Shown here: piece by piece, positions 1 to 42,877 of the stretch
Numbering within the stretch: the first letter of the stretch is position 1
Layout of the letters: each line of letters opens with the position of its first letter
Virus record (IMG/VR): IMGVR_UViG_3300034072_002229
Span: 1-42,877 of that record
DNA from: a virus
DNA length: 42,877 bases
Strand: one strand, 5' to 3'
The notes under the pieces: generated by a model
Told to the model about the DNA's origin: nothing
What the model saw: only the letters and a program-made list of their open reading frames with translations
Database searches by the model: none
Translations under genes and position numbers: made by a program

Positions 1-462
1 TCAGTCTCCAAGGTTTGGCAACAGCGGCGGCATCTTGCCTGTGCGCTGCGCTTCGTCAATTTCTGGCAGCAGGCGCTGGCCTACTGTCTGGCCACCTGGC
101 AACACCAAGTGAGCCATGAACTCTTCTTCGAAAGTGGTGATCCCAGCTTCAACTGCTTCCAGCTTTGCTTTCACAACCAGAGACAGAGCGCGGTACTTTT
201 GCTTACAGGCCTGTTCCCACTCTTTAAGTGCAACTGACTCTGAGCGGTCGCGGCCTGTGTCAGTAACCCAGAACTGGCGGTCTGCTTTATCTGGCAGCGG
301 CACAGTGATCCGCACCTGACGGCCCATCATTACAAAACCGATAACAGCGTATTGGCCTGTTTTGCCGTACATGAACTGATCGGCGCCGTATCTGGCCAAA
401 ACCTTTTCTATTTCCAACAAGCTGGCTGTTTGGCTAACCTGTGTATCTTTTGCGTAGGCCAT
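1..462 (-). CDS. Conserved phage protein of unknown function (153 aa)
   Basis: The last gene of the leftward operon within this window; its stop codon is at the window edge. The start (ATG at 462) touches the stop of the upstream gene, as expected for coupled translation. The protein is soluble, with a charged N-terminal half containing a pattern like 'QVRITVPLPD' and a helical, Glu-rich C-terminal half. I recognise no catalytic motif. Its place beside methylase and nuclease-like genes suggests a DNA-metabolism accessory role, but that is inference from context only. Confidence 0.75.
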   Translation of the reverse strand: MAYAKDTQVSQTASLLEIEKVLARYGADQFMYGKTGQYAVIGFVMMGRQVRITVPLPDKADRQFWVTDTGRDRSESVALKEWEQACKQKYRALSLVVKAKLEAVEAGITTFEEEFMAHLVLPGGQTVGQRLLPEIDEAQRTGKMPPLLPNLGD

Positions 463-953
463 TATGCTGGCTCCTTAACTGGTATACCGTCATAGATCTC
501 TTTCAGATGGCCTCTGATTTCCATCCTGCGCAGCGCTGAATACATCAGCTGCAGCTCACAGCGTTTGTTTGCCACTTCAAAAGGGCGGTCGCTCCAAATC
601 TGAGTGTTTGTTGGGATGCCATGAACCCGTTCAATTTTCTTCGGGTGGCAATACAACAGGCCCCAACCGAATGGCAGTTCTTCAGGTTTAATCAAACCAG
701 GTGGACACATGTAAAAGCGCCACTCGCCCATGCCGTCTTTGGCTTCTATGCGGAAGCGCTTTTTCTTGTCAGCCAGAAAATCAGCACGGCTGGCTTTGCA
801 CTCAATAAGTAATGAAACACTGTCACGCCAGCCTATAGCATCCGGCTGCTCGCCGTTGTGAGTAGCAGCCTTAAATCGGTCGCTGAACACAACGCCACAG
901 CCCATATTTTTCAGGAAGCGTTCAGCCCGTGTTACAAGGTGATCGTGCGTCAT
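462..953 (-). CDS. Putative PD-(D/E)XK-type nuclease-like phage protein (163 aa)
   Basis: The residue pattern D39 (in PDAIGW), then E51-C-K53 in LLIECKAS, preceded by hydrophobic strand residues, matches the core D...ExK of PD-(D/E)XK nucleases. The rest is a small alpha/beta protein with a Trp-rich middle. It starts at ATG 953, overlapping the upstream stop by 4 nt. The family is inferred from the motif only. It could be an active early-phage nuclease or a degenerate member. Confidence 0.6.
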   Translation of the reverse strand: MTHDHLVTRAERFLKNMGCGVVFSDRFKAATHNGEQPDAIGWRDSVSLLIECKASRADFLADKKKRFRIEAKDGMGEWRFYMCPPGLIKPEELPFGWGLLYCHPKKIERVHGIPTNTQIWSDRPFEVANKRCELQLMYSALRRMEIRGHLKEIYDGIPVKEPA

Positions 954-1750
954 GCTGCTTGCTCCTGTTTGCTGGTGCTCAGTTTTCTTCGCTTCATTGA
1001 AATGTCTGCCATAGTCACAGCCGCTGTTTTTAATTCAGCTGGCACTGTGCCCATACCCATTTTGTTGATCACTGCTCCCTGGGCGCGGGTTATCAGCATC
1101 AGGTTTTCAATTGCCCAGTTCGTCCGGACATTATCTTTAAACCAAATGCGGTAACCTTTAGGGATAGGGCCGTTGTGCTTTTCCCACTCAACAACGTGCT
1201 TCATGCGCCACTTATTAGGCATGGCTACTTTGATCATCACATAGCCATCTTTGCTGCAGATCCGCTCTGAGCCTAAAGGCATGGTGTTAAGTGACTGGCC
1301 TTTTTTGAATCGTGTTTCAGCTGATCTGCCACCGGCACACCAGCCTTTCTTTCCGGCATTCCAGGACTTCTGGCCTTTATCAAAGCGGCCAGTTCTTCCG
1401 GATTTAACATTGTGGTTTCTTGTAAAAGAGCGGATCTGCTTGATGGTTTTAGCAGTACCAAACTCTGCATTGAATTCCGCGGTAAGCTCTACCAGGGTTA
1501 GTTCGGTATACTTTTGCTTGATGAAGTCCGCCTGTTGAACGGTGAACGTTCGCAGCACACCCTTATTCAATTCCCCAGTCTTTCGACCACAGGTGATTTT
1601 GTGGTTTTTAAGAGTGGCGCGAATTTGCTGCACTGTTTTGTCACTTTCAAATTTTTTATTGAAAGCTGCAGTAACTTCTGACAAACCTTTCAGCTTGTAT
1701 TGAGCCGCAATGAATTCCAGCATTTCTGGTGTGTATATGACGCGGCTCAT
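950..1750 (-). CDS. HNH-endonuclease-like protein with N-terminal repeat region (266 aa)
   Basis: The N-terminal half has two repeats of about 60 aa (YTPEMLEFIAAQY... and FTVQQADFIKQKY...), each ending in a short basic stretch. They resemble DNA-binding helical modules. The C-terminal part has the HNH_3-like layout: 'MKHVVEWEKHNGPIPKGY', then an Asn-containing 'AIENLMLITR'. The place where related proteins carry a His-His-Ile-Asp signature reads 'IWFKDN' here, so a metal-binding residue may be lost. It overlaps its neighbours by 4 nt on both sides. Confidence 0.65.
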   Translation of the reverse strand: MSRVIYTPEMLEFIAAQYKLKGLSEVTAAFNKKFESDKTVQQIRATLKNHKITCGRKTGELNKGVLRTFTVQQADFIKQKYTELTLVELTAEFNAEFGTAKTIKQIRSFTRNHNVKSGRTGRFDKGQKSWNAGKKGWCAGGRSAETRFKKGQSLNTMPLGSERICSKDGYVMIKVAMPNKWRMKHVVEWEKHNGPIPKGYRIWFKDNVRTNWAIENLMLITRAQGAVINKMGMGTVPAELKTAAVTMADISMKRRKLSTSKQEQAA

Positions 1751-1977
1751 GATTTCACCTCGAGCATTTCGTGAGTCCTCTTTACCAGGCCATCATCAAA
1801 TGCTTTCTGTGCTTCCAGTACCAACTTACCGTTCAGGATCACTTCTCTAGCTACACATGTAACTGCTTTGCTTCGTTCAATTTCAGCAAGAAGCTTTTCG
1901 CCCTCAAGGCTTTCATCAGCCAGTCGTTCAAGAGCTGCAAACAGGTGGTTGTTCAAGTCAGTTAATTTGTTTTTCAT
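1747..1977 (-). CDS. Small hypothetical protein (76 aa)
   Basis: A short, highly charged, predicted helical protein with no recognised motif. It is supported as a gene by exact 4-nt ATGA overlaps with both neighbours and by the lack of any better ORF here. Confidence 0.6.
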   Translation of the reverse strand: MKNKLTDLNNHLFAALERLADESLEGEKLLAEIERSKAVTCVAREVILNGKLVLEAQKAFDDGLVKRTHEMLEVKS

Positions 1978-2591
1978 GCTGCAGCTCCTGTTGGATGATA
2001 CTGAACCTTTATTTTTCCAAGCTTGCCAAACACTTTGGCAAAGCCGTCGATATTCGGGCCCATATAGGTGATCACGCTGCCTTTGGTGCAGCCCTTAACC
2101 TTTTTGCCATCTGGCCCCACGTAGTGCACCCGGGTGCGAGGGAAGCATTGGGGATAATCAAGCAGAGGCTGAAACCATGTCTCTGATGAATTACAGAACG
2201 TGATAATCACTGCCTCAGTCACACGGCCAGCGCTGTATTCAGCCCAAAGTTTGTTTATCCAGACTGCGTTGCCTGGTATTGCTTCTGTTATGTGGTAACC
2301 ACGGCTGATACAGGTTTTCTTTTTACATATAGCTTTGCATGGCGCTTCGCCGCGGTGGAACGGGTGGTTCATCCACACTCGGCCAAACCATTCTTTGCTC
2401 AGGCCATCATTTTCTTTAGTGAATATTTGCTTAGCCTGGATCCAGTTGTTGGCGAAATCACAGCTGGCAGGGTCAAGGTCAATACTGCCCATGAGTTCGC
2501 GTGCTGCATCTGTCCATGTTGCCGGTGTGTAGTATTCAAACCCTTGCTCGGCGCTGGTCTGGTTAATCAGGCTTGCTCTGTTGATGCTCAC
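1974..2591 (-). CDS. Phage DNA N6-adenine methyltransferase, Dam family (205 aa)
   Basis: The N-terminal 'YYTPATW' (20-26), 'IDLDPAS' (37-43) and 'RVWMNHPF' (71-78) match the phage DNA N-6-adenine-methyltransferase family. DLDPAS fits the acidic cofactor-binding loop, and NHPF sits where N6-adenine methylases carry the NPPF/DPPY catalytic motif. A Cys-rich insert (CKAICKKKTC, near 84-93) follows the catalytic motif. It probably methylates adenine in phage DNA, perhaps against host restriction. The His in the catalytic tetrad position is a mild divergence. Confidence 0.75.
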   Translation of the reverse strand: MSINRASLINQTSAEQGFEYYTPATWTDAARELMGSIDLDPASCDFANNWIQAKQIFTKENDGLSKEWFGRVWMNHPFHRGEAPCKAICKKKTCISRGYHITEAIPGNAVWINKLWAEYSAGRVTEAVIITFCNSSETWFQPLLDYPQCFPRTRVHYVGPDGKKVKGCTKGSVITYMGPNIDGFAKVFGKLGKIKVQYHPTGAAA

Positions 2592-2800
2592 TTTGCCACC
2601 TCGCTGACTTCTATTGGCCAGCCGACCCAGCTCACACAGCTCCGGGATTCAACAAGGCGACCATCATTTACACGGCGGGTTACCATTTCTTCGGCGCAGT
2701 ACTCGGCCTGAGTCGTTGCAGGGCGAGGGTAGACTGCAATAACTGTTACCAGAACGAATCCGGCAATGCCGATGGCTGTTAAATATTCGGGGCGTTTCAT
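2588..2800 (-). CDS. Small single-span membrane protein (70 aa)
   Basis: Residues about 8-24 (LTAIGIAGFVLVTVIAVY) form one hydrophobic segment, followed by a polar tail with two Cys residues. That layout suits an inner-membrane-anchored small phage protein. No family is recognised. It overlaps its neighbours by 4 nt at both ends. Confidence 0.55.
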   Translation of the reverse strand: MKRPEYLTAIGIAGFVLVTVIAVYPRPATTQAEYCAEEMVTRRVNDGRLVESRSCVSWVGWPIEVSEVAK

Positions 2801-3168
2801 GCTGACACCTCGCCATGATTTTTACGCACACTGGCAATTGCCTCTTCGATAGTTGGGTGACGCTCATGCATCCGGCCTTCTCTTTGGTGGCGCTTATGTG
2901 CAAAAAGCTTCAGTAAGCGCGGCCCAGAAGGGCATATTTCAAAGCGAATCATCCGGTCATGAGCAAGAATTACCGCTCTGGTCAGATTGTCGAAATCAAA
3001 CGTCGAGGCAGCAAAGGTCTGAGAGTTAATCATGAGCCCTTCACCTGATGGCTGAACCATTCCAAACATGTGATTACCGCCGTTATGAATTTCGCAAATA
3101 AACTCGAAACACTCCTTTTGGTCGGCAGTCATCCACGGGTAGCTTTTGGCGTAATATTCGTTTTTCAT
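2797..3168 (-). CDS. Hypothetical phage protein (123 aa)
   Basis: A mixed alpha/beta soluble protein, rich in His and aromatic residues, with no recognised motif. It is coupled by 4-nt overlaps to both neighbours in the leftward operon, which is the main support for translation. Confidence 0.6.
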   Translation of the reverse strand: MKNEYYAKSYPWMTADQKECFEFICEIHNGGNHMFGMVQPSGEGLMINSQTFAASTFDFDNLTRAVILAHDRMIRFEICPSGPRLLKLFAHKRHQREGRMHERHPTIEEAIASVRKNHGEVSA

Positions 3169-3491
3169 GCTGCTACCTCGCCAAAAACGAAGGTAATTTG
3201 TTCAACAGTTACACCGTAAAAATCGGCCATCACTGCGTTGTTCTTTTCACCAAGCACTTTGTCTCTGGCACAGTCGAGTAATAGATCTAGGGTGGTTTCT
3301 TCGTAGCCTCCCTCCGCAAGCTCTGACTGGCTAATCGAATCGCAGAATGTGTGCAGTGCGTAGTCGTAAGCCTTGCCATCAACAACGAAAACACGCTCAT
3401 AAGTTTCACCTTTGGCGATCTCTTTGCCGCAGAACTCACACTTATGAAGCTTCATTGCTAATCTGGTGGTCTTTGTTGAAAAGTCGGTCAT
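3165..3491 (-). CDS. Hypothetical protein with a CxxC zinc-binding-like motif (108 aa)
   Basis: Near the N-terminus 'HKCEFCGKEI' (C18, C21), followed about 25 residues later by 'HTFCDS', is a plausible His/Cys zinc-binding set. The C-terminal half is helical and acidic. Its start (3491) overlaps the reverse transcriptase stop by 4 nt, so it is translated from the same message as the DGR. No relation to the DGR mechanism is known to me. Confidence 0.6.
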   Translation of the reverse strand: MTDFSTKTTRLAMKLHKCEFCGKEIAKGETYERVFVVDGKAYDYALHTFCDSISQSELAEGGYEETTLDLLLDCARDKVLGEKNNAVMADFYGVTVEQITFVFGEVAA

Positions 3492-4798
3492 ACCCGCACC
3501 TCTCTTAAATTGTTATTTGTCTTTATCTCAACCAGCTGACCTTCGAGCCGGTAATCAAACTTGCGGTTTAATGTGACTGAGTTGATCCACGGGTAGCGAT
3601 CCAGAATCTTGCCCATCAGCCGGTTGCTATTCGATTGCTTGATGTGGCCTGTGTAGCTGGCAACGACAGAGCGGATATGCCGGATATCTTCTGGTGTTGC
3701 TGTGATTGCATCAGGCGTAACGAACTGGCTTTCAAAGCTGGCCAGCGCATCTTGGAAGTGAGTCACAACACGACGGCGTGTTTGTGTGTGGGTAGGTCTT
3801 ACGACATACCCCAGAAAGTCGATACCATCTGAAAGTGGGCGCAACTTAATGTCCGGCTTTAACTTCAGCCGTAACTGCCGGGCAATAAACTGCTCTATGT
3901 CAGCCTGCCAGCGCTGCAGCTGTGCCTTGTCGTGGTGAATAAGCACAAAGTCATCGACATAACGCAGATAGCGCTTGGCTTTTAAAACGTGCTTCACGAA
4001 TTGATCCAGCGTGTTCAGATACACGTTGGCGAAAAACTGCGAACTCAGGTTGCCGATTGGAAGGCCGCAAGCTGGTGCTGAGTTTTCAAGGCGCTTGTGC
4101 ATTGGCACGATTGAGCGTTCTGCATCACTGCACAGGTACTTCACGCCTTGCTGCAACGGATGATTTCTCAGCAGGGCATGAGTGGCATGCATCACCTGGT
4201 CAGATGCACCAGATTTCACGAGCTTCGCTTTTAACTGACTCCACAGCGTAGGGCGATGGATGGAGTTAAAGAAGTTATGGATATCCAACTGCAGGTAAAA
4301 CGCAGTTGGCGCCTGCCGGATAAACTGCTGCAAACGCTCTACAGCTTTGTGCGAGCCCTTGCCTTTTTGGTTGGCGTAGCTGTCGTAGATAAAAGCCGGC
4401 TGCCACAACTTTTCCAGCTGCGGTACCAACCAGTGATGTACAACGCGGTCTGAAAAATCAGGAGCGTGTATTTCTCTTGCTTTTGGCAGGGCAGCAATAA
4501 AGCATGTGCTTGGCTTTGGCTGCCATGAACAGTCGTTAATGCTGTGCTGTAACTCCAGCAGGCCACTGGTCCAGTTGGTATCGAAATGTAACTGGTTTGA
4601 GCTTGGCTTTTTGCCTTTACGGGCCTTCCCCCAAGCGCTATAAATTTGCTGGAGCGAAACGACTTCATTGCACTGACACTCACCGCCGCGAACCGCACGG
4701 ACACACGCGTTGTTGTTGATGTCGTTGTTGTTGACATTGCCGTTGTTGAAATTGACCACCCAACGGGCAGACTTGTTACCGTTCACTTGAAGCGTCAT
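3488..4798 (-). CDS. DGR reverse transcriptase, with the template repeat encoded in its N-terminus (436 aa)
   Basis: This RNA-directed DNA polymerase copies the template repeat (TR) into mutagenised cDNA that replaces the variable repeats. It has the DGR hallmark 'IGNLSSQ' (G249-Q254), where other RTs carry a different motif, the catalytic YVDD box (Y280-D283), and an N-terminal 'YSAWGKARKGKK' block typical of the family. I place the start at ATG 4798: it has an AAGGGGA Shine-Dalgarno 6 nt upstream and overlaps the Avd stop as ATGA. An upstream TTG at 4822 is possible but less likely. Residues 10-39 are the TR itself (SARWVV..., ...ACVRAVRGG). No in-frame ATG, GTG or TTG lies between the TR and the first RT block, so RT translation must pass through all or most of the TR. 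Confidence 0.96.
   Translation of the reverse strand: MTLQVNGNKSARWVVNFNNGNVNNNDINNNACVRAVRGGECQCNEVVSLQQIYSAWGKARKGKKPSSNQLHFDTNWTSGLLELQHSINDCSWQPKPSTCFIAALPKAREIHAPDFSDRVVHHWLVPQLEKLWQPAFIYDSYANQKGKGSHKAVERLQQFIRQAPTAFYLQLDIHNFFNSIHRPTLWSQLKAKLVKSGASDQVMHATHALLRNHPLQQGVKYLCSDAERSIVPMHKRLENSAPACGLPIGNLSSQFFANVYLNTLDQFVKHVLKAKRYLRYVDDFVLIHHDKAQLQRWQADIEQFIARQLRLKLKPDIKLRPLSDGIDFLGYVVRPTHTQTRRRVVTHFQDALASFESQFVTPDAITATPEDIRHIRSVVASYTGHIKQSNSNRLMGKILDRYPWINSVTLNRKFDYRLEGQLVEIKTNNNLREVRV
4682..4772 (-). repeat. DGR template repeat (TR), 91 bp
   Basis: Ninety-one bp matching both variable repeats end to end without gaps. On the coding strand all 22 adenines lie in a core of AAC/AAT-type codons encoding mostly Asn. 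The 5' flank (GCCCGTTGGGTGGTC) and the GC-rich 3' flank (GCGTGTGTCCGTGC and onward) contain none. The next base 3' of the TR differs from the VRs (TR ..GGTGAG, VR ..GGTCAG). Because every adenine-containing codon ends in C or T, no adenine substitution can create a stop codon. It lies 23 nt past the avd stop, inside the RT gene. Confidence 0.95.
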
Positions 4799-5277
4799 TG
4801 CACATCCCCTTGGGTAGCACAACGTTGCCGATTGTTTAGCCCCATATGAGAGGCGGAACGGTCACTCAGTATCTGAGCACGCTCCTGCTGCGGTGCAGCA
4901 GAATTCTGGCCCTTCTCATGCAATGCGCGTTTCCACCCACCAGCACAGCGGCCTACATCGTCAGCTGCACGAATAATCACTTCAAACTGCTTGAAGCTTT
5001 TAAAGGCATACAGCTGCTTGGCCAGCTGAATAACGACCTTCAGTTCGTCAATTGCCCAAACCAGTTCGTTTACCCAGTGAATTTGACGGCTACGGTCACG
5101 CCAGGCGCGGTTGCATAACTGAACAACAAGCATCACTGCTGTTCTCAAGTTAGCCCCGATCGCGTACTTGTTGTACCGGGCAAAACCCCTGACTGCGTTT
5201 TCAATAGCAACAGCCAGGCTTTCTGCCTTACGAGCAATTTCTGGTAATCCGTTTCTGTTAGCCGTCATAGCATTCAC
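4795..5277 (-). CDS. avd: Avd-like DGR accessory protein (about 160 aa)
   Basis: Avd proteins form helical-bundle oligomers that bind nucleic acid and the RT, and are needed for mutagenic retrohoming. This protein is almost wholly helical. It shows the family pattern 'RYNKYAIGANL' near the start of the bundle, long basic/hydrophobic helices, and 'AGGWKRAL' at the end of the last helix. A polar tail of about 45 aa follows, which is longer than I would expect. The ORF begins with GTG at 5277; ATG at 5268 is an equally plausible start, and neither has a strong ribosome-binding site. Its stop overlaps the RT start by 4 nt. Confidence 0.88.
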   Translation of the reverse strand: MNAMTANRNGLPEIARKAESLAVAIENAVRGFARYNKYAIGANLRTAVMLVVQLCNRAWRDRSRQIHWVNELVWAIDELKVVIQLAKQLYAFKSFKQFEVIIRAADDVGRCAGGWKRALHEKGQNSAAPQQERAQILSDRSASHMGLNNRQRCATQGDVQ

Positions 5278-5300
5278 TCACAAATCAAAAAGACAAAAAG

Positions 5301-5672
5301 TTACTGACCGCCGCGAACCGCACGGACACACGCGTAGTCGTAGATGACGCCGCTGCCGACACCGCCGCCGTCGAAACCGACCACCCAACGGGCAGACTCT
5401 GGACGCCATGCACATGGAGTGCTTGTCCAGTACCAATCGCTTTCAGTATCCGGAAAAGCTTCTGTATCGATTGCCGGGTCGTATTTAGTGCGGTGGACAA
5501 TGGTTTGCAGCTCGTCGACTGTGGGTAAACGCCAGCCTTCACCTAAGGCCTCAACGGCCTTTACTGCATCTTCAAAAGTGACATCACTTGCCACCGTGTT
5601 TTGGCTCCACACCAGACCTGTTAAGGTGTCTGTTACTGTTTTGCCGTCTTCGCTTTTAGAAAAACGTGACAT
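5301..5672 (-). CDS. DGR target protein 1, DUF1566/Lcl C-type-lectin-like fold (123 aa)
   Basis: A compact single domain with the DUF1566 signatures 'TGLVW', 'EALGEGWRLPTVDEL' and 'WYWTSTP', ending in the variable repeat. The C-terminus 'ACVRAVRGG' is the invariant end shared with target 2 and the template. DGR diversity typically sits on this lectin-like fold, on the ligand-binding face. There is no signal peptide, transmembrane segment or fibre shaft, so it looks like a free-standing binder or a decoration added to something else. The start ATG 5672 has AGAAGGA upstream. Confidence 0.9.
   Translation of the reverse strand: MSRFSKSEDGKTVTDTLTGLVWSQNTVASDVTFEDAVKAVEALGEGWRLPTVDELQTIVHRTKYDPAIDTEAFPDTESDWYWTSTPCAWRPESARWVVGFDGGGVGSGVIYDYACVRAVRGGQ
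5307..5397 (-). repeat. DGR variable repeat VR1, 91 bp
   Basis: Aligned to the template without gaps, it has 16 differences, all at template adenines (coding strand); the 69 non-adenine positions are identical. Eleven of the 12 mutable codons encode a different residue from the template (Asn to Gly, Asp, Ser or Tyr; Asp26 to Val, in RT numbering). It ends at the target gene's stop codon. Confidence 0.95.
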
Positions 5673-5713
5673 TGGTTTTTTCCTTCTGGGTTGGTTAAAT
5701 CAAAAAACAGAAA

Positions 5714-6151
5714 CTACTGACCGCCGCGAACCGCACGGACACACGCGCCGTAGTCGAGGCCGTTGCCGTAGACATAGCCGCTGTCGAAATCGACCACCCA
5801 ATGGGCAGACTCTCTGTTCCAGGCGCATGGCGTTGCCGTCCAGTACCAGGTGCTTTTGGTGTCTGGATACTTGTCGGTATCAATGCATGGGTCGTGACGT
5901 TCTAAGTCGACCAGAGTTAGCAGTTCTTCACGAGTAGGCAGGCGCCAGCCTTCGCCTAATTCGGCTACAGCGTTTTCAGCTTTTTCGAAGTTCACTCGTT
6001 CGCCGTCGAGCAGTGTCTTGCTCCACTCAAGGCCTGTGGCTGGCTCAAGTACTGTTGCAGCAGCTACTGCGGCATCAGTAGTTGGTGAACCGATGGCCGT
6101 TAAGTGAACGTTTACCGTTGCACCCTTTTCGCAAGTAATATGTAAATTCAT
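5714..6151 (-). CDS. DGR target protein 2, DUF1566/Lcl C-type-lectin-like fold (145 aa)
   Basis: Paralogue of target 1 with the same core signatures ('TGLEWSK', 'ELGEGWRLPTREEL', 'WYWTATP') and the same C-terminal end. It has about 30 extra N-terminal residues (MNLHITCEKGATVNVHL...), which could mediate attachment or oligomerisation. No signal peptide is visible. It is the first gene of the DGR in transcription order. ATG 6151 has an AAAGG ribosome-binding site 8 nt upstream. Confidence 0.9.
   Translation of the reverse strand: MNLHITCEKGATVNVHLTAIGSPTTDAAVAAATVLEPATGLEWSKTLLDGERVNFEKAENAVAELGEGWRLPTREELLTLVDLERHDPCIDTDKYPDTKSTWYWTATPCAWNRESAHWVVDFDSGYVYGNGLDYGACVRAVRGGQ
5720..5810 (-). repeat. 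DGR variable repeat VR2, 91 bp
   Basis: A gapless match to the template with 14 differences: 13 at template adenines and one at a non-adenine (template G to A at 5802, coding strand, Arg to His), near the 5' end of the repeat. Eleven of 12 mutable codons differ from the template residue. The substitution pattern is independent of VR1. Confidence 0.95.
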
Positions 6152-6193
6152 GGTTTTTAACCTTTCAGTTGGGCCATCCGTGGCCGTAACGAT

Positions 6194-7030
6194 TTAAGCT
6201 GCTTTAAAAGTACCGATGCTGATTGCTGGTGCTTTTTCATAGCTATCAAAACCAGATTTCAGCAGAGCGCTGAACTCCTGAGCAAACTGCTCTGGGTAGG
6301 TTTCAAAGCGCTTAATACGCATCACAATTTTTGGCACTTCGCTACTGGTCAGTACACTAACGCGCAGGTCAAACTCGTACTCAGTCAGGCCAGCGTAAGG
6401 CACACACTTAAAGCGAACTGTGGCTGGTAAACCGGCATTGGTATCAACAGACATGCTTTCGAGTGCGGATTTCTCCGTGCGGAAGTTGCCTTGTTCACTT
6501 TCAGACTTGCGGCTGGCTTCAATGGTGATCCGGCGCACTGCTGCAATGGCCTTGGCCGGATTAATCACCTCGCCGTTTTCATCAATACACGTAATAAAGG
6601 TTCCCCAGTCTTCCAGAAACTCGGCTGCAGCTTTTTGGCTTACTGTTTCACCGTTGATCTGGCACAGCGCTTTGTACTCAGCTGTTTTCTTCAAAGTGAC
6701 AATAGCTTTGTCGTCACAATGACCAGGTGTATGGATAGAGCCGAAGTTGAAGATATTTACCGCAGCCATGCTTTCTTCATTAATGAAGCACTGTTGGTTG
6801 GTTTCACCGTGGCCTTTCACATAGTCGATAAACTCAACAATGCTGCTGGTGTTCATTTCGCCACGGAAGCGATCGCGGTGTTGCTGGTATTTTTCCAGTG
6901 ACTGCAGGGTAATATCAGATGGAACAGCAACCAGTTGTGACTGCACTGTGTTGGTGTTAACAGCATCCTGAACAGCTTGAGCCGTCTGGCTTTGCTGAAT
7001 GTGTTTAATGGCTTCAATCGTTAATGACAT
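6194..7030 (-). CDS. DUF2303 (YfdQ-like) phage protein (278 aa)
   Basis: Resembles the YfdQ/DUF2303 family often found in the early left arm of temperate enterobacterial and related phages. Recognisable stretches are 'FNFGSIHTPGHCDDKA' in the first half and 'VRFKCVPYAGLTEYEFDLR' in the second. It is soluble and mixed alpha/beta. Its biochemical role is unknown; its position suggests DNA metabolism or recombination. It sits immediately upstream of the DGR targets. Confidence 0.75.
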   Translation of the reverse strand: MSLTIEAIKHIQQSQTAQAVQDAVNTNTVQSQLVAVPSDITLQSLEKYQQHRDRFRGEMNTSSIVEFIDYVKGHGETNQQCFINEESMAAVNIFNFGSIHTPGHCDDKAIVTLKKTAEYKALCQINGETVSQKAAAEFLEDWGTFITCIDENGEVINPAKAIAAVRRITIEASRKSESEQGNFRTEKSALESMSVDTNAGLPATVRFKCVPYAGLTEYEFDLRVSVLTSSEVPKIVMRIKRFETYPEQFAQEFSALLKSGFDSYEKAPAISIGTFKAA

Positions 7031-7084
7031 AAAATAATCTCGCGTTTAGGTTGAGAAGTAGCCGGCGAACCGGCTGGCGGTGGT

Positions 7085-7420
7085 TTAAAGTTGTTCGTTC
7101 ACCTTGCCTTTCTTGTCGAACATCACGTTCTGATGCTCTGGCAAGAAGGTGACCTTGGCTTTTTCGCCAACAAACATAGGGGTTTTGTTGGTTTCGTTTT
7201 CTGACTGCTTACCGCGCAAAGTCGGACGCATGAAATGCAGGTCGTGTTCGACCATGACTTGCTGCTCAGACAGCTTTTTAAACTTCAGCTTGATAGTGAT
7301 TTCGCCAGCTGTGCCGTGGTCCATTACTGAACCTGCAACCATGCTGATACATTTGCTGAACTTCTCTTCCAGCTGGCCGCCGTCGAGGTCGCTAATAAAT
7401 TGATCTACTGGTGTTGCCAT
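7085..7420 (-). CDS. Conserved phage early protein (111 aa)
   Basis: A small mixed alpha/beta protein ('GEITIKLKFKKL', 'HDLHFMRPTLRG') next to the DUF2303 gene. I know this kind of pairing in other temperate phages but no function for it. There is no membrane segment and no catalytic motif. Confidence 0.65.
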   Translation of the reverse strand: MATPVDQFISDLDGGQLEEKFSKCISMVAGSVMDHGTAGEITIKLKFKKLSEQQVMVEHDLHFMRPTLRGKQSENETNKTPMFVGEKAKVTFLPEHQNVMFDKKGKVNEQL

Positions 7421-7464
7421 CGTTATGCCCCTTATGTTGGGTGGTTGTCGTAGTGGTTTTGCGA

Positions 7465-8064
7465 TTAAGCCGCAGCAGACTGCTGCAGGGTGGTTAAATC
7501 GTCGCTGATTTGTTCAAGCACTTCTGAAATGCTCGGGTCCATCAGCAGCGCCAGGCGGTGCAGTACAGCAAGCTTTAACTCAAGCTTTACTGGCGCAGGT
7601 ATTTTGCGGTTGAGGCGTTGTTCTAAATTCAGTAGGGCAGCAGTAACCGGTTCTGGTATCACCGCTGTTTCTTCTGCAGTTTCAGCCGCTGAGTCGCGCA
7701 GAAGTGCTTCTAAGCTATCTTTTGGTACTTCTGCTAAAACCGGATCTTTGTATTCAGAAACGCAGGTCATTTCGGCGGTCGGCTTATTCACTGCTACTTG
7801 TTCAGTTGGCTGGTGTTTAGCTGTGTCTGGTTGGGCTTTTGCAGTTGCTGCATCACCCAATTTGCCTGCCAGATAGTCTTTCCCCTTGGGGCTGATAGTG
7901 AACTGGCCGTTGTCGTACTTAGTCGCCAAACCAAGCTCTACCAGCTGATTGGCAAGGCTTTCAGCCAGAACTTTAGCTACTGTCATTTGTTTAGCCATTG
8001 CCGTTACAGACAAAGGCTTAAACTTAAGCGCTGTAAGTGCAGATTTTTGTGTGGTGTTCAGCAT
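7465..8064 (-). CDS. Hypothetical protein with N-terminal winged-helix-like domain (199 aa)
   Basis: Residues 1-65 read like a winged helix: helices around 'KSALTALKFKPLSVTAMAKQ' and 'AESLANQLVELGLATKY', then a hairpin 'GQFTISPKGKDYL'. A polar, Ala/Glu/Pro-rich linker and a helical C-terminus ('LNRKIPAPVKLELKLAVLHR') follow. It is probably a DNA-binding early regulator or accessory protein; that is inference from the fold pattern. Confidence 0.6.
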   Translation of the reverse strand: MLNTTQKSALTALKFKPLSVTAMAKQMTVAKVLAESLANQLVELGLATKYDNGQFTISPKGKDYLAGKLGDAATAKAQPDTAKHQPTEQVAVNKPTAEMTCVSEYKDPVLAEVPKDSLEALLRDSAAETAEETAVIPEPVTAALLNLEQRLNRKIPAPVKLELKLAVLHRLALLMDPSISEVLEQISDDLTTLQQSAAA

Positions 8065-8402
8065 AAAAACTCCGTCGTAGTGGTGTTTTGTTGTGGAAGC
8101 CCGGTACGTCTGACGCCATTGGCCACCAACCAGTTGATTTCTTTTGGTGATGGCTTAAAGCAGCCTTCGTGTACTAACAGCCAGCCGCCATCGGCCAGTT
8201 CGTTAATTTGGTAAACAGCCTGGGCGTGACTGTTAAATATCCCGAGGCGTTTAATTGCGCCTATGCCCATCACTGAATCCGGGTTAATGCAGTTCTGATC
8301 TATCAGGTAAATGGCTGTGCGTTGCTGCAGCGTCAGTTCTGAATCTGTCTGCACGGTAAAAACCGAAGTAGGGCATAGCTGTGCTGTTTGAACTGCGCTC
8401 AT
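8058..8402 (-). CDS. Hypothetical winged-helix-like early protein (114 aa)
   Basis: Has a pattern of short helices followed by 'INELADGGWLLVHEGCF', which could be a winged-helix recognition and wing element. It overlaps the downstream gene by 7 nt and the upstream gene by 4 nt. No family assigned. Confidence 0.55.
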   Translation of the reverse strand: MSAVQTAQLCPTSVFTVQTDSELTLQQRTAIYLIDQNCINPDSVMGIGAIKRLGIFNSHAQAVYQINELADGGWLLVHEGCFKPSPKEINWLVANGVRRTGLPQQNTTTTEFLC

Positions 8403-8725
8403 GCACCGCCTCTTAAAAACTGGTGAACGTTGGCCAGCGTGCTGGTGCGCAAAACAGTGCAGTGCGTCATATCGTTGTTGATATGCAGAGCAAAGCGCCC
8501 ATCCGTGCCAATAGTGCCCATATGGTCCATGTAATTAGCCTGAAACTCAGGGCTTGGCAGGGCGCGTTTGATTTGATTCAGCAGACGTTGCTGTGCTGCT
8601 TTCACTTTAGGGTCTTGACCTACTTCAACATAGGTACTCATAAAGCAGCGGAAGCGCAGGCTTAACAAATGCAGCTCTTCCATTGCGTGTTTGCGGCGGT
8701 GGGTGGTTTTTGTTAAGACTGACAT
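8399..8725 (-). CDS. First gene of the leftward operon, hypothetical (108 aa)
   Basis: Begins 25 nt after the predicted pL start point, with AGGTGAG as ribosome-binding site. The N-terminus is basic ('KTTHRRKHA') and the rest helical, then 'HMGTIGTDGRFALHIN'. It sits where lambda carries antiterminator N, but only a few basic residues resemble an arginine-rich RNA-binding motif, so I do not call it N. Confidence 0.6.
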   Translation of the reverse strand: MSVLTKTTHRRKHAMEELHLLSLRFRCFMSTYVEVGQDPKVKAAQQRLLNQIKRALPSPEFQANYMDHMGTIGTDGRFALHINNDMTHCTVLRTSTLANVHQFLRGGA

Positions 8726-8747
8726 TTATCTCACCTAGTTAATTTAA

Positions 8748-8764
8748 CTTAACTAAAGGTTAAG
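8748..8764. promoter_or_regulatory. 17-bp palindrome overlapping pL
   Basis: CTTAAC-N5-GTTAAG, a perfect inverted repeat that covers the predicted pL -10 hexamer. Probably a repressor (CI or Cro) site; TTAAC half-sites also occur in the cI-cro region. Confidence 0.55.
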
Positions 8765-8785
8765 CAAAATTAATTTGAAGGTCAA
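8757..8785 (-). promoter_or_regulatory. pL-like promoter of the leftward operon
   Basis: On the minus strand TTGACC (8785-8780) and TAACCT (8762-8757) are separated by 17 bp. The same -10 hexamer and spacing occur at the predicted pR (10146-10174). Transcription would begin near 8750, just ahead of the gene starting at 8725. Confidence 0.6.
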
Positions 8786-8791
8786 GATAAA

Positions 8792-8811
8792 AAGTTATTA
8801 AAACTTAACTT
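8792..8811. promoter_or_regulatory. CI-type operator at pL
   Basis: A 20-bp site, AAGTTATTAAAACTTAACTT, matches the site at 10122-10141 in 17 of 20 positions. It lies 6 bp upstream of the pL -35. An inverted AAGTTA/TAACTT pair is visible within it. The inferred binder is the CI repressor. Confidence 0.6.
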
Positions 8812-8821
8812 TTATTTTGAG

Positions 8822-8848
8822 GCAAAAAAAACCCGCTCTTGGCGGGTT
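8822..8848 (-). terminator. Terminator after the lipoprotein gene
   Basis: AACCCGC-tcttg-GCGGGTT (8830-8848), preceded on the plus strand by a run of A. On the minus strand this is a 7-bp stem followed by a run of T. It would end the cI-lipoprotein transcript before the pL region. Confidence 0.75.
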
Positions 8849-8874
8849 GTTCTTGTAGAGTTAAATGTAATGTT

Positions 8875-9261
8875 CTAACCAGAGAATAGACCGTGCTCAG
8901 ACTCAACTTCAGACTCAGACAGGATGTAATTCTTTACCTTGCCGTTATCATCAAAAAGTACAGTCAGTGTTTTTTGAATGCCCGACGATGTACTGTAAGC
9001 CCAGGCTGTGTAAATAAAGTAGCAGGAGGCATTGCAGCTTTGCTTAGTAAACACGTATTTCCACATCTCATTGCCACTGTTATGGAATGTTGCATCCAGT
9101 GGGTCTCCAAATGCTGCGCGTACTTCGTCTTTAGTGGTTACGCCTTTTACCAGCTTTTGCTCAAGTGTCTGTTGGTTCTCTTCTTTAATGGCTTCATTGC
9201 CCACGCTGGAGCAACCAGTTACTACCATCGCCAATAAAAGAGCGGTCATAATTTTTTTCAT
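8875..9261 (-). CDS. Small lipoprotein with SmpA/BamE-like domain; likely lysogenic gene (128 aa)
   Basis: A signal peptide (MKKIMTALLLAMVV) ends in lipobox VTGC with Cys17, predicting export and lipidation. The mature part has 'KLVKGVTTKDEVRAAFGDP' and 'WKYVF', the layout of SmpA/OmlA/BamE-type outer-membrane lipoproteins, and a CNASC motif in the middle. It lies directly downstream of cI on the same strand and ahead of a terminator, so it should be expressed in the lysogen. A role in altering the host surface (for example superinfection exclusion) is inference. Confidence 0.75.
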   Translation of the reverse strand: MKKIMTALLLAMVVTGCSSVGNEAIKEENQQTLEQKLVKGVTTKDEVRAAFGDPLDATFHNSGNEMWKYVFTKQSCNASCYFIYTAWAYSTSSGIQKTLTVLFDDNGKVKNYILSESEVESEHGLFSG

Positions 9262-9344
9262 TTTATTTCCTACTGGTCAGCTATTGCATCATGCAAATCG
9301 TTTTCGTGTGCAATGACAAGGGGTAATCCTTGCTCCTTCACGTA

Positions 9345-10097
9345 TCAGATTAGCACTGAGTACCAGAAGACTTTACCCAGTACCTTCAGCTTTTCAGCTT
9401 GCTGGCCTGATATGTCTTCGTCAGGGTATTCGTCTTTGTTGTAGCTGCGTAGCCTGTAACCACCGCCAGGCAGCCGATAAAGTATCTTCACGCGCAGCAG
9501 GCCGTCGTGGTCAACTGCATACATTTCACCGTCTTTGACTTTTGTGTTAGCAGTGTCGATACCTACAGTCGCTTTATCTGGAAGTACTGGCTGCATTGAA
9601 TTACCGCTAACCACGACGCACGCCGCATGTTCTGCACTCACACCCTGGCGCTTTAGCGTAGATTTGGCAAAGCGCAGTTTAAAACCGGTATTTTCCTTTA
9701 CCACTGAGGATCCATTCCCTGCTGATAACTCTACTTCTTTAAAAAATGGCAGCTCTACTTCATCGTCTCGAAGTGGTGTTTTGCTATCCCATACTTCAAA
9801 AGTTCCAACATCTTCTCGAACAGAATGGTCTGTTGGCCCCACGCCTGCATACAAATCAATAATTTTTATGTTTTCGGTCTTCACGCCTGCTCTTGTAGGT
9901 GTTCCTGTTCCATACAGCAACCAACTCTGATCACACCTCAAAGCAGAACAGAGCGAATCCAAATTTTTGCCATTTGGATCATTCGTCCCAGATTCCCACA
10001 GAGAAATAGCAGTCTTCGAGACGCCAACAAATTCGGCAACCTCTAATTGGGTAAGTTTGAGTTCCTTGCGGCGACTCTTAATTCTTTCACTCATCAT
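9345..10097 (-). CDS. cI: CI-type repressor, HTH plus S24 self-cleavage domain (250 aa)
   Basis: The N-terminal HTH_3 domain ('KLTQLEVAEFVGVSKTAISLWESG', about 14-37) binds the operators. The C-terminal LexA/CI-like S24 peptidase has nucleophile Ser167 in 'SGNSMQP' and Lys204 in 'LLRVKIL'. RecA-stimulated self-cleavage and prophage induction follow from that family. It is divergently oriented to cro, with operators between them. The start is ATG 10097 (a second ATG is adjacent at 10094). Confidence 0.92.
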   Translation of the reverse strand: MMSERIKSRRKELKLTQLEVAEFVGVSKTAISLWESGTNDPNGKNLDSLCSALRCDQSWLLYGTGTPTRAGVKTENIKIIDLYAGVGPTDHSVREDVGTFEVWDSKTPLRDDEVELPFFKEVELSAGNGSSVVKENTGFKLRFAKSTLKRQGVSAEHAACVVVSGNSMQPVLPDKATVGIDTANTKVKDGEMYAVDHDGLLRVKILYRLPGGGYRLRSYNKDEYPDEDISGQQAEKLKVLGKVFWYSVLI

Positions 10098-10110
10098 AGT
10101 AAAGCTATCT

Positions 10111-10141
10111 TAACCAATGAATGGTTATTAAAAGTTAACTT
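10111..10141. promoter_or_regulatory. Operator cluster between cI and cro
   Basis: Contains TAACCA-N5-TGGTTA (10111-10127, a perfect inverted repeat) and TGGTTATTAAAAGTTAACTT (10122-10141), the near-copy of the pL operator. AAGTTAACTT (10132-10141) is itself palindromic. It is placed to control pR and the cI promoter. Confidence 0.65.
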
Positions 10142-10145
10142 CGAC

Positions 10146-10174
10146 TTGATTTTTAGGTTTAGAATACTTAACCT
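10146..10174 (+). promoter_or_regulatory. pR-like promoter
   Basis: TTGATT (10146-10151), 17 bp, TAACCT (10169-10174). The start point would be near 10181, just before cro at 10202. The design mirrors the predicted pL. A further inverted AGGTT...AACCT pair (10155-10174) overlaps it. Confidence 0.55.
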
Positions 10175-10201
10175 GTTATCAAATCCATTTGTGAGGCTCA
10201 C

Positions 10202-10399
10202 ATGAAAACCTCTGACGTTATCCAGTTCTACAAGAGCAAGTCTCTTGTTGCCAAAGCTTTAGGCATTTCTAAAGCCGCCGTATCACTTTGGGGGGATGAA
10301 GTACCAAAGCTGAGGGCGTATGAGTTGGAAAGGCTCACTGATGGCGCTCTCAAAGTTGATTCTCCTAATTCGCAAGAACCGTTGAAGCAATCCGCGTAG
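10202..10399 (+). CDS. cro: Cro-like repressor (65 aa)
   Basis: A very small HTH protein: 'KSLVAKALGISKAAVSLWGDEVP' is a helix-turn-helix like those of P22-type Cro/YdaS proteins. First gene of the rightward operon, divergent from cI. Expected to bind the same operators and damp cI during lytic growth. Confidence 0.85.
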   Translation: MKTSDVIQFYKSKSLVAKALGISKAAVSLWGDEVPKLRAYELERLTDGALKVDSPNSQEPLKQSA

Positions 10400-10434
10400 C
10401 ACATTTACAGATTAACAGGATAGGTAGCAATAAC

Positions 10435-10905
10435 ATGAAAAAAGGAACATTGGTTTTACAAAGCCCACTGGATGCAGCTTATCAACTCGGTGAGCGCCAT
10501 AACGCCAGTGATATTGCCCGAAAGTTAGGTGTTAGCCCTGTCGTGATGGCCAACAAGTTAAACCCGCACCAGGAGTTTCACAAACTTAGCTTAGGCGAAG
10601 CTGTGGCTATTACAGAACTCACCAACGACAACGGCATTTTAGAAGCGTGGGCACATAGCCGTGGGTTGGTGCTGGTGCCGGTTCCTGATGGCGTAGCTTG
10701 CGACGAAGAGTTGAGCGACCAGTTATTAAAGCTGAGCGAAGTGATGGGGCAGGCCCTTGGTGCCGTTCGCGCAGCCCGCGCTGATGGTGTAATAGACCCA
10801 GTTGAGTTTGAACAGATTAAGCAGCAAATGTTGAGCGTGATCACCGAATCGAAAGCGCTGGAAACAGTAGTTGGTGAGCAGGTTCGGGAGCTAAAGGCTG
10901 TATGA
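10435..10905 (+). CDS. CII-like regulatory protein (156 aa)
   Basis: The N-terminal half ('DAAYQLGERHNASDIARKLGVSPVVMANKLNP') fits the phage regulatory CII family (Phage_CII type), with an HTH. The C-terminal half is helical and may mediate oligomerisation. Position cro-then-cII supports the call. Expected to activate lysogenic promoters. Confidence 0.75.
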   Translation: MKKGTLVLQSPLDAAYQLGERHNASDIARKLGVSPVVMANKLNPHQEFHKLSLGEAVAITELTNDNGILEAWAHSRGLVLVPVPDGVACDEELSDQLLKLSEVMGQALGAVRAARADGVIDPVEFEQIKQQMLSVITESKALETVVGEQVRELKAV

Positions 10906-11099
10906 GTGATGTGATTGATGATGCGGCAAAACAGCAGGACTTAAACCTGTCTATTGCGCTTAACAAACGCCAACCTCAGCTTGAACGAACTGGCCGTTGC
11001 CATTGGTGTAGTGCTCAAGTTCAAAGTGGTGCTGCCTTTTGCGATACCGAATGCCGTGATGATCATGCACAGCACACCCGGCTAAACGGCGGTTGGTGA
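10902..11099 (+). CDS. Small C4 zinc-finger protein (65 aa)
   Basis: 'CHWCSAQVQSGAAFCDTEC' contains CxxC...CxxxC, a compact zinc-binding motif seen in several small phage and host proteins (DUF2116-like). The start overlaps the cII stop by 4 nt. Function unknown; a nucleic-acid or protein adaptor is possible. Confidence 0.65.
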   Translation: MSDVIDDAAKQQDLNLSIALNKRQPQLERTGRCHWCSAQVQSGAAFCDTECRDDHAQHTRLNGGW

Positions 11100-11129
11100 A
11101 GATGTATCGCTCAGTGCTTTATTTCAGAG

Positions 11130-11630
11130 TGCTGACCGATGCTGGTGCTGGGGGCCTGATAACAGATGCCTCTGCCAGTCAAACCTTCGGTACAGCATCG
11201 TGTTGTATTAACCCACGTAACGATGGGTGTTGATTTAGTGTTGACTGCTGGAAAGACAGCACTGTTGTTCGCCGCTAATCCGGCTAAGCGCACGGGGGTC
11301 ATTAGATGGCCGACAACCCGGCTGGTAATGATGTAACCAGTCACTGGGAGGCACCCAGGGTAGCGAACAACAAACACTTCGGCGAAAGCTGATAAGCCAG
11401 ATAAGCGTTGCCGGATAGTGGCGGAGTGCTGGTTAGTTTCAGTTTATTGGTTTGGTGTCTTTGTCGGGCCCAGGCAGCGCAATGTAGGGGCTAAATGGAC
11501 GCTTGCGCAGATGCCAAACCAATGAGCTGGTAACCGGAAGGTCTTTCTACGGACACGCCGGGTTAAACAGTGAGAAGCGTAGGCCACAGCTTTAAGTGCG
11601 GTGCTGAGCAACGGCCAGCTCATTCATAAC
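11130..11630 (+). ncRNA. Candidate large structured non-coding RNA (about 500 nt)
   Basis: No convincing ORF covers 11100-11655 on either strand, yet the stretch is dense in perfect helices: 11137-11144/11193-11200 (8 bp), 11211-11215/11224-11228, 11246-11250/11257-11261, 11263-11272/11363-11372 (10 bp), 11299-11304/11326-11331, 11344-11348/11354-11358, 11446-11455/11514-11523 (10 bp, extendable to 15 with G-U pairs), 11477-11482/11503-11508, and 11521-11530/11615-11624 (10 bp). Three are long-range stems enclosing smaller hairpins, as in ornate phage RNAs. It lies in the rightward early operon directly upstream of the DHH gene. Strand is inferred from the operon; I cannot assign a known family. 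Confidence 0.65.
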
Positions 11631-11655
11631 TACGACAACAAACAGGCAGATAACT

Positions 11656-12495
11656 ATGAAACAACCACTTCTTTGCATTTACCACGCTAACTGTGCAGAC
11701 GGTTTTACTGCTGCATGGGCTGTTCGTAAAAAACACCCTGATACAGAGTTTCACCCGGGCACCTATGGCAAAGAGCCACCTGATTGCGCTGGCCGTGATG
11801 TGGTTATGGTCGATTTTAGCTATAAGCGTGATGTGTTATTGCGAATAGCTGCTGTGGCCAACACTGTGCTGATACTGGACCACCACAAAAGTGCTGCAGG
11901 TGATTTGGTTGATCTGCCGGCTAATGTAACGGCCATTTTTGATATGCATCGCAGTGGCGCCATGATGGCATGGAATCATTACCACCCTGATGTAAAACCA
12001 AATGACTTGTTAGTTCACGTACAAGATCGAGATCTTTGGTTATTCAAGCGCGAACAAACCAGAGCTTTTCAGGCCAATCTTTTTAGTTACGAATACACGT
12101 TTGAAAATTGGGATAGCATTGCCCAGTTGTGCGAAGACTCGTTTTGCTACAGCAGATTTGTAAGTGAGGGCGAAGCAATAGAGCGCAAACACTTTAAAGA
12201 CGTTAAAGAGCTGATCCGCGCAGCAGCTTATCGGTCGGTCATTGCTGGCCATGACGTTCCTACCTTAAACGCCCCGTACTTTTATAGTTCAGACGCTGGA
12301 CACCAAATGAACCAGGGCGAAGCCTTTGCAGCTTGTTACTACGATACAGCTGATAACCGTGTTTATAGCTTGCGATCACAACCGGATGGCGCGGACGTTT
12401 CGCTTATTGCAGCCAAGTTCGGCGGTGGTGGGCATAAAAACGCGGCTGGTTTCAGAATAGCACTAAGCGAGTTGAACCATGTCACGGCAGGCTAA
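11656..12495 (+). CDS. DHH-family phosphoesterase (279 aa)
   Basis: DHH phosphoesterases hydrolyse phosphodiester bonds in short oligonucleotides or cyclic dinucleotides with metal ions. Visible motifs: 'DGFTAAWA' (about 15-22), 'VVMVDFSY' (about 49-56), the signature 'LDHHKSA' (about 73-79), 'HVQDRDLW' in the middle, and a DHHA1-type 'FGGGGHKNAAGF' near the C-terminus. It follows the structured RNA with no intervening gene. Degradation of small RNAs or a cyclic-nucleotide defence signal are both possible; the sequence does not decide. Confidence 0.85.
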   Translation: MKQPLLCIYHANCADGFTAAWAVRKKHPDTEFHPGTYGKEPPDCAGRDVVMVDFSYKRDVLLRIAAVANTVLILDHHKSAAGDLVDLPANVTAIFDMHRSGAMMAWNHYHPDVKPNDLLVHVQDRDLWLFKREQTRAFQANLFSYEYTFENWDSIAQLCEDSFCYSRFVSEGEAIERKHFKDVKELIRAAAYRSVIAGHDVPTLNAPYFYSSDAGHQMNQGEAFAACYYDTADNRVYSLRSQPDGADVSLIAAKFGGGGHKNAAGFRIALSELNHVTAG

Positions 12496-12703
12496 ATTGG
12501 AAAAGCACTGCCAAAGCTGCAGTGCATTCTCAGACTGGTGCTGTTATTGGCTCTGTCTGTTTTGCTTCATGCCTTGGCTGCCGACAGATACAAAGGCACA
12601 AGCCATCGCAGTGATAACTATCACCCTCATATTGTTAGCCGTTACTGCTGCTTGGGCTTTAGTGCTTCATTTTAGCGCTGAAGCATTTGAGGGTGAGAAG
12701 TGA
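12479..12703 (+). CDS. Small two-span membrane protein (74 aa)
   Basis: Two hydrophobic segments (about 21-34 and 41-66) with a Cys/Trp-rich N-terminus. It overlaps the end of the DHH gene by 17 nt and ends over the convergent gene on the other strand. No family recognised, so confidence is modest. Confidence 0.5.
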   Translation: MSRQAKLEKHCQSCSAFSDWCCYWLCLFCFMPWLPTDTKAQAIAVITITLILLAVTAAWALVLHFSAEAFEGEK

Positions 12704-12990
12704 TGTTCAGCCATATCAGCCAAAACCTGCCTGGCATCGTCGGGCATGGTCCACAACTCAAACTCTTCAGACATTGCAAAGAGTATATCGGCCTGCGTCA
12801 TGGCTTGAATTTGGCCGCGCGTCCAGTGGTGTTTTTGCATCAGGAAGTAATGCACTGCATCAAGGCCTGTGTGTTTTTCATAGCCTTGCTGTGCTGCCAG
12901 ATGGTCGCCAAAAATGGCCAGCGTATAGCCTATACGGGCTTCTTCCAGCACTTTGCGGTAAAGGTCACGGTAATAAAGTTTGCGGTCCAT
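12667..12990 (-). CDS. Hypothetical protein on the minus strand within the rightward operon (107 aa)
   Basis: Helical, with normal protein composition ('MDRKLYYRDLYRKVLEEARIG', 'HHWTRGQIQAM', 'FAMSEEFELW'). The overlapping plus-strand ORFs at 12687-13127 have unnatural composition, so this strand is preferred. It opposes the surrounding early genes and would give antisense transcription there. No function recognised. Confidence 0.6.
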   Translation of the reverse strand: MDRKLYYRDLYRKVLEEARIGYTLAIFGDHLAAQQGYEKHTGLDAVHYFLMQKHHWTRGQIQAMTQADILFAMSEEFELWTMPDDARQVLADMAEHHFSPSNASALK

Positions 12991-13059
12991 GTGCGCCTCC
13001 AGTGTTTATTTGGGGGCAACCTGCAGAAATGGGGCAGGTACGACTGCCAGAAAAGCGAA

Positions 13060-13079
13060 AGCCCTGCGCTAACAGGGCT
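13060..13079. terminator. Hairpin upstream of the O-like gene
   Basis: AGCCCTG-cgctaa-CAGGGCT is a 7-bp perfect stem. The flank reads only a weak T run, so it may be a terminator, an attenuator or a processing site. Confidence 0.35.
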
Positions 13080-13113
13080 CTCAAGAACATTAACCACTAC
13101 GACGAGGTTTTAA

Positions 13114-14106
13114 ATGTCCACTGCTGAAAATGTAGCTGATATCGCTAAATATCGCAAGCGGAATGAGGGGAAAGCCACTGTGATAGCTGACACAGATGAT
13201 GGTTATTGCCGTGTTGCGAACCAGATCATGGACATGATGTGCCAGGCTGACCTGTCTGGGGCTCAGTATCGTGTTTTGAATGCCATTGTGCGCAGCACGT
13301 ATGGCTATAACAAGAAAATGGATAGAGTGACCAACACTTACCTTGCTGAGCTGACAGGCCTTGCTGAGCGAACGATTATCAGTGCTTTAACTGCTTTGGA
13401 ACAGCGCCAGATCATTGTGCTTACTAAGTCAGGCCTTATGAAGGCTGTGAGCATCAACAAAACGGTGAGTGATTGGGTATTAAGCACTGGAAAGTCTGAG
13501 CGCATGGCAAAAGGTACTGCCGTTGTGAAAGCAAAGAGTGATCAAATGCTCAGAGAAAGTGATCAAATGCTCAGTACTAACGGATCAAATGCTCAGCCTT
13601 TAGTGATCGAATGCTCAGCCACCAAAGACAACCTACCAAATACAACCAACCAAATACAGCATGATCTTGATCCACCGCCGCAAGCGGCAGCGGAACCTGT
13701 TGAGCAAAACAATGGTGTTGTCAGACCAACAGCAGCCATACAGCAAGGCAAGAACTGGGGTGAGGCTGTAGACGTTGAGCTACTGGATAAGTTTGAGGCT
13801 TTGCTACAGCAACGACACCCAGAGCATTACCGCAGGCCAACCAAGGCAGTTCTTGCCAGCAGGGCTAACACAATCCGCTTGATGCGTACACAGGACGAGC
13901 GAAAGCCAGAACACATACTGGCGTTATTCACCATCGCTCAGTTTGATGATTTTTGGAGCAAAAACGTTCTGTGCCCTAACTCTGTACGCAAGCAGTGGCT
14001 GAAGTTGGTTCACTTGTACCAGGAGCATAAAGCGAAGCACAAAGCGAAGGCGGACCAGCAGAACTGGGCTCAGGGCGCGTTCAATCCGGAGGACCCTTTG
14101 GTATGA
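13114..14106 (+). CDS. Phage replication protein O-like initiator (330 aa)
   Basis: The N-terminal domain 'YCRVANQIMDMMCQADLSGA' through 'RTIISALTALEQRQIIVL' (about 30-120) matches the replication protein O winged-helix DNA-binding domain. A variable linker and a C-terminal part that would contact the P protein follow. In O genes the origin usually lies inside the gene. Here 13540-13620 carries repeats of GATCAAATGCTCAG (three spaced copies and a variant), good candidates for origin iterons. The start is ATG 13114. Confidence 0.85.
   Translation: MSTAENVADIAKYRKRNEGKATVIADTDDGYCRVANQIMDMMCQADLSGAQYRVLNAIVRSTYGYNKKMDRVTNTYLAELTGLAERTIISALTALEQRQIIVLTKSGLMKAVSINKTVSDWVLSTGKSERMAKGTAVVKAKSDQMLRESDQMLSTNGSNAQPLVIECSATKDNLPNTTNQIQHDLDPPPQAAAEPVEQNNGVVRPTAAIQQGKNWGEAVDVELLDKFEALLQQRHPEHYRRPTKAVLASRANTIRLMRTQDERKPEHILALFTIAQFDDFWSKNVLCPNSVRKQWLKLVHLYQEHKAKHKAKADQQNWAQGAFNPEDPLV
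13540..13618. other. Candidate replication-origin iterons inside the O gene
   Basis: The motif GATCAAATGCTCAG occurs at 13540-13553, 13560-13573 and 13584-13597. A variant, GATCGAATGCTCAG, lies at 13605-13618. Four close direct repeats in the middle of an O-type initiator gene match the lambda arrangement, where O binds iterons within its own gene. The encoded peptide repeat 'SDQMLRE/SDQMLST/GSNAQP' is not obviously required for folding. Confidence 0.7.
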
Positions 14107-14789
14107 AGTCAACTCAACAGTTAATTCAACCAGCGGTGCAACTGATGGCAAATTCATCATCACAAAAACCAGTCCACCAAGTTCAGCCGGCACACGAGAA
14201 ATTGGTCGACAGTGCTTTTGAAAAGCTAAGTATCCTTTTCCCAATTGGTGCTCCAGCTCCGGACAAAGAGGCCGCCGTTAAAGCCGAGTGGTTGAAAACT
14301 ATGGCAGTGCAGGGAGTTTTAGAGACTGCCTTAGTCCAGCAGGGCCTGATGCGTGCCCGAAAAGATGTAAGTACCCGCCAGTACTGGCCAAGCCCGTTGC
14401 AGTTCTGCCAGTGGTGCAAGATGGAATGGGATGGTGAACACCAGTTACCAGATGTGAGAACTGCATACCGTGAGGCTGTGAGCCACTATCGTTCTGGCCG
14501 TTACCACTCCTGGAGCCATCCGGTTATTTATGTCTGCATTATGGCCATTGGTACCAAGGCGTTTAAAACCTGCTCAGATGCTGATCTGTTTAAGCAGTTT
14601 GCTTATCAGTATGAGCTGCAATGTCGCCGTGTTCGCGCTGGTGAAGACCTATCCACTGAAGTGCCAAAAGGACTGCCGGCTAAAGGTGAAAGCTGCAGGG
14701 TGGCCACCCCTGAATGCGCAGGCTATCAGAAGGTAATGCAGCTTAGAGCAAAGCTACCTGGTCATGGTTCTAACAAAGGGATGGTATGA
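14103..14789 (+). CDS. Replication protein P-like helicase loader (228 aa)
   Basis: 'LFPIGAPAPDKEAAVKAEWLKTMA', 'YWPSPLQFCQWCK' and 'SGRYHSWSHPVIYVC' match the phage replication protein P family, which delivers host DnaB to the O-bound origin. The start overlaps the O stop by 4 nt. Length is close to lambda P. Confidence 0.85.
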   Translation: MKSTQQLIQPAVQLMANSSSQKPVHQVQPAHEKLVDSAFEKLSILFPIGAPAPDKEAAVKAEWLKTMAVQGVLETALVQQGLMRARKDVSTRQYWPSPLQFCQWCKMEWDGEHQLPDVRTAYREAVSHYRSGRYHSWSHPVIYVCIMAIGTKAFKTCSDADLFKQFAYQYELQCRRVRAGEDLSTEVPKGLPAKGESCRVATPECAGYQKVMQLRAKLPGHGSNKGMV

Positions 14790-14992
14790 CGTTTAACTTG
14801 GCCGCTGATCCGGCTTTGGCAGAAGCTGAGGCAGTAAATAAGGTTGCATGCCTGTGGCTTCATAACTGGCGTAACAACCTCATGGCCAAGCCGGATATAG
14901 ATCGAAAGTTGGCAGCAATGCCGGAACCAGAGCGAAGCCGGACGGTTGCAGCGTTAAATCGGAATAAGAAGCTATTTAAGCGGGGTGACTGA
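14786..14992 (+). CDS. Small hypothetical protein (68 aa)
   Basis: A basic helical protein ('NKVACLWLHNWRNNLMAK') translationally coupled by 4-nt and 1-nt overlaps between P and the recombinase. Function unknown. Confidence 0.6.
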   Translation: MTFNLAADPALAEAEAVNKVACLWLHNWRNNLMAKPDIDRKLAAMPEPERSRTVAALNRNKKLFKRGD

Positions 14993-16206
14993 TGCAGTCT
15001 TTATCTGTCGTTATATCTGATGCAGCCATCACCCGGCATGCAGCTGATGCTGATGTGGGCGAACTGCGTGATCAGCGTCAGCCCCTTGCGCTTCGTTACC
15101 GTTCTGGCCGTCAAAAGGCTACCTGGTACTTAGTGCAGTATCAAAACCGGATCAAGATACGTCACCGCCTTGGCTACTGGCCGACACTGAAAACCAAAGA
15201 TGTAGTGGCAATGGTACCGGAGTTACTGAGCAAGTTAACTGCTGGTCAGCAGGTGAAAACAGGCACCTTTGAAACTGTTGGCCAGCTGCTTGAATGGTAC
15301 CGGGGCAGAACTGCCAAAGAAGTAACGAAATCACCGGAATGGAGAAGGGCAGTTGAAAGCGCGATTGATGCTCACTTATTGCCACTTCTTGGCGCCTTAC
15401 CTGTTGGCCAACTGACTAAAGCGGTGCTTGATACCCAGCTGATCCTGCCTTTGGTGAACTCTGATTTAAAGCCGTCGACCATGCGCAAGTACTGGGGAAC
15501 ATTAAAGACGGCCGTAAAACTGGCTGCAAAGCTGGAACTGCTGGCCACTGACTATATGGCGGGAATGAAGTTTGTCGACCATGTAACGAAGCGGATCAAG
15601 CCGAAGGAAAGCCGGTTGCGTGTAACCAGCCTGCCGCTGGTGTGGGAGCAATTGCAACGTGCTGCCGTTGATGGTTGGGCGCTGGTCTGGCTGATGCTGC
15701 TGTTTGGTACCCGCATTGGTGAGACGCGGCAGCTACGTTGGTCCTACATCGATTTTACAGCAGGCATGGTGGCTATTCCGGCGCAGATCACAAAAACCGA
15801 TGTGACGCATGTTCTACCTGTTACCGCGCTGGCTAAAGAGTTTCTGGATAAGTTCAGGACTGTTCGAGAGTCATTCGGTATTTATTCCGATTTCCTGTTT
15901 CCATCAGGTACTGAAGCCATAAGCAGCCAGGCAGCGCAAAAGCATATTCAGCAGGTGAGTAAGGGCAAATGGTCGGCCCACGATTTGCGCAAAATGGCTC
16001 GTTCTGCCTGGGCAGAGTTGGGCATTGATTACTGGATGGCCGAGCGCCTGCTGAACCATAAACCCAAAGGGCTGGATGCGGTTTACATCAAAACCGAAGC
16101 CTTATCAGAGCGGTTAAAAGCAGTGAACGTGTACCACGATTGGCTGATAAAGCAGGGTTTAAATGTAGGCACAGTGCAGGCATTGAAAAAAGCGGTGAAT
16201 GCTTAG
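14992..16206 (+). CDS. Tyrosine recombinase / phage integrase within the early operon (404 aa)
   Basis: Contains an N-terminal arm-binding-like region, a core-binding SAM-like domain, and the catalytic domain with R241 (GTRIGETRQ), H330-x-x-R333 (HDLRKM), H356 (LLNHKP) and nucleophile Tyr365. All catalytic residues are present. The gene directly follows the replication genes, an unusual place for a phage integrase, and no excisionase is recognised beside it. It may be the phage's own integrase or a resolvase-like enzyme; a second integrase lies at 41639-42877. Confidence 0.88.
   Translation: MQSLSVVISDAAITRHAADADVGELRDQRQPLALRYRSGRQKATWYLVQYQNRIKIRHRLGYWPTLKTKDVVAMVPELLSKLTAGQQVKTGTFETVGQLLEWYRGRTAKEVTKSPEWRRAVESAIDAHLLPLLGALPVGQLTKAVLDTQLILPLVNSDLKPSTMRKYWGTLKTAVKLAAKLELLATDYMAGMKFVDHVTKRIKPKESRLRVTSLPLVWEQLQRAAVDGWALVWLMLLFGTRIGETRQLRWSYIDFTAGMVAIPAQITKTDVTHVLPVTALAKEFLDKFRTVRESFGIYSDFLFPSGTEAISSQAAQKHIQQVSKGKWSAHDLRKMARSAWAELGIDYWMAERLLNHKPKGLDAVYIKTEALSERLKAVNVYHDWLIKQGLNVGTVQALKKAVNA
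16165..16187. repeat. 23-bp direct repeat, copy 1 (inside the recombinase 3' end)
   Basis: An exact 23-bp copy of 16287-16309, 122 bp apart, lying in the last codons of the recombinase gene. The following bases also match loosely (a GCTGGTAAG block occurs after each copy), which suggests a duplicated segment of about 70 bp. Confidence 0.85.
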
Positions 16207-16286
16207 CGGCCTTTGCTGGTAAGCGTTTCAGAGAATTCAGATTTTTCAGCCGTGGAAACACCTAATTGATAAAAGATGTTGTTTGA

Positions 16287-16309
16287 GTAGGCACAGTGCA
16301 GGCATTGAA
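16287..16309. repeat. 23-bp direct repeat, copy 2 (non-coding)
   Basis: Second exact copy, in the 16207-16407 gap. The gap contains no ORF I trust. It could be a decayed duplication of the recombinase end or a recombination-site arm. Confidence 0.85.
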
Positions 16310-16407
16310 GTAACGAATAAAGCGTTGGATTGCATGGCTGGTAAGGGCTTAAAGGCAGTCTGGAATTAAACCGTCTGAACATTATTAAATTTCAAAAGGG
16401 TGGCTTT

Positions 16408-16677
16408 ATGAATCAAAAAACGAAGTCCAATTTAACGAAGGTTATCTACATTGCTCAGTGCCTTTTGGATGGAAAGGTGTTCCATGTTCTTAATTCCGAC
16501 ATTGATCTTGTGCCGCTGAAAGTGATGACAAAAACGGCCGCGAAGAAAAAATGTTTGGTGTTAAAGCGTGGAGCCAAGAAAGTAGGAACATGGGATTTTC
16601 AGCTTGGTTCTGGAAGTGCCAGAGCGGGCGGGGATCTGTATCTGGCATCCAGTTTTAAAGCTGATATTAAGGAGTAA
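16408..16677 (+). CDS. Hypothetical basic protein (89 aa)
   Basis: Rich in Lys with short beta-like segments ('KVIYIAQCLLDGKVFHVL', 'AKKVGTWDFQLGSG'). AAAGGGTGG 10 nt upstream is the ribosome-binding region. It sits just before the RuvC-like gene. No family recognised. Confidence 0.6.
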   Translation: MNQKTKSNLTKVIYIAQCLLDGKVFHVLNSDIDLVPLKVMTKTAAKKKCLVLKRGAKKVGTWDFQLGSGSARAGGDLYLASSFKADIKE

Positions 16678-16680
16678 ACG

Positions 16681-17151
16681 ATGCTGGTAGTTGCTATTGA
16701 TCCGGACACCAAAAAGCACGGTGGTGCTGTAGTAAGGGACGGCATCATTCAGCAGCTTCATATGCTGGGCAACAAGTCTCTGGTCGAACTATTGACCGAT
16801 CTGGCACGTCAGCACCAGCTGCGTATCAAGCTGGAAGATATCAACGCTTTTAAACCTGTTATCCAGCGCCCGGGCCAAAGCCGAAACCAGATGATGAAAA
16901 TAGCCCAGAACATCGGTGCTGTTAAGCATGCCGCAGAATTGTTGTTGCAGGATCTGAACGCTGCAGGTTTCAACGTCGAAATGGTATTGCCATTACAAGG
17001 CGCACGAAGCGGAAAGCGTTATAAGGCTGATGCGTTTAACCGGCTTACAGGGTGGAATGGTAAGAGTAATGCTGACAATCGGGATGCGGCCATGATAGCG
17101 CTGTATGGTCAGCCGAAAGGAGGGATCAGTGGCATTTTTACTGGCAAATGA
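16681..17151 (+). CDS. RuvC-like Holliday junction resolvase family protein (156 aa)
   Basis: The N-terminal 'VVAIDPDTKKHGGAVV' is the first RNase-H-fold strand with its catalytic Asp. 'IKLEDINAF' supplies a central acidic residue, and 'ADNRDAAMIALYG' a C-terminal Asp-rich helix, as in RuvC-type nucleases. It probably resolves branched DNA before packaging. Position in the nin-like region before Q matches phages carrying RusA or RuvC-type resolvases. Confidence 0.7.
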   Translation: MLVVAIDPDTKKHGGAVVRDGIIQQLHMLGNKSLVELLTDLARQHQLRIKLEDINAFKPVIQRPGQSRNQMMKIAQNIGAVKHAAELLLQDLNAAGFNVEMVLPLQGARSGKRYKADAFNRLTGWNGKSNADNRDAAMIALYGQPKGGISGIFTGK

Positions 17152-17425
17152 TTTTCAGCAGTTGGCTCTGCTATTTATAGCCACCTTCGGCAATGTGTTC
17201 CTGCTTGGTTTTAACAGCCAAATCGTGCGTGACCAGAAAATTGTACTGGCCTTTACAGTATCCTGGGGTATTACCTGGTGCCAGTTTTCGTTCGCCCGGA
17301 TATCAGCAACCACAGTGGACGCTGATCTGGCGATGTTCGTCAGCGGCTGGGGTGGTTCATTAGGTATTGTTTCAAGCATCCTGTTCTATCGTTGGTACCA
17401 GGCTAGGGGCAAGCGCCATGGTTAA
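17129..17425 (+). CDS. Small membrane protein (98 aa)
   Basis: Start GTG 17129 is chosen because AAAGGAGGG lies 4-5 nt upstream; the reading frame is open further upstream. Three hydrophobic stretches (about 10-28, 37-52, 70-87) predict an integral membrane protein. Function unknown; it is ahead of the lysis region but does not look like a holin. Confidence 0.6.
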   Translation: MAFLLANDFQQLALLFIATFGNVFLLGFNSQIVRDQKIVLAFTVSWGITWCQFSFARISATTVDADLAMFVSGWGGSLGIVSSILFYRWYQARGKRHG

Positions 17426-17675
17426 AGAACGAGCCAACTTGCATGGTGGTTTTATCATACGCACGGTCCGTAGGTACCGGGCTATGAGCCAGCAAGAGGT
17501 TTGCTTCTTATATGGCATCAGCGAAAAGACGCTGAGAAACTGGGAGCGTGAACGGAACGATCCATACTTTGGCCACGTTCAGGCTATCTGTGAGGACATA
17601 CTTAAAGTTGAATTGATTGACGCCATTGTCATGGCCTTCGATGAATTAGAAAAACAAAAGCAGGAGGCAGCATGA
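17418..17675 (+). CDS. Small HTH regulator (85 aa)
   Basis: 'RAMSQQEVCFLYGISEKTLRNWERERNDP' is an XRE/MerR-like helix-turn-helix. ATG 17418 has an AGGGG upstream and overlaps the preceding stop by 8 nt. It sits next to the Q-like gene, so it may modulate the delayed-early to late switch. Confidence 0.65.
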   Translation: MVKERANLHGGFIIRTVRRYRAMSQQEVCFLYGISEKTLRNWERERNDPYFGHVQAICEDILKVELIDAIVMAFDELEKQKQEAA

Positions 17676-18010
17676 ACATAAAACAGCTAAGAGCAGAACT
17701 AAGAGCCTGGGGTCGCTACTGGGCATCTAAAGAGGAACTGCAGGGCTATGCCAGCACTTCAGTTACAGAACGTTGCTGCGAAGTAATGCGAACTGGTGTT
17801 TGGATCAGTTCAGACAAGCACCTGTTCAGTCATCAAAGTGACAGCATATTGCCCCCAGATTGGGTTTTAGTTATCGACAAAGCTGTTTCCTCTTTAAGTC
17901 CATTGCATAGATCTGTTATAAATGCAGCCTTCATAAAGAAAAAGACCTTAGGTCGACCAAATCAGCTTTCGTTGGCTAAAGCAGAGTCAGAATTGTTAGG
18001 CATTTTATAG
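17672..18010 (+). CDS. Q-like late antiterminator (112 aa)
   Basis: The N-terminal 'LRAWGRYWASKEELQGY' and the general layout resemble the phage antitermination protein Q (antitermQ) family. Position is decisive: last main early gene, before a strong terminator and the lysis genes. It should let RNA polymerase read through 18292-18316 into the late operon. The start overlaps the upstream stop by 4 nt. Confidence 0.7.
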   Translation: MNIKQLRAELRAWGRYWASKEELQGYASTSVTERCCEVMRTGVWISSDKHLFSHQSDSILPPDWVLVIDKAVSSLSPLHRSVINAAFIKKKTLGRPNQLSLAKAESELLGIL

Positions 18011-18020
18011 AGAGATTTTT

Positions 18021-18209
18021 ATGTTCATTAAGGTTGATCGTTCTGGTGGTACTTCTCCATTCATATCTGTAGATAAAATTATTATGGTGGAATCATTAAG
18101 ACAAGGTGTTACCACTGTCTATCTGGAAGACAACATTAAAATTCAGATAGATGAAGCAGCGGAATCTTTTGTGGCAAGAGTGCAGGCTTTGAGAAAAATT
18201 GATAAATAA
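18021..18209 (+). CDS. Small hypothetical protein (62 aa)
   Basis: A beta-rich mini-protein ('FISVDKIIMVESLRQGVTTVYL') reminiscent of FlbD/small regulatory folds. AGAGAG precedes the ATG. Function unknown. Confidence 0.5.
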   Translation: MFIKVDRSGGTSPFISVDKIIMVESLRQGVTTVYLEDNIKIQIDEAAESFVARVQALRKIDK

Positions 18210-18291
18210 AACAAACCGGCAATTTTTTACCTGTTTTTACCCGTAAAAATCGTGTACTTTTATCTAAGCTGGTCGGAAATGACTTAGCAAG

Positions 18292-18316
18292 AACCCGCTC
18301 AAAAGGCGGGTTTTTT
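18292..18316 (+). terminator. tR'-like terminator between Q and the lysis genes
   Basis: AACCCGC-tcaaaag-GCGGGTT followed by a T run. Upstream (18234-18249) TTTTTAC-CC-GTAAAAA and a TGTACTTT element could belong to a late promoter. The order Q - promoter - terminator - lysis matches lambda pR'/tR'. Confidence 0.8.
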
Positions 18317-18383
18317 ATTGCCCATACATAGCCTGTCCCATTCGCTCCACAAATTTTGTCTGGGGCTTTTTTATTGGTGGATT

Positions 18384-18866
18384 ATGAAGAACCTGAAAGC
18401 TGCATTATTAGCCGCTGGTATCAGTGGTGCTGTTGCTCTCTCAGGTGCTGTGCTAATTGCTCCACACGAAGGCAAAGTTAATGAGGTCTACTTAGACCCG
18501 GCTAACATCCCTACCAGCTGCTTTGGTCACACTGGCAAGGAACTAAAGCCAGGCATGATATTCAGTGATGAACAATGCCTGCAGCAGTTAGCCAATGACC
18601 TCGTAGAGCACAATCGTTTGCTGTTGTCAGCGGTCAAAGTACCATTATCTGAAGGTGAGCATGCTGCTTACCTATCTTTCGTCTACAACGTTGGCATAGG
18701 CCAGTTCCGCAAATCAACGATGCTGGCAAACCTGAATGAAGGTTTTCGGGTATCAGCATGTAACCAGCTTATGCGCTGGATTTACATCAAAGGCAAAGAG
18801 TCCAACGGATTACGCACACGCCGTGCAGCTGAGCGAAAGATGTGCCTCAAGGACTTACAACAATGA
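18384..18866 (+). CDS. SAR endolysin, glycoside hydrolase 24 lysozyme (160 aa)
   Basis: A muramidase that cleaves peptidoglycan. It has an N-terminal weakly hydrophobic signal-anchor (residues 5-25, rich in Ala and Gly) and the catalytic pattern E29-x8-D38-x5-T44 typical of phage GH24 lysozymes. The anchor suggests membrane-tethered release (SAR) and little dependence on a large-hole holin. The start ATG 18384 has GGTGG upstream; the frame opens at TTG 18318, but that lies in the terminator. Confidence 0.9.
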   Translation: MKNLKAALLAAGISGAVALSGAVLIAPHEGKVNEVYLDPANIPTSCFGHTGKELKPGMIFSDEQCLQQLANDLVEHNRLLLSAVKVPLSEGEHAAYLSFVYNVGIGQFRKSTMLANLNEGFRVSACNQLMRWIYIKGKESNGLRTRRAAERKMCLKDLQQ

Positions 18867-19345
18867 AGATGATGACACGTGTGTTAATTGCTGCTGCGGC
18901 ATTGGCGATTGCTGGCTTTGGCGTGACTACCTTTGTGCTGAAGACTGAATTAACAGCTCAAAAGGCTGTGGTGGATAAGCAGGTTATTGAATTGGCCAAC
19001 TATGAGTTGGAAGTTAAAGGCCTGACTTCTGAAGTTAAAAACCTGAATGACCAGGCTCAGGCGTTAGTAGATGAACAGTTGTTGGTTGCTGACCTGAACA
19101 GCGAGCACCAGCAATCAGAAACCCAGATTAACGACCAACACTTAGCGGTGATGGTTAATAGCGAACAACTAAAGGTATCTGAACATGATCCTACTCGTGC
19201 GTGGGCTAACGCTGCTGTACCTGATGCTGCTGGCCAGCTGCTCTACCAAGCCAGTGGAAGTCCGGACTATCCCAGTAACAAAGACAGTAACGGTACTACC
19301 ACCAGCAAACTTTCTACAATCGGGCTGCACACTGCGGCCCTTTAA
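18863..19345 (+). CDS. Rz-like inner-membrane spanin (160 aa)
   Basis: The N-terminal transmembrane segment 'VLIAAAALAIAGFGVTTFVL' is followed by a long heptad-rich coiled-coil periplasmic domain. The start ATG overlaps the endolysin stop (ATGA). Together with the overlapping Rz1 lipoprotein it should fuse inner and outer membranes at lysis. Confidence 0.85.
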   Translation: MKMMTRVLIAAAALAIAGFGVTTFVLKTELTAQKAVVDKQVIELANYELEVKGLTSEVKNLNDQAQALVDEQLLVADLNSEHQQSETQINDQHLAVMVNSEQLKVSEHDPTRAWANAAVPDAAGQLLYQASGSPDYPSNKDSNGTTTSKLSTIGLHTAAL

Positions 19346-19490
19346 TGGCAGAACAAACCACGATCATTTGCAGTACACACTGCAGCTGATTACCGACATC
19401 AAGTTATGCGATGCGGATGTGCAGCGATACCGCAAGTGGCGGGAGGCTCAAGTATGCAAACAGGACACAGGCCCATGTCAGAACAAGTAA
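19185..19490 (+). CDS. Rz1-like outer-membrane spanin lipoprotein, overlapping Rz (101 aa)
   Basis: A short signal peptide ending in lipobox LASC (Cys19) predicts lipidation; Pro-containing mature residues (PVEVRTIPVTKTVTVLPP) follow. The gene starts inside Rz in another frame and extends past its end, a classic Rz/Rz1 arrangement. AAAGG precedes the ATG by 9 nt. It is longer than lambda Rz1. Confidence 0.82.
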   Translation: MILLVRGLTLLYLMLLASCSTKPVEVRTIPVTKTVTVLPPANFLQSGCTLRPFNGRTNHDHLQYTLQLITDIKLCDADVQRYRKWREAQVCKQDTGPCQNK

Positions 19491-19690
19491 GCACACAGGT
19501 TTCGTACACCGCAGCAGGTGGCACATTTCTATTGGGTGCACTTGATCCGTCTGAGTGGGCCATGTTAATCGGCATCCTGACCGCGCTTGCAACCTTTGGT
19601 TTGAACTACGTGATGCAAGTACGTCGCGACCGCCGAGAGCAGCGCGAACACGAGGCCAGAATGGTGCAGCTTGAAAAGGGCAAGCCATGA
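19454..19690 (+). CDS. Holin-like membrane protein (78 aa)
   Basis: Two hydrophobic segments (about 18-31 and 36-55) and a very basic C-terminal tail (VRRDRREQREHEARM) are typical of class II phage holins. GGAG lies 8 nt before ATG 19454; ATG 19475 is an alternative. It overlaps the end of Rz1. It would trigger lysis timing together with the SAR endolysin. Confidence 0.75.
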   Translation: MQTGHRPMSEQVSTQVSYTAAGGTFLLGALDPSEWAMLIGILTALATFGLNYVMQVRRDRREQREHEARMVQLEKGKP

Positions 19691-19791
19691 AGGGTAGCAA
19701 AATCAACGATTTAAAAAAGGTACTGTGCCGCACCCCCTCGATCGCTGCGGGTGCGAAGCGCGCAGGCTTTCGTACATCGATCAATTTTTAG
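19687..19791 (+). CDS. Possible 34-aa ORF after the holin
   Basis: ATG overlaps the holin stop (ATGA) and the frame stays open for 34 codons across the region I suspect of holding cos. The peptide is basic with no motif. It may be an accident of the cos sequence. Confidence 0.25.
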   Translation: MKGSKINDLKKVLCRTPSIAAGAKRAGFRTSINF

Positions 19792-19854
19792 TTTTTAGGC
19801 CTTTTCGTTTTCGTGTTTCTGGAGGTGTGAAAAGCGTCAGCTCTGGGAGGCTAA
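19715..19854. other. Candidate cos region upstream of the small terminase gene
   Basis: In lambda-type phages with Nu1/A terminases cos lies just before Nu1. Here the same interval has a GC-rich interrupted dyad, CGCACCC (19729-19735) and GGGTGCG (19749-19755), followed by AT-rich sequence that could bind the small terminase. No cohesive-end sequence can be proved from one strand. Confidence 0.4.
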
Positions 19855-20439
19855 GTGGCAACACAAAGTGAAGTAGCCGACTACCTTGGAGTGACAACTC
19901 GCACGATCCAGAACTGGGCTAGAACCCCCGGCTTTCCTGACTCTAAGGGGCGGGGCGGGTACGACATTAAAGAGGTCGTTCTGTGGCGGATCCGTCACTT
20001 AGAAAACCAAGTTAAGAATCAGTCAGACGCTCCAGCGAAAGGCGAAATAGACCCTCTTGAAATGATGCGTTTGGAGATCGAAGAGAAGCGCTTAAAGAAC
20101 TCTGATCGACAACTGATCATTAAAGAACGTCAGTTCAAGTTGGCGGTGCACCTTCGTCAGTTTGCACCGATCCAGTTACTGGCTGATGTGCTGACCAGAA
20201 CAGCAATAGCACTAACCTCTAACCTCGATTCTCTTTTGCCGCGCATCAAAAGGGCATGGCCAGATATGCCAATTGAAGCAGTCGAGGCCATTAAACTCAT
20301 AATTGCGCAGTGTAAAAATGAAGCAGCTGATATCCAAATTAACCACGAAGAGTTGGACTTCAGCGATTACATCGGCGATTCGCCAGGGGCTGAGTCCCTT
20401 GATGACCAAAGTGCCGATGACAGCGGTCGAATGGGCTGA
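19855..20439 (+). CDS. Terminase small subunit, Nu1-like (194 aa)
   Basis: The N-terminal 'QSEVADYLGVTTRTIQNWARTPGFP' is a winged-helix DNA-binding domain as in lambda Nu1. The long central helix (LEMMRLEIEEKRLKNSDRQL) would make contact with the large subunit. GTG start with GGGAGG 5-10 nt upstream. It recognises cos and recruits gpA. Confidence 0.85.
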   Translation: MATQSEVADYLGVTTRTIQNWARTPGFPDSKGRGGYDIKEVVLWRIRHLENQVKNQSDAPAKGEIDPLEMMRLEIEEKRLKNSDRQLIIKERQFKLAVHLRQFAPIQLLADVLTRTAIALTSNLDSLLPRIKRAWPDMPIEAVEAIKLIIAQCKNEAADIQINHEELDFSDYIGDSPGAESLDDQSADDSGRMG

Positions 20440-22255
20440 TAAGTATTTCTATCTACCTGAAGGCAGCTCACAGATTAGTGGTAAGTGGATCACTCAGCCG
20501 CTTCAGGTCGTAATGCTTAACTGCATGGGTAACGATGCAGTAAAGGAAATTTACGTACAGAAGCCGACACGGATCGGCTACACCAAAATGCTTTGCTGCG
20601 CTCTCATGTATCTGTCTGAGCATAAGCGCCGATCTAGTGTGGTTTACGAACCAAACGACAGATTAGCCAAGCAGTTCACGCTGGATGAATTCGACCCGGT
20701 GATCAGGGTTGTGCCTGTTATGCAGGAAGCCTTGCCTTACTGGCAGCAGACCAATGAATACAACAACGTAAAAAAGAAAGTTGGCGCTGGTTTTAGTATC
20801 GACATTCTTGGTGCAGATACACCGAACAACTTCCGAATGATGACCAAACAGGTGATCTGTGGTGATGAAATTGACGCCTGGAAGATTAACAGCGGCGAAG
20901 GTGACAACACTCGGGTTATGCGGGAACGTATCCGGGGCGCTGCATTTGGTAAAGCCATCTTCGGTTCTACTGCAACAACGGTTGGTCAGTCGACTTTAGA
21001 GCGTTTAATGGGCGATGCAGACGTTGTGCTGCAAATGCACCTACCGTGTCCGCATTGTGGCGAATATCAAATGCTGGAATGGGGTGGTAAAGACACTCCG
21101 TTTGGGATGAAGTGGGATCGCACATTACCTAAAGAACAAGCTGCGGCCACTGCTTACTATCAGTGTCGCCATTGTGAAGACCAGATCTACTACTCCTCGC
21201 TGACAAAGATGCAGGAGCTGGGCAAATGGATTTGCTCAAACACCGGAACATGGACAAAGAACGGTATAGATTTTTACAACGCTGAAGGCCGACGTATTAA
21301 AGCGCCACAGCGCATCGGCTTTATGATTTCTGCACTGTACTCGCTGAACCTAACTGAAGGCTGGATAGAGCTGGTCCGGGAGTGGTTAGATATCAGTGGT
21401 GATGTCGACAAGCTGCAGGCGTTTTGGAACTTAACGCTAGGGTTGCTCTGGCAACCGCAGCATACAAAGCGCATTAGTCACCAGCATTTGATGGATCGAA
21501 GAGAAACGTACTCTGCTCAGGTACCGGATGAAGTTGTAATTCTCACTGGTGGCATTGATACACAGGATAACCGGCTTGAGGCATATGTCTGGGGCTTCAC
21601 CTGGGATATGCAAAAGTATCTGGTTGCGCGTCAAATTGTGATGGGTGACCCACGCGATGACGCCTCTAAAACAAAGATGGAAGAAATCTGCAGGCGTGTT
21701 TATCGCAAAGCGAACGGTGAAGAGCTTAGCGTTAAAAAATGGTGCTGGGATATCGGCGGTCACCGGACTGAGGTTGTTTATGAAATGTCGAAACGCATTG
21801 GCATTCTGCATGTAATACCTGTTCGCGGGGCCAACGAATACGGCCAGCCTATTCAGCGTATGCCAATCAAGATCACAAAGCCAGCCGGTGTTTTCCTTAC
21901 AGCGGTCGGTACTGACACTGCGAAAGACCAGATTTACAGCGACATATCCTTGCCAGTTGGCGATGCGAGATCGTTGCATCTTCCGTTGGATGACGGCATC
22001 TGCCCTGAGGATGTCTGCATGCAGTTAGTCTCAGAAGTCAGAAAAGCACAGAAAACCCGTAAAGGGATAGTGTTTGCATACGACAACGAAGGTCGACGCA
22101 ACGAAGCACTGGACTGCCTGGTGTATGCGTTGGCTGCGCTTTACATATTGATTGAGCGATTTGGCCTCAATCTCGAAGCGCTACGACAAGACAAAGTTCA
22201 AACAGAAACAACATCAAATAGTTTTGCCGAGCTCGGCAGACGAATGGGGAAATAA
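20318..22255 (+). CDS. Terminase large subunit, lambda gpA-like (645 aa)
   Basis: The packaging ATPase and cos-cleaving nuclease. The N-terminal region aligns by eye with lambda gpA ('TAVEWADKYFYLPEGSSQ'). 'KPTRIGYTKM' is the Walker A-like loop and 'ICGDEIDAW' the Walker B. Two CPHC/CRHC pairs follow, then 'TGGIDTQDNRLEAYVWGF' with the nuclease Asp and 'ALDCLVYALAAL' near the end. ATG 20318 is preferred because lambda gpA has a similar N-terminal extension. ATG 20402 is the alternative. It overlaps Nu1 in another frame. Confidence 0.93.
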   Translation: MKQLISKLTTKSWTSAITSAIRQGLSPLMTKVPMTAVEWADKYFYLPEGSSQISGKWITQPLQVVMLNCMGNDAVKEIYVQKPTRIGYTKMLCCALMYLSEHKRRSSVVYEPNDRLAKQFTLDEFDPVIRVVPVMQEALPYWQQTNEYNNVKKKVGAGFSIDILGADTPNNFRMMTKQVICGDEIDAWKINSGEGDNTRVMRERIRGAAFGKAIFGSTATTVGQSTLERLMGDADVVLQMHLPCPHCGEYQMLEWGGKDTPFGMKWDRTLPKEQAAATAYYQCRHCEDQIYYSSLTKMQELGKWICSNTGTWTKNGIDFYNAEGRRIKAPQRIGFMISALYSLNLTEGWIELVREWLDISGDVDKLQAFWNLTLGLLWQPQHTKRISHQHLMDRRETYSAQVPDEVVILTGGIDTQDNRLEAYVWGFTWDMQKYLVARQIVMGDPRDDASKTKMEEICRRVYRKANGEELSVKKWCWDIGGHRTEVVYEMSKRIGILHVIPVRGANEYGQPIQRMPIKITKPAGVFLTAVGTDTAKDQIYSDISLPVGDARSLHLPLDDGICPEDVCMQLVSEVRKAQKTRKGIVFAYDNEGRRNEALDCLVYALAALYILIERFGLNLEALRQDKVQTETTSNSFAELGRRMGK

Positions 22256-22470
22256 TGGCTTCATCAACAGTAGCAGGGCAGCTGGCCGAGGCGGAAGCCG
22301 CATTGCATCAACTGCGGATAGGTCAGCACATTGTAAGCATCAGCAAAGGTGGTCGAACGGTTCAGTTTCAGCAAACAAACAAGCAGGAATTGATTGATTA
22401 CATCGATGAGCTGAAAGGCCTACTGGGATTAAAAACACGTCGTCGTGGCGCAGCAAGGGTTAGTTTCTAA
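22255..22470 (+). CDS. Head-tail joining protein gpW-like (71 aa)
   Basis: A short protein with two helices and a beta-hairpin ('HIVSISKGGRTVQFQQTNKQELIDYIDELK'), the gpW pattern. It fills the connector before tail attachment. Placed between A and B as in lambda; overlaps both. Confidence 0.85.
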   Translation: MASSTVAGQLAEAEAALHQLRIGQHIVSISKGGRTVQFQQTNKQELIDYIDELKGLLGLKTRRRGAARVSF

Positions 22471-24029
22471 TGGGTCGTATCATTGATGTAAATGGCAACC
22501 CTCTATCAAGAAAAGCGTCCTCATATACTCATGCAGGTGCTGGTTTTGGTGGCCAGCTTGCACAGTGGAACCCCAGTTTAAAGAGTGCTGATGCCGCTCT
22601 GTTGCCCCAGCTTGACGCTGCAAACGCCCGAAGTGATGACGTTCGTCGTAACAACGCCATGGCCAGAGGCGGCGTGCAGCTGCATATCGATAATATGGTG
22701 GGTAACTTATTCCGGCCAAGCTACAAGCTGAACTGGCGAGCTTTAGGTATGGAAGAAGCCTCAGCCCGAGCGTTTATCCGTGAAGCCGAACAGGCCTTTA
22801 TCGAATACGGCGAAGACCCGGGCTGTTACATCGATGCTGAACGCAAACGCACCTTCACCATGCTGTGCCGTTCTATCACCGGATCCCATGTTAACTACGG
22901 TGAAGGTATGGCCTGCTTTGAATGGGCACCGGATCGGCCATCACTATTTAATATGTGTGTGAAGCTTGTTAGTCCTAAGCGGGTAAGTAACCCGCGTAGT
23001 CAGCACAACACAAATACTCTGCGCTCTGGGGTTGCCATTGACCGCCATGGGGCCGCTCAAGGCTATTGGGTTGAAGAGTCTGACTACTCAGAATACGGCA
23101 TGCAACCAGCTAATAAATGGTCATTTGTTCAACGCGAAACAGCTTGGGGGCGCACTCAGTTTGCTCACGTGTTTGAACCATCTGAACCAGGTCAAAGCCG
23201 TGGCGAAAACCTGTTTCTAACGGTAATGTCACAGCTGCATAGCCTTGATAAATTACAGCAAACCAAGCTGCAAAACGCCATTGTCAATGCAATGTATGCA
23301 GCAACTATTGAATCTGAGCTGGACTCAGAGCAAGCGTTCCAGTTGATCTCAGGTGGCCAAGACACAATTAAAAACCTGCAGAACTGGATGATGCAATTAG
23401 CTGATTATCACGACTCGGCTAACATTAAAATGAACGGGGTGAAAATACCCCACCTGATGCCGGGCGAAAGCCTGAACTTGACACACCCGTCAAACTCGGA
23501 CAACGGTTTTTCAGACTTAGAAACCAGCATTCTGCGGTATATCGCTGCAGGCCTTGGCTTGAGTTATGAGCAGCTGGCCAGAGATTTCAGCAAGGTAAAC
23601 TATAGTTCAGCCCGGGCCAGCATCAACGAGTCACACCGCTACTTTATGGGCAAGCGCAAAGTGATCCCTTCACGTTTTGCCAGCATAGTTTTTGCCAACT
23701 GGTTAGAAGAGGCGCTGCATCGCAAGATTTTAGTGCCACCAAAATCCCGATTTAACTTCTATGAGCGTAGAGCCGCCTGGACAAATGTTACTTGGATAGG
23801 CCAAGGCAAGCTGGCTATCGACGGTCTCAAAGAAGTGAAGGAAGCCATACTTCGCATCGAGGGGCGTTTGTCTACCTACGAAGACGAACTGGCATTAATG
23901 GGCAAAGACTATCAAGAAGTGTTTGAGCAGCAGTACCGTGAACTGCAGGAGATACAGCGGCTTGGGTTACCTACCCCAAGCTGGGCGCAGATGGGCGCAT
24001 TAACCCAGGACACCTCGACCAATGAATAA
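22470..24029 (+). CDS. Portal protein, lambda gpB family (519 aa)
   Basis: The dodecameric portal through which DNA is packaged. Recognisable stretches include 'RNNAMARGGVQLHIDNMVGN', 'GEGMACFEWAP' and 'AAGLGLSYEQLARDFSKVNYSSARA'. The start overlaps the gpW stop as TAATG. Length matches lambda gpB (533 aa). Confidence 0.92.
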   Translation: MGRIIDVNGNPLSRKASSYTHAGAGFGGQLAQWNPSLKSADAALLPQLDAANARSDDVRRNNAMARGGVQLHIDNMVGNLFRPSYKLNWRALGMEEASARAFIREAEQAFIEYGEDPGCYIDAERKRTFTMLCRSITGSHVNYGEGMACFEWAPDRPSLFNMCVKLVSPKRVSNPRSQHNTNTLRSGVAIDRHGAAQGYWVEESDYSEYGMQPANKWSFVQRETAWGRTQFAHVFEPSEPGQSRGENLFLTVMSQLHSLDKLQQTKLQNAIVNAMYAATIESELDSEQAFQLISGGQDTIKNLQNWMMQLADYHDSANIKMNGVKIPHLMPGESLNLTHPSNSDNGFSDLETSILRYIAAGLGLSYEQLARDFSKVNYSSARASINESHRYFMGKRKVIPSRFASIVFANWLEEALHRKILVPPKSRFNFYERRAAWTNVTWIGQGKLAIDGLKEVKEAILRIEGRLSTYEDELALMGKDYQEVFEQQYRELQEIQRLGLPTPSWAQMGALTQDTSTNE

Positions 24030-25329
24030 CTTAAATATCCTATCAAGGGCCTGCAATCAGGCCCTTTTTATTGAGCCCAATTACGCTGCCACATTTTTCA
24101 GTGTGCTTTGTTTAAAAGCTGGTGTTGGCCAACTGATTACCAGCACAGGCGAGGTTATGGACGCCGATGGCATGCAACAGCTGATCAGCAGCTGGGATAG
24201 CAAACCAAGAGAACGGCCTTACCGCGTTTACGAAGGTGTAGCAGTCCTACCAGTCAGTGGCACCTTATTGCACAAGTACGGTTATGTGCAGCCATATTCA
24301 GGCGCTACAGGCTACGACGGTCTGATCACTCGCCTTTCAGCGGCAATTAATGACCCGAGCATTGAAGGGATCTTGTTGGATTTCGACAGCCCGGGTGGTG
24401 AAGTAGCCGGCTGTTTCGACACAGCCAACCTGATCCGTGAGTTCAGCAAAGTAAAACCGATAGTTGGCCTGTGTTACGACACCATGTGCAGCGCTGCTAT
24501 GGCTCTGGGTTCTGCCTGTACCGAACGCTGGATAACCCAAACAGGTCGAATTGGCTCTGTTGGTGTGCTAGTTGCGCACTACAGCTACGAAAAAATGCTG
24601 GAACAAGAGGGGATGGAAATCACCTTAATTCACAGCGGCGCGCATAAAGTCGACGGTAACCCCTACGAAAAGCTACCTAAAGACGTCCGGACCAAAATTC
24701 AATCAGAGATCGACACAACACGTGACCAATTCGCCCAGTTGGTCTCTGAAGGCATTGGTATGTCGAAAAATGACGTTATGGCCACCGAAGCTGCTGTTTA
24801 TACAGGCCAGCCAGGTGTAGCCATAGGCTTTGCCAACAGAGTTGTAAACGGGCATGAAGCAGTACCGCTCATGCTTGAATTTGTAAAAACCAAAAAAAGA
24901 GGTGGGTCAAACATGACTACTGCAACCGCGGCTGAAGCCGCAAGCCAGGTCGCCGCGGTGGCCGGTTCAGAGGCGCCCGCTGTTGCGGCAGCAAGCGCTA
25001 CTGATCTTCAAGCGCAAGAGCGGGATCGCATCAGCGCAATTCTGCAAAGTTCGGAGGCTGAGGGGCGCGCCAGTGCAGCACAGCACCTGGCTTTGAAAAC
25101 TTCGATGTCAGCTACTGAAGCAATTGCTCTGCTGGCTGTCACTCCAAAAGAACCTGTCAAAGCTGAAGAGCCTGACACCTCGGTAGCAATGGCAACAGCT
25201 CTGGACAATGCCATGGCCAAAACCCCGCAACCCAATTTACAGGTAGCAGATGGCGACCAACTTTCTGCTGAAGATCAGAATGTTGCCCGCTTAGTTGCTG
25301 CAGGTAACTATTTAAAAGGTAAAGCGTAA
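24022..25329 (+). CDS. Capsid maturation protease, lambda gpC / S49 family (435 aa)
   Basis: The N-terminal domain is a ClpP/SppA-fold serine protease, with nucleophile Ser157 in 'TMCSAAMALG' and probable general base Lys209 in 'SGAHKVDGNPYEKL'. The C-terminal third is Ala/Glu-rich scaffold. It processes the prohead and itself. The start overlaps the portal stop by 8 nt. Confidence 0.9.
   Translation: MNNLNILSRACNQALFIEPNYAATFFSVLCLKAGVGQLITSTGEVMDADGMQQLISSWDSKPRERPYRVYEGVAVLPVSGTLLHKYGYVQPYSGATGYDGLITRLSAAINDPSIEGILLDFDSPGGEVAGCFDTANLIREFSKVKPIVGLCYDTMCSAAMALGSACTERWITQTGRIGSVGVLVAHYSYEKMLEQEGMEITLIHSGAHKVDGNPYEKLPKDVRTKIQSEIDTTRDQFAQLVSEGIGMSKNDVMATEAAVYTGQPGVAIGFANRVVNGHEAVPLMLEFVKTKKRGGSNMTTATAAEAASQVAAVAGSEAPAVAAASATDLQAQERDRISAILQSSEAEGRASAAQHLALKTSMSATEAIALLAVTPKEPVKAEEPDTSVAMATALDNAMAKTPQPNLQVADGDQLSAEDQNVARLVAAGNYLKGKA
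24913..25329 (+). CDS. Nested scaffolding protein, Nu3-like (138 aa)
   Basis: An in-frame internal start (ATG 24913) in gpC has a strong ribosome-binding site AGAGGTGGG 7 nt upstream. The product is the Ala/Glu/Gln-rich helical C-terminus of gpC only, exactly as Nu3 is nested in lambda C. It would direct prohead assembly and then be degraded. Confidence 0.75.
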   Translation: MTTATAAEAASQVAAVAGSEAPAVAAASATDLQAQERDRISAILQSSEAEGRASAAQHLALKTSMSATEAIALLAVTPKEPVKAEEPDTSVAMATALDNAMAKTPQPNLQVADGDQLSAEDQNVARLVAAGNYLKGKA

Positions 25330-25676
25330 TGAATGAATCCATTTCATTTACTCAGTGGAAGACCGGGCATCGTCCGATCACCACCAATACAGTTACTTTG
25401 GCATCAGGCCAGGGTGTACTGCCAGAAAAAACGCCATTAGGCCAAAATTCCACTACTGGTGCTTACCATAAGTGGGCGCCGACTGCTAACGATGGGACGC
25501 AAAAAGCTGTAGTTGTATTGATGGCAGAAGTTGATGCAACTACATCGGTTCAAGCCAATGTATGGGACGGCGGTTCATTCAACCCAGACATGGTTGCATG
25601 GCCTGTCGGTGCAACTGCTGCGCAAAAAGCTACAGCATTTGTGGGTACTCCAATTCAGTTAAAAGGAGCTGAGTAA
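25329..25676 (+). CDS. Head decoration protein, gpD-like (115 aa)
   Basis: Fits the small trimeric capsid-stabilising protein family ('TLASGQGVLPEKTPLGQ', 'VVLMAEVDATTS'). Located between C and E as in lambda, with TAATG overlaps on both sides. Confidence 0.85.
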   Translation: MNESISFTQWKTGHRPITTNTVTLASGQGVLPEKTPLGQNSTTGAYHKWAPTANDGTQKAVVVLMAEVDATTSVQANVWDGGSFNPDMVAWPVGATAAQKATAFVGTPIQLKGAE

Positions 25677-26728
25677 TGCCAGCAGCAATTTACACCTCAA
25701 AAGAGCTGATTGCAGCGCGTAAAAACAAACAGCGAGTAAGTTCGCTATTCCGCGCCATGTTCTTCAAAACAGTGGTCCCGTTCCCGACTAAAGAAATCTA
25801 TCTGGATAAAGTGAATCAGAACATCCCGATGGCGGCTTTTGTGTCACCGATTGTTGAAGGCAAGGTGATGCGTCAGAACGGTTTCAAAACCCAGAAAATC
25901 ACTCCAGCTTTGTTAAAGCCAAAGCATGAAGTTGACGTTGAAAACACTCAGCTGCGTTTAGCCGGTGAGTCTTTGGACACTCCGTTAACACCAGAACAGC
26001 GCCGCGACGCAATCATCATGCAAAATTATGACGATGAAGAAGTAGCGATTAACCAGGCGCTGGAATTTATGGCAGTTGAGTGCGTGATGAACGGAGCTTA
26101 TACCATCAAAGATGATACTGGAGCATCGCTGTTGCAGGTTGACTTTGAACGCAGTGCTAACAACAAAAAAGTGTTGCTGGGTGCTGAAAAATGGTCAGCG
26201 ATTCTGTTGGCTGGTGGAGCCGCTGCAGAAGCCTACGACCCGTTCAAAGACATCGAAGATTTAGCTGACAACATGACCAATGGTTGTGATGTTTTGATCC
26301 TCGATGGCACTGCCTGGTCACTGTTCCGTCAGTTCAAAACGGTGAAAGAAAAACTGGAAACCCGCCGTGGTTCTACTTCCACAATGGAAACAGCCCTGAA
26401 AGACCTCGGTAAAGATGTGTCGTATAAAGGCAACATCGGTGATGTATCTATCATCGTTTACCGTGGCCACTACAAAAACAAGTCCGGACAAAAAGTTCGC
26501 TATATGCCGGATGGTTCGGTGCTGCTTGCGCACTCTGGTGCTGAAGGCGCTGAATGTTATGGTCAGATCCCGGATGCAAAATTGCTGTCGGAAGGTTTAG
26601 CCAACCAGCGTATGGCCTATAAACACTGGATCACAGACGGTGACCCATCAGTTGAATGGCAGCAGACACTGACAGCGCCTGCCGTAGCGTTAATGGATGC
26701 AGACGAATTTGCCGTTCTGATTGTTTAA
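25676..26728 (+). CDS. Major capsid protein, gpE-like (350 aa)
   Basis: HK97-fold capsid protein of the lambda gpE family ('FPTKEIYLDKVNQNIPMAAFVSP', 'YKHWITDGDPSVEW' near the C-terminus). Length is close to lambda gpE (341 aa). The most abundant virion protein expected. Confidence 0.93.
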   Translation: MPAAIYTSKELIAARKNKQRVSSLFRAMFFKTVVPFPTKEIYLDKVNQNIPMAAFVSPIVEGKVMRQNGFKTQKITPALLKPKHEVDVENTQLRLAGESLDTPLTPEQRRDAIIMQNYDDEEVAINQALEFMAVECVMNGAYTIKDDTGASLLQVDFERSANNKKVLLGAEKWSAILLAGGAAAEAYDPFKDIEDLADNMTNGCDVLILDGTAWSLFRQFKTVKEKLETRRGSTSTMETALKDLGKDVSYKGNIGDVSIIVYRGHYKNKSGQKVRYMPDGSVLLAHSGAEGAECYGQIPDAKLLSEGLANQRMAYKHWITDGDPSVEWQQTLTAPAVALMDADEFAVLIV

Positions 26729-26769
26729 CCCCCTCACTGGCCGGCTCCGGTCGGCCCTTGGAAAACCTC

Positions 26770-27366
26770 ATGAAAATTAGCAAAACAACTCCGTTAGAGG
26801 AGCTGATCCCTTATTTCGCTGAACTGGCGTTATCACGTGGTTTAGATGAACAGCCATCAACAGACAGGCAAGAACTTGTTGCTCGGATCAAAGAGCTGGA
26901 AGCTTTGCCAGAAAAAAATGCCGAAGGTGATGCTGACGGTGACGGCTCTGAGTCTGGTACTGAAGGTGATGCTGACGGTGACGGCTCTGAGTCTGGTACT
27001 GAAGGTGATGCTGACGGTGACGGCTCTGAGTCTGGTACCGATGGTGCTGCTGATGGTGACGGCTCTGAGTCTGGTACTGAAGGTGATGCTGACGGTGACG
27101 GCTCTGAGTCTGGTACTGAAGGTGATGCTGACGGTGAAGGCTCTGAGTCTGGTACCGAAGGTGGTGCAACTGGTGACGGTTCAGCGGCTGGTACTGAAGG
27201 TGCAACTGATAGCGACGTGAAGCTAGTGAGTATTAAGCCACTGTGCTCAATTCGCTGCAGCCACGGCCAGCAACGTTACAACATTGATGGCAACAGCAAA
27301 TCAGTTGCAGTGCCAGAGTCGTTGGCCAATGACCTGGTTAATGGCAAGTACGCAGTGCTGATCTGA
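26770..27366 (+). CDS. FI-like packaging accessory protein with acidic tandem repeats (198 aa)
   Basis: The N-terminal 'KTTPLEELIPYFAELALSRG' and the C-terminal globular part ('CSIRCSHGQQRYNIDG') flank seven acidic 13-aa repeats (residues about 52-142). Position between E and FII matches lambda FI, whose product helps docking of packaging complexes on proheads. I take the start at ATG 26770, where the frame begins to look like protein; the frame opens earlier over the capsid gene. The repeat makes it longer than FI. Confidence 0.7.
   Translation: MKISKTTPLEELIPYFAELALSRGLDEQPSTDRQELVARIKELEALPEKNAEGDADGDGSESGTEGDADGDGSESGTEGDADGDGSESGTDGAADGDGSESGTEGDADGDGSESGTEGDADGEGSESGTEGGATGDGSAAGTEGATDSDVKLVSIKPLCSIRCSHGQQRYNIDGNSKSVAVPESLANDLVNGKYAVLI
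26923..27195 (+). repeat. Seven tandem 39-bp repeats in the FI-like gene
   Basis: Units start at 26923, 26962, 27001, 27040, 27079, 27118 and 27157, each encoding a variant of EGDADGDGSESGT. The first units are almost identical and the last is the most diverged, typical of expansion by slippage. The encoded linker is strongly acidic. Confidence 0.95.
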
Positions 27367-27656
27367 TGGATATCGACACGTTACTAAGCAAAGCCGAGCA
27401 GCTGGATAACGAGCTGTTTGGCGAGCTTATATCTTGTGCTCAGCCTCCGCTCAGCTTCACAGGCAAGGTGGAAGACGTCCCTTTGGAATTTCAGCAAGCC
27501 ATGAGTGCGCAGATGCGAATAGAGGTAAGCCGTACGCTATTGCCACATAAGCTGGATCGCCGAGCCCAATTAATAAGGCAAAAGACTGGTGATGTTCTGA
27601 CGGTGGTCAGTTGCATTCCTTCAGACAGCGATTGGATTTTACTGGTGGCCGTATGA
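27366..27656 (+). CDS. Head-tail joining protein FII-like (96 aa)
   Basis: A small beta-rich protein ('TVVSCIPSDSDWILLVAV' at the C-terminus) in the FII position, joined to its upstream gene by a TGATG overlap. It completes the head before tail addition. Shorter than lambda FII (117 aa). Confidence 0.75.
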   Translation: MDIDTLLSKAEQLDNELFGELISCAQPPLSFTGKVEDVPLEFQQAMSAQMRIEVSRTLLPHKLDRRAQLIRQKTGDVLTVVSCIPSDSDWILLVAV

Positions 27657-28291
27657 CAAAAGCGTGGGCTCCACTGATTGAAGTTGAAACCAATGAGGCG
27701 ATAAAGAAGGCTCAGCGGATCCTGTCAGAATTAAACAACAAACAACTGATTTATGCTCAGCGCCGGATTTTAAAGCGGCTGGCTCTAAAAGCTTCCACTG
27801 CCACTGCAAGAGAAACAGCGAAAGAAGAAAAAATCCCGGTAAAGCTGATGCGGGAACGGCTGAAATTAAGTCACCTGAACGTTGGTGACAACTTTGCTGC
27901 TCAGGTTCGCGTGTTTAGAACCAATGTACCAGCGGCAAGGTTGGGTGTGGCCAGAACGCAGTTGGCAAAAAGAGGCAAGGCTACGACATCAGAAGTAACC
28001 AGATCGGCAAATGGACAGTATGCAAAGCGAGAAATTTCAGGACAAACCTCTATCCGGGTCGGTCGTCGTGTTTTCCATAACGTCTTTATGCAACAACTAC
28101 GCTCGGGTAAATGGCACATCCTTAGGCGTCTAACTGAGAAACGCTACCCAGTTGAAGTGGTTACTGTTCCTATCAATACCTCGATAACTCGTCATGCAAC
28201 AAATAACTTTCAACGAGCGGTTGGTGATGAGTTACCACAGCAAATGCTAAGAGAGTTAGTTTACCGAATCGACAAGGTGACCAATGGCTGA
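27653..28291 (+). CDS. Minor tail protein Z-like (212 aa)
   Basis: Basic helical protein with 'QRRILKRLALKASTATARETAKEEKIP' and 'GRRVFHNVFMQQLRSG', like lambda gpZ, which acts at the head-proximal tail end. Start ATG 27653 overlaps FII by 4 nt. Confidence 0.8.
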   Translation: MTKAWAPLIEVETNEAIKKAQRILSELNNKQLIYAQRRILKRLALKASTATARETAKEEKIPVKLMRERLKLSHLNVGDNFAAQVRVFRTNVPAARLGVARTQLAKRGKATTSEVTRSANGQYAKREISGQTSIRVGRRVFHNVFMQQLRSGKWHILRRLTEKRYPVEVVTVPINTSITRHATNNFQRAVGDELPQQMLRELVYRIDKVTNG

Positions 28292-28682
28292 TTACGGATA
28301 CAGGAAAGATTTTAGGAAGGGCTTAAAGGCCATTTTAGAGCCTGAGTATCAGCGTGTAGTCGATTTTAAAGATTCTAAAATTGAGCCGGTGCCAGGTGAA
28401 TTCACAGTAGTGATTTATATCGACACTGGCCAGTTTGAACATGGACACAACCTAACTGATGATCAGTTCATGGTGGTTGTTGAATTGTGGACTGACTCAC
28501 GCGAAAACCCTGCTGATGATTTGGATGATGCGGCAGCGAAGTTGATGGGAATAACAGCACTAAACCAAGGAATAGCAGGTTGTGATTGGCTTCCAGCCGA
28601 CTACGAATACATCTACGACCCTGATAGTTTTATCGCGGTTTATGAACAGCGTTTTATCGTTACTTACCAACAGGAGCTATAG
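28284..28682 (+). CDS. Tail terminator, gpU-like (132 aa)
   Basis: Size and position match lambda gpU (131 aa), the hexameric ring that ends tail polymerisation. Mixed alpha/beta with 'QFMVVVELWTDS' and 'CDWLPADYEYIYDPDS'. The start overlaps Z by 8 nt. Confidence 0.8.
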   Translation: MADYGYRKDFRKGLKAILEPEYQRVVDFKDSKIEPVPGEFTVVIYIDTGQFEHGHNLTDDQFMVVVELWTDSRENPADDLDDAAAKLMGITALNQGIAGCDWLPADYEYIYDPDSFIAVYEQRFIVTYQQEL

Positions 28683-28684
28683 CC

Positions 28685-29107
28685 ATGTCGCTAGGCAAGC
28701 ACACCAAATACCGCCTCAAATCAGGCGAAACCTTCATTGAAGTGGCCGAAGTTATTGCTATGACTGGTCTAACCCCAACCCGAGATACAGAAGACGTAAC
28801 TCCTTACGGGGGTGATGAAGAAGACGACAGTCGTGAATATGATGGCGGCCTGATAGAACCTGGTGAACAGGAACTGACTATCCGTTATTTAGACGCCCCT
28901 AACCCTGGCTTAACGGCACTTATTGCGGCTTTTAATTCTAATACGAAGGTAGAGCAGCAACTGTGCTATCCACTTACAGCTAAGCCTGGTCACCAGTACA
29001 AAGCTATCGTGACAAGTGTTGGTACTGAGATTGCGATAGAGAAAAAGCTGCAGCGTAAAATTAAACTGAAGTTGACAGGTAAAATTGAGGATATCACATG
29101 GGTATAG
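28685..29107 (+). CDS. Major tail tube protein, gpV-like without the C-terminal Ig domain (140 aa)
   Basis: Tail tube fold pattern ('LTPTRDTEDVTPYGGDEEDD', 'GEQELTIRYLD'). Lambda gpV is 246 aa because of an Ig-like surface domain that is absent here. Overlaps G by 10 nt. Confidence 0.8.
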   Translation: MSLGKHTKYRLKSGETFIEVAEVIAMTGLTPTRDTEDVTPYGGDEEDDSREYDGGLIEPGEQELTIRYLDAPNPGLTALIAAFNSNTKVEQQLCYPLTAKPGHQYKAIVTSVGTEIAIEKKLQRKIKLKLTGKIEDITWV

Positions 29108-29466
29108 CTCAATATCTCGACCAAAAAGAAGTAACTGTTGGCCAGTCGAAAATTAATGTTTTTGAAATGGCCGCTGCAGATCGTGTAGCCGTGGTCGACA
29201 CCATTAACCAATTTTTCGAATTGCCTAAAGAAGAATTCACTAAGGGTCACGAGCTGACCATCACCGCTTTAGTTATACAGCGCAGTGTCCGTAATTCAGA
29301 CGGTGAGCTGATTTTTAATGAAAATCAGGTGGGCGAAATTCCTAAGCAGTTTAGTCGAAAAGCTATGCAGCAACTCTTTGATACCGCATGCGAGCTATCG
29401 GAGTTAGAGTTTTTGCAGGGAAAGTCTCAAACCGAATCCCCCTCAGAGACCAGCCAGACAGAATAA
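29098..29466 (+). CDS. Tail assembly chaperone gpG-like (122 aa)
   Basis: Position, size and frameshift site match lambda G. The chaperone coats the tape measure during tail assembly. It has 'AADRVAVVDTINQFFELPKEEF' and a C-terminal helical region ending at the slippery site. Most ribosomes stop at 29466. Confidence 0.85.
   Translation: MGIAQYLDQKEVTVGQSKINVFEMAAADRVAVVDTINQFFELPKEEFTKGHELTITALVIQRSVRNSDGELIFNENQVGEIPKQFSRKAMQQLFDTACELSELEFLQGKSQTESPSETSQTE
29418..29424 (+). promoter_or_regulatory. Programmed -1 frameshift slippery site GGGAAAG
   Basis: Read as (ca)G GGA AAG in the G frame, with the downstream T frame open in -1. The same heptamer GGGAAAG is used in lambda G-T. A -1 slip gives a 225-aa G-T fusion. 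Confidence 0.85.
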
Positions 29467-29774
29467 AAGCCCATCGGTTGGCTGCAGTATTAGGCGAAAA
29501 GGATGTCGACCTGATGCTGCAAGGGATTTCGGCAAGTCAATTCAGTGAGTGGTTGCAATACCTTGATATTGAAACTCCTATGACGGCACAGATTTTTGAC
29601 CGGCATATGAGTCAAATTCTAAGCATGTTCTACAACAACAAAAAACCAGCAAACGCACAGAGCCTAAGCCCTGCGGATTTCCGCTTGCTTGGTCGTAACC
29701 AGGTTGTAGAGCAAACACCAGAACAAATGTACCAGATGATGAAAGGTATTCAGAGTGTCCAACAAGATCACTGA
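29424..29774 (+). CDS. T extension of the G-T fusion, -1 frame (about 116 residues)
   Basis: Made only by -1 slippage at 29418-29424; the first extension codon is GTC at 29424. The frame is open from 29388 but has no plausible independent start with a ribosome-binding site. In lambda the fusion recruits tail tube protein to the tape-measure complex. Ends overlapping the H start. Confidence 0.82.
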   Translation, partial: VSNRIPLRDQPDRIKAHRLAAVLGEKDVDLMLQGISASQFSEWLQYLDIETPMTAQIFDRHMSQILSMFYNNKKPANAQSLSPADFRLLGRNQVVEQTPEQMYQMMKGIQSVQQDH

Positions 29775-31968
29775 TTTAGTATTCATGCTAAAAGCCAATG
29801 CAGATCAATATAGTGCTGCATTTGGTGAGGCATCTGAAAGTACTAAGAAGTATGCAAAGGAAGTTGAGGACAGTACTAGTAAATCATCAATGAATTTGAA
29901 AAACATGGCCTCGCTTGCTGGTGGCGCAGGACTGGCTTTGGTTGGCATGGCTGCTGGATTATCAACAGCTATTATGGATGCTAACCGTGAAATCGCCCAA
30001 ATGAACAGCTTGTCTGCTTCTCTTGGCATTAACAGCGAACGGTTCCAAAAATTGACCTATGCTGCAGAGCAGATGGGCGTCCCTATGGAAGACTTTGGCG
30101 ACATGCTAAAGGATGTGTCAGAGCGTATTACAGAACTTGCTGAGATAGGGACTGGCGAAGCTGTAGATATGTTCGAAAAAATGAACATAGATGTCAGAGA
30201 GTTCAAAGGCCTGGCTCCTGATGAAATGTTTATCAAGATGACCGAAGCGCTAGGTACGTTAGAAAGTAAGCAAGAGCGTAACCTGTTTTTACTGCAAATT
30301 GCCGGTGACACCGGGCAGCGACTATCGAAGATTACCGATGACAATGGTCGTAGCTTTATCGACTTAGCCAACAGTATGGAAACTACATCCGGTGTGTTGT
30401 CTGAATCAATGATCAAAGAGTCTGCAGAACTCAATAAAAAGCTCAAAGAAACAAGCCAAATCGTTGATACGTCATTACGGAACGCTCTGATCTCTGCCAC
30501 TCCATTGGTGAAAGGCATGGCAGATCTTTATGCCGATTGGGCGAAAGATGTTTCGCTCATGTTCGACAAAATGAGAGACAACCCACTTACTGATAGTGGT
30601 TTAGCGAATGCCATCATTAAAGACCAAGGCGAAGTAAAAAGCCTAAAAGCTGAGCTGGCTGAACTACAAGACGGTAAGAAATATGGTTTCGATTGGAGCC
30701 GTATGTCTACAAATCAGCAAGCCATCGAAGAGGTAAAGGCTGAAATTGATGAAGTCGGTAAACGCCTTGAGGAAAATACTAAGCGTTACAGGGAAATGCG
30801 CGGCTTCGATACTCCATCATCACCTGATACGCAGGTAAAATCTCAAGGTGGAGAGGGTTCAGCAGGCACGGGCTTCATTAATAAACCAGCAGCAACCTCT
30901 GAGCTCGAGTCACGCAAACAACAGTCTCAGTCATTGCTTGACCAGATGGACCTGCAGTATGCCAGTGAGCGTGAAAAGCTTGAGATTGCCAGCCTGCAAC
31001 GTTTAGAAAAGATCCAAGAGTTATACGTCGATGAACAAGGCCTAGCTCGCCTTGGTTACAAAACTTTGGAGGATATGCGAAAAGCGTATTCAGACAAGGA
31101 GCTAGCTGATTTAGAAGCTCAAAAAGCCGAGCTATCAGAACGACAAACTAAAGCTGTATCTGACGGCCTAGACCGCATGTTTGATGTTGAGAAGGCCTAC
31201 GCCGACAAGGCAAGCCAAGACTTTGAACAGGTCCAGTGGATAGGTATGGATTACGAGTCTGAAGAGGCTCGCATTCAAAGTTACTACGACCGTCAGGCCG
31301 ACATTGTTCGTAATTATTACGACCAGGTTGGCGGAATAACTGCTTATGGCGAAGATCTACTTCTTAAAATAAAGCAGCGAGCAGAAGACGAAAAACAAAT
31401 GTATCAGCTGCAAAATGCGCAGATGATTACAAGCAACTCAGCGTCAATGTTCGGTAATCTCGCTGTACTTGCTGAGAAATTCAAAGGTAAGCAGTCAGGC
31501 ATATATAAAGCCATGTTTGCCGCAAGTCGAGCGTTTGCTATTGCGGATATCGCAATATCCACAGCACAGGGAGCTATGAGGGCCTACAGAGATAATCCGT
31601 TCCCTCTAAACTTGATAGCTTCAGGCGCGGTTATCGCCGCAGGTGCAGTGCAGCTGGCTAATGTCAGACAATCTCAAGTGCAAGGTGTTTATCACGGTGG
31701 TATTGGCTTCGTTAGAAAAGAAGCAAGCTACCTGTTAGATCGCGGTGAGTCGGTCTTAGCTCCGGATGACAATTTAGCTCTGCGTGAAGCTGCGCAGAGA
31801 ATTAATAGCGATTCTGCAATGGCAACTAGTGCAACGTTCCAGGCTAGTTTTAATTACTCGGCGCTTACACCAGAGCAGGCTGTTGGATTGATTTTTGAAA
31901 ATAGATCCGCTATTACAAGTGCTGCAATGCAAGGTTTTGAAGAATTAGGGATAAAGTTAACAGCTTAA
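29755..31968 (+). CDS. Tail tape measure protein, gpH-like (737 aa)
   Basis: Sets tail length. The N-terminal 'ITDLVFMLKANADQYSAAF' is typical of lambda-like tape measures. There is a hydrophobic segment at about 48-75, a long coiled coil from about 190 to 480, and a lambda TMP C-terminal-like domain near 540-650 ('AISTAQGAMRAYRDNP'). GTG start at 29755 inside the T frame. Somewhat shorter than lambda gpH (853 aa). Confidence 0.9.
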   Translation: MSNKITDLVFMLKANADQYSAAFGEASESTKKYAKEVEDSTSKSSMNLKNMASLAGGAGLALVGMAAGLSTAIMDANREIAQMNSLSASLGINSERFQKLTYAAEQMGVPMEDFGDMLKDVSERITELAEIGTGEAVDMFEKMNIDVREFKGLAPDEMFIKMTEALGTLESKQERNLFLLQIAGDTGQRLSKITDDNGRSFIDLANSMETTSGVLSESMIKESAELNKKLKETSQIVDTSLRNALISATPLVKGMADLYADWAKDVSLMFDKMRDNPLTDSGLANAIIKDQGEVKSLKAELAELQDGKKYGFDWSRMSTNQQAIEEVKAEIDEVGKRLEENTKRYREMRGFDTPSSPDTQVKSQGGEGSAGTGFINKPAATSELESRKQQSQSLLDQMDLQYASEREKLEIASLQRLEKIQELYVDEQGLARLGYKTLEDMRKAYSDKELADLEAQKAELSERQTKAVSDGLDRMFDVEKAYADKASQDFEQVQWIGMDYESEEARIQSYYDRQADIVRNYYDQVGGITAYGEDLLLKIKQRAEDEKQMYQLQNAQMITSNSASMFGNLAVLAEKFKGKQSGIYKAMFAASRAFAIADIAISTAQGAMRAYRDNPFPLNLIASGAVIAAGAVQLANVRQSQVQGVYHGGIGFVRKEASYLLDRGESVLAPDDNLALREAAQRINSDSAMATSATFQASFNYSALTPEQAVGLIFENRSAITSAAMQGFEELGIKLTA

Positions 31969-31977
31969 GGGGATCTT

Positions 31978-32142
31978 ATGTGGCTCATTAAAATCGCACT
32001 CGGTTTGTTTTTGATTCTGCTGATTGGTGTTCTAACTTGGCATTTTGCCATCGTTGGTCTGCTCATTGGCTTTGCCATGGCATTTATTCTGAATAACATG
32101 ATTGATCGATACGAAAGAAAAAGAACAAACCAGACCGCATAG
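31978..32142 (+). CDS. 54-aa membrane protein after the tape measure
   Basis: ATG 31978 follows an AAGGGGA ribosome-binding site. Two hydrophobic segments (about 2-20 and 23-40) and a basic tail (IDRYERKRTNQTA) follow. A terminator lies directly downstream. The role is unknown. Infection-time insertion or superinfection exclusion would fit the location, but that is speculative. Confidence 0.65.
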   Translation: MWLIKIALGLFLILLIGVLTWHFAIVGLLIGFAMAFILNNMIDRYERKRTNQTA

Positions 32143-32151
32143 AGTTTCTAT

Positions 32152-32172
32152 AACCCGCTTCGGCGGGTTTTT
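32152..32172 (+). terminator. Terminator in the late operon
   Basis: AACCCGC-ttcg-GCGGGTT followed by T run; a UUCG tetraloop with a 7-bp stem. Since late genes continue beyond, it may act as a partial terminator or be overridden by Q. Confidence 0.85.
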
Positions 32173-32196
32173 TATTGCCTAAAATTCAGGATTTAT

Positions 32197-32805
32197 ATGA
32201 CTTTTCCTTACGACTGCTTTGTTATAGCTGACGTTGTACTCAAAAACAGGGTCGTAAACTACGTTAGTGAAAGCAAATCATTAATCAAATCTACGAGGCG
32301 CATACCCGGTCAGCGCTGGGAATGGTTGGTAAAGAGCATAAAACTTGATGAAGATCGATACCGCCCAGCTCAGGCATTTATTGATTCTCTTGAAGGGCGT
32401 TACGGAGTATTTGAGTTAATTGTACCAAGGTACAGTCAGCCAAAAGGCGTTGCATCTGGTTCACCATCAGTACTTACTTCAGCTTTAGCCGGTGTTCGTA
32501 CTATTCAAGCCACTGGCTTTACACCTTCAGTCCAAAAGCAGCTTAAATGTGGTGATTTTTTCAAGTTTGCTAATCATTCCAAGGTCTATCGGGTGATTGA
32601 ACAGGACGTAAACTCTAATGCTTCAGGGCAGCTTACTCTAAAATTTTTTCCTCAATTAGTCAGGGACGTGCCAGCTACCACTGCGCTTATTGTCAGAGAC
32701 GTTCCTTTTACAGTTCGGCAATCCACAGACGTAACCGAATATTCCTCAAGCGCTAAAGGCGCCAGAAAAATCACTCTCGAACTGGATTTAGAAGAGGCCT
32801 TATAA
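32197..32805 (+). CDS. Tail-tip protein, distal-tail-like (202 aa)
   Basis: Beta-rich with 'RRIPGQRWEWLVKSIKLDED' and 'VRDVPFTVRQSTDVTEYSS'; sits where lambda has M and L. I place it in the tail-tip module, possibly a distal tail-like ring protein. Family assignment is by position and composition. Confidence 0.55.
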   Translation: MTFPYDCFVIADVVLKNRVVNYVSESKSLIKSTRRIPGQRWEWLVKSIKLDEDRYRPAQAFIDSLEGRYGVFELIVPRYSQPKGVASGSPSVLTSALAGVRTIQATGFTPSVQKQLKCGDFFKFANHSKVYRVIEQDVNSNASGQLTLKFFPQLVRDVPATTALIVRDVPFTVRQSTDVTEYSSSAKGARKITLELDLEEAL

Positions 32806-32809
32806 CCAC

Positions 32810-33364
32810 ATGCTTCAAGTAACACCACAAGTCGCTGCAGCAATTGCCGGCGAGCATAGCTATTGCCATTTGATCCGGTTGGAGCTGGCCAACAACGTTA
32901 CGTTACGGATGACCGACTGTGGTTATCCGGTGAACTGGCAGGGCGAAATCTTTGAGGCTAATGGCCTTTTGTTGGGGATGGATGCTCCAACCTTCAACGC
33001 TGAGCTACGCATAGGCGAAATTGGCCTGGCATTTACAGCGGCCGACCAAAGCATGGTTGCACTGATGTTGGGTGTTAATCAGATCAACCGTTACGCCTAC
33101 ATTTTCCGCGCCTACCTGACTGACCAGGGTGAAGTAATACCTAATCCTGTTTTGTTACATACCTGGTTACTGAATGCACCTGATGTCTCAGATTCGAAAG
33201 GAGAGTCTCAAATCACTACGCCTTTAACCAGCGAGTGGGCTGACTTTGAAGCCCCTCGAGGTAGACGTTCTACCGATGCAAGCCAGCGCAGGTTTTACCC
33301 AAATGATAAAGGCCTCGAGTTCGCTGCCCAAGTGAAAAAAGATCTGAAATGGGGCGGTGAATAA
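32810..33364 (+). CDS. Tail hub-like protein, DUF2163-like (184 aa)
   Basis: 'CGYPVNWQGEIFEANGLLLG' and 'FEAPRGRRSTDASQRRFYPNDKG' resemble small hub proteins that precede tip attachment proteins in non-lambda siphophages. The stop overlaps the J start. Together with the previous gene it replaces lambda M-L-K-I. Confidence 0.6.
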   Translation: MLQVTPQVAAAIAGEHSYCHLIRLELANNVTLRMTDCGYPVNWQGEIFEANGLLLGMDAPTFNAELRIGEIGLAFTAADQSMVALMLGVNQINRYAYIFRAYLTDQGEVIPNPVLLHTWLLNAPDVSDSKGESQITTPLTSEWADFEAPRGRRSTDASQRRFYPNDKGLEFAAQVKKDLKWGGE

Positions 33365-36300
33365 TGGGTTTTTTTAGCGGTATTTGGAAAGCTGTAACCA
33401 AGCCATTTAAAAAAATACTCTCATGGCTGGTGCCAACTCCAGATATGCCGGCTGCTCAGGCCGTTACCGTAGAGAAGCAGGGGAGTGATCATCCAATACC
33501 GGTTGTATACGGAACCAGGCGGATCGGCGGCATTAAAGTTCACAAGTATGTAACTGATGCCGATGGTGGTGCTAAAAACGAGTTCTTACATTTGATCATC
33601 GTGTTCTGTGAGGGGCCAATTGAAGCTATTTCAGAACTTTACTTTGATGGCGTGTCAGAAGTTGATCCGCGCTGGAATAAGCAGGGCGGCGGGAAATGGT
33701 TTACGGTACAACGCTGCAATGGTGCTTATGACCAAGCCCCATTGACTACAGGCATTCCGAACTGGACTGCTGATCATCGGCTACAAGGTTTAGCCTACAT
33801 ACACTTACGTCTGCAGATGGACGAAAGCCAAAGCGTTTGGAGGGGAGAACCTGAGGTCACAGCCCGGATAGCCGGCCGAAAAATTTACGACCCGCGCAAT
33901 GGCCAGACTGCCTACAGTGAAAACCTACCGCTGCAGTTGCTGGACTATCTTACAAATACCACTTACGGCAAAGGCCTGAGTTTAAGCAGACTACTTCAGC
34001 AGTCATTTATCGAGTCCGCACACTGGGCTGACGAACAGATCACCAGTGACGTGACTATCAATGGAGTAACATCAACTGTTACACATGCCCGGATCACCGG
34101 CAACCTGGTCATTGATACTGGTAAGTCAGTATTTAGTAACGTTAAGCAAATGCTTTCTGGTATGCGCGGCATGATGCCTATTGGCAGTGGCCAGTTACGC
34201 CTGGTGTGTGAAAAAGAAGGCGAGCCGGTGTTCTTCTTTGGGCATGGCCACAGCACTAAACAAAACTATGCACTGATCACTTCTCCAGTGAAGAGTAAAG
34301 CCGGACGTAAAAACGACCGTTACAACCGGGTTATTATCCGCTTCCCTAACAAACTGACGAACTACGAACGTGACGAAGTACATTATCCGGATGCTAACGA
34401 CCCGCTGTTTGCAGAATGGTTAGCCGAAGATAACGGCGTACTTTTAGAGCAAAGCTTTGAGTTCGATACCATCACCAACAAAGCTGAAGCTTATCAGATG
34501 GCTGAAATTGTGGCGAAGCGCAGCCGCAACCGGATGGAAGTTAGTTTTACTGCGTCACCACCTGCCATCGTTGTGGAGCCAGGCGACATCGTTGGAATTA
34601 GCGATGACACCCGGGGCTGGGATGAAAAGCCATTCAGGGTAGAGCAGTGCAAGCTGCGTGAAGATGGTGACGTCGACTTCGAGTTTATTGAACACCAGAA
34701 CGCAATCTATCCATGGTCGGGTGTAGCCTACTCTGAACGTGTAGGTGGCACTAACCTTGGCGATCCGACCAACATACCGGCACCTACAGCGCTTAATATT
34801 GTCGTTGACCCTACGTTCAACTCGGGCGGACGGCTTCTTTGGTCCTCTGAGAGTAACGCCTTTATACGTCGTTACGTTGTAAAAATAGAGCAAGCAGGCG
34901 TAACTGTCGTGGAGCGCGAAAGCTTTGTTCGAAACATAGAATTGCCTCGCTTGGCTGTTGGTACTTACAACATTAAAGTTTATGCAGTCAGCACGTTAGG
35001 TACATGGTCCCCGCCAGCAAATATCTCGTTTAGTGTCACTGTACCTTTGGCGCCTACAGATATTCAGTTTACTGTGGGCAACTTCGATATAGAAGCAAGG
35101 CCAGTTCTGGCTGGAGCAGGGCTTGGCACTGAGTTTGAGTTTGCAATAGACACGACTGATATCGTTCGCGGCCGCGGTATATCAATGGTATTCACAGGCC
35201 TGAGATTTGGCACTGAATATACAATATATGCACGGTCTGTGAACTATACAGGCGTATCCGCCTGGATAAGCAGAACCGCCACTACTACAGCAGACGCCAG
35301 CGTGATCACTGACTTGATAGGTGACGATATTGGCAACTCCTTATTTGATGACGTTTTAGAACAAGTTCAGGGGGGGATGCAAGAACAGATCGAAGCAGCT
35401 GTTGGTGATATACCCACATTAGATGAAGTTAAACAAACTATTGATGATGCACTGTCTATCGTTGAGCAAGCTGAAGGCGAAGACGCCAGAGTATTCATCG
35501 TTGAGCAAATTAACAGTATTTTTGATGATGGTGATCGCCGTAGCGAGATAAGAAAAGTCAGCATATTGCTGGAGAACGAGACGACGACCAGGGCTGGTCA
35601 GTACTTAATTTTGCAAGCTGCTCAGCAGGCCCAGTTGCTACGAATCGATGAAGTCGAAGTTATTGCTAATGATAGTGCAACAGCAATAAGTTCAGTGCAG
35701 GGCGTCGTAAATGACCCAATTACAGGTTTATCTGCAACATTCACTCTGGCACAACTGGCCAAAACCAGTGCAGATAACAACGCCTCTAGCCTTAATCTTC
35801 TATCGAATGCGGTAACTAACCCAACCACTGGGCTTACAGCAACAAACCAACTGGCTCAGTCAGCAAAATCTACAGCTGATGGTGCAGTATCAGCAACACA
35901 ATCACTTACCAGCCAAGTGAACAACCTTGATGGAGAACTGGCGCTTGCATCATTAAGTCTGCAGGCAACTATAGACGAAGTGGGCAACATTAGCGGCCGC
36001 GCCTATTTAGGTGTTACCACAACCTTAGGAGGTGTTTCTACTGTTACTGGTTTAGTGATTGATGGCAACACCAATACACTCGAATTTCGTGCCAATACAT
36101 TCCGGCTTTCTAATTCAGCTGGTGCCGTTCAATTGTATTGGGATACAGGTCGTCAAAAGTGGGTGTTCGTTGGTGATTTGGTAGGTAACAACTTTCAGAC
36201 CGCAACAAGCGGTTATCGTGCCGAAATGGGCAATGGTACATTTCCGTTTTGGTATGGAACAGGGGAAAAGAACTTAGGAAATGCCTTATTCGCAGTTGAT

Positions 36301-36915
36301 TCAAGCGGTAATGTAACCATAAGAAACGTTTCAATTCAAGGAAAGCTGGTCACAAGCGAAGGTTCTGGAATACGAATTGAAGTGTGGAACGATGGTACCT
36401 ATTTAATCTGGGCTGGAGCAGGCGAAAAGACAGATCTGAATGCTCTTTTTTTCATTAAAGCCAACGGCACAGGCTTTGTAAAACGAGAGTTTTTTTCCGG
36501 AAAAATTATTGAATCGAAGAGTGGTTCTGGTTCCAGTACATCAGGTGCAGTACTGGCAGTTAGCGCGGGATCCCATAACGCTGACGGTTTTCCGGTCGAA
36601 GTGACAGCAAATGCTTATGTATCAGCTAAAGCCTCTGGAAACTTAACAAACAAGTCATTTATTGTCCGCTTAGTGTTAAAAAGAAACGGTACCGCGATAG
36701 CTACTTTTGACACCACTTTGGCCGGTTCTTATGAGTCACTCGACACGGAAACTTACTGGAGTGGTAATGCAGGTGCGACCTTTATCGACAATCTGGTTTC
36801 ATCAGGCAGCAGAGTTTATTCAGTAGAAGTAAGCATGGTCGGCACTGCTACACCATTCACGTTATTCACTCGTTATGCATCAATCAAAACATTCGAAAAC
36901 AAACTTCCAAGTTAA
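33364..36915 (+). CDS. Tip attachment protein, gpJ-like (1183 aa)
   Basis: The central tail tip/receptor-binding protein. N-terminal 'GSDHPIPVVYGTRRIGG' and 'FCEGPIEAISELYFDG' are gpJ hub signatures. A fibronectin-III-like region spans about 475-640. A helical, Gln/Asn-rich stalk follows (about 650-870), and then a DUF1983-like C-terminal fibre ('LVIDGNTNTLEFRANTF'). The extreme C-terminus is beta-rich and would be the host-recognition end. Confidence 0.88.
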   Translation: MGFFSGIWKAVTKPFKKILSWLVPTPDMPAAQAVTVEKQGSDHPIPVVYGTRRIGGIKVHKYVTDADGGAKNEFLHLIIVFCEGPIEAISELYFDGVSEVDPRWNKQGGGKWFTVQRCNGAYDQAPLTTGIPNWTADHRLQGLAYIHLRLQMDESQSVWRGEPEVTARIAGRKIYDPRNGQTAYSENLPLQLLDYLTNTTYGKGLSLSRLLQQSFIESAHWADEQITSDVTINGVTSTVTHARITGNLVIDTGKSVFSNVKQMLSGMRGMMPIGSGQLRLVCEKEGEPVFFFGHGHSTKQNYALITSPVKSKAGRKNDRYNRVIIRFPNKLTNYERDEVHYPDANDPLFAEWLAEDNGVLLEQSFEFDTITNKAEAYQMAEIVAKRSRNRMEVSFTASPPAIVVEPGDIVGISDDTRGWDEKPFRVEQCKLREDGDVDFEFIEHQNAIYPWSGVAYSERVGGTNLGDPTNIPAPTALNIVVDPTFNSGGRLLWSSESNAFIRRYVVKIEQAGVTVVERESFVRNIELPRLAVGTYNIKVYAVSTLGTWSPPANISFSVTVPLAPTDIQFTVGNFDIEARPVLAGAGLGTEFEFAIDTTDIVRGRGISMVFTGLRFGTEYTIYARSVNYTGVSAWISRTATTTADASVITDLIGDDIGNSLFDDVLEQVQGGMQEQIEAAVGDIPTLDEVKQTIDDALSIVEQAEGEDARVFIVEQINSIFDDGDRRSEIRKVSILLENETTTRAGQYLILQAAQQAQLLRIDEVEVIANDSATAISSVQGVVNDPITGLSATFTLAQLAKTSADNNASSLNLLSNAVTNPTTGLTATNQLAQSAKSTADGAVSATQSLTSQVNNLDGELALASLSLQATIDEVGNISGRAYLGVTTTLGGVSTVTGLVIDGNTNTLEFRANTFRLSNSAGAVQLYWDTGRQKWVFVGDLVGNNFQTATSGYRAEMGNGTFPFWYGTGEKNLGNALFAVDSSGNVTIRNVSIQGKLVTSEGSGIRIEVWNDGTYLIWAGAGEKTDLNALFFIKANGTGFVKREFFSGKIIESKSGSGSSTSGAVLAVSAGSHNADGFPVEVTANAYVSAKASGNLTNKSFIVRLVLKRNGTAIATFDTTLAGSYESLDTETYWSGNAGATFIDNLVSSGSRVYSVEVSMVGTATPFTLFTRYASIKTFENKLPS

Positions 36916-36927
36916 CTGAGGTAATCC

Positions 36928-39090
36928 ATGGCCATTCAGCCAATTAAGTTCTTGGTTAGCCCAAGTGCTACCGCTATTAATGCATCAAAAACAATCACTG
37001 TTTCTGGTAACGTTGACTGTTCATATATATACAGTGGTACAGCAGTTTTTATCGGAAATAGTCAGGTTGTAGAGGCTATATCAGGGTCGCCACCAGACAC
37101 AAATGGCAACAGTCTTATCACTCTTAGATACCCTTGGCCATTTCCGGATACAACAGACCGGCTTGTAGCAATAAATACGATAGAAGGGATGTCAGAATCA
37201 ATTCGCTATGCCAGAGAAGTGGTATCAAAAACCGATGCAATCTCTGCGGACGCAGACCGTGCAGCTGCTAACGCAGATAGGTCCTTGGATTCAGTTAATA
37301 AAGCTGCTTTGTATGCAGATTTGGCGATGCAGACTGCGGGAATTTATAAGACAGTTCAAGAAGGATTAGCTGCCGTTCAACATGACAAATACTTTCAAGT
37401 TCCAAGTTCTGAATCTACCGAGTTTGTGATCCTATATAAAAACGAATCTGGGGTTGCGGTCGAAGTCAAACGTTACCCCAGTAAATTGGCTATAGAAAAC
37501 CTTGGTTTAGAGGATCAAAACCACGAAGTATCAGGTTTGATTTTTGCGGTGACAGACGATAACGGAAAGTTAACGTGGCTTGAAGTGTTAAAGGATGGAG
37601 GTCCTTCAGCCAGAGCGGTGAAGTTGATACAGGACCGGCTATCGGTGCCGGACTTAGTGAATGCCTTACCTGATTTTCAAGAAACGGAAGAAATACCTTT
37701 TCCTGATACGAATGAACAAATTTTTGCATTGGTTGATGAAACTGGCAGACGAACTTGGCTCGAAGTTATAAAGGACGGAGGCCCTTCAGCCAGAGCGGTG
37801 AAGTTGATACAGGACCGGCTATCGGTGCCGGACTTAGTGAATGCCTTACCTGATTTTCAAGAAACGGAAGAAATACCTTTTCCTGATACGAATGAACAAA
37901 TTTTTGCATTGGTTGATGAAACTGGCAGACGAACTTGGCTCGAAGTTATAAAGGACGGAGGCCCTTCAGCCAGAGCGGTGAAGTTGATTCAGGACAAGCT
38001 ATCGGTCCCGGATTTAGTGAACGTCTTACCTGATTTTCAAGAGCTTGAAGAAATTGCCAGGCAAGATCTAAATGAGCCGCATTTTGCCATCACTGACGAG
38101 GAAAATCGTCGTACATGGTTAGAAATGAACCAAGAGGGAAAGCCTACCGCAAGGGCGATAGCGCTTATTGCTGAGAAACTAGTTCTCGCTGGCGACTTTA
38201 ATGGTACGGCGCAGAAATATAGCGCGACAGTCAATTCAAAAAAGCTTGGAGTTGTATCTGGGCCAAACATAGTCTGCTGGGGCGATAGCATGACAGCAGG
38301 TGCTGGTGGCAATGGCACAACATATCCGCTCGTACTTCAACAGTTGTTGCAGCAATCCGGCTCAACTGCCGTAGTTACGAACAGGGGGGTTGGTGGAGAA
38401 AGCTCTGTAACCATCACTTGCCGCACGAATGCAAATCCATTTTTGGTAACTGTTTCAGGCGGGGTGATCCCTGCGACTGGACAGGTTGCAATTTCTCTGC
38501 TGCCAGTCAATGGACATACGCCAGGTCCAATGAAACAAGGTCCAGCAAGTTACAAATGCAGTTTGCTCGGCGTCAAAGGCACTTTCGGAAGAACTGTTGT
38601 AGATAATATTTACAACTACTGGTTTCAACGCGACCTGGCTGGTGTGGATATACCAGCTAACAGACCTTCGCCGCTCTACCTGGACACTGCTGAAGAGCAC
38701 AGAGGTGACATTGCAATCATTTGGATCGGTCAAAATGGTCCAAGCAATGAAAGGGCTATACAGGATGCAAAAGCCATTGTCCGGAATCTAACTGCGTTAG
38801 AAAAGCGATTTTTAGTAATTTCAAAGCCAGGTGGTACGACTGCACAAAACACCGAAGATGCGCGCTGGTTTGAAGAGTTTGGTCGGCGGTTTATTCCGAT
38901 CCGCCAATACATGGTTGAGTTTGGATTGAGCGATGCAGGTATCACACCTACAGAACAAGATTTAACAGATATAGCGAGCGGTACAGTTCCAGCATCTTTG
39001 CGGGTGGATAGTGTTCATTGGGTTGCCTCAGGTTATCAGATCTTGGGGCGGTTAGTATTTGAGCGTTTAAACGAGTTAGGGTGGTTATAA
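36928..39090 (+). CDS. Tail fibre with C-terminal SGNH esterase domain (720 aa)
   Basis: N-terminal virion-binding part, an Ala-rich coiled coil ('ADADRAAANADRSLDSVNKAA', about 108-128), then 60-aa repeats, then an SGNH/GDSL hydrolase. The hydrolase has nucleophile Ser454 in 'CWGDSMTAG', N603 in 'WIGQNG', and D694/H697 in 'DSVHW'. Such virion esterases deacetylate surface polysaccharides. The two middle repeats are identical at the DNA level. Confidence 0.85.
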   Translation: MAIQPIKFLVSPSATAINASKTITVSGNVDCSYIYSGTAVFIGNSQVVEAISGSPPDTNGNSLITLRYPWPFPDTTDRLVAINTIEGMSESIRYAREVVSKTDAISADADRAAANADRSLDSVNKAALYADLAMQTAGIYKTVQEGLAAVQHDKYFQVPSSESTEFVILYKNESGVAVEVKRYPSKLAIENLGLEDQNHEVSGLIFAVTDDNGKLTWLEVLKDGGPSARAVKLIQDRLSVPDLVNALPDFQETEEIPFPDTNEQIFALVDETGRRTWLEVIKDGGPSARAVKLIQDRLSVPDLVNALPDFQETEEIPFPDTNEQIFALVDETGRRTWLEVIKDGGPSARAVKLIQDKLSVPDLVNVLPDFQELEEIARQDLNEPHFAITDEENRRTWLEMNQEGKPTARAIALIAEKLVLAGDFNGTAQKYSATVNSKKLGVVSGPNIVCWGDSMTAGAGGNGTTYPLVLQQLLQQSGSTAVVTNRGVGGESSVTITCRTNANPFLVTVSGGVIPATGQVAISLLPVNGHTPGPMKQGPASYKCSLLGVKGTFGRTVVDNIYNYWFQRDLAGVDIPANRPSPLYLDTAEEHRGDIAIIWIGQNGPSNERAIQDAKAIVRNLTALEKRFLVISKPGGTTAQNTEDARWFEEFGRRFIPIRQYMVEFGLSDAGITPTEQDLTDIASGTVPASLRVDSVHWVASGYQILGRLVFERLNELGWL
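37621..37980 (+). repeat. Perfect 180-bp tandem duplication in the fibre gene
   Basis: 37621-37800 and 37801-37980 appear identical base for base. Diverged copies flank them, so the repeat array is older, with a recent in-frame duplication of one 60-aa unit. Confidence 0.97.
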
Positions 39091-39091
39091 A

Positions 39092-39991
39092 ATGGGTAAA
39101 TTAATAAGATTAAAAGGGGTTTCGTTAACAGACAGCACTGCCCCGCGGATCAAGCAGTTCGATGAAATTGAAAGCTCTGGATCGCTCATGCTGTTCGATG
39201 GAGCACATTCTTCAGGTCAGTTTGCTGGTCTGCCTGTGGTCGGTCAGTTTGTGCCGAATGCATTAAAAGACATTGCAAAAGATATGACTGGTGGTCTTGA
39301 TAATGCATTAGATTTTCTGGTCGCATCACAGACGCCTGACGGTTCTACTTTTCATGCTGAACGAACTACAAAGGGCGGGATTCACGGGATTATTACCCAA
39401 GCAGGTAATCAAACAGGCCAGCTGTCATATGTACTAAATGCTCCAACTTCGGTGACTTCTTACGTCAGAGCAAATATTGGGCATAGCTTTTACATGTCTC
39501 TATGGCAGACGATAACCAGAAAGGCGTTAACGAGTTCTGCACCGCAATCACCTTTTCATTACACCAACGCCTCAGCAGCGACGACAAACTATGCGTTTCA
39601 TTTTCAAGCTGGTTTAGCTAATCCAATATCCACAGTCGCTCACTACATAGCAAGATTCAATAATATTACTGCAGGCGATAACGAAGCAGGTGCACCTGCA
39701 GCACCTTTCCAGCGCTTTGGAGCTGTCGCCATTGCAGGTCATTTGGGCAATCTTCCGCAGGAAAATCAGCCAATCCAACTTGGGGTAGGGAGCTTTGGCG
39801 CTTGGAATTCGCTAAATTATAATTTGGCAGCGAGTAGAATTATTTACCGTGCTTACATCGAGGATTTGAGTGTTAGTGGCCGGACATTTGCTGAAGTTAA
39901 GGCTATAGATGAAATGCTATTTAATGCCGCATTTGCTGTTGGTGGTAAGTTCCATGGTGATACATTTACTGACCCAGCTACAATTCCTTAG
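39092..39991 (+). CDS. Putative tail/receptor-associated protein (299 aa)
   Basis: Follows the fibre by one nucleotide. Rich in small polar residues, with beta-sandwich-like stretches ('HIGHSFYMSLWQTIT'-like region near 130 and a Gly-rich end). Possibly a fibre tip or capping protein; I cannot name a family. Confidence 0.65.
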   Translation: MGKLIRLKGVSLTDSTAPRIKQFDEIESSGSLMLFDGAHSSGQFAGLPVVGQFVPNALKDIAKDMTGGLDNALDFLVASQTPDGSTFHAERTTKGGIHGIITQAGNQTGQLSYVLNAPTSVTSYVRANIGHSFYMSLWQTITRKALTSSAPQSPFHYTNASAATTNYAFHFQAGLANPISTVAHYIARFNNITAGDNEAGAPAAPFQRFGAVAIAGHLGNLPQENQPIQLGVGSFGAWNSLNYNLAASRIIYRAYIEDLSVSGRTFAEVKAIDEMLFNAAFAVGGKFHGDTFTDPATIP

Positions 39992-39994
39992 TAA

Positions 39995-40678
39995 TTAGTC
40001 CGCGGTAATAAACAATTGCTCAGCTATTGGTTTAAATGTACTAGGCTTATCAATAGGCACAGCAGCCAAGGAAATCACAATCCTCGGCTGTAAAATTACC
40101 TCAAACTGTGCAATGTTCTGATCGGCTGACAGCCATGCGTCAAACCTGTCTGCTGGCAGCATCAGTGGCCAGGCTTTACTGTGATAGGGTATAAGCTTGG
40201 GGTGAGGCGGTAGCGTGATCACAGAGCAGGAGTAAGTCAGTTCGCCAGTCTCTTTGTTTAACCAGCTACGATACAGGCCACCCACTGCCAAGCCACTTTG
40301 GCCAATAAAGTCCGTATATTGGTTCTTCCCATTCACAATTTCGGTTTCACCAAAGCCTGCAGCCGGAATAATGCTGCGCTGAGTACGATACGCAGTATAG
40401 CCGGCGCTGCCTTTTACGTTGAGTTTGTCATACCTGGTATTAAAGCTGGTGTACTGGCTGGGTTTAAATCCGTACTCGGCTTGTTCGAGCAGCAGCCACC
40501 AAATAGCATCCTGCAATCGGCGCTGGCCGTTCTGTTCAACCACAATGCTGATCTTGTTCGTTGCCCGGATAAAACGACTGGTGCGTAGCGGCATAGCCTG
40601 ATCCTGCAGGTTAATACCAAGCTGGCCACAAAGGTCTATTACTTCGGGGCAATCAACAACGTTCAATCTTCCGCACAT
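39995..40678 (-). CDS. SRAP-domain protein, YedK/HMCES family (227 aa)
   Basis: SRAP proteins form a thiazolidine crosslink to abasic sites in single-stranded DNA. The catalytic Cys2 follows the initiator Met in 'MCGRLN'. 'IIPAAGFGET' corresponds to the usual GFYEW segment and 'IPYHSKAWPLMLP' to the HDRMP segment, both altered. The gene is convergent with the tail genes and lies near a LexA-type box. Probably protects phage DNA, or was captured as cargo. Confidence 0.88.
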   Translation of the reverse strand: MCGRLNVVDCPEVIDLCGQLGINLQDQAMPLRTSRFIRATNKISIVVEQNGQRRLQDAIWWLLLEQAEYGFKPSQYTSFNTRYDKLNVKGSAGYTAYRTQRSIIPAAGFGETEIVNGKNQYTDFIGQSGLAVGGLYRSWLNKETGELTYSCSVITLPPHPKLIPYHSKAWPLMLPADRFDAWLSADQNIAQFEVILQPRIVISLAAVPIDKPSTFKPIAEQLFITAD

Positions 40679-40700
40679 TTTCAGCGCCTATACTCGGTCG

Positions 40701-41102
40701 TTAACCTGAAAACATTTGTTGTAGAGCATACTTAAATGCTTCCACTCCAGCTATTCCTGAACCTTTCTTGATTAATGCGGCTAGTTTTTGTAACCCCTTA
40801 GGTGTATTTAACTCACTTAAAAGAGAATCGCCAGCAGGTGTAAGGACAAGATCAACAGCAATTAAAGAATAACCTGACGAAGATCCTGTCAGCCCCCAGC
40901 CTGACGATGAACTACTAGATGATTTTCTCCTATAGAGACCAGCAGACCAAGACTCATCCATGTGGTAAACAAATTTGTTAAATTTCTCATCATCACAATC
41001 CTTGCCTTCGAGGTGACTAAGTAAATCATCACTCGTGAAACCATTATATGCATTAGATTTAGCAAAGCTCAGGCCTTTCTTCAGGTACTCGATATCTATC
41101 AT
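40701..41102 (-). CDS. Hypothetical protein, DUF2513-like (133 aa)
   Basis: 'LVLTPAGDSLLSELNTPKGLQKL' near the C-terminus resembles the end of DUF2513 proteins; a Ser-rich stretch (about 61-67) is in the middle. It starts divergently from the LexA-type box region and is followed by the SRAP gene on the same strand, so the two may be one transcript. Confidence 0.6.
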   Translation of the reverse strand: MIDIEYLKKGLSFAKSNAYNGFTSDDLLSHLEGKDCDDEKFNKFVYHMDESWSAGLYRRKSSSSSSSGWGLTGSSSGYSLIAVDLVLTPAGDSLLSELNTPKGLQKLAALIKKGSGIAGVEAFKYALQQMFSG

Positions 41103-41189
41103 AAAGCTGTTCCATTAAGTTCTATTCAAGGTCACTAACATTAGCTTGAAACTTCGACTTGTCAAAACGTCATCTTGCCTAAATAATAA

Positions 41190-41205
41190 CTGTAAATAAA
41201 TACAG
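41190..41205. promoter_or_regulatory. LexA (SOS) box
   Basis: CTGT-N8-ACAG (CTGTAAATAAATACAG), the exact gammaproteobacterial SOS-box layout, inside a longer inverted repeat ATAACTGTA-N6-TACAGTTAT (41186-41209). It lies 16 bp before ATG 41222 and 84 bp or more before the divergent gene starting at 41102. Confidence 0.75.
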
Positions 41206-41221
41206 TTATAGTTGGTTTTTT

Positions 41222-41488
41222 ATGGCTTGGTTCATCTCAGTTCAGATCAGGACTCTGGGGCTATTCAAGGATGGCCGACTTGTTCAAAGCGTTACATTTC
41301 AGCGCAGTCGACCTCACGGCCGAATGGCTTTTTTAGCATGGGATGCAACAAACCACGACCGGACCAAGTTCCTGCCATTTACATACTACGACCGGGATAA
41401 GATAAAAAAGATCGAAGAGGCTGGCATGACTTACGAATGGAGCCCAGTGCAAAACCAGTATAGCTACTATAACGAGCAGGATCAGTAA
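41222..41488 (+). CDS. Small SOS-controlled protein of unknown function (88 aa)
   Basis: Begins just after the LexA box. There is no Shine-Dalgarno before ATG 41222 (the leader is T-rich), and a TATAGT at 41207-41212 could be a -10 giving an almost leaderless message. The protein is basic and aromatic-rich with no known motif. Position and regulation recall LexA-controlled antirepressors of other temperate phages (for example the 186 Tum principle), but there is no sequence evidence for that. Confidence 0.65.
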   Translation: MAWFISVQIRTLGLFKDGRLVQSVTFQRSRPHGRMAFLAWDATNHDRTKFLPFTYYDRDKIKKIEEAGMTYEWSPVQNQYSYYNEQDQ

Positions 41489-41500
41489 TCACGTATTGGG

Positions 41501-41533
41501 ACAAAATTGGGGCGGAACTGAGTCCGCTTTTGT
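41501..41533 (+). terminator. Terminator after the SOS-controlled gene
   Basis: Hairpin GCGGA-actgag-TCCGC (41512-41527) followed by TTTTG, with flanking ACAAAA/TTTTGT able to extend it. Confidence 0.65.
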
Positions 41534-41606
41534 CCTTTTCTGTCCACCAGCTTAGCTACAGAACTCAGCCAGCAAAGGACTGCAGAGGACTGGCAGCACC
41601 AAAAGA

Positions 41607-41631
41607 GAGGGTTCGAATCCCTCGTTAGGCA
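41607..41631 (+). other. tRNA 3'-end fragment, candidate attachment site
   Basis: GAGGG-TTCGAAT-CCCTC is a perfect tRNA T-arm, followed by 7 nt and an A that could be the acceptor strand and discriminator. Upstream sequence does not form the rest of a tRNA. Tyrosine recombinases of the P4 type often use tRNA 3' ends as attB, so this may be an att half-site lying 7 nt from the stop of the integrase gene. The tRNA identity is not clear. Confidence 0.55.
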
Positions 41632-41638
41632 AATATAG

Positions 41639-42877
41639 CTAAACTACTTTCAGTCCTTTGTATCCGGACATAGCAAAGTTGCCAGTTGCCGCTTGCTCTA
41701 TATGATTGCTCCACCATTCCATAAGTTTACGCCGCCGTTCTAAATAGGTTGCTCTGTTGTAAGCAGAACGAACTTGGTTCTTATCCTGGTGCGCAAGTGC
41801 TGCCTCTATCACATCATCATCAAAGCCTTGTTCGTTTAATGTGGTGCTGGCCAAAGCTCGCAAGCCATGAGAAACCAAAACATCCTTATAGCCCATTCTT
41901 TGCAGAGCTCTGTTAGCCGTTTCGGAATGGGTAGGCTGATTATGGCGCCGTTCTGATGGAAAGATGAAAGGAGAGTTTCCGCTAATTGGTTTCAGCATAT
42001 CCAGTAGGGCTATCGTCTGTGGTGTCAGCGGTACAACATGTTCTTTCTTCTTTTTCATTCGTTCAGCTGGCACAGTCCACACCTGCTGTTCAAAATCAAT
42101 TTCATCCCAGCTGGCGCCAGCGGCTTCTGACGGCCGGACCATAGTATGAAGTTGCCACTCCAAAAGGCACCGGGTGACGATGCGAATTTGTGCGTAGCTG
42201 ATGGCCTTCATCAGTTCTGGCAATTCGTTAGGTTTAATAGTTGGCATGTTCACAGGTTTGGCTGCTATGAATGCGGCCTTAATGCCGGCCAACTGATTGT
42301 GCTGAACAATACCGGTATTCACACACCAGGTCATGAGTTCATTCAATCGCTGGCAAACCCGGGTGATCGTCTCCAGTTTCTTCGCTGACTCAAGTGGTTT
42401 TAGTGTGTCAATTACCAGCGGGGCAGTAAGCTCTTTAATGGGCAGTTTCCCCAGCCTTGGGTAAAGATACATTTCGAAGGTTCGGCGAATATTAAACGCA
42501 TGCCGCTCACCGACCGCTGCAAACTTCACTAGGAACCATTTTGCCGCTACGTCGGCAAGAGAGGTGCTTATTTCCTTTCTTCGGCTTTCGTCGTTTTCCT
42601 CTATCCACTTCGCTGGATCAATCTTTTGATCTAGTAACTCACGGTATTGGGCTCGTAACTTTCTTGCCTGCGACAAAGTAGTCTCAGGATAAGTGCCGAT
42701 CTTTATTGTGTTTGGGGTGTCGAGGTAGGGGCGTTTATATCTAAATAGCCAGGATTTATTGCCTGCAGTAGTTACTCTCAGCTCCAAACCAGCCCCGTCA
42801 TACAGTGAATAGAGCTTGTCCTGCGGCTTGGCTGATTTAACTTCAGTATCGCTCAAAGGCGTTGTTTTACGGGCCAT
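41639..42877 (-). CDS. P4-type tyrosine integrase with DUF4102 arm-binding domain (412 aa)
   Basis: N-terminal DUF4102 domain ('LSDTEVKSAKPQDKLYSLYDGAGLEL...'), core-binding domain, and catalytic residues R248 (MVRPSEAAG), H337-x-x-R340 (SHGLRA), H363 (LAHQDK) and Tyr373 (AYNRATY). It is complete, with its ATG at the window edge. Its 3' end abuts the tRNA fragment. If window ends 1 and 42877 meet in the circular phage, it would also be the last gene of the leftward operon. Confidence 0.93.
   Translation of the reverse strand: MARKTTPLSDTEVKSAKPQDKLYSLYDGAGLELRVTTAGNKSWLFRYKRPYLDTPNTIKIGTYPETTLSQARKLRAQYRELLDQKIDPAKWIEENDESRRKEISTSLADVAAKWFLVKFAAVGERHAFNIRRTFEMYLYPRLGKLPIKELTAPLVIDTLKPLESAKKLETITRVCQRLNELMTWCVNTGIVQHNQLAGIKAAFIAAKPVNMPTIKPNELPELMKAISYAQIRIVTRCLLEWQLHTMVRPSEAAGASWDEIDFEQQVWTVPAERMKKKKEHVVPLTPQTIALLDMLKPISGNSPFIFPSERRHNQPTHSETANRALQRMGYKDVLVSHGLRALASTTLNEQGFDDDVIEAALAHQDKNQVRSAYNRATYLERRRKLMEWWSNHIEQAATGNFAMSGYKGLKVV

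Follow-up and report, generated by a model that had tools for sequence, protein, structure and literature searches.

Results

Organization of the DGR locus

The window analyzed here comprises positions 1-42,877 of IMG/VR record IMGVR_UViG_3300034072_002229, which represents a lambdoid temperate phage. Two tyrosine integrase genes are present in this single record, at 14992-16206 on the plus strand and at 41639-42877 on the minus strand. A DGR is encoded on the minus strand in the order target gene 1 (5714-6151), target gene 2 (5301-5672), avd (4795-5277) and the reverse transcriptase (RT) gene (3488-4798). The product of the RT gene has 436 aa and matches PHROG 1423 (5.7e-99) as well as the RT of the BPP-1 DGR (PDB 8ub7; 7.8e-32). 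In the alignment of the RT family the SQ motif, IGNLSSQFF, is invariant and the YVDD motif is conserved. The avd gene, whose start is likely ATG 5268, encodes an Avd-like four-helix bundle matching PHROG 3206 at about 6e-16 (6.3e-16); against the Pfam bAvd family it scores 37 bits, slightly below the cut-off of 40.

Both target genes encode an Lcl_C domain (Pfam, 3e-23 and 4e-27), which we take to be a C-type-lectin-like fold. VR1 (5720-5811) and VR2 (5307-5398), on the minus strand, occupy the 3′ ends of target genes 1 and 2, respectively, and end at the stop codon. When the template repeat (TR) was extended to 4780-4677, 15 of the 22 mismatches of VR1 (hypergeometric P 2.3e-06) and 19 of the 23 mismatches of VR2 (P 4.5e-11) fell on a template A. 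With a DGR-type RT, an A-specific TR/VR pair, a VR at the 3′ end of a lectin-like target and an Avd, the locus has the parts that define a DGR. The two small Lcl_C target genes, in tandem at 5301-6151, lie in a leftward early operon beside DUF2303 and away from the tail genes; their diversified products may therefore be something other than tail fibres.

The template repeat lies within the RT gene

The TR core occupies positions 4682-4773 of the minus strand, wholly within the RT gene, and is read as RT codons 9 (in part) to 39 in the frame used by the targets. RT residues 1-8 precede the TR, residues 9-39 are encoded by it, residues 40-44 form a linker, and RT homology covers residue 45 and beyond. 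The first-pass annotation of this DNA had placed a TR of 91 bp inside the RT gene; the embedding is borne out, with the length of the core corrected to 92 nt. Its choice of ATG 4798 as the RT start also stands, with AAGGGG upstream at 4811-4806 and a 4-nt overlap with the TGA of avd (the shared ATGA). The in-frame ATG, GTG and TTG codons near the RT start are TTG 4822, ATG 4798, GTG 4786 and GTG 4759. That no start codon lies between the TR and the RT domain, as had been claimed, is correct in that the next one is the TTG of codon 124 (4429), which falls within the RT polymerase; however, GTG 4759, located inside the TR and devoid of a Shine-Dalgarno sequence, had been overlooked. Since similarity to the BPP-1 RT sets in at residue 45, which is 5-6 residues past the TR, and the first later start is codon 124, an RT start after the TR is ruled out in the window. 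Judged from the sequence, the TR would be translated, mostly or fully, from any plausible standard RT start codon.

Relatives of the locus were drawn from IMG/VR and from genome contigs, and the loci counted were those with a detectable A-specific TR/VR pair. In all 77 related loci the TR lies in the stop-to-stop frame of the RT and is preceded by an ATG; it is read in the target frame in 75 of them, and 73 have the exact 4-nt ATGA overlap of avd and RT. A stop codon between the TR and the RT was found in no member with a detectable TR. The same method placed the TR in the RT frame and in the Asn frame in 2/40 loci of the BPP-1 family, 0/70 of the RT-15 family and 25/64 of an ACA/VHML-type set; because the loci share kinship, these counts are not independent. 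In the phylogenetic tree, all members of the window family group in a single clade (100/100), with the RT-15 family as its sister (100/99). The latter relation unites two long branches and was flagged by the tree program, but it is backed by the shared RNA topology described below. The ACA-type cases are found on a branch separate from the window family, and the TR-in-RT arrangement has therefore probably arisen at least twice. Within the window family, the sequences indicate that the location of the TR inside the RT gene is a trait of the clade, which extends to RTs of only about 52% identity.

It is very improbable that the RT is translated from a start after the TR or late within it and that the upstream open frame is incidental. 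Such a start codon is available in many relatives, as 57/77 have an ATG, GTG or TTG between the TR and the RT core, and an ATT is found at RT codon 52 of the window. However, the remaining 20 loci, the window among them, have no ATG, GTG or TTG in this interval, and RT homology is already present at residue 45. The upstream ATG is accompanied by a Shine-Dalgarno-like site and by the exact overlap with avd. The linker between the TR and the RT fold varies in length by whole codons only, and its pN/pS of 0.21 resembles that of the RT body (0.23-0.33). A linker that is always in frame and has an RT-like pN/pS supports translation through the TR into the RT, and a later RT start was rejected on these grounds.

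An RNA fold in the avd end pairs with both flanks of the TR

Synonymous-codon identity relative to expectation is raised in avd from codon 121 onward (1.27-1.49) and in RT codons 1-40 (1.21-1.33), and drops to 0.77-0.79 directly past the TR. Codon conservation in the TR part is expected, because the TR must match the target; the conservation in the avd end and in RT codons 1-8 is not expected from target matching. Codons 121-160 of avd (4798-4917) encode a C-terminal tail that extends past the bAvd domain, and the DNA of this tail holds the fold of the template RNA. In the window family, both Avd and the RT carry tails that are read from the template RNA.

On the minus strand, the avd end contains hairpin H1 (4876-4911), which is composed of an outer helix P1 (4911-4909/4878-4876) and a stem (4903-4895/4891-4883) and shows covariation at all 8 modelled pairs, followed by the motif ACTGAGT (4864-4870), invariant in 38 aligned relatives, and by hairpin H2 (4839-4854; GCCUC-UCAUAU-GGGGC). 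In 38 diverse sequences, 97.2% of the cells of the 13-pair P1/H1/H2 fold are paired, compared with 31-54% when the fold is slid, and 82 cells with double changes contrast with 24.6 after shuffling. When the entire stretch is folded, two long-range helices emerge, P2 and P3. In P2, avd positions 4856-4862 pair with 4784-4778, which belong to RT codons 5-7 and lie just 5′ of the TR. In P3, avd positions 4868-4873, which include the first three bases of ACTGAGT, pair with 4680-4675 in RT codons 40-42 (GAG TGT CAG), directly 3′ of the TR. Among 73 sequences, P2 is 98.2% paired, with 42 pair-keeping double changes on the tree against 0-1 for slid helices; the corresponding values for P3 are 99.5%, 9 and 0. 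One P3 pair links an avd codon AAA/ACA/ATA (Lys/Thr/Ile) to an RT codon TTT/TGT/TAT or TGT (Phe/Cys/Tyr). As this pair joins codons of both genes, one Avd residue (136) and one RT residue (41) co-vary through RNA.

The fold of the window itself is moderately better than that of shuffled sequences (z -2.64); because this calculation left out the TR and the flank 3′ of it, P3 cannot appear there. Of 83 family loci searched with R1, our covariance model of the module, 81 gave a match (E <= 0.01). Outside the family R1 gave no convincing match; the single weak one (E 0.037, locus L246), well upstream of the TR, was taken as chance. An Rfam search of the window region gave no match even at E 5. With regard to a 3′ spacer of the BPP-1 type, neither codon constraint after the TR nor a match to the Rfam model Phage_DGR (RF03022) was found. 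The lack of synonymous constraint suggests that a constrained 3′ spacer is missing, although a short element could escape such a measure.

The RT ribosome site and its possible coupling to avd

In most relatives the 3′ arm of H2 provides the Shine-Dalgarno sequence of the RT. The window and loci L004-L006 have an RT start shifted downstream by about 36 nt, which is again inside a hairpin. This RT-start hairpin of the window lineage (4796-4824, minus strand) holds both the Shine-Dalgarno sequence (4811-4806) and the start codon, and shows compensatory changes in L006. The Shine-Dalgarno core is unpaired with a mean probability of 0.16, compared with 0.33 for similar sites inside the RT gene. 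A hairpin over the Shine-Dalgarno sequence, combined with the ATGA overlap, is consistent with translational coupling of the RT to avd. The first-pass annotation had proposed that one RNA serves both as the template and as the RT message. This is supported indirectly, by the frequency of the ATGA overlap and by the position of the ribosome site in a conserved hairpin.

Compact packing by itself is a possible, if somewhat doubtful, explanation of the overlap. In this case the overlap would reflect genome economy, the template and the message would be separate transcripts, and no regulatory link would connect the two. Phage genomes are compact, the authors of DiGReF proposed that the RT and TR RNAs are transcribed separately (PMC3521204), and the ACA/VHML family arrived at the overlap on its own. 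However, the arrangement is universal in the clade across the whole range of RT identity, and the hairpin over the ribosome site and the ATGA overlap have been kept beyond the needs of packing. Packing alone is compatible with the RNA fold around the TR and denies the coupling only.

The Asn-rich tag

The suggestion that the Asn-rich tag encoded by the TR could have a role of its own was not supported. Reading of the TR in the target frame, which had been reported for the window, applies there and in most of its relatives but is not obligatory in the family. In the sister loci L044 (3348-4700) and L076 (3327-4724) the RT is intact and reads the TR in a non-target, Thr-rich frame; these two loci constitute a natural frame-switch test. 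We consider it unlikely that the tag is a functional protein part that binds the template RNA, Avd or the target and that selection for it keeps the TR in the target frame. The prevalence of the target frame among the relatives, a weak likeness of the tag to the Lcl_C C-terminus (E 0.08) and a low pN/pS in the stretch comprising the TR and the codons before it would agree with such a function. However, the match between TR and target dictates the amino acids of the TR in any case, the conservation is at the codon level, and all 66 RT-15 relatives with a TR overlapping the RT frame use a non-target frame. In the AlphaFold model of the RT, the pLDDT of the tag is about 46-56, compared with >90 for most of the RT core. 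The pLDDT of the model was 88.4 with 57 sequences (60 with 13), and the tag was uncertain in both cases. The loci with other frames, the frames of the RT-15 family and the low pLDDT imply that the amino acids of the tag are probably not under selection. A role of the tag is thus disfavoured by sequence and model alike, and RNA folding together with avd-RT translational coupling would explain the embedding of the TR best.

Discussion

The BPP-1 DGR (avd-TR-spacer-brt; Rfam RF03022) shares with the window DGR the A-specific transfer from TR to VR, an Avd and a homologous RT (PDB 8ub7). As the first-pass annotation had correctly stated, the best-known DGR is arranged differently, since in BPP-1 the TR is followed by a spacer of about 140-150 nt and then by the RT. 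The template RNA of BPP-1 extends into the 3′ end of avd; the spacer recruits RT-Avd and primes, and the avd end stops copying (PMC12875486). The Rfam Phage_DGR element of BPP-1 sits after the TR. Thus, BPP-1 has a structured 3′ spacer after which the RT starts, whereas in the window clade no constrained 3′ spacer was seen and the TR is inside the RT gene. In our alignment of the BPP-1 family (L104, L189-L240), a covarying 7-bp helix connects the avd 3′ end (GGGGCAA) with the spacer (TTGTCCT) across the TR.

In the ACA phages, the TR is translated in the target frame as the RT N-terminus (PMC10612066). This feature is common to Pseudoalteromonas ACA1/ACA2, Vibrio VHML, VP58.5 and the window, and ACA1 and VP58.5 also share the 4-nt avd/RT overlap. 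Like these DGRs, the window has a TR wholly in the RT open reading frame, read in the target frame, with an ATG upstream. The ACA/VHML DGRs differ from the window in their distant RT (about 33%) on a separate tree branch, in a target of the SUMF1/FGE type, and in the distance of about 130 nt, with some codon constraint, between the TR and the RT core. Structural group 3 of DiGReF is defined by an overlap between the TR and the RT open reading frame (PMC3521204). This is a purely positional class, with the overlap at the 5′ or the 3′ end, and it makes no statement on frame, RNA or translation. The Ideonella plasmid locus L107 (3358-6757) contains two tandem avd-RT pairs.

The DGRs with the RT-15 RNA (RF03018; Pseudomonas phages Cruim01 and LPPA56, Burkholderia phage Magia) have the sister RT clade and, like the window, a structured RNA 5′ of the TR with the unit 3bp-5nt-hairpin-4nt-3bp and equivalents of P2 and P3 (TTGAATCT with AGATTCAA). 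They differ from the window in that the RNA module is mostly intergenic and that a TR in the RT open reading frame is never in the target frame; the RT of this family probably starts within or just after the TR. Comparison of RF03018 with R1 gave no covariance-model match in either direction. Since the 5′ module of RT-15 clamps both TR ends with the same topology, the two RNAs work alike though they are not the same family. The clamp of RT-15 is an observation of the present analysis outside the Rfam definition, as the 3′ strand AGATTCAA is located past the TR and the Rfam model ends before it. Locus L097 (3687-3978) and the RT-15 family suggest that the RT-15 RNA of Rfam serves a family of DGRs as template RNA.

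We propose, and consider probable on comparative sequence grounds, that the template RNA of the window family is built wholly from coding sequence, that a fold on the avd side clamps both TR ends, and that the RT is made through coupling to avd. The features in favor are the TR in the RT frame, the covariation in P1, H1, H2, P2 and P3, the codon constraint ending with the TR, the ATGA overlap, and the RT homology right past the TR. The template RNA would comprise about 240 nt (roughly 4917-4675), from the last part of avd into the first part of the RT gene. The avd-side module (P1/H1, ACTGAGT and H2) would pair with both TR flanks, the 5′ one through P2 and the 3′ one through P3, and hold the TR as a loop between the two helices. 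This clamp may set where the RT starts and stops copying the TR. It would then do the job which in BPP-1 is done by the 3′ spacer together with the avd end, and both marks would come from avd. Most of the RT would be made by ribosomes that come from avd and open the hairpin covering the RT start, and once folded as a template the RNA would be a poor RT message. As the same bases start the RT, template folding and translation should compete. The Asn-rich tag would be a tolerated by-product of keeping the TR stop-free in frame.

It is tempting to combine these elements into a two-state switch, which we put forward tentatively. The folded RNA would clamp the TR, hide the RT ribosome site and serve as a template, with priming from the avd side and no 3′ spacer involved, whereas ribosomes passing through avd would open the clamp, leading to synthesis of the RT. 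Avd 136 and RT 41 would co-vary because their codons pair across the TR. The clamp, the hairpin over the ribosome site and the coupling may also serve different ends.

Translation of the TR as an RT extension is already known from the ACA phages (PMC10612066), and TR-RT overlap is a known class (PMC3521204). In the literature we found no description of a rule valid across the clade, of a clamp embedded in coding sequence or of the absence of a 3′ spacer, though an earlier mention is possible. New here is the template RNA fold in the avd end that clamps both TR ends, which the first-pass annotation had overlooked. It provides a rare case in which residues of two proteins co-vary through RNA pairing and not through protein contact. 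Annotating or mutating the avd end and the RT start will disturb the template. The compact RNA of about 240 nt could be used for direct testing or for engineered diversification. While the control RNA of BPP-1 lies in the spacer past the TR, a large phage clade is predicted to manage without it by means of a fold in two protein genes. This would be a second model for how the RT of a DGR is told where to start and stop.

Follow-up and report, generated by a model that had tools for sequence, protein, structure and literature searches.

The locus analysed here raises the question whether two gene ends in a temperate phage have been rewritten by a diversity-generating retroelement (DGR) and how such an element is organized when its template repeat (TR) lies inside the gene of its own reverse transcriptase (RT). 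The window, i.e. the whole stretch of DNA analysed (42,877 nt, an IMG/VR virus record), represents a complete-looking lambda-like temperate phage. An earlier note on this DNA had claimed adenine-specific mutagenesis in two variable repeats (VRs) and past activity of a DGR. This claim is supported by the repeats in the window and by the pattern in the clade, by own-TR signatures and by intact ORFs. The interpretation of the locus as a DGR was thereby upheld, while the position of the TR inside the RT reading frame went beyond the earlier note and had gone unnoticed there. As an explanation of the whole, a functional Avd-type phage DGR with a TR that is also translated as part of the RT gene is assigned a probability of about 0.93. 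The features of the locus are collected in Table 1.

Table 1. Features of the DGR locus and of the surrounding phage genome; positions refer to the window.
Feature	Position	Strand	Evidence or remark
Target 2 (VP2), 145 aa, Lcl_C with short N-terminal extension	5714..6151	(-)	PF07603 3e-23
Variable repeat 2 (VR2), last codons of VP2, 13 A-site changes and one G>A	5716..5811	(-)	alignment
Target 1 (VP1), 123 aa, standalone Lcl_C/DUF1566	5301..5672	(-)	PF07603 4e-27
Variable repeat 1 (VR1), last codons of VP1, 16 A-site changes	5303..5398	(-)	alignment
Avd accessory protein, 160 aa	4795..5277	(-)	phrog_3206 'Avd protein of DGR' 6e-16; PF22296 bAvd 5e-9
Template repeat (TR), 96 nt, 24 A (22 in mutable part)	4678..4773	(-)	in frame with RT and targets
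TR 3' motif GTGAGT (putative IMH* counterpart; VRs GTCAGT)	4678..4683	(-)	fixed G/C difference, 187/187 pairs
Reverse transcriptase (RT), 436 aa	3488..4798	(-)	PF00078 4.3e-18; phrog_1423 2.5e-99
Leftward early arm housing the DGR	1..10097	(-)	HNH endonuclease, DNA methyltransferase, DUF2303 protein, CI-like repressor
CI-like repressor	9345-10097	(-)
Integrase	41639-42877	(-)	opposite end of record from DGR

Components of the element and adenine-confined repeat differences

The locus combines a DGR-type RT, TR/VR differences confined to adenines, transfer from the phage's own TR and a C-type-lectin target with a C-terminal VR, the features by which a DGR is recognized. The RT is bRT-like: it contains the motifs IGxxxSQ (IGNLSSQ here) and YVDD, its best fold match was the RT of the BPP-1 DGR (8ub7, E 5e-24), and the pLDDT of its core is above 85 nearly throughout. 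The score of Avd against PF22296 bAvd (37 bits) lies slightly under the curated cut-off of 40, and a search of the PDB with the Avd sequence gave no useful match; an Avd homologue was present in all 109 clade loci. The element resembles the BPP-1 DGR (mtd-avd-TR-brt) in the order target-avd-TR-RT on one strand, in the RT fold, in the adenine-specific TR-to-VR changes, in the C-type-lectin target and in the presence of Avd. A search for RT and cassette DNA among phage records yielded distant matches only.

On the coding (-) strand the TR, VR1 and VR2 were aligned without gaps, and the span considered in the earlier note corresponds to alignment columns 2-92 (VR1 5307-5398, VR2 5720-5810). Counted base by base, the TR contains 22 adenines in these columns, the number given before. 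The differences reported for the two VRs were likewise recovered: VR1 differs from the TR at 16 positions, 16/16 of them TR adenines (13 A>G, 3 A>T), and VR2 at 14 positions, of which 13 are TR adenines (9 A>G, 3 A>T, 1 A>C). The only substitution at a non-adenine position within the span was the one already noted at 5802 near the 5' edge of VR2; it is a G>A change on the coding strand (Arg>His), precedes the first adenine change by 11 columns and fits an ordinary mutation. Altogether, 29 of the 30 in-span differences fall on the 22 of 91 columns that are A in the TR (Fisher exact test for columns 2-92, odds ratio 265, p = 1.7e-21). A comparison of VR1 with VR2 gives 16 differences, and the claim that the two were mutated independently is thereby also supported. 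The repeat continues to column 96 and the stop codons; there the TR has two more adenines, both unchanged, and each VR gains one difference, a G in the TR (4681) that is C in VR1 (5306) and VR2 (5719). No additional VR copies were found elsewhere in the 42.9-kb virus record.

Related loci were drawn from IMG/VR and GTDB and are, where a host is named, largely Xanthomonadales prophages; Stenotrophomonas relatives fall within this clade. For the analysis of substitutions 187 ungapped TR/VR pairs from 94 loci were used. Among these pairs, 2564 of 4554 TR A sites were changed (56%), together with 10/6844 C sites (0.15%), 10/3530 T sites (0.28%) and 220/6094 G sites, 202 of the latter being G>C. 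The G>C change at the 3' end of the repeat is not noise, because the same difference (TR GTGAGT, VR GTCAGT) is present at one fixed position in 187 of the 187 pairs. In the TR 3'-end codons xGT GAG TxT, codon positions 1 and 2 vary (Gly/Ser/Arg and Phe/Cys/Tyr), while GTGAGT plus the next T is fixed or almost so in the clade, which is the opposite of protein-level conservation. Because the nucleotides are fixed while these codon positions vary, we infer a recognition element equivalent to IMH*, comparable to the 3' IMH/IMH*-type difference of BPP-1. The fixed base, G in the TR and C in the VR, marks the targets and probably protects the template.

Target proteins and their genomic setting

An AlphaFold2 model of VP1 adopts a C-type-lectin fold (pLDDT 96). 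The closest solved fold was the C-terminal domain of Legionella Lcl (8q4e, Z 14.1, 109 residues, 26% identity), a part of a larger adhesin that is not a DGR target as far as tested, followed by TvpA (2y3c, Z 9.1) and Mtd (1yu3, Z 8.9); the VP1 sequence itself gave no useful match in the PDB. Ten AAY codons in the TR hold most of the mutable adenines, and from each of them 15 residues, but never a stop, can be reached. Since these codons vary in small C-type-lectin proteins, the targets probably serve as binding tips that can be exchanged.

Earlier work has established DGRs, targets of the DUF1566 type and multiple VRs (PMC4159848; PMC6642488). Several DUF1566 targets are diversified together in the DGR of Stenotrophomonas sp. 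SKA14 as well, which differs, in a comparison by description only, in having two TRs and six VRs (PMC6642488). The number of target genes per locus reaches four in the clade. Two sister phages possess a third DGR target (L004:2859-3272 and L005:2893-3267), about 2.4 kb upstream, where it adjoins the homologue of window positions 8058-8727; the window is without it, and targets have therefore been gained and lost.

The DGR is located in the leftward early arm in the order VP2, VP1, avd, TR and RT, followed by the HNH and methyltransferase genes. The rightward genes comprise CII, O and P, lysis, terminase, portal, head, tail, J and fibre genes. The cassette is thus far from the tail genes and the targets are encoded on the strand opposite to the tail module, whereas the BPP-1 target lies beside tail genes. 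Several further genes of this phage were observed, namely a second tyrosine-recombinase/integrase-like gene in the right arm directly 3' of the O/P replication genes (14992-16206, (+)), a DHH phosphoesterase gene (11656-12495, (+)), a tail-fibre protein with a GDSL-lipase-like stretch under the Pfam cut-off (36928-39090, (+)) and an SOS-response-associated peptidase (SRAP) gene (39995-40678, (-)).

The odds are about even that the targets are receptor-binding tips of the virion, like Mtd in BPP-1. Their Lcl_C/C-type-lectin fold is close to that of Mtd, no secretion signal was apparent by eye in VP1 and VP2, and phage DGR targets are mainly receptor-binding proteins (PMC10743442), but the position and strand of the genes, the proximity of the cassette to DNA methyltransferase and integrase genes in relatives, and searches with Pfam and PHROGs, by which no tail-attachment domain was found, argue against such a role. 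Somewhat short of even odds is an activity in or on the lysogenised cell instead of in the virion, e.g. in superinfection immunity, counter-defence or lysogenic conversion. This accords with the small standalone domains, with the number of target genes per locus and with the early-arm position by methyltransferase, HNH and integrase genes, which is kept in relatives (methyltransferase nearby in L010, methyltransferase and integrase nearby in L019 and L077). Receptor-binding tips are the usual expectation; judged by position alone, the lysogenised cell is an about equally likely place of action. With its targets in the early arm, the element calls into question that phage DGRs diversify tail tips in every case.

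Transfer from the own template and activity of the element

The earlier note had suggested an alignment of the VRs of sister strains. In such an alignment of 10 VR copies from four related phages, the VRs match the TR of their own phage at 11 of 11 divergent non-A sites. In the sisters L004, L005 and L006 every VR has the base of its own phage's TR wherever the TRs differ at non-A sites, while the VP flanks of these sisters diverge from the window by 9-28%. Since the VRs track their own TR while the flanks diverge, retrohoming would postdate the divergence, and at the level of sequence this pattern shows repeated retrohoming after the four related phages split. Judged from these signatures, the window DGR has clearly been active. 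It is probably still live.

That the DGR was once active and is now dead in the window phage is unlikely. One VR does carry a non-A change (5802), but RT, Avd and both targets are intact, the RT catalytic motifs are present, and, apart from 5802 and the fixed 3' discriminator, VR1 and VR2 are identical to the TR at all non-A sites, so that the last homing events are recent relative to the divergence of about 11% from L004 and L005. Ordinary duplication and divergence, by which the three repeats would be drifted paralogous 3' ends formed without retrohoming, has practically no chance of being correct although VP1 and VP2 are tandem paralogues, as drift would not give the observed adenine bias (29/30, p = 1.7e-21) and the own-TR bases, kept despite diverging flanks, already refute it.

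For the functional DGR a mechanism can be proposed by homology to BPP-1. The avd-TR-RT transcript would be copied by RT-Avd with misincorporation opposite template adenines, and the resulting cDNA would replace the 3' ends of the VP1 and VP2 genes. As a clean element with two or three targets and close sisters, the window DGR lends itself to measurements of targeted mutation in a temperate phage.

The template repeat within the RT reading frame

The RT ATG (4798-4796) overlaps the avd stop codon (ATGA) and lies upstream of the TR. The N-terminus of the RT reads M-TLQVNGNK-SARWVVNFNNGNVNNNDINNNACVRAVRGGE-CQCNEVVSLQQ..., with the TR in frame with the targets, and residues 1-46, which correspond to the TR and its flanks, are predicted to be disordered (pLDDT 33-54 for residues 1-40). 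No ATG, GTG or TTG codon was found in the window RT between the TR and residue 124, which is inside the conserved RT domain. For the clade, the RT frame was analysed in 109 untruncated loci with an RT core identity of at least 50%. The TR lies within the RT open frame in 109/109 loci, and ATGA is present at the avd stop in 107 of them, in 105 cases in frame with the RT. Since long open frames arise by chance in GC-rich genomes, the distance from the ATG to the RT core was tested without assuming a frame; all 90 non-redundant loci, with 21 distinct lengths among them, keep this distance divisible by 3. A conserved G-rich, ribosome-site-like stretch is located 8-11 nt upstream of the ATG. Since chance openness applies to the GC-rich relatives and the BPP-1 brt frame is also open upstream, the case rests on the conservation of ATGA, the frame-keeping lengths and the absent later starts, from which we strongly infer that RT translation begins at the ATG overlapping the avd stop.

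The same features make it very unlikely that the RT starts after the TR at a non-ATG codon and that the TR serves as an untranslated spacer as in BPP-1, where brt begins 144 nt after the TR. On that view the open frame through the TR would be incidental, as the TR must stay open in the target frame. The predicted disorder of residues 1-46 would suit a start after the TR, as would two loci, L028 (5842-6018) and L089 (5848-6012), in which the TR frame differs from the target frame and the peptide would have no fixed role; the RT frame of both is nevertheless open from the ATG to the RT. Because these loci use another TR frame and the TR-encoded tail is predicted to be disordered, translation through the TR appears to be what is kept, with the TR-encoded peptide as a passenger. 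An ORF is ended in the RT-equivalent frame by 204 of 219 VR copies. The remaining copies are mostly truncated at contig ends, contain gaps or come from L028 or L089. GTG or TTG codons are found 3' of the TR in many relatives, in which a second, internal RT start may exist. The arrangement is not universal, as stop codons occur between TR and RT in several DGRs that are more distant (39-48% identity).

DiGReF group 3, set up in 2012, comprises DGRs in which the TR overlaps either end (5' or 3') of the RT ORF (PMC3521204), and the window element belongs to this structural group as a 5' case. The section describing group 3 treats it as an annotation class, without tests of frame conservation, of a start overlapping avd or of translation through the TR (PMC3521204). 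A clade-wide constraint on the TR within the RT gene appears to be undescribed in searchable papers.

In BPP-1 the 144-nt spacer between TR and brt recruits bRT-Avd and primes cDNA (PMC12875486). As the RT ATG of the window lies upstream of the TR, a noncoding spacer of this type is absent, and in 108/109 clade loci the TR ends 7-26 nt before the RT core. One RNA would thus act as RT message and template. A hidden spacer of about 140 nt within the RT codons was considered and rejected, as it is supported neither by synonymous differences, which are low in the TR (0.05-0.20), partly so in codons 41-46 and normal from codon 47, nor by folding (z-scores of -2.4 to +1.2 for the 146 nt 3' of the TR). 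Neither analysis revealed a long conserved RNA element or an unusually stable one 3' of the TR; RNA structure within the RT codons may still occur.

Tentatively, a large clade of gammaproteobacterial prophage DGRs is proposed in which translation of the template, as the disordered N terminus of the RT, is obligate, the BPP-1 spacer is gone and targets are chosen by a single G/C difference. If this proposal holds, priming must use RNA within the coding sequence or proceed by another route. Ribosomes and RT would then be competitors for one stretch of RNA, and mutagenesis could thereby limit itself. The arrangement conflicts with the requirement known from BPP-1 and makes cDNA priming testable in a second system.

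In BPP-1 a hairpin after the VR is required for efficient homing (PMC3240598), and such a hairpin also marks other phage DGRs. Within 60 nt of the VRs of the window no GC-rich hairpin or cruciform of this kind (7-10 bp stem, 4-nt loop, 4-34 bp after the VR) was found, and the stems downstream of the VRs in the clade (4-6 bp) did not exceed those of shuffled sequences. A T-rich tract follows the stop codons of the VRs, but not the TR (clade consensus RATTGGCCTTTTTG; 5283-5302 and 5696-5715, (-), in the window), and is a possible target-site element that replaces the hairpin.

Follow-up and report, generated by a model that had tools for sequence, protein, structure and literature searches.

Hairpins placed between genes are known from the early region of phage T7, where they are RNase III sites, and from integrons, where the attC sites have conserved arms and differing interiors. 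The put RNA of phage HK022 is short and acts on the nascent transcript. According to PMC9378689, it is a structured RNA encoded among the early genes of a lambda-like phage, and it works as a processive antiterminator. Large structured RNA families from phages are few. Two of them, GOLLD and ROOL, are found in phages and prophages, often near tRNA islands, and their functions are open (PMC12286853). GOLLD has a conserved 3′ region and a variable 5′ region, with tRNAs sometimes present in the linker (PMC12286853).

Here, we describe a structured RNA found in the window, by which we mean the whole 42,877-nucleotide stretch of viral DNA that was analyzed. A first-pass annotation had suggested that this RNA might be GOLLD, ROOL, or a similar large ornate RNA, or else a new family. 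Searches against Rfam 15 yielded no match in the window at gathering score to any family, including introns, tmRNA, riboswitches, and tRNA, and no match in the RNA region at E values up to 10. In three other loci carrying the RNA (L001-L003), the sole Rfam 15 match was the tRNA of L001. The GOLLD model alone (RF02032) did not match at E values up to 10, and the ROOL model alone did not match either, the latter being a weak single test as no control genome matched. These results speak against membership in GOLLD or ROOL, and a new family is supported. We found no description of this RNA in the literature, as covered by the titles and abstract openings of open-licence papers.

The structured region and its place in the early operon

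The phage is lambda-like and temperate, and the window contains its right-hand early operon. Based on protein families, the order of this operon is CI, Cro, CII, a DksA-like zinc finger, the RNA, a DHH phosphoesterase, O, and P; CI is an S24 peptidase repressor, Cro is of the P22 type, and the phage also has an integrase. The RNA lies in a 556-nt gap from the end of the zinc-finger ORF (10902-11099, + strand; PHROG 54, E value 5 × 10−8), which lies directly upstream, to the start of the DHH ORF (11656-12495, + strand; PHROG 4771, E value 3 × 10−101). The RNA-bearing feature spans approximately 11104-11625 (~540 bases) and is composite, the core (11104-11434) being conserved and the modules after it optional. 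Further along the window, a 107-aa ORF of unknown function (12667-12990; PHROG 5286) is found on the minus strand, against the direction of the operon. Starting at 12689, the DNA of this ORF is 89-94% identical across three prophages that were compared, although the flanking stretches differ.

To assess the structure of this region, we compared its predicted folding energy and helix content with those of shuffled sequences. The + strand of the 556 nt folded at -214.7 kcal/mol versus -186.1 ± 6.4 kcal/mol for the shuffles (z = -4.48), below all 100 of them, and the minus strand of 11100-11655 had a z score of -0.94; for the core alone, the z score differed little by strand (-3.2 versus -2.6). 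Between 11130 and 11630, there were 16 perfect helices of at least 7 bp (shuffle mean 5.9). Exactly three perfect 10-bp helices were found in the same interval against a dinucleotide-shuffle mean of 0.07: 11263-11272/11363-11372 in the core, 11446-11455/11514-11523 in the module that we call H, and 11521-11530/11615-11624 in module B. The first-pass annotation had reported a structured, ORF-free region in the early operon with at least nine perfect helices, three of them of 10 bp, and no credible ORF. The fold and the helix counts bear this out, as does the ORF check: the longest ORFs in the region encode 56 aa (+ strand) and 88 aa (- strand), and no frame stays open across the homologues, the longest open stretch shifting from frame to frame. 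The small ORFs on both strands could speak for a decayed coding region or a chance fold, but this is extremely improbable in our judgment; the fold and helix counts lie beyond all or nearly all shuffles, the frames are not kept among homologues, and the covariation described below refutes it unless the alignments are wrong. We are highly confident that there is a structured RNA at this locus.

The conserved core and its distribution

Relatives of the core were gathered by means of the DHH protein and short exact patterns, followed by genome searches, resulting in eight distinct cores (the window and seven other phages or prophages) aligned over 392 columns. The other cores are approximately 81-94% identical to that of the window. 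The consensus fold of this ~330-nt core (11104-11434, + strand) has 102 pairs in 16 helices, P1-P16, and 97.4% of cells are paired over the eight sequences. Changes on both sides of a pair were seen at 8 pairs (13 cells), versus 4.4 (5.0) in shuffles and 0-2 with the partners slid, for a structure derived from the same alignment as these counts. As the cores are close relatives, many of their pairs never vary. Columns combining Watson-Crick and G-U pairs outnumbered those combining Watson-Crick and A-C pairs (17 versus 8), a measure that leans to the strand used for the fold. Outside of the stems, the alignment also has long invariant stretches.

The clearest compensatory changes in the core are in P1, P7, P8, and P11. 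P1 (11104-11142, + strand), which closely follows the stop codon of the zinc-finger ORF, is a 5′ hairpin of 16 pairs, one of them changing from A-U to C-G. Its 3′ arm, CGATGC, has an alternative partner after P2 at 11195-11200, in an 8-bp helix (11137-11144/11193-11200), and this alternative pairing may constitute a two-state switch. P2-P4 (11144-11194, + strand) form a long hairpin that is mostly invariant in sequence and contains the invariant stretch CAAACCTTCGGT. In the central domain, P6-P12 (11238-11377, + strand), the long-range 12-bp helix P8 (11264-11276/11359-11371) closes a junction with the hairpins P9, P10, P11, and P12. P8 has a G-C to A-U change in three sequences, P7 has a G-C to U-A change, and P11 has compensatory changes at three pairs. 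At the 3′ end of the core is the hairpin P15-P16 (11395-11434, + strand), which is missing from the truncated copy L103. The multi-domain fold anticipated from the window alone thus finds support in compensatory changes among eight homologous cores; covariation was found and no frame was conserved, and so neither of the outcomes that the annotation had named as refuting it, a lack of covariation and coding conservation, occurred.

Next, we considered which phages and hosts carry the core. Apart from phage contigs, the only carriers found were prophages in the genus of Rheinheimera mesophila. Three genomes had the core, Rheinheimera mesophila IITR-13 and two more from the same genus; no others had it among 395 genomes of the family, 22 of the genus, and 295 drawn from the order, in collections that are incomplete. 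A covariance model built on the central domain (R1) found nothing beyond the known group in 62 loci and the 295 genomes of the order. Named phages and plasmids had no match to the RNA region, and named phages had none to the 3′ modules or to the early segment 10435-12495. Four contigs with the AACAAACACTTCGGCGA pattern (L086-L089) were rejected as core carriers, with at best a marginal core match (L088, E value 0.06). In one genome, two copies of a prophage segment (L106 and L107, G316:C1:1468000-1507800) lie 24 kb apart, are 99.99% identical over 15.8 kb, and each carry the same truncated core.

A fourth genome of the genus has a CRISPR array (L131; G193:C58, about 54042) with I-F-like repeats, 50 of which were found in the locus. 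The array, with a spacer at locus position 1494, has one spacer that matches the stem of H and another that matches module E of L003; others match the window phage, including one that falls within the DHH gene. A host in the genus of Rheinheimera mesophila is supported by these matches of spacers from a fourth genus genome to the window phage, L003, and H. We also considered an anti-CRISPR RNA mimicking the CRISPR repeat of G193; no such motif is in the islands.

Interchangeable modules 3′ of the core

The genes downstream of the core differ from carrier to carrier. The core precedes the DHH gene in the window and in L001-L003, and it precedes other genes in L084, L085, L102, and L103. In a search with the model of the central domain, the DHH genes of L004-L042 had no core nearby. 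Every core that was inspected lies directly 3′ of a zinc-finger ORF of the DksA-like kind. As the sequence 3′ of the core differs between carriers and the core always follows the zinc-finger ORF, the DHH gene is an incidental neighbor of the RNA, and the significance once attached to the placement of the RNA before this gene falls away.

Between the core and the next gene lie modules that vary in length and kind. In the window, the core is followed by H, B, and the DHH gene. In L001, the order is H, further modules, a second H, tRNA-Arg, C, and DHH, and in L003 it is H, E, D, a second H, B, and DHH, while L002 has unrelated sequence and then DHH. L084 has a small ORF, tRNA-Arg, C, and another ORF; L085 has H, B, C, and another ORF; in L102 another ORF follows the core at once, and in L103 another ORF follows the truncated core. 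Modules B, C, D, and E thus recur in differing combinations. The B module of the window (11521-11624, + strand) is a domain closed by AATGAGCTGG/CCAGCTCATT and is also found in L003, L085, and L123. By eye, the alignments of C, D, and E have compensatory changes, and as read from its alignment, E may form an H-type pseudoknot, with UCACGG/CCGUGA and AGGCGG/CCGCCU as stems. The pattern of E was not found in the 22 genus genomes. tRNA-Arg is found 3′ of the core only in L001 and L084 (two of the eight core loci), the window having no tRNA, and most modules have neither a tRNA nor a tRNA-like remnant beside them.

The H module of the window (11440-11529, + strand) is a 21-bp stem, 11440-11460/11509-11529, around a variable interior of 48 nt. 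Its 18 instances keep 19-21 of the 21 pairs, with interiors of 37-133 nt that have no evident shared sequence outside of close relatives. To our knowledge, a constant stem with unrelated interiors is known from no catalogued phage RNA. Compensatory changes are found at several pairs of H: L123b has such changes, as does L164, a prophage in another genome of the family, in which T-A becomes G-C. Nearly all one-sided changes yield G-U pairs on the + strand. Bases 11521-11523 belong to the 10-bp helices of both H and B. Over 11521-11529, the base of H competes with the stem of B; because they share these bases, the two stems cannot both form fully at the same time.

Beyond the core loci, H recurs in one more prophage and at least 10 more phage contigs, sometimes beside tRNAs, and some contigs with H yielded no core. 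It follows CII in L192 and SSB in L113 and L118, precedes the terminase small subunit in L157, and lies between the portal and major head genes in L146. In L128 (4605-5399), the H hairpin and an island of tRNA-Lys and tRNA-Tyr are flanked on either side by tail genes, which are encoded on the opposite strand. A weak tRNA match comes just after H in L119, and by eye the interior of H in L113 is tRNA-like. H-like matches in G382 and G285 were rejected as they have no right arm. Those of G285 appear to be coding repeats. Those of G382 (L166, L185, L188, L190, L191) are repeats of the left arm only, 0.5-3 kb apart on one contig, and resemble the cassette sites of an integron.

These features bear on two other explanations. 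First, the inverted repeats could act as DNA, in a replication origin or a recombination hotspot. The region lies just upstream of the O and P replication genes, the pattern of modules looks recombinational, and repeated H stems could promote exchange. We nevertheless consider this very unlikely, as G-U pairs are kept on one strand of H, whereas DNA palindromes would be symmetrical, the whole region folds above chance on one strand only, and compensatory changes are found in long-range pairs of the core. Second, the region could serve mRNA processing or stability, with P1 and H as RNase III sites that part the cII and O/P messages and interiors of little function. Near-perfect stems of 16-21 bp, interiors of H that are mostly unrelated in sequence, and the presence of H between genes of structural operons would all fit such a role. 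It is rather unlikely in our view, given the long invariant stretches of the core outside of stems, the complex folds kept by other modules, including the pseudoknot-like E, and ~330 conserved nt, which is more than a processing site needs.

Proposed function and comparison with known RNAs

With about even confidence, we propose that the region encodes a non-coding RNA of a new family that is released from the early transcript by ribonucleases and acts in trans. The + strand RNA would belong to the early right (PR-like) transcript, in which it would lie between the CII and zinc-finger genes and the replication genes. Its ~330-nt core would fold around the closed multi-hairpin domain P6-P12, followed by interchangeable modules, namely H with its variable interior, B, C, D, the pseudoknot-like E, and sometimes a tRNA. 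Host ribonucleases would cut the early transcript, the 21-bp stem of H being long enough for RNase III, and the stable folded RNAs so released would act in trans in early infection or induction. Trans-acting RNAs are favored by the conserved structure, the swapping of modules, the lack of a fixed downstream gene, and the antisense unit of L128. Around the core, we saw neither a promoter nor a strong terminator, and a discrete RNA is accordingly putative. As modules swap and the interiors of H are unrelated, a role against host defense or competing phages is suggested. A broader and more tentative possibility, in which we have limited confidence, is a system not described before, in which phages of the Rheinheimera group and their relatives maintain a repertoire of swappable folded RNAs that are expressed early, act in trans, and are selected for diversity. 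This repertoire would comprise the core RNA, constant-stem hairpins with unrelated interiors, pseudoknots, and tRNA-like pieces, and its members would be, for example, decoys or inhibitors of host defense.

The main rival to a trans-acting RNA is a cis element of the early operon, in which the nascent RNA acts on its own RNA polymerase, as put does in HK022, or otherwise sets the expression of the replication genes. The fixed place 3′ of the zinc-finger gene in the PR operon suits such a role, differing downstream genes are compatible with an antiterminator, the 3′ arm of P1 has an alternative partner, and a lambdoid phage offers a precedent (PMC9378689). Nonetheless, we think a cis element unlikely. 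We saw no convincing intrinsic terminator after the core and no sequestered ribosome site. The modules between the core and the next gene vary in length and kind, and H modules are also found elsewhere, including the unit antisense to tail genes in L128. Moreover, the RNA is far larger than put. The RNA lends itself to experiment: it is compact and lies in a readable lambda-like operon, at least one carrier, Rheinheimera mesophila IITR-13, is sequenced and named, and natural versions exist in which single modules are missing or added. It is therefore straightforward to delete it, to map its transcripts, and to complement it in trans.

Taken together, we judge that this large, modular phage RNA represents a new family, similar in kind to GOLLD and ROOL and a member of neither. 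Like GOLLD (RF02032), it is a large multi-domain RNA of phages and prophages with one conserved and one variable part. In contrast to GOLLD, the polarity is reversed, with a conserved 5′ core and variable 3′ modules, tRNAs are found in only two of the eight core loci, and there is no match in sequence or structure. ROOL (RF03087) is likewise a large ornate RNA of phages and prophages that is often near tRNA islands (PMC12286853), but it does not match, and the core alone measures ~330 nt against the 574 positions of the ROOL model. The likeness to HK022 put is that of a structured RNA in lambda-like early genes, here with CI, a P22-type Cro, CII, O, and P as neighbors; this RNA differs in having ~330 nt plus modules and in its place in the operon, after CII. 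Finally, H alone resembles the RNase III sites of T7 and integron attC sites in being an intergenic hairpin, and attC sites also in having conserved arms and differing interiors, but its arms are 21 bp long, its G-U pairs are kept, and its interiors are mostly unrelated.
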